IMG/VR virus record: IMGVR_UViG_3300032011_000096
Coordinates: 1 to 27,626 of that record
From: a virus
Strand: one strand, 5' to 3'
Length of the DNA stretch: 27,626 bases
Each line of letters starts with the position of its first letter. The first letter of the stretch is position 1. The position numbers were made by a program, and so were the translations under genes. Shown one piece after another: positions 1-27,626 of this stretch. Under the pieces are notes generated by a model. It made no database searches. It saw only the letters and a list, made by a program, of their open reading frames with translations, and was not told the origin of the DNA.

Positions 1-2
1 CA

Positions 3-146
3 CAATCAACTACATATTCTGTTTCTAACTTACCGAACTGGTATGACATGTTAGGAATATTTGCAATTTATGGCGTTGTAGCTATGACTATATTTTACGC
101 TGGTTTGTGGATTGCAAGCAGATATATGTCACCAGGGAGACCATAA
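3..146 (+). CDS. Membrane protein, C-terminal fragment
   Basis: This reading frame is open from the left edge of the window and ends at TAA 144-146, giving about 47 residues of the C-terminus of a longer protein. Most of the visible part is one hydrophobic stretch (MLGIFAIYGVVAMTIFYAGL) followed by a short basic tail (SRYMSPGRP). It therefore looks like a single C-terminal transmembrane helix with the tail on the cytoplasmic side. The next gene starts 2 bp after the stop, and its ribosome binding site (AGGGAGA, 134-140) lies inside these last codons, so the two are probably co-transcribed. No family can be recognised from so short a piece. A small phage membrane protein such as a holin or an inner-membrane anchor is possible but unsupported. 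Confidence 0.6.
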   Translation, partial: QSTTYSVSNLPNWYDMLGIFAIYGVVAMTIFYAGLWIASRYMSPGRP

Positions 147-147
147 T

Positions 148-432
148 ATGACTGATGATGAAATGAACGATGAAGAAATACTTAAAGATAGAGCAAACAA
201 GTATGGTCCAGCTAAGCGTTGTTTTGAAACATGGACAATTATGTGTGAAACCCTTAATAGATACGCTAAAGAATCTCCTAATACAGATCTTGTACATCTA
301 TACGCATTAAAAATGGCTTTATTATAGATTGTAAGATCTGCATGGAATCCAAATATTGAAGACAACTATAAAGATGGAAGAAACTATCTCACAATTGCAC
401 ATCAATGTATTGAAAAAAAGAAAGGTAAATAA
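148..432 (+). pseudogene. DUF6378-like phage protein, interrupted by an in-frame TAG
   Basis: The frame starts at ATG 148 after AGGGAGA. It runs 59 codons to TAG 325-327 and then continues open in the same frame to TAA 430-432 (codons 61-94). The whole product resembles the small DUF6378 family of phage proteins: an N-terminal 'DRANKYG' helix, a central 'LYALKMALL' helix and a C-terminal 'IVRSAWNP..EDNYKDG.NYL.IA' segment. In the family, as I remember it, the position now occupied by TAG is usually lysine (LLKIAR). A single A-to-T change of AAG would create this stop. The second half keeps conserved-looking residues (EDNYKDG), so the lesion is either very recent, a sequencing error, or read through. 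The function of the family is unknown. The gene lies directly upstream of the primase-like gene, which starts 3 bp after the final TAA. An upstream TTG at 112 could lengthen the frame but has no ribosome binding site. Confidence 0.65.
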
Positions 433-435
433 TAT

Positions 436-2595
436 ATGAAGAAATACCATCCGTTTTCTGAAAAGATAGTCGATATCCTTGTTCGTAAAGTTAACAATGA
501 TAATCGACATTTTTTTCGTGTTTTAACTGGGTATTACTTATCTAAAGTAGCTTCTATGATGCGATGTAATATCCAAACTAAAGAAAGAGACGTAATCCCT
601 GTAAATACTTATGTATTAAATTTAATGGTATCAGGAACTGGTAAAGGGCACTCAACTAATATTCTAGAAAGAGAATTTATAGCCCATTTTAAAAAAGAAT
701 TTTTAAATAATATATTCCCCAGAAAAGCTGAAGAACATATTGAAATTTTAGCTCAAGAAAGGAGCAATGCACGTATCAATAATGGACAAAGCATTCTTCC
801 AATATCTGAAGAATACGCAATTCAGTTAGATAAACTACAAAGACATTTTGAAAGATTAGGAGAATTAGCATTTAGTTTTGACAGTGGAACTTCTCCAGCT
901 GTTAAACAAATGAGAGAAAAATTACTGTTAGCTTCTGCAGGTTCCATGAATCTGGAACTAGATGAAGTTGGATCACATTTAGCAGCTAATGAAGATGTTC
1001 TAAATACTTTTCTTGAACTCTATGATATAGGATTAGTAAAACAAAAATTAATTAAAAATACTGCAGAGAATATCAGATCAGAAGAACTACCTGGCAATAC
1101 ACCAACTAATCTAATGATGTTTGGTACACCTACTAAATTATTAGATGGCGGAAAAGTAGAAGAAGAATTCAAACAATTTTTAGAAACTGGATATGCTAGA
1201 AGGTTACTATTCGGGTATACAGTAGATAGTCACAGAACTAAATATGCTTCTGCAGAGGAAAGATATGCACAGATGGTAGATGCAGAGTTAGCTTCTGACA
1301 TGCAAATGATACAGCATGCATTTATGAATTTTGCTAAAAGACCATTTAATCCAGTTCTACAAATGTCAAAAGAAAATTCAATTCATTTAATAAAATATCA
1401 AATAAAATGTGAGGAAGCTGCTGACGAATTTAAAGATCATATGACCATTCATAAAGCAGAAATGGTGCACAGATATTATAAAGCTATTAAGCTAGCTGGA
1501 GCCTATACATTTGCAGATAATTCTACTGAAATTACGCAAGATCATCTAGATTACGCTATTAGTGTAGTAGAAGATTCAGGAGAAGCTTTCCACACTTTAA
1601 TGCGTAAACAAGGACCTTATGAGCGTTTAGCTCACTATTTGGCAGATTGTGATAATGAGGTAACTCAGCATGAGTTGATCGAAGAACTCCCATTCTACAA
1701 AGGCTCAGAGGCTCAAAGAAAAGACTTAATGACTCTAGCAATGTCTTTTGGTTATAAAAACAATATTATTATCAAAAAACGAACATTAGACGACATTGAG
1801 TTTTTCTTAGGAGAAACCCTTATAGAAACTGATTTAAATAGATTAACAGCAGGAATAAGCCAGGATATAGCATACCATTATAAAGTAGAGAATCCTCCAT
1901 TTAATCAATTACATAAGCTAACAACAGCTCCAGGATATCACTATACAGCCCATGGTTTTGTTAATGGGCATAGGAAAAGTGAAAACGCTATTCCAGGATT
2001 TGATCTTTTAATTTTAGATTGCGATGGGGATGTAAGTATGTCGATGGTTAAAGTGTTATTAGAAGATTACACGTTTCTAGTATCTACAACTAAACGACAC
2101 ACTCAAGAAATTAATCGCTTTAGATTAATATTACCCTTGTCACACAGATTAAAATTAACAAATGATGAGTATTCTAAATTCATGATGAATGTATTTGAAT
2201 GGTTACCATTTCCTGTAGATGAAGGAGCTAAAGATATTGCTAGGAAGTGGGCCTCACATCCAGGAGTTTATGAATATAATGCTGGAAGTATCATCGATGC
2301 TACTATGTTTATTCCAGAAACTAAACGATCTGATGAAACAAAAGCACAGATAACAGCTACTGGAATAGGTAATATTGAAAGATGGTTCAAAACACATACA
2401 TCAAGAGGAAATAGAGCTAATCATTTATACAGGTATGGAATGGTACTGATAGACGCCGGTTTATCATTAGCAGAAATTATAGAAAAAATGGAAATATTTA
2501 ATAATTCTCTAACAGCTCCGTTACCAGAAGAACAATTTAGAAAGAGTACAATTATATCTATAAGTAAAGAATTTCAAAAACGGAGTACGGTGTAG
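436..2595 (+). CDS. ATPase/primase-like replication protein (N4 gp43-like)
   Basis: This is a 719-aa predicted replication protein. The N-terminal half has a P-loop-like motif GTGKGHST at residues 67-74, set in a helical context like DUF3987-type helicase modules. The C-terminal half looks like an archaeo-eukaryotic primase (AEP) core: an acidic cluster LDCDGD (D528, D530, D532), then STTKRH (H555) leading into NRFRLILPL, then a third acidic site near D595/D600 in DEGAKDIARKWASHPG. These match the order of the DxD, sxH and hD motifs of AEP enzymes. By domain order and length it resembles the N4 gp43-type primase protein. That assignment comes from motifs only, not from alignment. It starts at ATG 436 with AGAAAGG upstream and ends in TAG 2593-2595. 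The last codons (CGG AGT ACG GTG TAG) already follow the 5-bp pattern of the noncoding array that begins right after. Expected role: priming DNA synthesis for the genes downstream. Confidence 0.75.
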   Translation: MKKYHPFSEKIVDILVRKVNNDNRHFFRVLTGYYLSKVASMMRCNIQTKERDVIPVNTYVLNLMVSGTGKGHSTNILEREFIAHFKKEFLNNIFPRKAEEHIEILAQERSNARINNGQSILPISEEYAIQLDKLQRHFERLGELAFSFDSGTSPAVKQMREKLLLASAGSMNLELDEVGSHLAANEDVLNTFLELYDIGLVKQKLIKNTAENIRSEELPGNTPTNLMMFGTPTKLLDGGKVEEEFKQFLETGYARRLLFGYTVDSHRTKYASAEERYAQMVDAELASDMQMIQHAFMNFAKRPFNPVLQMSKENSIHLIKYQIKCEEAADEFKDHMTIHKAEMVHRYYKAIKLAGAYTFADNSTEITQDHLDYAISVVEDSGEAFHTLMRKQGPYERLAHYLADCDNEVTQHELIEELPFYKGSEAQRKDLMTLAMSFGYKNNIIIKKRTLDDIEFFLGETLIETDLNRLTAGISQDIAYHYKVENPPFNQLHKLTTAPGYHYTAHGFVNGHRKSENAIPGFDLLILDCDGDVSMSMVKVLLEDYTFLVSTTKRHTQEINRFRLILPLSHRLKLTNDEYSKFMMNVFEWLPFPVDEGAKDIARKWASHPGVYEYNAGSIIDATMFIPETKRSDETKAQITATGIGNIERWFKTHTSRGNRANHLYRYGMVLIDAGLSLAEIIEKMEIFNNSLTAPLPEEQFRKSTIISISKEFQKRSTV

Positions 2596-3235
2596 TTCAG
2601 TGCAATAAAGTTGAGTACAGCATAGTAGCACTGAGTTCAGTATAGTGAAGTACAGCCCAGTAAAACTAAACAAGGTAGTATATTTGGCGCGATAAAGTAA
2701 AATAAAACCCGATTTAGTGTATCGGAGTGGTGCAGCGCGGAATGGAATGGTGTTCAGTATCTTATCGTAAGGATTTATTTTCCCCTAAAAAATTTATATA
2801 AACTTGGTTAGGTGCAGTCGAGTCCAGTTTAGTGCAACTCAATCGAGTACAGTACAGCTTAGTTCAGTAAAGTGAAATTCAGCGTAATTAAATAACACAT
2901 CTCAAGGATCTATTTACCCCTAAAAAATTATCTCAGTAGCGCAGAGTTCAGTGTAGCGTAATTGAGTTAAGTGCAGCACCATCCAGTTCCGTGGAATTTA
3001 ATAAAGTACAGTATCACATCGTATCGTAATCTTTTCCCCCTAACAAATTTACCTCGGTATAGTAAGGTAAAGTGGCATTTGATGTAATCGAATACCGCGC
3101 AGTATAGTTCAGTTTCGTTGAATTGAATATGATAGAACATCACATCGTAATTATTTATCCCCTAAAAAATTCTAATAATCGGGTGGAACCCGGTACAGTG
3201 ACATTAGATGAAGTAATGCATCGCAGTTCAATAAC
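2581..3235 (+). repeat. Degenerate 5-bp (TNNAG) tandem array 1
   Basis: About 650 bp without a credible gene. Most of it can be cut into 5-bp units of the form TNNAG (equivalently AGTNN). From 2581 to 2660, 13 of 16 consecutive pentamers end in AG, for example ttgag tacag catag. From 2823 to 2882, 9 of 12 do. The middle two bases vary freely, so this is not a simple microsatellite. Register is held over tens of units, then lost and regained around the CCCCTAAAAAATT boxes. The array begins inside the last codons of the upstream primase-like gene and fades before the next gene's ribosome binding site. Two units span 10 bp, close to one helical turn. The function is unknown; a protein-coated or bent DNA segment such as an origin, or a regulatory spacer, is inference. 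Confidence 0.8.
2759..3171 (+). repeat. Four copies of a CACATC-GTAA-TTTCCCCTAAAAAATT box
   Basis: Four imperfect copies of a roughly 33-bp box sit within the pentamer array. Their best-conserved ends are at 2782-2794, 2917-2929, 3037-3049 (one change: CCCCTAACAAATT) and 3159-3171. Spacing between copies is 135, 120 and 122 bp. Upstream of each conserved end is a looser CACATC(T/G)..AA element followed by a T-rich stretch; copy 1 has CTTATCGTAAGGAT in its place. All four face the same way. Directly repeated boxes in a noncoding region among replication genes are what iterons of an origin would look like, but no host initiator site was identified. A weak fifth relative without the C run (CACATCACATCAGATTCAC) lies at 4016-4034 in the second array. 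Confidence 0.7.
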
Positions 3236-3276
3236 ACAAGGTAACATAACTTTAACTTTAAAAAAGGAGTATCAAA

Positions 3277-3867
3277 ATGTTTGTAACAGCAACGTGTCAT
3301 CTAAAAAGTGCAAGTGTTTATAGTCAATCAAGACCGTATCAAGTAGACAAGAAGCCTCGAGAAACTCCAGGAGATTATGAAAAAAGAACATGGAGAGAAC
3401 GAATGCATCTTAGTGAAAAGAATTCTGGAAAAATTGTAATCCCAGCAATGCAATTTAAAAATAGCCTAGCAGAATGCGCAAAGTATATGTCTCAACAAAT
3501 TCCAGGTAAAGGAAAAGCAACGTACACAAAGCATTTTGAAGCCGGTGTTATAATTATGGATTCTATGGAATTAGACATTAAGGCAGATGATGTTAAAGGT
3601 GAAACTGTATTTGTTCCTTCTAGTGGAAAACGAGGGGATGGTAATAGAGTTTACAAAACTTTTCCAAAAATACCTAGCTGGTCAGGAGTTATAGAGTTTA
3701 CAATTTTTGATCACACCATTACAAAAGAAGTTTTTATAGAACATCTTACACAAGCTGGTCAATTTATTGGTATCGGTAGATGGCGACCTCGTAATAACGG
3801 ATTATACGGACGATTTACAGTTGATAAAGTTGACTGGAAAGAGAACGAAGTAGCTAAAGCAGCATAG
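3277..3867 (+). CDS. Conserved phage protein of unknown function
   Basis: A 196-aa protein starting at ATG 3277 with a strong ribosome binding site (AAGGAG, 3264-3269). It is a soluble alpha/beta-looking protein with no signal peptide or membrane segment. The N-terminus (MFVTATCHLKSASVYSQSR) and the C-terminal motif IGRWRPRNNGLYGRF resemble a conserved family I associate with replication regions of tailed phages, often near primase and SSB genes. I cannot attach a biochemical activity to it. The C-terminal half is basic and aromatic, so nucleic-acid binding is possible. The gene is isolated between two TNNAG arrays. Its stop codon TAG (3865-3867) is part of the 5-bp pattern, and the last seven codons (NEVAKAA) have a decayed second copy exactly 80 bp downstream. 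Function is inference only. Confidence 0.8.
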   Translation: MFVTATCHLKSASVYSQSRPYQVDKKPRETPGDYEKRTWRERMHLSEKNSGKIVIPAMQFKNSLAECAKYMSQQIPGKGKATYTKHFEAGVIIMDSMELDIKADDVKGETVFVPSSGKRGDGNRVYKTFPKIPSWSGVIEFTIFDHTITKEVFIEHLTQAGQFIGIGRWRPRNNGLYGRFTVDKVDWKENEVAKAA

Positions 3868-4100
3868 TGGAGCATAGTATAGTTTAGTGTAGTAAAGTGT
3901 AGTAGCACACAGTGTCGCATCTCGATGAAATAGCTAAAGCGGCCTAGTAGCACTTAGTATAGTGCCGCAGAATGTAGTGAAGCCAGATTAAGTACAGTAT
4001 GGTGTAGCCCGGTATCACATCACATCAGATTCACTTATTTTAAAGTGAAGTGTAATACAGCGCCATGGAGTTACTTATAGTATCTCTCGGTGAAATCCAG
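3863..4100 (+). repeat. Degenerate 5-bp (TNNAG) tandem array 2
   Basis: A noncoding stretch of about 240 bp built of the same TNNAG units as array 1. From 3863 to 3912, 9 of 10 consecutive pentamers end in AG (catag tggag catag tatag and so on). The first unit contains the stop codon of the preceding gene. The pattern weakens after about 4015, where CACATCACATCAGATTCAC interrupts it, and partly returns before the ribosome binding site AAGGAAAGG (4113-4121) of the next gene. All units point in the direction of transcription. No promoter or terminator is evident. Confidence 0.75.
3924..3947 (+). pseudogene. Ghost copy of the 3' end of the 3277-3867 gene
   Basis: These bases read GAT GAA ATA GCT AAA GCG GCC TAG (DEIAKAA, stop). 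The true end of the upstream gene reads AAC GAA GTA GCT AAA GCA GCA TAG (NEVAKAA, stop), exactly 80 bp earlier. Of the differences, two are silent third-position changes and two give conservative substitutions (N/D, V/I). Similarity continues weakly into the following repeat up to TTAGTATAGT (about 3963). There is no start codon or longer frame, so it cannot be expressed as a protein. It may be the remnant of a tandem paralogue, or an 80-bp (16-unit) duplication of the array that included the gene end. Confidence 0.55.
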
Positions 4101-4126
4101 TGAAACCTCATAAGGAAAGGAATAAT

Positions 4127-4645
4127 ATGACTGATCCAACAGTAAATGAAAAAAGAGAACCCTTTTGTAGAGCAATAGAAACTACAAGTTTAATGAAAGA
4201 ACTAGAAAAACTAAGGAACGGTGAAGAAATTACTTATGAAGAATTATCTAAAATAGCGATGGGGAATTGTGCACCCACGGGTATTAAAAAAGGTTTTCTT
4301 AAATCTGCCCGAGATATTTTATTTAAAACTAAAGGAATAGAATTTAAAGCAATTCCCAATGCTGGTCTACAACGTATGTCAGATGAAGATAAAATGGATA
4401 AAAGCCAAAAAACTTTACCTTCATATCAGAGAAAAGTAAGAAAAGACATGCATAGACTAACTTCAATTGACTTTGATAAATTATCAGCAAGTAAACAATT
4501 GGAGTGGAATATACAAATGACAGCTACTAATGTGCTTAAAACTGTTAGTTCAGGTGATGGAATAAATATAATTACTAAGGAAATAGCTAGTAATAGCAAT
4601 CCTGATAGATTAGCACTAGAAGAAACTCTTAAACTATTTATGTAA
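4127..4645 (+). CDS. Hypothetical phage protein, possible winged-helix fold
   Basis: A 172-aa protein. I chose ATG 4127 because AAGGAAAGG (4113-4121) lies just before it; the frame extends upstream to a GTG at 4100 with no such site. The central part (YEELSKIAMGNC..GIKKGFLKSARDILFKTKGIEFKAI..AGLQRMSDEDK) has the helix-helix-strand rhythm of a winged helix: a short helix, a second helix beginning 'IKKGFLKSARDILF', then two short strands with a Gly turn. The C-terminal third is helical and polar. No catalytic motif or membrane segment is visible. If the fold is right, a DNA-binding or regulatory role is plausible, and its place between two TNNAG arrays makes it one candidate for the factor that binds them. 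That is inference. I do not recognise a named family. Confidence 0.7.
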   Translation: MTDPTVNEKREPFCRAIETTSLMKELEKLRNGEEITYEELSKIAMGNCAPTGIKKGFLKSARDILFKTKGIEFKAIPNAGLQRMSDEDKMDKSQKTLPSYQRKVRKDMHRLTSIDFDKLSASKQLEWNIQMTATNVLKTVSSGDGINIITKEIASNSNPDRLALEETLKLFM

Positions 4646-4694
4646 CATGGCCCAGTCCGATGGAGTCCGGTGCAGTAAGACAGCACTCAGCATG
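4646..4694 (+). repeat. Degenerate 5-bp (TNNAG) array 3, short
   Basis: After the stop of the 172-aa gene about ten units of the same pattern appear: cccag tccga tggag tccgg tgcag taaga cagca ctcag. The match is looser than in arrays 1 and 2. It is the third and shortest member of the series (about 650, 240 and 50 bp). The following 37 bp carry AAAGGA, the ribosome binding site of the next small gene. Confidence 0.5.
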
Positions 4695-4731
4695 ATAAAA
4701 TATGGCAACGTTTTAAATAAAGGAAACTATT

Positions 4732-4908
4732 ATGAAAATAGGATTATCAGATAAAGATCAAACACAGGTAAAAGATGCTTTCGCTTCATTATGGGAAGTG
4801 TGCGGAAATGTGTGGGATAATATATTTGACGATACATCTGAAGAAAAAATAAAAGAACTTGAAAAAGAAGTTGAACAACTAAAAGGAGAGCAAAAAAAAT
4901 ATGAATAA
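4732..4908 (+). CDS. Small coiled-coil protein (58 aa)
   Basis: A short frame supported by its ribosome binding site (AAAGGA, 4720-4725), ATG 4732 and an 8-bp overlap with the ATPase gene that follows at 4901, which suggests translational coupling. The N-terminal half (MKIGLSDKDQTQVKDAFASL) is amphipathic helix. The C-terminal half (EEKIKELEKEVEQLKGEQKK) is a regular heptad coiled coil. Such a layout suggests an oligomerising accessory or adaptor protein. No family is recognised. Being coupled to the Sak4/RecA-like ATPase, it may act with it, but nothing in the sequence proves this. Confidence 0.7.
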   Translation: MKIGLSDKDQTQVKDAFASLWEVCGNVWDNIFDDTSEEKIKELEKEVEQLKGEQKKYE

Positions 4909-5626
4909 TAATCATTTAGTACTAGTCTCAGGAAAATCTAGTTCAGGTAAAAGCGCTAGCTTACTAGATATGGATAAACCTGAAGGCGTTATGTATTTGA
5001 ATTGTGAGAATGGTAAGAAGTTACCATTTAAAAGTAAATTCAAAGAATTAACTGTTACTGATCCAGATCAGGTATACCAGGCATTCGGTGAAGCAGAAAA
5101 AATGCCTAATATACATACTATAGTTATAGATAGTTTAACGTACTTAATGGATATGTATGAAAGTACTAAAGTATTGCCTTCAACAAATACTATGCAGGCA
5201 TGGGGGCAGTACGCACAATATATGAAATTACTAATGTCTCAGATAGTAGCTAAATCAACTAAGAATGTAGTATTTCTAGCACATACCTCAGATGTTCTTA
5301 ATGAAGCTGAGATGATAAATGAAACCATGGTCAAGGTTAAAGGATCTTTAATGAATCAGGGTATCGAGAGTTTCTTTACGTGTGTAATATCCACTAAGAA
5401 AGTAACTCTAGGAAAATTAAATGATAAAATTGCTAAATCAACATTATTTAAAGCTACTCCTGATGATAAAGACAATGGATTTAAGTACGTATTTCAGACT
5501 AGACTAACTAAAGAGACTGTTAATGAACGAATTAGAAGCCCCATGGGAATGTGGGCTTTAAATGAAACGTATATAGATAATAATTTACAAAATGTAGTTA
5601 ACAGACTTCATAAATATTATACGTAA
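4901..5626 (+). CDS. Sak4/RecA-like P-loop ATPase (N4 gp42-like)
   Basis: A 241-aa AAA/RecA-fold NTPase. The Walker A motif is GKSSSGKS at residues 11-18 and Walker B is TIVIDS at 73-78 (D77), followed by a central helix rich in Trp/Tyr/Gln (MQAWGQYAQYMKLLM). A strand (NVVFLAH) then ends in a polar residue, as in the sensor strand of RecA-like proteins. Size and motif order fit the Sak4 single-strand annealing or recombination-mediator ATPases of phages, and the gp42-type ATPase of the N4 replication module. Expected role: loading or remodelling proteins on ssDNA during replication and recombination, with the SSB-like protein encoded two genes downstream. The start at ATG 4901 is preceded by AAAGGAGAG (4881-4889), and the gene overlaps the upstream coiled-coil gene by 8 bp. 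Confidence 0.8.
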   Translation: MNNNHLVLVSGKSSSGKSASLLDMDKPEGVMYLNCENGKKLPFKSKFKELTVTDPDQVYQAFGEAEKMPNIHTIVIDSLTYLMDMYESTKVLPSTNTMQAWGQYAQYMKLLMSQIVAKSTKNVVFLAHTSDVLNEAEMINETMVKVKGSLMNQGIESFFTCVISTKKVTLGKLNDKIAKSTLFKATPDDKDNGFKYVFQTRLTKETVNERIRSPMGMWALNETYIDNNLQNVVNRLHKYYT

Positions 5627-5649
5627 GTTCTACATGATATAATAAGGGG

Positions 5650-5686
5650 GATAGGCCTTTTTTCTCCTCCTTGTAAAGGTTCTATC
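5650..5686 (+). other. Imperfect stem-loop (RNA hairpin 1 of 3)
   Basis: GATAG (5650-5654) pairs with CTATC (5682-5686), and an inner CCTTT (5656-5660) pairs with AAAGG (5675-5679), with small internal bulges and a pyrimidine-rich loop. It is the first of three consecutive hairpins in the 150-bp gap after the ATPase gene. No T run follows it directly, so it is not a terminator alone. Confidence 0.4.
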
Positions 5687-5700
5687 TAACTGAAGAGTTA
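5687..5700 (+). other. Small perfect hairpin TAACT-GAAG-AGTTA
   Basis: A 5-bp perfect stem with a purine-rich 4-nt loop immediately follows the first hairpin. N4 virion RNA polymerase promoters are small hairpins with 5-7 bp stems and loops of about 3 nt with a central purine. Size and loop make this a weak look-alike, but the stem is AT-rich and no conserved downstream sequence can be compared, so this is only a note. Confidence 0.25.
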
Positions 5701-5711
5701 CAAACTACTAG

Positions 5712-5753
5712 TCCTCTCTGTCCTTGCTCGGGATAGAGGGGCATTTTATTTTT
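5712..5753 (+). terminator. Probable intrinsic terminator
   Basis: TCCTCT..GTCC (5712-5722) can pair with GGGATAGAGGGG (5730-5741), with one or two internal mismatches. A T-rich tail (CATTTTATTTTT, 5742-5753) follows. This would end or attenuate the transcript reading through the primase-to-ATPase genes before the next unit starts at 5777. The stem is imperfect, so partial termination is likely. Confidence 0.5.
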
Positions 5754-5776
5754 AAATACTAAAATTAAGGAGATCT

Positions 5777-6007
5777 ATGAGTCACCCAGGTAATGATGAA
5801 AAAATAGACAATGAACGGGATAACAAAGTAGAACTATCTCAAAAGCTAGTACTTGAAATGACAAGATTTGGTATTGAAGTAGTACAGCATATGGCTACTG
5901 AAGCTTTAAGACAAAAACCAGGTATGTCTACTAAAGAATTTATGAAAGTATTAGATCAATTTATTGAAAAACAAGAAGAGCTACTACGAAATATCACAAG
6001 TAAATAA
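5777..6007 (+). CDS. Small helical phage protein (76 aa)
   Basis: Starts at ATG 5777 with a good ribosome binding site (AAGGAG, 5768-5773), placed directly after the putative terminator. The first 20 residues are polar and probably disordered. The remainder is predicted helical and amphipathic (LVLEMTRFGIEVVQHMATEAL, then FMKVLDQFIEKQEELL), so it could be a small helical dimer. There is no membrane segment, zinc site or catalytic motif. It precedes the SSB-like gene by 41 bp and is probably part of the same transcript. I do not recognise the family. Confidence 0.75.
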   Translation: MSHPGNDEKIDNERDNKVELSQKLVLEMTRFGIEVVQHMATEALRQKPGMSTKEFMKVLDQFIEKQEELLRNITSK

Positions 6008-6048
6008 CCGTGATTTATTAACACTCAATCTATGAAAGGATATAAATT

Positions 6049-6792
6049 ATGAGTGAATGGGAACTCCCTAAAAATGTAGAGACACAGTCTATTGAACGAG
6101 TAGGCGGTGGATTTGCATGGGAATCAGGGGTATACGATGCTACCATTAAAATGGTGTATCTTAATCAAGCAGCATCTGAAGCAGTTAGTTTTAACATTAT
6201 TCTAGAAAAGAATGGTGGAAATATGGCAGAACTTCGAGAGAATTTCTGGATTAAATCTGGTAAGGCTAAAGGGAATAAGACTTACTATACAAAAGATGGT
6301 AAAGATTACCCACTTCCAGGATATTCACTTGCAAATTCTATGTGTGTAGCTGTTACAGGTGAAAGCCTAGCTAAATGCATGGATTCTGTTGAGAAAAAAA
6401 CTGTTAATGTATGGAACTCTGAGTTAAAAAAAGAAGCACCTGCAGAGCGTCCAGTATTAATGGGATTAGTAGGAAAACCTATTAAAGTAGCTGTTCATCA
6501 AGTTGTTGAGGACAGAACGGCTAAGAACGCATCTGGACAGTATGAGCCAACAGGCGAATCCCGTACTGTAAATCAATGCAAATTCTTTGGCAATTGTGAA
6601 GGTAAAACTGCTGAGGAAATTCTTAGTAATGAAGCACCTCAAAAGTTCGATAAATGGGCTCAGAAGAATACGGGCACAGTTATTGATAAGTCTACCAAAG
6701 GTAAGAGTAATAACTCTGCTGCTAATATTATGGGGAGTACACCTGCAGATTCACCGAAAGGGTCTCTGTTTCAAACAGAGCCTCCTATTTAA
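6049..6792 (+). CDS. Probable single-stranded DNA-binding protein (N4 gp45-like)
   Basis: A 247-aa protein with a beta-rich first 180 residues and a low-complexity, flexible C-terminal tail (Ser/Thr/Gly/Asn-rich, ending LFQTEPPI). The pattern 'GVYDATIKMVYLNQA.SEAVSFNIIL' followed by a Tyr-rich 'NKTYYTKDGKDYPLPGYSLANSM' segment and 'GKPIKVAVHQ' fits the OB-fold-like ssDNA-binding proteins of podophages. In N4 the ssDNA-binding protein (gp45) is of similar length, is required for replication and also activates late transcription by host RNA polymerase. The gene sits between the ATPase and a RuvC-like resolvase, as expected for a replication/recombination set. AAAGGA (6036-6041) precedes ATG 6049. 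It ends in TAA overlapping the next ATG (TAATG, 6790-6794). The assignment is from pattern and context, not alignment. Confidence 0.6.
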   Translation: MSEWELPKNVETQSIERVGGGFAWESGVYDATIKMVYLNQAASEAVSFNIILEKNGGNMAELRENFWIKSGKAKGNKTYYTKDGKDYPLPGYSLANSMCVAVTGESLAKCMDSVEKKTVNVWNSELKKEAPAERPVLMGLVGKPIKVAVHQVVEDRTAKNASGQYEPTGESRTVNQCKFFGNCEGKTAEEILSNEAPQKFDKWAQKNTGTVIDKSTKGKSNNSAANIMGSTPADSPKGSLFQTEPPI

Positions 6793-7259
6793 TGAGAGTC
6801 TGTGGCATAGATCCGGGGGCTAATGGAGCACTATGTGTGTTGGATACAGATAATCCAACACGCATAGCTCTGTTAGACTTAGGTAAAGCATCAATATATA
6901 ATTCGTACTTATGGTTAGATTACCATCAAGTACATAAATTATGGATTGAAAATGTCCATTCTTTATATGGTATGTCAGCTAAATCTAATTTTGGATTTGG
7001 TAGAAATTTTGGTATAGCATTTGCAATAGCCAAAATGGGAACTTCCGATGGGCATGTCCAACAAGTTACTCCTAAGATATGGCAAAAATATATAGGTGTA
7101 ACTGATAAAGGTAAAGCTATTAAAAAACAAGTTGCTGAGATAGCTCAAAAATTATACCCAACAGCAGAACTACATGGTAAACGGGGAGGACTACTTGATG
7201 GACGATCTGATGCATTAATGATTGCCCATTACGGGTTAAACTATAAGGAGAAAGTATGA
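6792..7259 (+). CDS. RuvC-like Holliday junction resolvase
   Basis: A 155-aa endonuclease of the RuvC/RNase H-like fold. The first strand carries GIDPGANGAL with catalytic D7. The second acidic residue is E53 (WIENVH). The region MSAKSNFGFGRNFG that follows matches the 'gr..G' helix of the family, and QQVTPKIWQKYIG is the typical 'v.P..WqK' segment of phage RuvC proteins. The last acidic residues are D136 and D140 in LLDGRSDALMIAHYG. All expected metal ligands are present, so it should be active. Its job is to resolve branched DNA before packaging or during recombination, together with the Sak4-like ATPase and SSB-like protein upstream. It starts in a TAATG overlap with the SSB-like gene and ends in an ATGA overlap with the next gene. 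Confidence 0.9.
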   Translation: MRVCGIDPGANGALCVLDTDNPTRIALLDLGKASIYNSYLWLDYHQVHKLWIENVHSLYGMSAKSNFGFGRNFGIAFAIAKMGTSDGHVQQVTPKIWQKYIGVTDKGKAIKKQVAEIAQKLYPTAELHGKRGGLLDGRSDALMIAHYGLNYKEKV

Positions 7260-7435
7260 AATACAATTATGCTTTCGATGTAGCATTTGAAGTTATTTCA
7301 GATAAAAAAGATTGGGGCGATATACCAGCATCAGAAATAAGACAAGCCTTACTTAAAAGAATAAACCAATTAGATAAAGATGAAGAATGGAAAGAAGCTA
7401 CTTCATCTTTCGATTGCTATGAAATGGAGGAATAA
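7256..7435 (+). CDS. Small conserved phage protein (59 aa)
   Basis: ATG 7256 overlaps the resolvase stop (ATGA), with AAGGAG (7245-7250) upstream. It ends in TAA 7433-7435, which overlaps the next ATG (TAATG). The start MKYNYAFDVAFEVIS followed by an acidic/Trp turn (DKKDWGDIPASEIRQALLKRI) matches a widespread type of small hypothetical protein in tailed phages, in which two strands are followed by a helix. Its function is unknown. Tight coupling on both sides shows it is a real gene of this operon. Confidence 0.8.
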   Translation: MKYNYAFDVAFEVISDKKDWGDIPASEIRQALLKRINQLDKDEEWKEATSSFDCYEMEE

Positions 7436-7887
7436 TGAAAATAGAAATAGATTTAGATATTGAGTCTATAATACTAGAAGCACTTAAGAAAAAACAAGAA
7501 AAAGAAGAGCCACCTAAAGTATGGACAGAAGCTATAATGAAGAATAGTAGATCTAAATGGGAGTATGGACGTAAGAACGGAAAACGCCGTACTCCAGAGG
7601 AAATGGCTTTACATGATCTAGAAAGAGAGAAAGGTCGTAGACTAACTCCTGAAGAAAAAGGAGAAACTAAAGCTAAGGTTGAAATAAATCAAACAATTGA
7701 AAACAGTACTAAAGAAGAAGTTATCAAAAAAGATCGTATAGATAAGATAGCTGCTGAAGCTAAAGCTACAGCTTCTAAAGAATTAGCTGAAGAAGAAATA
7801 AAAGAACATGAATTAATGCATAAAAAAGTACAAGAGGCTGAAATACCTAAAACAGAAAAGTTAAATACTGACTCCTTATTCTCATGA
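7435..7887 (+). CDS. Lys/Glu-rich charged protein (150 aa)
   Basis: A highly charged protein. After an acidic start (MKIEIDLDIESIILEALKKK) comes a basic region (WEYGRKNGKRRTPEEMALHDLEREKGRRLTPEEK read in parts) with the partial repeat 'RRTPEEM' / 'RRLTPEEK'. A long Lys/Glu/Ala helix follows. This composition suggests an extended helical or partly disordered protein that may bind nucleic acid, but no family is recognised. GGAGG (7427-7431) lies close to ATG 7435. The 3' end overlaps the following membrane-protein gene by 4 bp (ATGA, 7884-7887), so translation is coupled. Confidence 0.75.
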   Translation: MKIEIDLDIESIILEALKKKQEKEEPPKVWTEAIMKNSRSKWEYGRKNGKRRTPEEMALHDLEREKGRRLTPEEKGETKAKVEINQTIENSTKEEVIKKDRIDKIAAEAKATASKELAEEEIKEHELMHKKVQEAEIPKTEKLNTDSLFS

Positions 7888-8069
7888 AACTAAAATCAAT
7901 ATGGGTTAATGCGCAAAGCTTACTTTTTGCAAGCTTAACAATAGTAGGAGTAGTGGTAGTAATAATAGCCGGTATAGCCCTCCTACCAGTAACTATATTA
8001 CTAATAGCGATATTTGTTTTATTTGTTATTTATAAGGTAGTTATTTCAGACGATGAACCTATCAATTAA
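7884..8069 (+). CDS. Small two-helix membrane protein
   Basis: A 61-aa protein with an uninterrupted hydrophobic stretch from about residue 13 to 53 (FASLTIVGVVVVIIAGIALL, then VTILLIAIFVLFVIYKVVI). It has a Pro/Leu turn in the middle, a basic N-terminus (MKLK) and an acidic tail (SDDEPIN). This is a helical hairpin in the inner membrane. Small size and topology would suit a holin-like or membrane-remodelling protein, but no lysis enzyme lies beside it and the name is not justified. It is the last gene of the + strand unit. Its stop overlaps the 3' end of the giant - strand gene by 8 bp. Confidence 0.7.
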   Translation: MKLKSIWVNAQSLLFASLTIVGVVVVIIAGIALLPVTILLIAIFVLFVIYKVVISDDEPIN

Positions 8070-11000
8070 ACAGCCCCTGGAACCAGGCAACAACCTCAAA
8101 ACCAGTTGCATTATTAGCCTCATCAAATAAATCATCAAATTGAAGCATATTAGGAGACATATCTCCAGCTAGCCATGAAGCATTCACATTACCTAATGTA
8201 GGTATTCCAGTTGTGTACTGGATACCTGCAGATAGTGCTACTGAAGTAGGACTAGCTTGAACCAACTGTTTAGAAGCTCTCTGATTTCTTAAGAAGTATG
8301 AGAGAAACGAGGTGGCACCTACAGCATCAATTGCTTCTAATGCAGGCACTAAGGCTTCATCAAATAATACAAATGCATTAAGAGCTTCATGCATTGCTTC
8401 CTTAAAACTCCGCCCCTTCACCTTCGTAGCATGTTCTATCATTACATACCTACCTAAAAAGTCTGTCATTTGAACTAGATGTCTAGACATTTGATACGGC
8501 TTACTAGATTTAGTTAAAAATAACCAATTTGCAGCAGTACCTACCTTTTTAGGAATCCTATCTGTATATCCTTTAAATTGAAATGATTCTAGCCTTAGCA
8601 TACGCCTCATACGATTAAAATACCCATCTGTTTGAGCATCATTAATATCTTCTACAATAAGTGAATTTAATCCTGCTTCACTCATTCTATGTAATTTATT
8701 ATTCTCTATTTGTGCAGTAAGCCTAGCTATTTGCTGAGCTTCTGGGCTATTATCAGATAATTTTTTACTATTTTTTAATTGCCTTAACCTTCCACGTTCT
8801 TCATGAGCTGTACGATATTTTGAATATTCACTTACGCCTTCTACAATTTTATAGAATATGTAAGATAGTGGAATTTTCCTCATAGCTAGTTGGCTAATAT
8901 TAGAAAATAAATTACTAAATATTACTTGAGGCATACCAATAACAATACGATCTTTTCCGTAACCAACAATTTGTTTAACAAGATAGTGAGCTAGTGCAGC
9001 TACGTACTTAGTTCTAGGATGCCCATCTAAACGTTTTAATTGAGATATATCAAATGATTTATAACCAAATACTTTATCAATAATATCTTCTCTAACCATA
9101 AATTTACCATCTACTGCGTATGATTGAATTCTATCACGCACTGATTTAGGTAATTTATAATATCGCTCAATATATGCACCTTCAGGATCTAGAATATTTG
9201 TGAATTCTTTTGGATGTGATTCGAATAGATCTAGCTGTTCATCAACTAAAATATCAATAGTTTCAAGATTATTTGCAAGACTGGCTTGTTTATCAATCAA
9301 TGACGAATTCATATGAGCAAATACGTTCTGAATTTCAAGATCTGGTCTTAATAATTCTTTAGTTTTTTGATGATCCATCAGTACTCTATAATCAGTAATT
9401 CGACCAGTTTCATCCATTACAGGTCGTAATTTTAAAGAATCATCTTCTTGTAGAAAAGTATCACTACCTGGATCAGATTTTTTATTTTCTGCATCTATAA
9501 ACGCTTTTACTTTTTGTTTAATTAAAACAAAATCAGGCTTACCATTAACTTCATAAGCAGGATCTCTCATGAATATTTCAGTTAATGTAGTTCCCATATT
9601 ACGTTGGTTAGTTGTAGATAGAACTCCAGATACATCTGTTACTTCTGGCATATGACGACTAACATACAACGTATCGTATGTTTGATTTGAATCAAATTTA
9701 GCTAATGGGTAAGACTCAGTATACCCAGCTCTTTTCATTTTTTCTGCATCAGCAGCTGTACCTACTTTTGTACTAGTTAGATTATCTACTCGTTCAATAA
9801 TATAACCTTTAACCATTTGAGTTGGGTTATCTTTAAATAGAGCATTTTGCGAATCTTCTTTATATGCTAGATGACTATCTAACATATCAATAAATCCATT
9901 TTGAGTTTTATCTGCTATAAATTCATTATCGACTAAGTCTCTAACATTGCTAGATTTTCTAGAATCTATATGTTTTAAAGCTTCAAGTGTTGTATAAGCA
10001 TCTAATAAACTAATTTGTTCTTGGCTTGGAGTGTTTAAATACTTCGTAGCAATTGTATGTGCATTCATATGCGCAGCACGTAATTTAGTTTTTCCGGTAG
10101 CTATATGATAACCAAGCTCTTCAGCATATCTAATAGATGGGCGGAATCCATCACTTTGGAGTTGTTTTAATTTCTTCTTAATTGTTTTTTGTGTAACATT
10201 AATAGCATTATTATCATTAATAAAATCCTTAATCTCTGCATGTGTAAACCCTGCAGTAATCAGACTTGATAAATCAGCTTTAAATAACACATCAGTTAGC
10301 GCTTCTTTTAATTCTACAGACATAGAATGATTATCTTTTGGATCTACTGATTTCCAAATACTATCTATACCTTCTGCGTTGTCTCCATTAAACCATTGGA
10401 TAGTAGATCTCTCAGCTTCTTGACGAGCCTTAGATATATTAACTTTAGCGTGGAGTAGTTGCTCAATCATCTCTTCAGATAATGCACCTCCACCAATTTC
10501 ATTAGCTACACCACGTAAAGTTTTATTAATATTTTGTATAGAATATCTTCGCATTCGTTGAAATGTAGCACTTTCACTTAATGTATAAACAGTTCCTGCA
10601 ACTAAACCTTGAGCAACTGTACCTATTCTAGTTTTAGCATCAGAATTCATCATTTTTCGTGATTGTACTTCCGCAAACTTACTAATTTTCTTATCAGCTT
10701 CATCTAAAAAAGCGTATGTTTTGCTTTGTAATTGCTGAGCTTTACTCTGGTGTTTGCTTTGAATAGCTACCAGGTGTTCAGTTATTGCGAGCATTTGCTC
10801 AAAACCATTTTTATCTGCTGAGTTAGAAGCTGCGTTACCAAACACTCGTTTAAATGTATTAACAACCATTTCAACTGCACGGAGAAGTTTGCCAATAAAA
10901 TCTTTACGTATTGCAGATGGTTGTGTTTTAAGATAATTTATCATCTGCTTATTGGTTACAGCATATGCTAGAAATTCATGAAGTTTATGGGCTTCTTGTT

Positions 11001-14000
11001 TAGGATTATCAAATACATATTTATATTGTTGTTTAGCTGTAGCAATATCATTTACAGAGGGTTTACCTATTCCTTTAGGTAAGAATACTCTCCACCCTTC
11101 ACCTTTAAACTCAGGATTAGTTTTTAGATCTGCTTCTACTTGACGGTATAATGCAGCGATATTATCAGCAAGTAGTGGATTATCCTGTATTGCTTGCCAA
11201 GTCATAGCATGTACTAATTCATGTGTGTACACTTCTTGAGGAGATTGTCCACCAATAGATAGTGGCATCTGACGAGCAACAGATACTCTTATATGGTTAC
11301 GTTTAGTTTCATAGGTGCCCTGGGTAATTCCATTAATTTGCTCAAGTGCAAATGAAAGATTAGAAGTTTCTGTAAGACCTCCACCTAATATACCTAATAC
11401 ATCTTCCAAAACAGAAGTGTGGTCATTCATTTCCTGTTTACTATTATAATAATTAACTGAATACTCTTTTACTTTATTAAATAAATCTGTAATTGTATTA
11501 AGTGTGAGCCCAGATTCTAATACAGTTCTAGCATCACTTTTAGGTAAATCATCTAATGAATCAAAACTCTCTGAGTCTTTTTCGTCTTTTTTAAGAAATT
11601 GCTCATATAGTGCTTCAAAATCTGTATTATCAACATCTGCTTGTTGACCTTCACTAGGTTTTTGTTTTTTCTCAGGGTTAGCTATTTCTTTTTGAACTTT
11701 AGTAAATATTTCATTATGATCATCTGGGTTAGTTAAGTATTTATGTCCTTTTAATAATATACGCATATCATCAACATCTAATCCACCAGAGTTTACTCTA
11801 AATGCAGGCCAAGCTCCTCCTAGTCCTGAAGGAGCATCACTATAGGTGTAACCATCTAATTGAAATTCTCCAAATTGGTCTCCACCTTTTGAATTTAATT
11901 GAGATATCCCTCCTAACTTAGCAATAGCTGTAAGTATCCCGTCTTCGAGAGGATTAATATCATCTCCTGTGTAACGTATTTGTTTTCTTTTATTTTGTTT
12001 TTTCTGCAGCCTTGCTTCCCATTCTTCTAAAGTTTCGTTTACTTTCTTTTTTATGCCACCTGTAACAGATTTAACAGTATCCGCTAATTCCTCAGTAGGC
12101 ATATACATCTGATATGCTGAAATCTTTCCACCATTTTCTTTAATCTTTTTCTCTAATTTATCTCTTTCTTTTTTAACTCTGCCTACTGTTCCTGTAATAC
12201 TAGTATCTTTTTTCCCTTTTTTTAACTTAGGATCACGAAACATAAGTTGCTTATAGCCCTTTTTTGATTCGGCCTTTTCTATAAATCTATTAGCAAAAGC
12301 ATTTTCTTTTATATGTTTATCTACTGCATCAAATAACCCAAGGTCTTCAGTTATACCAATAACATGAAGTACCTGTTCATAGGTTTTTTGTATAACGCTG
12401 TGTTCTCTACCAAATTTTAAAAAGTCTGCATTGTAATTTTCAGCAGCTTCAACTAGCTGTGCTGGACTTCCCATAAATGCATCATGTAGTGCTAACATTC
12501 GAGGGTGTTTACCTAACGTTAACGTTAATAAAACAGAATCCATGTTAATGATTTGTCGGATTAGTGCACTTACTCCTGGAGCTACGAACTCTAATTTACT
12601 TGGATTACTAGTAACATCTCCATCTTTAAAATTTGATGCAACTCTTTCAGGAGTGTTCGGTGTTCCACTAGTTTCTCGTTTAGTAAGATCTATGCCGCCC
12701 TCCATAATATTATCTTTAAATTGAGATAAAGGTCCTTCATATTGTGGGTAAACTTCCATTAATCGATCAGTATTCGTAATAATAAGCTCATCAATTTCTG
12801 TTTTAGTTAATGAATTTCTTTTAGTTTCTTTAAGGGCTTTTTCGTATGCCTTATTAAAATGAGTTATAAATACTGAATGCAATATTTCTCCCATTTGTAT
12901 AACTGCATTTCTTGCTTCTTTAGTTTCACCTAACATATGATCTAACGCACCATCAAATCTTGGTGCTAGTACTTTAGCAATACCATCTTGTAAAAATAAT
13001 TCATTTAATTGAAGTTTATATATGTTTGTGTCATTACTTTTAAAAGCTTCAATAAATTTATTATCAATAGCATTCATACCATGTCGCTCAACACTTCCAT
13101 CTGGATTTACAGTAGTTTCAATATTAAATGCTTTTAAATTATCAAAATAAGGTTCTACAACTTCTTTAAGATAATCTTCTTGTGAACGAGCAACTATGTC
13201 TCTAGCTGCTAGATCCTCTTCTAATTGTTTTTTTAGTTCTGGGCTTGGATTATTTAAATCATTATATTCTCGTTGCATGCGGCTTAACTGAGAATTAATT
13301 GAAGTAACAATGTCTCCAGCTACATCATTAGAAATACGCTCAATGCCTCCACCGTACATATAGATAAGGAAAGGATATTTAACAAGACTCCGTAGATCAC
13401 CATTTTTTAGATCTGGGTATAATTGCGTTAATGCTGCATCACGTTTATTGTAAGTAGATACGTATTCCTCCTCCGCTTCTGCAATAGCTTCTTTATCCCA
13501 TCCTTCTTTTTTTAATCTATTAGATTCATACCCCCATGCCGAGTCAGCTCCCATGAACTCTTTCATAATTTCAACTAATCGTTCATACACATCCTGCTGA
13601 TCTGTATCATGTTTAGTATTGTCTCCAAAATAAATACCTACCTGACCAAATATCTTTTCTAAATTTGTACCAAACATTGGGAACTGTAGAACATTCATAG
13701 CCCAGCCATTAGAAATACCATCTATTTCCATGACTACATCTGATTCAAATGTGCCGTCTTTTTTGTATTTAGATAATCCAGTTAGTGCATTTATAATAGA
13801 AGTACCGTGGGCTACTTCATATTTTGCTTTAATTTGAGGAAGAACTTTAGCTAAAGCTGCAGCATGCTTTTGCTGTGTTTTTTCATCCTTAGCATTATCT
13901 AAGGCAGTTAATGCAGCTACGGCTTCTAAAATAATAGGATCAGCTGTTATTTTATCAAACTCAAGAGCACTAGTTTTATAGTCTTTTTTATCTATCTTAA

Positions 14001-17000
14001 ACCCTAGGTTCTGAGCAATAGCTAATTTAAACATCCACAAATTCTTTTTATTATATTTTGTGGGTCCCCAGGATTGCAGTAGGAATCTACTGACTTTACT
14101 ATTTTGTGGATTAATGCGCCCTTGCATTAAAATACGATGCTGATTTTGTAGTTCGTATTTAAAATAAAATTCTTCTAAATCACCATTTTCATACGCTTCT
14201 AGTATTTCATCAATAGCAGTTGTTTTATCAGAGTTTTGTGATTCTAAGGATTTTGCTTCTTGTACCATAACTGTATCAGGATCAAAAGCCTGATACCCTG
14301 CTAACTCATACAATAGCTGTGTATGTCCATTACTAGCTAATTTACTAAAAATACCCATAGATTCTGCTGCACTCCATGGGGTTTTTTGTAATGATTTAAG
14401 TCTAAATATAACTTTTGCAGGAATCTTAGTTAATACATTTTTAATATCCGTAGAAACTTCAGGAATACTTTTTAAAGGTCCCTTATCTGTATCTATATTA
14501 GATTTATTTATTTCATTAATACCATCTAGTGCTTCAATCTCTTCAGGCGTAAGACTTGGTGCATTTTCATTAGTAACGATATGTCTATATTTTTCTGGCC
14601 CGTTATTAAATCTTCGTCCTTCTACTTTATCTTTACCATCAAATTTCCAAGTATGCTCTTCAATACTAAATATATGTCCTGTACCTGAATTATCTATCTC
14701 TGTCTCAGCTATCTGAACAGCTACTATGCCTAGATCTACACCTAAATTTTGATAGTATAAATTAATACCACCATCAGTAATATCTGGATCTTTTTCTCTT
14801 AGATCCTTTTTAGTTACTCTTAATATGTTTTGAATTTGTCGTCCTAAACGATTAATTGTTTGTGTGTAGTCTGCTCCAAGATTTTCTAATTGTTCATAAT
14901 CATTACCTTTTAACTTTCCATGTCCTCCATATAAAAAATCTTCTCTATCATAATTACTTCTAAAACGTATAGTATCACCAGAATTTTGTTTGGACCAAAC
15001 CATAGTACTTATCATCATTGCAAATAGTACTTGATTTGGTAGTTCTTCTTTACCCGTTCTATCGTTCTTTCGCATTAAAATAGTTAATGGTCTTTTAACA
15101 GCAAAAGCTGGCATAGATTTTGAACTAAGTATTTTTTCATAACGTTTTCTAAAATCTATAAAACGTTTAGTAAGAATTTTAGCTCCGTCTTTAGATAGTC
15201 CTAATTCTACAAGAGCATCTGTTAATGTAGTTGAACTAGCAAAATTAGCATCAGTAAGAGTATTAATTCCTGGGCTAGATATATCTAGATCAACAAGATC
15301 TAAAAACTTCTTCCCAACAATACCTAATATATTTTCTATATTCTTTCCGATATTTTTAATTGCTGGGTCAGCTTTAGTAATTACAGTTTTGTATGTTTCT
15401 GCGACTGCAGCAATAAAATTCTGAATTGTGGTAGGAGCTTTTATTGTAGTAGGAGCTTTTTTAGTAGATTTTCTGGCAGCTATTCTTTCTGCTAGTACTT
15501 TTGCGTGAGAGATATCAGCTTTTTTAAAATAGAGTAAGTCTCTCGTATCAAATAATGTTCCGTCAATTTGATCAAGAATCCACTGTCTACGTTCAGGCTC
15601 TACCTCTGTATCGTTATCATTTAACCAGGCTTCATAGTTATCAACAGCTTCTTGTACACTGTCAGTTTTAAAGTTAAGACCTGTGTACCCTCCAGCTGAC
15701 CAAGGATTCCCAAAATGGAATTCAGGAGTCACATGCGGAATACTGTCACCATCCTTCTTATTGACTCGCAGTGTGTAAACTGCACTGTCACTATTCTCTA
15801 TAGCATACTGTTTAGCTTTTTTGGCACCCTCAAAGAATTGAATTATCCCGTCTATTACTGCATAGACTTTCTCTTTAACTGTTTTGCCGAATAGTAAGGG
15901 GAGTTGGTATCCCTTCTCACCTGGCTTAAGAGGTTCAACAACCCCTGGAGTAGTTTTAGTAGTTTCATCAGATACTGGAGTCTTTCCTTTAGGGAGTTCT
16001 CCTTCTTTAAAAGGGAGTTCCAGTTGTTCCCCTGATTTCTTTTTAGAATCTGCATCTGTTTTCTCTCCCCTTTTTTCAGCAGCGAGAGCCAGAATTTCTT
16101 GTTTAGTATCATCCTGTGTAGTTCCTTCCTTTGTATTCTTATAGCGTTCTATTTCATTACCTGCTTGACTGACACTCTTTATTGTACCGTCTGCAAAAAC
16201 CCTATACTTTATTTTTCTACCTTTTTTATGAGTGTATGTTACTTCTACATAAGCCTTTTCACCAGTTTTGAGAACTACATCGTCTATATCTTTTTTACTA
16301 GCTTCTTTTGTAGGAACAGAAAGCTCTGCCTTGATTCTTTCAAGTTCTTCCGTTAATTCTTTATTAGCTAGTCTTTCAGATTTCTGTTGTTCTAATGATG
16401 TGTTGTAAGAAGTGTCTTGATATCCTTCAACTATACTTACTGCAGCTTCTCCAAATTTAGCTTCGTTACTTAACGCTCTAATAAGTTTAGAAGAATTTTC
16501 GCCAATTCTAAAAAGATATTGTCGTTCGTTAGATTTACGACTTTCAAGACCTTTCTTACGTTCCTTTTGGAATTCTGTGTCTGTAAGAGCTACTTGAGAT
16601 ACTGTGTATTTCATAGTGCGAAGACCAGCATCATTCTCCACTCGCTCACCAATTACAATAATTCCTTTTCCATCTTCTATTTCTTGTGATGTTAATTTTT
16701 CGTAAGCAGCTTGAGCAGCTTGAAAGGCAATAAATTTATTATGAAGATTCTCTGCGTGATTACGCATTAAATCTTTAATTTTTGTAATTCTTTGACCAAG
16801 TCTTCTTTCATCTCTTGCAGAAGGATCTGGGTTATCTTTTTTAAATTCTGCAATTAATTTTAAAATATCTGTACGATAAGTATCTATACCTTTCCATCTA
16901 GCTGATCTACCCTCAAGAATTTCTGTATCAACTTCTTCTAAATCTTTATCAATAGTACTGGTATCTTCTTTTTCTAATCGTATTTTTAATGCTTTAAGGT

Positions 17001-20000
17001 CTCTAATTTTCTGAATAGCAGCTTTATCTTCTGGTGTTTTAGCTTTATCTTGTTCTGCTTTTAATTGTTCATCCGTAAAATTATCAGGATCAAGAGAGCC
17101 TTCTAAAAAATTACTACCAAAAATACTAAATACACTTTCACCAGTATCTAGTGCTTTCTTTAATGACTTGTTTAAAATCTTACCAATCTTAGTTTTTTGC
17201 TCAGGAGTTAGGCCTCTTTTAACTACTCTACTTAATTTTTGTAGAGTTGAAGCTTTTGGAGTAACGCCCATCTCATCTAATATATTATTTAATTCAGAGT
17301 CCTCAATAGGTTTACCTACATCTGGGTCAATTTCACCTTTATCTATAGATATAAACTCAGCGTATTTCTTTTCTAAATGTCTAAAGGAAAATTTTCCTTC
17401 TTTAAGAAGATCTTTATTTCTACCAAGAGCTTTCTCTAAACTCTTTCTGTACGCTGTTCGTATTTTTGTTTCGACTTCAATACTTACCGGAGTAAGTAGT
17501 TGTGCATACAATACTTGTTCTTGTCGTCTTAAAGTAGCTAGTTGTTTTTTGGCAGTTTCAGAGAGAGCTGTTTCTGTATCTTCAAAACCTAATTCAAATT
17601 GTTCACCAGAAACTTTACCAGTTTCTTCAATCTCTGCTATTTTAGCTTTAGTCTCTTCCCACTCTTTTTTAAGTTCAGCAGCTTTAGGATCAAACCCAAG
17701 TTTCTCAGAATCAGCTAGATCCCCAAATAAAATAACACCTCCTAAAGCATCTTTCTCTTTTTCAGCTGCTGCAGATAGTGGTCCTTGTTCTTCAATAGTT
17801 TTGTTAATATTTTCAAGTTTAGTAATTTTAGCTAATTCTGATTCTATCCTCGCTAATCCTCTTTGAAGCTTAGCTTTATTTTCAGCTTTATCTATTCCAA
17901 ATATTTTTCTAGTAACTCCTTTACCCGCTCCATAAGCTCCACTAGTAACAATCATACCGCCAGCAGCTCCAGGAGTAGCTACAGCTTCGTAATAAGCAGC
18001 CATTCCAATTTTATCTATATCAGCTGTACCAGTTTGAGCATACTGTTCAAAAAAAGAAGTAGCAGCTCCTTGTTGAGCTTCTCCAGCAAGTCCACCAATA
18101 GGAGCAAGTACACCTCTGTAAAGTAAACCGTCTTTAAAAGTTTTATTTTGTGTATCTACAGCTGCTTTCATTTTCTTGGTCCAAGCAAGCTGTCCACCTA
18201 TTCCAGGGAATTTACCAATAACTTTTACAAGAACTCCGGCACTTACTTTTTCAGCTACCAGTCCTGCAGCAGATGACCAATTAATACGTGAACGTTCTTC
18301 TGTAGTAGGTTCTTTACCTGTTCTAGTAACAAATTCTTCGATAGCTTGATTGGCTCTACCTTTAGCTAACATAGTAAGCATAGCTAATTGCATAGGAGGT
18401 CCGCCAGCTGTAAGAGCTACCATAAATCCAATACTAGCAATACCCTGTTCCATCATGGTACCAAGGTCATTAGATACTGAATGCCATATAGCAGCACCAG
18501 TACCTTTGTATTTTTGAATAACTTCAGCAGCTGCTACAGCACCTTGGTAATCTGCATCATTTACTGGGAAGGCATCTCTATACTTTTGAGCTTCTTCATG
18601 AATTGATTGTAATTGTTTTCTATTTACTTGAGCTTGATTATGTAATTGAGTGAGGGCTTGAAAGTTAGGATGTTCTTCTGATAATGTACCAGCTTTATAT
18701 TGAGCAACCTCTTCAGGAGTAATAGCTGTTGTATCCCCAGATCTATCTCTGAAAGTATTATAATCATCTACTTGTTGGGTTAGAGTAGTTGCTCCAGTAA
18801 AAGCAGAGAACCCCATTTCAGCTGGAATTGCCCAACTCTGCATAAACATATTAAAGTAGTTACCTAGTGTACTAGTTGGAGCTCCTAAGTCCCTAGCTCT
18901 TACATCTGCAGCTTGATAAGCTGAAAATGATTTAGCAGTAACTTCATCAAGACCCGGTAAAACACTCCCATCTGCTACTCGTACTGACCATGTACCGTCT
19001 GCATGTGCAGATACACGACCATCTGTTTGTATAGCAGGAGACGTTGATTCCATATAATTAGGTGCCGATAATCCTCTTAGTCCTGGAGCTGTTATATCAA
19101 CCGCACTAAGTGCATCACTTAATTCTCTTAGATAATCTGGTGAATAAGGAGTACCTAAATCAGGCATCAGATTTACTGGAATATTCGGATTTCCATATAC
19201 AGCTGGATCAGTTTTAAGGATTTCTAATGTTGGGTCTTCCTTAATTTTTTCTTCAACTTTTTTAGGTATTTTAGCTTCAGTTTTTATAGCTAAGTTACGT
19301 TGTTCTTGTTCACTAAGACTGGTATCTTCTATACTCTGTATTTTAAGTTCTTCGTCTATTTTTTTAAATTCTGCTATTTCTCTTTGTCTTGCTTCTGCAC
19401 GTTCTCTGTCTTTACCAGGATCTCTTCTGTCTATATCTACTTCAGGTTTAAAATCTTCATCAGGTTTAGATGGGACAGTCGTAGGTTCACGTCCCATTGT
19501 GGTAAGTTCATCGTGTAACTGGCCTTGAAATCCGTAAGCTAGAGTTGCTTCAGATACTTCAGTTTTCTTAATTTCTGCTTCAATAGGAGATGCTTTTTGA
19601 ATAGCTATCTTTTTTTGATTGCTATCAACTAATTTAGCTGCAGCACCTCCTGGAACAGCTAGATCTGAAGGTTCTATAGGAGCAACATCTGGACTTTCAG
19701 GTACCTGAAAAGTTTTAATTATCTCTGTAGGTGTGCTAGGTTTTACTGCTTTTGGAGTTTCTAATTGAGGACGGGTATCTTGTTGCCCTATAAAATCTTC
19801 AGAAAAAGTTTCTAAAGGTGGAATATCAGGTTTGATTTCTTCTGCAGGTTTACCTTTTTCTAACTGCAATTGCTGTACTTGCTCTAAATCTTCTAGAATC
19901 TTTTTATATGCTGGTTCTCTTGGAGGTTGTTCCGGTATTGTTGGGTCTGCTTCAACAACAGGTTGAGGCTGTAATCCACGTCTAGTATCTTGTTGTCCTA

Positions 20001-20829
20001 GGAAATCTTCGGAAATGTCTGTTGGGGCAGTAGCAGGAGCAATACCACTAGTATCTGGTGCGCTAACTGGATCAGGACCAATTGTAGTAAATTCTGTTTG
20101 AGGAGTAACACCTACAAGACCTGATAATCGATTTACCAATTCTTGTGTAGTAGGGTCACCCTCAAACCAAGTTGGATTCTGTTCTACTACTTTAGTAGAT
20201 AAAAGCTCTCTAGCTGGTCTATCGTCCCCATTTATAGCAGCTCGCAGTATTTTAGATCCATCACCCGCTCCAAGAGTATGCATTACATGCATACTGCCAT
20301 CCGTTACAGGAATGTTTTTACTTTCTAGATTGGCCTTATTTTCATCCATTAAAAGACCCATAGCAATTTCTTGCTGAGCTGGATCTCTACGTCCATCTGT
20401 GGTTAGACCCTTATCAGGATATTTCTCCATTAAGCCATTCCACGTACGTGGCATAAATTGGTACAGTCCTGTAGCTCCTGATAATGGATTTACTGCATTG
20501 GGATTCTTATTAGATTCTGCTATTTTAGCTTTTTCTTTATACTTTTCAGAATTGAATGTACTGGTATCAGCTGCTTGGCTTTGATCTGCCATTGCAGCAC
20601 CAGGAGGTAAGCTTTCAGAACCTGGAGGAGGGTAATTATGTGGTTCAGTGAGCTCTGTTTTCTTTTGGAACTTCTCTTTAGCTAAAGCAATAGAAGCTTC
20701 TTTTTTTCTACCTTGAACTTCTGATTGAGCTTGTTGTAACTTTTGAACAAAATTAGTAGGACCTGGCTGTTCTTCTAATACAGTAGTATCACCATTTAAT
20801 GCTCGTTTAATACCATCAAATTGTCCCAT
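8062..20829 (-). CDS. Giant virion protein: transglycosylase, N4-type virion RNA polymerase, metallopeptidase
   Basis: 4,255 aa, the last of a T7-like ejection trio. In order: (1) residues 95-240, lytic transglycosylase, E105 with GATGLYQFMP at 118-127; (2) 240-500, Pro/Glu-rich linker with repeats; (3) about 770-960, Gly/Ala-rich hydrophobic segments; (4) charged coiled coils to about 1650; (5) about 1655-1785, DUF4326-like (GNPW 1707-1710, SHAKVLA 1774-1780); (6) about 1800-2950, N4-type RNA polymerase: GR 2237-2238, motif A D2370 (EIDGISNG), motif B R2480/K2484/Y2492-G2493, motif C H2782-D2783; (7) HELVH 3203-3207 with E3285, a gluzincin-like metallopeptidase; (8) about 3300-4255, helical, unknown. 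Spacing of the polymerase residues fits N4 gp50. Inferred role: digest peptidoglycan, enter the cell and transcribe early genes. The start has no clear Shine-Dalgarno, which would suit low copy number. Confidence 0.9.
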   Translation of the reverse strand: MGQFDGIKRALNGDTTVLEEQPGPTNFVQKLQQAQSEVQGRKKEASIALAKEKFQKKTELTEPHNYPPPGSESLPPGAAMADQSQAADTSTFNSEKYKEKAKIAESNKNPNAVNPLSGATGLYQFMPRTWNGLMEKYPDKGLTTDGRRDPAQQEIAMGLLMDENKANLESKNIPVTDGSMHVMHTLGAGDGSKILRAAINGDDRPARELLSTKVVEQNPTWFEGDPTTQELVNRLSGLVGVTPQTEFTTIGPDPVSAPDTSGIAPATAPTDISEDFLGQQDTRRGLQPQPVVEADPTIPEQPPREPAYKKILEDLEQVQQLQLEKGKPAEEIKPDIPPLETFSEDFIGQQDTRPQLETPKAVKPSTPTEIIKTFQVPESPDVAPIEPSDLAVPGGAAAKLVDSNQKKIAIQKASPIEAEIKKTEVSEATLAYGFQGQLHDELTTMGREPTTVPSKPDEDFKPEVDIDRRDPGKDRERAEARQREIAEFKKIDEELKIQSIEDTSLSEQEQRNLAIKTEAKIPKKVEEKIKEDPTLEILKTDPAVYGNPNIPVNLMPDLGTPYSPDYLRELSDALSAVDITAPGLRGLSAPNYMESTSPAIQTDGRVSAHADGTWSVRVADGSVLPGLDEVTAKSFSAYQAADVRARDLGAPTSTLGNYFNMFMQSWAIPAEMGFSAFTGATTLTQQVDDYNTFRDRSGDTTAITPEEVAQYKAGTLSEEHPNFQALTQLHNQAQVNRKQLQSIHEEAQKYRDAFPVNDADYQGAVAAAEVIQKYKGTGAAIWHSVSNDLGTMMEQGIASIGFMVALTAGGPPMQLAMLTMLAKGRANQAIEEFVTRTGKEPTTEERSRINWSSAAGLVAEKVSAGVLVKVIGKFPGIGGQLAWTKKMKAAVDTQNKTFKDGLLYRGVLAPIGGLAGEAQQGAATSFFEQYAQTGTADIDKIGMAAYYEAVATPGAAGGMIVTSGAYGAGKGVTRKIFGIDKAENKAKLQRGLARIESELAKITKLENINKTIEEQGPLSAAAEKEKDALGGVILFGDLADSEKLGFDPKAAELKKEWEETKAKIAEIEETGKVSGEQFELGFEDTETALSETAKKQLATLRRQEQVLYAQLLTPVSIEVETKIRTAYRKSLEKALGRNKDLLKEGKFSFRHLEKKYAEFISIDKGEIDPDVGKPIEDSELNNILDEMGVTPKASTLQKLSRVVKRGLTPEQKTKIGKILNKSLKKALDTGESVFSIFGSNFLEGSLDPDNFTDEQLKAEQDKAKTPEDKAAIQKIRDLKALKIRLEKEDTSTIDKDLEEVDTEILEGRSARWKGIDTYRTDILKLIAEFKKDNPDPSARDERRLGQRITKIKDLMRNHAENLHNKFIAFQAAQAAYEKLTSQEIEDGKGIIVIGERVENDAGLRTMKYTVSQVALTDTEFQKERKKGLESRKSNERQYLFRIGENSSKLIRALSNEAKFGEAAVSIVEGYQDTSYNTSLEQQKSERLANKELTEELERIKAELSVPTKEASKKDIDDVVLKTGEKAYVEVTYTHKKGRKIKYRVFADGTIKSVSQAGNEIERYKNTKEGTTQDDTKQEILALAAEKRGEKTDADSKKKSGEQLELPFKEGELPKGKTPVSDETTKTTPGVVEPLKPGEKGYQLPLLFGKTVKEKVYAVIDGIIQFFEGAKKAKQYAIENSDSAVYTLRVNKKDGDSIPHVTPEFHFGNPWSAGGYTGLNFKTDSVQEAVDNYEAWLNDNDTEVEPERRQWILDQIDGTLFDTRDLLYFKKADISHAKVLAERIAARKSTKKAPTTIKAPTTIQNFIAAVAETYKTVITKADPAIKNIGKNIENILGIVGKKFLDLVDLDISSPGINTLTDANFASSTTLTDALVELGLSKDGAKILTKRFIDFRKRYEKILSSKSMPAFAVKRPLTILMRKNDRTGKEELPNQVLFAMMISTMVWSKQNSGDTIRFRSNYDREDFLYGGHGKLKGNDYEQLENLGADYTQTINRLGRQIQNILRVTKKDLREKDPDITDGGINLYYQNLGVDLGIVAVQIAETEIDNSGTGHIFSIEEHTWKFDGKDKVEGRRFNNGPEKYRHIVTNENAPSLTPEEIEALDGINEINKSNIDTDKGPLKSIPEVSTDIKNVLTKIPAKVIFRLKSLQKTPWSAAESMGIFSKLASNGHTQLLYELAGYQAFDPDTVMVQEAKSLESQNSDKTTAIDEILEAYENGDLEEFYFKYELQNQHRILMQGRINPQNSKVSRFLLQSWGPTKYNKKNLWMFKLAIAQNLGFKIDKKDYKTSALEFDKITADPIILEAVAALTALDNAKDEKTQQKHAAALAKVLPQIKAKYEVAHGTSIINALTGLSKYKKDGTFESDVVMEIDGISNGWAMNVLQFPMFGTNLEKIFGQVGIYFGDNTKHDTDQQDVYERLVEIMKEFMGADSAWGYESNRLKKEGWDKEAIAEAEEEYVSTYNKRDAALTQLYPDLKNGDLRSLVKYPFLIYMYGGGIERISNDVAGDIVTSINSQLSRMQREYNDLNNPSPELKKQLEEDLAARDIVARSQEDYLKEVVEPYFDNLKAFNIETTVNPDGSVERHGMNAIDNKFIEAFKSNDTNIYKLQLNELFLQDGIAKVLAPRFDGALDHMLGETKEARNAVIQMGEILHSVFITHFNKAYEKALKETKRNSLTKTEIDELIITNTDRLMEVYPQYEGPLSQFKDNIMEGGIDLTKRETSGTPNTPERVASNFKDGDVTSNPSKLEFVAPGVSALIRQIINMDSVLLTLTLGKHPRMLALHDAFMGSPAQLVEAAENYNADFLKFGREHSVIQKTYEQVLHVIGITEDLGLFDAVDKHIKENAFANRFIEKAESKKGYKQLMFRDPKLKKGKKDTSITGTVGRVKKERDKLEKKIKENGGKISAYQMYMPTEELADTVKSVTGGIKKKVNETLEEWEARLQKKQNKRKQIRYTGDDINPLEDGILTAIAKLGGISQLNSKGGDQFGEFQLDGYTYSDAPSGLGGAWPAFRVNSGGLDVDDMRILLKGHKYLTNPDDHNEIFTKVQKEIANPEKKQKPSEGQQADVDNTDFEALYEQFLKKDEKDSESFDSLDDLPKSDARTVLESGLTLNTITDLFNKVKEYSVNYYNSKQEMNDHTSVLEDVLGILGGGLTETSNLSFALEQINGITQGTYETKRNHIRVSVARQMPLSIGGQSPQEVYTHELVHAMTWQAIQDNPLLADNIAALYRQVEADLKTNPEFKGEGWRVFLPKGIGKPSVNDIATAKQQYKYVFDNPKQEAHKLHEFLAYAVTNKQMINYLKTQPSAIRKDFIGKLLRAVEMVVNTFKRVFGNAASNSADKNGFEQMLAITEHLVAIQSKHQSKAQQLQSKTYAFLDEADKKISKFAEVQSRKMMNSDAKTRIGTVAQGLVAGTVYTLSESATFQRMRRYSIQNINKTLRGVANEIGGGALSEEMIEQLLHAKVNISKARQEAERSTIQWFNGDNAEGIDSIWKSVDPKDNHSMSVELKEALTDVLFKADLSSLITAGFTHAEIKDFINDNNAINVTQKTIKKKLKQLQSDGFRPSIRYAEELGYHIATGKTKLRAAHMNAHTIATKYLNTPSQEQISLLDAYTTLEALKHIDSRKSSNVRDLVDNEFIADKTQNGFIDMLDSHLAYKEDSQNALFKDNPTQMVKGYIIERVDNLTSTKVGTAADAEKMKRAGYTESYPLAKFDSNQTYDTLYVSRHMPEVTDVSGVLSTTNQRNMGTTLTEIFMRDPAYEVNGKPDFVLIKQKVKAFIDAENKKSDPGSDTFLQEDDSLKLRPVMDETGRITDYRVLMDHQKTKELLRPDLEIQNVFAHMNSSLIDKQASLANNLETIDILVDEQLDLFESHPKEFTNILDPEGAYIERYYKLPKSVRDRIQSYAVDGKFMVREDIIDKVFGYKSFDISQLKRLDGHPRTKYVAALAHYLVKQIVGYGKDRIVIGMPQVIFSNLFSNISQLAMRKIPLSYIFYKIVEGVSEYSKYRTAHEERGRLRQLKNSKKLSDNSPEAQQIARLTAQIENNKLHRMSEAGLNSLIVEDINDAQTDGYFNRMRRMLRLESFQFKGYTDRIPKKVGTAANWLFLTKSSKPYQMSRHLVQMTDFLGRYVMIEHATKVKGRSFKEAMHEALNAFVLFDEALVPALEAIDAVGATSFLSYFLRNQRASKQLVQASPTSVALSAGIQYTTGIPTLGNVNASWLAGDMSPNMLQFDDLFDEANNATGFEVVAWFQGLFN
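19771..19803 (-). repeat. Peptide repeat SEDFxGQQDTR, copy 2
   Basis: Second copy (SEDFIGQQDTR, residues 343-353) of the linker motif at 19981-20013. A weaker pair in the same linker is TEFTTIGPDP (245-254) and DELTTMGREP (440-449). Confidence 0.7.
19981..20013 (-). repeat. Peptide repeat SEDFxGQQDTR, copy 1 (linker of the giant protein)
   Basis: Codes for SEDFLGQQDTR (residues 273-283). A second copy, SEDFIGQQDTR (residues 343-353), lies at 19771-19803, exactly 210 nt (70 codons) away. Both sit in a Pro/Glu-rich linker. The DNA differs at several third positions while the peptide is kept, which suggests selection on the peptide, for example as a docking motif. Confidence 0.7.
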
Positions 20830-20858
20830 AGTTTTGTATTAATCAAGGTGAGGAAAGG

Positions 20859-22874
20859 TTAGTCAGTCAAACCTTTGGGTGTAAGACGCATGTACATATC
20901 TCCTAATGTATTAAATACTTTATCTGCATCCGATCCGCTTTTCCACTTCCCCTTCTCATCATACTTTAATACACTCGCATCTAATTGGGGTAAGTCATCT
21001 GTAGATATTTTTTTAGATGCATCTGTTACACTAGCATTATGTGTTTCTGCTTCTTTAGTAGTAGAGTTTACTATTTGTCCTTGTAAATCTGCAATTATTT
21101 GCATATTACTACGACCACCTGATGTCTTATCTGCACTACCACCATAAGGGTTAATATGCCCTAATATTGCTGTTAATGCTGCATTTTTCTTAATGCCTGT
21201 CATGTCCCCTGTTTTACTTCCAATACCAGCAAGAGGAAAATCATTTGGGTCCATCCATAAAAAGTTAGAATCCTTATCCATATTAGCACCGCTAAGAATT
21301 TCAGCTATTGCTATGCTATAGGTCTTTTGAGTATCCTCATGTAATTTATCCCAATTTCCAATAAACCCTTTCCATTTAACAACAGTTTTTGATAACTGGT
21401 CTTTTAATTTAATTATATCTTTTTGTTTAAGCTCAACTCCTTCTTTTTTAAACTTACTAAATAAGGTGTCATAAACATACCCCTTTATTTTACCAGGATT
21501 ATTAGTTATACCTTGTAAAATAGTTGAACGCCTTTCAACTCTAGCTTTTTCATCATCAAATCTATGCTGTTCAGCAAGAGCTTTTAATTTTGCAGGTAAA
21601 GCTCCAGATGCAAATTTAACAGCTAAACCACTCTTTTGAATTTTAGTCCCAACCTGTTTAATTATTTCCCCTCGATCTGCAAAAGGAAGTTCATCAGTTA
21701 AAGTTTGTATTTGTGCATCTACGAAGTCTCTTACGTTAGTTGGTGAATAGTCATCTAAACCAAGAGGTTTAATTTGTACGCTTTTCTTTTTTGTAATTGG
21801 GTCTATAACTACTTGTGTTCCTCCACCAAATTGCTTAAGAAAAGCTTCTTCTGGATCAAAACTATTTTGTGTGTAATCTGTTATTGCTCTCTGAGTCCAT
21901 GTTGTTAATCTTGCTTTTGCCGAAGGTCCTAAAGAATCAGGATTTTCTTCCATTTGTCGATTTAATTCTCTTAAATCGCTTCTGAACTGCTCACTATTTT
22001 CAGGAGTATGTTTCTTTTTTAAAGCTTCAAATGACTTAGTTAGAGCTTTACTACTCTCTCTCCATGTTTTTACAACAGATTGTTTTCTAACACTTTCGTC
22101 TCTTACATCTTTTTTATCAGGAGTTAGTTTTTCATACCAATCCTGTGCTTCAAATAGAGTACCTGCTTCAGTTCTAGTAATAGCTGCTTTAGCTTGTTGT
22201 CTTAAAACTGATTCATCTGCATAAGGATGAAGTTTTTTTAATCTACTATAAGTGTCATTAATTAAAGTATTATAAGATGCTCTAGTGTATGATTCGTTAT
22301 TTTCTGGATCTACATACTTTGTTATAAAAGCATCATCAATTCCTGTATCTGTATTACGAGCGAGTTCATTAGCTTTTGCTTTGAGAAGACCTTTATGGTC
22401 TGAAAGTTGATCCTCAGGAAGCTGTGCCATTGCCTTATTAAGATTTTCTAAGGTTATATTAGGATCTGCTAATATCTCATTAGTTCTTATTCTGGATTTG
22501 TCCGCTCTTACCTTTTCATCTACATTTAAATCCCCAAGTATTTGCTGTCTAGCACTTTCAGCTGTAGTGTAATCTTCTGCTTGTAAATCAGTCGTAGCTT
22601 TATTAATTCTATCTAAATTCATCCATCCTGTCTCAGCTTGCTTTAAAGCATCTTGACGTGCTGCATCATCTGGAAGAGCACCTAATTCAGCTATGAATTC
22701 ATCTGTTTCTCTTTTCTGTTTATCATCTGCATATTGATCAACGTTAGTACCCAGTCCTTCAATAGCAGCACCTAAGGCATCGCCAGATCTAGTTAACAAA
22801 GCATTTGCAGAAGCATTACTAGGCCCAGTAACGTTCTTCCAAGTAATAGGGATATAGTCTCCAGACTTAGCCAT
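20859..22874 (-). CDS. Internal virion (ejection) protein, T7 gp15-like by position
   Basis: A 671-aa, almost wholly helical, charged protein starting at ATG 22874-22872 with GGAG upstream. It has no signal peptide and no transmembrane helix. The N-terminus (YIPITWKNVTGPSNASANALL) and the long series of Asp/Lys/Gln-rich helices resemble the core proteins that podophages store inside the capsid and inject. It lies between a 170-aa and a transglycosylase-bearing giant protein, which reproduces the T7 order gp14 (196 aa), gp15 (747 aa), gp16 (1,318 aa, N-terminal transglycosylase). By analogy it would form the periplasmic part of the ejection tube. Gene order and size support this; primary sequence identity to gp15 was not checked. 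The stop (TAA, 20861-20859) is 29 bp before the giant gene. Confidence 0.65.
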   Translation of the reverse strand: MAKSGDYIPITWKNVTGPSNASANALLTRSGDALGAAIEGLGTNVDQYADDKQKRETDEFIAELGALPDDAARQDALKQAETGWMNLDRINKATTDLQAEDYTTAESARQQILGDLNVDEKVRADKSRIRTNEILADPNITLENLNKAMAQLPEDQLSDHKGLLKAKANELARNTDTGIDDAFITKYVDPENNESYTRASYNTLINDTYSRLKKLHPYADESVLRQQAKAAITRTEAGTLFEAQDWYEKLTPDKKDVRDESVRKQSVVKTWRESSKALTKSFEALKKKHTPENSEQFRSDLRELNRQMEENPDSLGPSAKARLTTWTQRAITDYTQNSFDPEEAFLKQFGGGTQVVIDPITKKKSVQIKPLGLDDYSPTNVRDFVDAQIQTLTDELPFADRGEIIKQVGTKIQKSGLAVKFASGALPAKLKALAEQHRFDDEKARVERRSTILQGITNNPGKIKGYVYDTLFSKFKKEGVELKQKDIIKLKDQLSKTVVKWKGFIGNWDKLHEDTQKTYSIAIAEILSGANMDKDSNFLWMDPNDFPLAGIGSKTGDMTGIKKNAALTAILGHINPYGGSADKTSGGRSNMQIIADLQGQIVNSTTKEAETHNASVTDASKKISTDDLPQLDASVLKYDEKGKWKSGSDADKVFNTLGDMYMRLTPKGLTD

Positions 22875-22901
22875 AAAAATCTCCTAAATTAAACTATCTA
22901 A

Positions 22902-23414
22902 TTAACCAACAGGTATAAGGTCTCTCATGTCAGTACGACCTTGAGCAGCCTTCCACGCATTTACTTCTCTAGTACGATTATTGCTTTTACCTATATCAAT
23001 ATTCATTGCTTTTTGTTGCATACCGAAGTTCTGATTATACTGCCGCTTATTTTCTTCTAATTGATCTTCTGCTATACCCAAACCTTTAATAGCAGCCCAA
23101 CCTCTAGCTAAATTACCAATACCACCTAAGCCTGCACTTATCATGTTTGCAGTGCCTTTATTCCATCCAAATCCTTCATCTACTTTAGGTGTACTACCGC
23201 CTGGATTACGACTAGGAAGTTGTATTGTACCGTCTGCACCTATATACAACCCGCTCATTTGTTGTCCAAATGAAGTAGTACTTGCAGCGCCCCAATCATC
23301 TGGATCTTCAGAACCCTGACCTGGGATTCTGTAGTTTGTATTCCTGTCGTCAGTACCTGCTACATTACCGTATCTATACTTTTGCTGCGTGCTTGGTGCG
23401 AAATAACTTCCCAT
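22902..23414 (-). CDS. Small internal virion protein, T7 gp14-like by position
   Basis: A 170-aa protein with a strong ribosome binding site (AAGGAG before ATG 23414-23412). The first 85 residues are Gly/Ser/Asn-rich and probably extended. Then a short Gly/Ala-rich hydrophobic helix (MISAGLGGIGNLARGWAAI, about 91-109) leads into a polar helix (EDQLEENKRQYNQNFGMQQK, about 116-135). A small protein with one amphipathic or hydrophobic helix followed by a coiled coil is typical of gp14-type ejection proteins, which form the outer-membrane part of the injection channel. As first gene of the trio it fits that place. The family assignment is inference from order, size and pattern. Confidence 0.6.
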   Translation of the reverse strand: MGSYFAPSTQQKYRYGNVAGTDDRNTNYRIPGQGSEDPDDWGAASTTSFGQQMSGLYIGADGTIQLPSRNPGGSTPKVDEGFGWNKGTANMISAGLGGIGNLARGWAAIKGLGIAEDQLEENKRQYNQNFGMQQKAMNIDIGKSNNRTREVNAWKAAQGRTDMRDLIPVG

Positions 23415-23482
23415 AATTTATCTCCTTATATACTACTAATATAATATGTAATATTACCTGTATTTCTTATAATTGTCTATTG

Positions 23483-26290
23483 CTATATACCAACCTGACC
23501 TTCTACTGTACACTTTTGATCGTAGAAGGCACTGTAAGAATAATTTAATCTACCGGTAGCAAGAGGAATATACGCATCATGCATCTGCAAATACGCTTCT
23601 GCACTACAGGTACCACGAGAAAAAACATCACTAAAGCGTAATTCTGACATAACATGTTGATCTTCCAGATCTAGTTGTCTCTGTTTTTCTACTAATTCTG
23701 CGGATGTTCTAGCTTTAAATTTATCAAGTTCTGCATAATCTTTAGCTAACTCTTTTGCTACGCTGTCAGAGTGCAATAGCATAGCTTTACCTGAGGTATC
23801 CAGTGCGGCTATAGCAAATTTTGCAATATCCCATGCATTTAGATCACTAAAATTAGGGGTATTAAAACTCATTCCAGTATAAGAAAGACCGGTGGGAGCA
23901 CTTGTAAATTCTATACTAGTTCCTATATCTGCACCGCCTGAAATATCACTATAAGATCCTGGTTGTAATTCACCTAATCCTACGCCTGATCCAACTGTAA
24001 CACCCGGGTCCCACATACCGATAGCTACTGAACTAAGCATTGTTAATATCATAGCTAATTCTGAATCTTCCCCAACCAGTTCTATAATAATCAGTTTAAC
24101 TACATACTGAACAATCATTTTTATAGCCATAGTGACTAATTTAGTCAGCAATACATTGATAGCTGCATTGATAGCAACAGTAGTAGCAGTAGTTGAAAGT
24201 AGAGTCATTAAAGCTTTAGTTGTGGTTCCTCCATCAGCACCCCATGTTAAAACAGCTACAACTACAATGATAATAATCAGTACGAGAGCTGTAAGCCAAT
24301 CCATACCTTCTTGCACAATTTTTTCATAATGAGCTATGTATATAGATGCGTGGGCTCCAGCTAAAAATAATCGAGCAACTTTATCATGAGATAAGTCTTT
24401 GATAAAAGTATGAATAAATGGAAGTAATAGATCAGCTTTATTTCCAAGATTAAATTTAACTACTCTAAAATGCCCACTAGAGCCATCAACAACTCTACAA
24501 GAAGCGATTGGGGCAACTACTGTATAAGCATCTAATCCTGAAGGTTTGCAGCAATAATAAGTTATTGATTGTCCTACAGTTGTAGCATCTGAGGCTTGTT
24601 GAACTAACCGTAATACGCCTGAACCATTGTTTTCATAAACTAAGTCAGGAGTTAAATATTTTAAAGTAGAAGCAGAATTATCTGATTCTAATAAATTAGG
24701 GGTGGGATTGTTATAACTTAATCTTTCAGTTACTTGTAACCAGTTAGTAGCTTCTCCACTAGTAGTACCTGGATTTGTTACACCATTACCGTCTAGGAAG
24801 TCCTGTACTTCATCCAGATCATCTGCTTTATAACCTACGTTATACGTCCCTTTTCCGGAAGAAACATAATAGGGATAGACTAAACTACCAGAAGCATCAA
24901 AATTAGACATATCTGAATAATATATGCCATTTTCAGCACTTCCACTATTTGCATTAATATCAGTTAAACTAGTGTGTTCGTATGTAATATACGACCATTG
25001 AAATGCTAACTTATTATCATCTGTTGTAATAAGAATATTATTTTGAGGTTTATCATCTCCTGCTGGAGAATTATTATAAGTACCTTGTGTAACGCCTTGT
25101 GAAGGATATAAATTCTCAAACATTTTAAATAAATACGACATACCTGCCTGAGAGGTATCCCACATACGTACACCAAAGTTCACATAAATATGATCTAAGT
25201 CTCCTGGATCTGTTGCTGATTTAGTTAAAATTGTGTCAAGAATATCTTCAGCACTTAAATGAATTATAGATAATATATCCTCAATTTGTTGTGCTTTAGT
25301 TGTACCAAAAGTAGTGTAATTAGAATTACTTAATCTTAACGGAATAGCGGGGAATGCTTGAATAGCAGCACCATCCTGGTCAATAGGATTTTCTACTTCA
25401 TCTAAATCTGTGTATACTCCTGTACCCACTTTATAAATAAATAAATATTTTCTAGCAGGGGCACTATCTCTGTAGTAAGTAGAAACATAGTGTAATTGAG
25501 TTGGTTTGGTAGGTGCTGTATACGGAAGAGTTCTGGTTACAGCTCCAACATTTGCTACATTATATACTTTAATAGTATAGGTATCTGGAGTTGAGTTATA
25601 CACAATATCAGTAAGATCAACTTGCCATCGTTCATCCGCAAATACTTCATCTGAAGTAGTCATTTCACTAGTTATATCAATATCAAAATGATTAGTAGAT
25701 GCAGTTACTTGAACGGTATCTGAAGTAGGAGTGGCAGCACTAGTACTAGTTGTAGAATAATCTACCCCCATTGTATTAGTTCCTACGTTGTATTCTTTAT
25801 TTTCCTGAAGCCAATACTGAACCCAATCTTTCTTAGATAATGCTCTTAAATAAGATCCTTCAGGAGTACATGGAACGCCATTGAGAGTATTTAATGCAGC
25901 TGTTAATTCAGTGTAATCTATAGTTAGAATATAAGATTCTACAGTAGGGAAATTTTCAAAATAATTCCCATCTTCAATAAACTTCATAAACTCTTTAACA
26001 TTTACTTTCAGACTACGAAATGCAAGATTGTATATGAGATTACCGGCAATATCTTCATTGCTGAGAATACTTTGTAAAATTGAATTTAATAGGGGATTAT
26101 CTTTATCTGGATCGTCAAACAGGGGAACGTTATGAACTTCGTAGTACTCAATAATTTGAGTACTACCGGTATCCCAACCAAGAAGTACCATGATCAGTTG
26201 TACAACCATTTCAACCATTTGTACAACTGCTTCAACTATAAATACAATAACATCTATTATTGCTTCAAAAACAGAGGCTATAAAACTCAT
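23483..26290 (-). CDS. Large virion protein with hydrophobic segments (935 aa)
   Basis: Starts at ATG 26290-26288 after AGGAGG. The first 38 residues are strongly hydrophobic with regular Glu/Gln (FIASVFEAIIDVIVFIVEAV, then VQMVEMVVQLIMVLLG), more like a membrane-inserting amphipathic helix than a cleaved signal. Residues 40-640 look like beta-rich soluble domains. A second hydrophobic block at about 650-740 (LTALVLIIIIVVVAVLTWG, then more helices) could span a membrane two or more times. The rest is soluble. It sits between capsid-associated genes and the ejection trio. A role in the tail, in membrane penetration or as a tape-measure-like or ejected protein is likely. N4 gp54 occupies a comparable place. 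I cannot name a family. Confidence 0.7.
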   Translation of the reverse strand: MSFIASVFEAIIDVIVFIVEAVVQMVEMVVQLIMVLLGWDTGSTQIIEYYEVHNVPLFDDPDKDNPLLNSILQSILSNEDIAGNLIYNLAFRSLKVNVKEFMKFIEDGNYFENFPTVESYILTIDYTELTAALNTLNGVPCTPEGSYLRALSKKDWVQYWLQENKEYNVGTNTMGVDYSTTSTSAATPTSDTVQVTASTNHFDIDITSEMTTSDEVFADERWQVDLTDIVYNSTPDTYTIKVYNVANVGAVTRTLPYTAPTKPTQLHYVSTYYRDSAPARKYLFIYKVGTGVYTDLDEVENPIDQDGAAIQAFPAIPLRLSNSNYTTFGTTKAQQIEDILSIIHLSAEDILDTILTKSATDPGDLDHIYVNFGVRMWDTSQAGMSYLFKMFENLYPSQGVTQGTYNNSPAGDDKPQNNILITTDDNKLAFQWSYITYEHTSLTDINANSGSAENGIYYSDMSNFDASGSLVYPYYVSSGKGTYNVGYKADDLDEVQDFLDGNGVTNPGTTSGEATNWLQVTERLSYNNPTPNLLESDNSASTLKYLTPDLVYENNGSGVLRLVQQASDATTVGQSITYYCCKPSGLDAYTVVAPIASCRVVDGSSGHFRVVKFNLGNKADLLLPFIHTFIKDLSHDKVARLFLAGAHASIYIAHYEKIVQEGMDWLTALVLIIIIVVVAVLTWGADGGTTTKALMTLLSTTATTVAINAAINVLLTKLVTMAIKMIVQYVVKLIIIELVGEDSELAMILTMLSSVAIGMWDPGVTVGSGVGLGELQPGSYSDISGGADIGTSIEFTSAPTGLSYTGMSFNTPNFSDLNAWDIAKFAIAALDTSGKAMLLHSDSVAKELAKDYAELDKFKARTSAELVEKQRQLDLEDQHVMSELRFSDVFSRGTCSAEAYLQMHDAYIPLATGRLNYSYSAFYDQKCTVEGQVGI

Positions 26291-26298
26291 AACGCCTC

Positions 26299-26823
26299 CT
26301 ATCCAGTAGGCTCGGCATTAGAAATCTGAGTATTAATATTGCCTGTGCCAGTTGCGTTAATAGCTGTTACTTGTGTAGCTGCTACACCTGCTGTCGAAAT
26401 ATTAACACTCCAGGCATCTAAAAGAGTTTTAAGATATTTTTGATCAGCATTCCATTTAAAACCTTTAGCTTGTTCAGCTGCTAAGGCAGCTTGTCTACCC
26501 GCAATACTAGTAGTGCTAGGAGCTGCTTTAGTTGATTTATCTGTTTGTGCAAATTCAGTAATTTCTTTCTGAAATAATAAAGACTCTTCAGCATTACCTT
26601 TTTGCATACCTATTGTGTAAGCTACAGCTTGTTGTACAGTAGCTTGTATTGCTGTTAAATACACTGTTGCATAATCACTGCCAGTAATTCGACCTAGATT
26701 AAACTGGGCAGCCATATGTGCATTAACAGTTTCCATCATATCGTCAAATACGCCGGTACCTGTTACTACGTTACTAGCATCTGTAGCAACATTGGCAGTT
26801 AGATTAGCAATAGTAATAGCCAT
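26299..26823 (-). CDS. Virion structural protein (174 aa)
   Basis: Overlaps the stop of the 213-aa gene (TAATG) and is preceded by TAGGAG, so the two are translationally coupled. The protein is Ala/Thr-rich and mostly helical, with an oligomerising look in residues 20-85 (VFDDMMETVNAHMAAQFNLG, then ATVQQAVAYTIGMQ). It ends in a motif of the type LLDAWSVNISTAGVAA followed by a Thr/Asn/Gly-rich tail. The 'DAWSV' segment near the C-terminus is one I associate with small structural proteins encoded just after the capsid protein in podophages. A head-completion or tail-connector role is plausible, but no specific homologue can be asserted. Confidence 0.65.
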   Translation of the reverse strand: MAITIANLTANVATDASNVVTGTGVFDDMMETVNAHMAAQFNLGRITGSDYATVYLTAIQATVQQAVAYTIGMQKGNAEESLLFQKEITEFAQTDKSTKAAPSTTSIAGRQAALAAEQAKGFKWNADQKYLKTLLDAWSVNISTAGVAATQVTAINATGTGNINTQISNAEPTG

Positions 26824-27464
26824 TAGTTTACTCCTACATTAAATCCTGCTGCAGCTTGTTGATCAGCAAGTCTTTTTATTTCTGTATTAGTAAGATCTGG
26901 TAAAATTTGTACATTAAATTTCTTAGTTAAATATGGTTCTAAAACTTTATCTCCATTAGGACGGGTAACAGTTTTAAATTTTTGCATTTCAGCACTCTCA
27001 ACTTGGCGAAGAATAATAGTTGGAATATGCCAACCATCTTCATTACTGAATGGAACAAACTTTTTGATCATTCGTCCATTATTAATTCCTGACATACCTA
27101 CAGTAAAAATAAGGCCTGGGTAATTAACCATAAGAGGATCATTAGGGGTAACTACTACACGAACAAGCTTCATAGCTGCTTTTTCTGCAGTCATTGTATT
27201 TATATTCGCTATATGTTTTTCTTTTGCGGCTCTAGATTCTGGAGTTGAACCAGGAAGAGAACGATGTTTTACATTACCGGTAACCTGAAGCTCACTGTCT
27301 TTAGGGTCTTCTTTATATTCTTTAGTCCTAACGTCAGCTAGAGTAGAAGCAAGCTTCTTTGTTCCTGTTTTATGATGTAATGTAACTCCGTTCTCTGCTA
27401 ACTCTTGTCGAATTTCATCATCTGTCATTGAGTTAATAGGAACTGCTGATGTAATGTCTTCCAT
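26823..27464 (-). CDS. Capsid-associated structural protein with LEM/SAP-like N-terminus (213 aa)
   Basis: First gene after the capsid-protein terminator, with GGAGGA eight bases before ATG 27464-27462. Residues 13-45 (MTDDEIRQELAENGVTLHHK, then TGTKKLASTLADV) look like a short helix-extended-helix (HeH/LEM or SAP type) motif, often found in phage head-to-tail or capsid accessory proteins. The C-terminal part (about 95-213) is a compact alpha/beta domain with VRVVVTPNDPLMVNYPGLIF. Such proteins often lie next to the major capsid gene. The position fits a capsid decoration or head-completion protein. Function is inferred from context and the N-terminal motif. Confidence 0.65.
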   Translation of the reverse strand: MEDITSAVPINSMTDDEIRQELAENGVTLHHKTGTKKLASTLADVRTKEYKEDPKDSELQVTGNVKHRSLPGSTPESRAAKEKHIANINTMTAEKAAMKLVRVVVTPNDPLMVNYPGLIFTVGMSGINNGRMIKKFVPFSNEDGWHIPTIILRQVESAEMQKFKTVTRPNGDKVLEPYLTKKFNVQILPDLTNTEIKRLADQQAAAGFNVGVN

Positions 27465-27480
27465 GCTTCCTCCAAATTAT

Positions 27481-27524
27481 AATTTAAAAAATGTCCCCCG
27501 AGCCCTAAAGGGCTCGGAGGGACA
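27481..27524 (-). terminator. Strong intrinsic terminator after the capsid gene
   Basis: TGTCCCCCGAGCCCT (27492-27506) pairs with AGGGCTCGGAGGGACA (27509-27524) through a tiny AA loop, leaving one small mismatch or bulge. On the - strand the stem is followed by six T residues (A run 27486-27491), then AAATT. This is a textbook Rho-independent terminator for the capsid transcript and the clearest one in the window. The + strand side has no T run. Confidence 0.9.
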
Positions 27525-27538
27525 GTTAAACAATATTA

Positions 27539-27626
27539 TTATACTGCTGCTAGAGCAGTCCAAATAATACCTAAACGTTCTGGGCGAAGTGCCATAAACC
27601 CGTAATACCATTTGATGGAGTAGAAC
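27539..27626 (-). CDS. Probable major capsid protein, C-terminal fragment
   Basis: The frame enters from the right edge and ends at TAA 27541-27539. The visible 28 residues end in FYSIKWYYGFMALRPERLGI followed by IWTALAAV. A YYG(F/A)..(V/L)RPE..G.I ending is characteristic of HK97-fold major capsid proteins of many tailed phages. The strong terminator just downstream, and the accessory structural genes after it, agree with a highly expressed capsid gene. Only the C-terminus is present, so the call rests on this motif and context. Confidence 0.65.
   Translation of the reverse strand, partial: FYSIKWYYGFMALRPERLGIIWTALAAV

Follow-up and report, generated by a model that had tools for sequence, protein, structure and literature searches.

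Organization of the locus

In the window, a 27,626-nucleotide stretch of viral DNA, all of the intergenic DNA around two genes (3277-3867 and 4127-4645) is filled with pentamers of the form R-R-Y-N-N, that is, AGT, AAT, AGC or GGT followed by two free bases, on the + strand. An initial annotation of this DNA had described three arrays lying after three consecutive genes; what is present is instead one system of about ten guide-like tracts, extending from 2579 to 4713 and surrounding two extra genes rather than following ordinary ones. Several of the tracts are followed by a conserved tail, and the neighbours of the arrays are replication genes (primase, Sak4 and SSB). The features, all on the + strand, are as follows, the two genes being named for the system to which we assign them below.

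2579..2678, +, guide tract g1; about 17-20 RRY/NN units, beginning within the last primase codons and ending AACAAGG
2686..2760, +, guide tract g2; about 12-15 looser RRY/NN units
2764..2797, +, conserved tail block 1; ATCGTAAGGATTTATTTTCCCCTAAAAAATT
2801..2895, +, guide tract g3; 18-19 RRY/NN units
2896..2930, +, conserved tail block 2
about 2935..3014-3029, +, guide tract g4; 16 RRY/NN units
3015..3050, +, conserved tail block 3
about 3046-3051..3135-3140, +, guide tract g5; 16 RRY/NN units
3137..3173, +, conserved tail block 4
3177..3216-3231, +, guide tract g6; 8-11 units, ending CACAAGG right ahead of the ribosome-binding site of Vipr
3277..3867, +, Vipr gene; 196 aa, RAMP (Cas7/Csm3-like) by profile and predicted fold
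3861..3915-3920, +, guide tract g7; about 11 RRY/NN units, taking in the Vipr stop codon
3927..3963, +, duplicated segment; 81% copy of 3847-3883 (Vipr 3' end and first array units)
3941..4015, +, guide tract g8; 14-15 RRY/NN units
4044..4108, +, guide tract g9; 8-13 loose units
4127..4645, +, putative Vap gene; 172 aa, conserved alongside Vipr
4644..4713, +, guide tract g10; 10-13 RRY/NN units, antisense decode [FL][IM][DE]L[FL]AGPGG

The 37-bp copy at 3927-3963 is the trace of a tandem duplication of a guide segment. The tail has the consensus ATCKCAAGGAT...CCCCTAA and is conserved among 17 copies from several loci, with several tracts carrying only a short CAAGG version; single-strand folding predicted no stable structure for it.

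The repeat unit

The 5-bp periodicity that the initial annotation had reported in three gaps is real, with lag-5 z values of 9.4, 4.0 and 2.0 against dinucleotide shuffles, and its observation that other gaps lack the pattern also holds for the remaining gaps tested (z ~0, period 5 absent). A degenerate 5-bp unit was likewise rightly recognized, but the proposed consensus, TNNAG, was not the best one: it had been counted in 13/16, 9/10 and 9/12 units, where exact counts at the same positions give 9/16, 6/10 and 8/12, and R-R-Y-N-N fits better. In-register RRYNN runs reach 15/15 units in gap A, 13/15 in gap B and 8/9 in gap C, none of which was equalled in any of 2000 shuffles (0/2000), and the top run on the minus strand of the whole window is 10/15. 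The argument that the free middle bases rule out slippage of a simple repeat is correct.

Across the N4-like clade the RRY positions carry 0.75, 0.78 and 1.13 bits versus 0.08 and 0.02 bits at NN, and in relatives the RRY positions carry 1.05, 0.89 and 1.18 bits; because the units were chosen by their RRY pattern, only the NN values are unbiased. The first position is A at a frequency of 0.69 and G at 0.21, so that A is favoured over a strict GGY. Short noncoding pentamer arrays of this kind in viral contigs are usable for spotting VIPR loci (see below) by eye; looking through viral contigs for runs of seven perfect AGTNN units gave at least 120 stretches and is uninformative alone.

The two proteins

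Pfam, PADLOC and NCBIfam returned nothing useful for the 196-aa protein. Its family profile matched 36pp, the solved Vipr of phage SUSP1, with an E of 1.6e-5, and its predicted structure matched Cas7/Csm3 subunits (Foldseek E 3.7e-7, Z 12.7), with 161 residues aligning at 3.6 Å. Viprs are minimal RAMPs built on an RRM core and bearing a glycine-rich loop; in this family a C-terminal G-rich stretch, FIGIGRWRPRNNGLYGRF, is largely invariant. On the evidence of profile and modelled fold, the 196-aa product is a minimal Cas7/Csm3-like RAMP homologous to known Viprs, and is itself a predicted Vipr; its gene is the sole RAMP-like gene among the ORFs examined.

The predicted fold is shared with the subunits of class 1 CRISPR-Cas systems (types III and VII), as presumably is the manner in which the protein lines RNA. 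In those systems the arrays consist of identical repeats with contiguous, unique spacers and are accompanied by multiple cas genes, whereas the guides of the window are stepped by five RNA letters and would pair non-contiguously. Membership in class 1 CRISPR-Cas was considered and rejected: the studied stretch holds only free-NN pentamers, with no repeats or spacers, and there are no further cas genes among the ORFs examined.

The 172-aa gene is a conserved partner of the Vipr gene. The N-terminal part of its product is predicted to be winged-helix-like, a weak match (Z 8-9.6); Pfam, PADLOC and NCBIfam gave one weak NCBIfam match, far under the cut-off, and no sequence relationship to SUSP1 proteins was detectable. 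VIPR systems possess an adjacent vap gene with a predicted DNA-related function (PMC13142463), and we regard the 172-aa product as a candidate for this accessory protein, Vap.

Relation to VIPR systems

Contrary to the initial annotation, which knew of no described element of this form, such a system has been described: VIPR (Viral Interference Programmable Repeat), a relative of CRISPR found in phages and represented in the literature that we searched by a single preprint of April 2026 (PMC13142463). As a positive control we applied the Vipr profile and the array detector to SUSP1, and recovered one Vipr gene, at 28474-29061 of KT454805 and the top profile match in that genome, together with exactly four arrays, of which one lies upstream of the gene and three lie downstream, in agreement with the preprint (PMC13142463). 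An assignment of ALH47003/ALH47004 as the SUSP1 Vipr and Vap had been considered and was wrong.

VIPR tracts are tandem pentamers in which NN alternates with GGY or a kindred motif, and an invariable tail stands 3' of every tract, with structure in the SUSP1 clade. Tracts that flank the Vipr gene and share its strand occur in the window, in the SUSP1 control and in relatives: of 80 viral contigs in which a relative of the 196-aa protein is encoded, 67 have an array, mostly of GGC/NN units, adjoining the gene. Like the locus in the window, the SUSP1 system (type II; PMC13142463, KT454805) is phage-borne, has a single RAMP gene with one small partner gene, and has same-strand purine-purine-pyrimidine/NN pentamers both upstream and downstream. 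The differences are that SUSP1 has GGY units and four guides, in contrast to RRY with A favoured and about ten guides here; that the partner proteins lack sequence similarity; that the SUSP1 tail is a pseudoknot and the tail in the window a different sequence, apparently unstructured; and that the window belongs to a marine N4-like (Schitoviridae) phage. Loci L220-L290 share a Vipr that is 49-61% identical and arrays that flank the gene, and their guides include one directed at rival Vipr genes, but they have GC-rich GGC/NN units and other genomic neighbours; other GGC/NN VIPR loci include the weak relatives LESphi2 P21_9 and phrog_4652.

Because the profile matches the SUSP1 Vipr, and because the profile and array scan recovers the published SUSP1 locus, we assign the locus to VIPR with a probability of about 94%: a Vipr, a candidate Vap, and arrays encoding vrRNA guides that would silence targets. 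Counting against the assignment are the preference for A in place of strict GGY, the tail without a stable predicted fold, the lack of any detectable sequence relationship between the candidate Vap and SUSP1 proteins, and the target searches that gave nothing for g1, g4 or the pooled guides. With this locus the known systems come to include a clade of marine N4-like phages that have about ten guides and a relaxed RRY scaffold. The SUSP1 arrays are transcribed and copurify with Vipr, and the ribonucleoprotein represses target genes (PMC13142463). By analogy with that work, the + strand arrays would be transcribed into vrRNAs, each a series of about 8-18 RRY/NN pentamers with a conserved tail behind it, and assembled into a ribonucleoprotein in which the 196-aa Vipr lines the RNA, every pentamer taking one subunit. 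The RRY letters would serve as the scaffold for protein binding, and the NN pairs would read a double-stranded DNA target two bases at a time, skipping one base, in most cases at the wobble position of a codon; once bound, the complex would shut off transcription of the target gene, with the 172-aa Vap assisting. The roles of transcript element and of track for a polymerising protein suggested in the initial annotation came near to this, the tracts being probable guide RNAs for a RAMP whose family forms oligomers on RNA, whereas its proposal of the SSB and the primase as partners is unsupported.

Genomic context of the cassette

The initial annotation also suggested an origin, and it is conceivable that the arrays act as sites at the level of double-stranded DNA, either an iteron-like origin or a partition or packaging track, bound by a neighbouring protein. 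The same-strand spacing of 5 bp, about half a helical turn, so that two units make one turn, would suit such a role, as would the adjoining primase, Sak4 and SSB genes. However, 11 N4-like contigs carry the cassette, and they do so at two distinct genomic places: L084, L068 and L083 have the same arrays at the same place as the window, and in L085 and L215-L219 the arrays and the Vipr/Vap genes lie elsewhere, away from replication genes. Moreover, most of the close relatives that share the primase have neither arrays nor Vipr/Vap genes. Since the arrays move with Vipr/Vap and most relatives that share the replication genes lack them, we reject an origin or iteron; NN positions that are hypervariable yet selectively conserved would also be unexpected in protein-binding iterons, and the homologous SUSP1 arrays are transcribed and copurified, as noted above. 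A DNA-level site is therefore very improbable, and Vipr, Vap and the arrays are an exchangeable cassette in marine N4-like phage.

Conservation and probable targets of the guides

Between g10 and its syntenic counterpart in the diverged L068, all 22 NN letters are kept (22/22) and only 23/33 RRY letters, although the ten that differ mostly stay within their class (class held at 32/33). The NN letters of g1 are common to L084 at 33/36, and to L216 at 22/24 with RRY at 22/36; a core of the NN letters of g4 is common to L084, L085, L216, L218 and L219. That NN is kept in syntenic guides as RRY drifts supports the published non-contiguous code, and amounts to an independent evolutionary test of it, with pairing letters conserved and scaffold letters drifting within class.

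These figures also bear on the idea that the arrays are functionless debris of decayed simple sequence or tandem duplication. The 37-bp duplication, which includes the Vipr gene end, does show that segments duplicate, and several tracts (g2, g9) are loose; but the selective retention of NN in diverged phages, a period and strand held in 67/80 Vipr loci, and guides that decode to conserved protein motifs leave this idea with almost no probability.

Read antisense with a one-nucleotide skip, g10 yields motif I, the conserved core motif, of the DNA cytosine-5 methyltransferases, a second point in favour of the published code. The decode was spotted by eye prior to testing, and g10 is the only guide of the window for which a decode was obtained. 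Exact matches in public contigs number 28 viral and 3 bacterial, and 31/31 lie in frame in C5-methyltransferase motif I; with all 20 letters of g10 there was no match in viral contigs. In 150 Pseudomonadota genomes, allowing up to 2 mismatches, there were 29 sites versus 2 control sites, and the syntenic guide of L215, which was not used in choosing the sites, has its best matches at the g10 methyltransferase sites. Judged from sequence, g10 is probably aimed at motif I of cytosine-5 methyltransferase genes, which suggests what the phage silences and makes a concrete prediction of a silencing target.

It is possible, if rather unlikely, that the guides of this VIPR system act not on rival mobile elements but on something else, such as restriction-modification loci of the host. 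Such an anti-restriction function is a variant compatible with the VIPR reading: if a cytosine methyltransferase operon were silenced, the restriction gene linked to it could be blocked too, and the g10 motif occurs both in bacterial genomes and in viral contigs. On the other hand, methyltransferases are common in phages too (the 28 viral contigs), and the published targets of related VIPR systems are satellites and prophages (PMC13142463).

Somewhat short of even odds, we would suggest that VIPR guides in these phages are directed against conserved protein motifs and not against the DNA of one strain, with g10 a broad-range C5-methyltransferase guide and guides spreading by tandem duplication. 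Since the code passes over the wobble base, a single guide could recognise an entire gene family. On this reading the NN pairs of g10 are retained letter for letter as its scaffold drifts, and the segment whose duplication spreads guides includes the Vipr gene end.

An assignment by eye of g1 to an XRE-repressor motif was dropped, with only two unrelated, chance-level viral matches, and neither g1 in 398 genomes (6 versus 5 control) nor the g4 target scan (3 versus 4 control) showed an excess. All ten guides of the window gave no full match against the fetched loci, and the pooled guides, scanned against those loci with a one-nucleotide skip, showed no clear excess over unit-shuffled guides. 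The skip at the wobble was found with g10, as above, and with a guide of a relative, L272, which matches rival Vipr genes at 20/20 letters in frame and its own Vipr gene at 14/20.

Pentamer arrays in the primase-Sak4 interval

The IMG/VR fragment (27,626 bases) derives from an N4-like phage and encodes a primase, a Sak4-like recombinase, an SSB, a RuvC-like resolvase and a 4255-aa protein. The features considered here are:

2579-4713, plus strand: about ten tracts of RRYNN pentamers, the guides g1-g10
3277-3867: gene of the 196-aa protein (Vipr)
4127-4645: gene of the 172-aa protein (putative Vap)
8062-20829: gene of the 4255-aa protein, located where relatives have their virion RNA polymerase; near the N-terminus is an apparent lysozyme/transglycosylase-like stretch (SGATGLYQFMPRTWN)

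The initial annotation described three noncoding arrays of a TNNAG unit, confined to three gaps, and this observation is correct and reaches further than stated. Lag-5 identity in those gaps exceeded dinucleotide shuffles (z 9.4, 4.0 and 2.0), while the remaining gaps tested showed no such excess. The periodicity was right, TNNAG being RRYNN in another phase, but exact TNNAG units number 9/16, 6/10 and 8/12, fewer than claimed, and the three arrays understate the extent of the tracts. Counted in register, RRYNN runs comprise 15/15, 13/15 and 8/9 units, matched by 0 of 2000 shuffles; the minus-strand maximum is 10/15. A conserved block, ATCKCAAGGATTT(A)TTTNCCCCTAAAAAATT, comes after several of the tracts; its sequence is kept, but structure prediction gives it no stable fold.

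Identity of the locus

VIPR (Viral Interference Programmable Repeat) combines a RAMP protein, Vipr, and an accessory protein, Vap, with vrRNAs in which 9-16 YNNGG repeats, their NN letters hypervariable, precede a 3' tail; the NN pairs read DNA, each skip of 1 nt falling mostly on the wobble position of a codon, and the system represses rival phages and satellites (PMC13142463). A five-relative profile of the 196-aa protein matched "SUSP1 Vipr protein" in the PDB (36pp_D) at E 1.6e-5, and its predicted structure (mean pLDDT 74.8) resembles the Cas7/Csm3 subunits found in CRISPR complexes of types III and VII (E 3.7e-7 in Foldseek; Z 12.7 over 161 residues, 3.6 A). As a positive control we ran the profile and the array scan on the genome of Escherichia phage SUSP1 (KT454805), where the profile selected one gene (about 28477-29079, minus strand, E 3.8e-8). 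The scan detected four GGY/NN tracts there and no others, one of them upstream and the rest downstream, in agreement with the preprint (PMC13142463). An array adjoins the relative's gene in 67 of the 80 contigs having a relative of the 196-aa protein, its unit being mostly GGC/NN outside the window's clade.

It is therefore close to certain that the locus is a VIPR, a known kind, in a marine N4-like phage clade, although with a relaxed RRY scaffold and about ten guides where SUSP1 has GGY/NN units in four tracts. The 172-aa protein is a putative Vap because of its gene position; its N-terminus is predicted, at low confidence, to be winged-helix-like (Z 8-9.6), and its sequence could not be linked to any SUSP1 protein. 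By analogy with the characterised relative, transcription, the RNP and repression would operate in this phage too.

Guide conservation and decoding

Between the window and viral locus L068 the last guide, 3' of the 172-aa gene in each phage, is identical at 22/22 NN letters and at 23/33 RRY letters (32/33 by purine/pyrimidine class); for g1 against L216 the values are 22/24 and 22/36. Because guide pairs were picked for similar NN letters, their NN identity is inflated; the g10 set was identified independently, by location downstream of the 172-aa gene. Conserved NN with drifting RRY is expected under a split between readout and scaffold.

Antisense reading of g10 with a skip of 1 nt yields the codon starts TT AT GA CT TT GC GG CC GG GG. 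These decode to [FL][IM][DE]L[FL]AGPGG, which is motif I of the DNA cytosine-5 methyltransferases and was spotted by eye ahead of testing. Searches with the 18-letter pattern of g10 hit 28 viral contigs and those with its 20-letter pattern 3 bacterial contigs, and 31/31 matches are in-frame I(D/E)LFAGPGG in methyltransferase-type open frames. Allowing up to two mismatches, 150 Pseudomonadota genomes contained 29 sites, whereas the reversed control had 2. The same test of g1 and g4 in 398 genomes gave no excess (6 vs 5 and 3 vs 4), and no targets for these two were found in public collections; for the guides other than g1, g4 and g10 the search covered the loci fetched for comparison and gave no full match.

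The syntenic guide of contig L215 differs from g10 and is longer, adding codons for L and G past GPGG; among 592,190 positions its top scores fall at g10's methyltransferase sites, a good but imperfect match, as its own letters deviate from the motif at a few places. A guide of contig L272 (5538-5617) matches the Vipr genes of L260/L261 (near 5163) at 20/20 letters, in frame, over the conserved Vipr peptide AEAAKYLGMQ, with 18/20 in the L249 Vipr and only 14/20 in L272's own. When the guides of all fetched loci are pooled, the 1-nt skip shows no excess over unit-shuffled guides.

Array growth and mobility

The Vipr gene end and first units (3847-3883) recur 80 bp downstream, at 3927-3963, as a copy of 37 bp with 81% identity, and contig L219 has its own Vipr gene end in three copies (5222-5243, 5303-5324, 5473-5494); the duplicated ends open downstream guide tracts. 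These copies suggest that guides increase in number through tandem duplication, their NN letters changing afterwards.

The same primase (63-85% identical) is encoded by 80 viral loci, in most of which Sak4 closely follows. Arrays at the same place, proposed as a check in the initial annotation, were found, with the 196- and 172-aa genes, only in the window, L052/L084, L068 and L083, and are missing from most of the 80. In L085 and L215-L219 the gene pair and arrays lie elsewhere, with an AAA ATPase gene on one side and a metallopeptidase-like gene on the other; some of these contigs also bear close primase relatives (L215 = L072, L217 = L018, L218 = L012). Present at two genomic places and missing from most primase relatives, the arrays and gene pair are therefore a single exchangeable cassette. 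The primase-Sak4 spot may act as an insertion site for accessory cassettes in general.

L029, L030, L039, L040 and L041 bear different insertions there or nearby. Downstream of Sak4 lies a conserved noncoding block (5627-5776), made up of CTGAAGAGTTAYAAA... and then a hairpin-like CCTCTCT...AGAGGGG stretch; it has a counterpart in L083 (about 3680-3800) and is possibly a promoter or terminator. A small gene at 148-432 (MTDDEMNDEEILKDRANKYGPAKRCF...) is broken by an in-frame TAG (325-327), after which reading continues open (IVRSAWNPNIEDNYKDGRNYLTIAHQCIEKKKGK) until the next stop.
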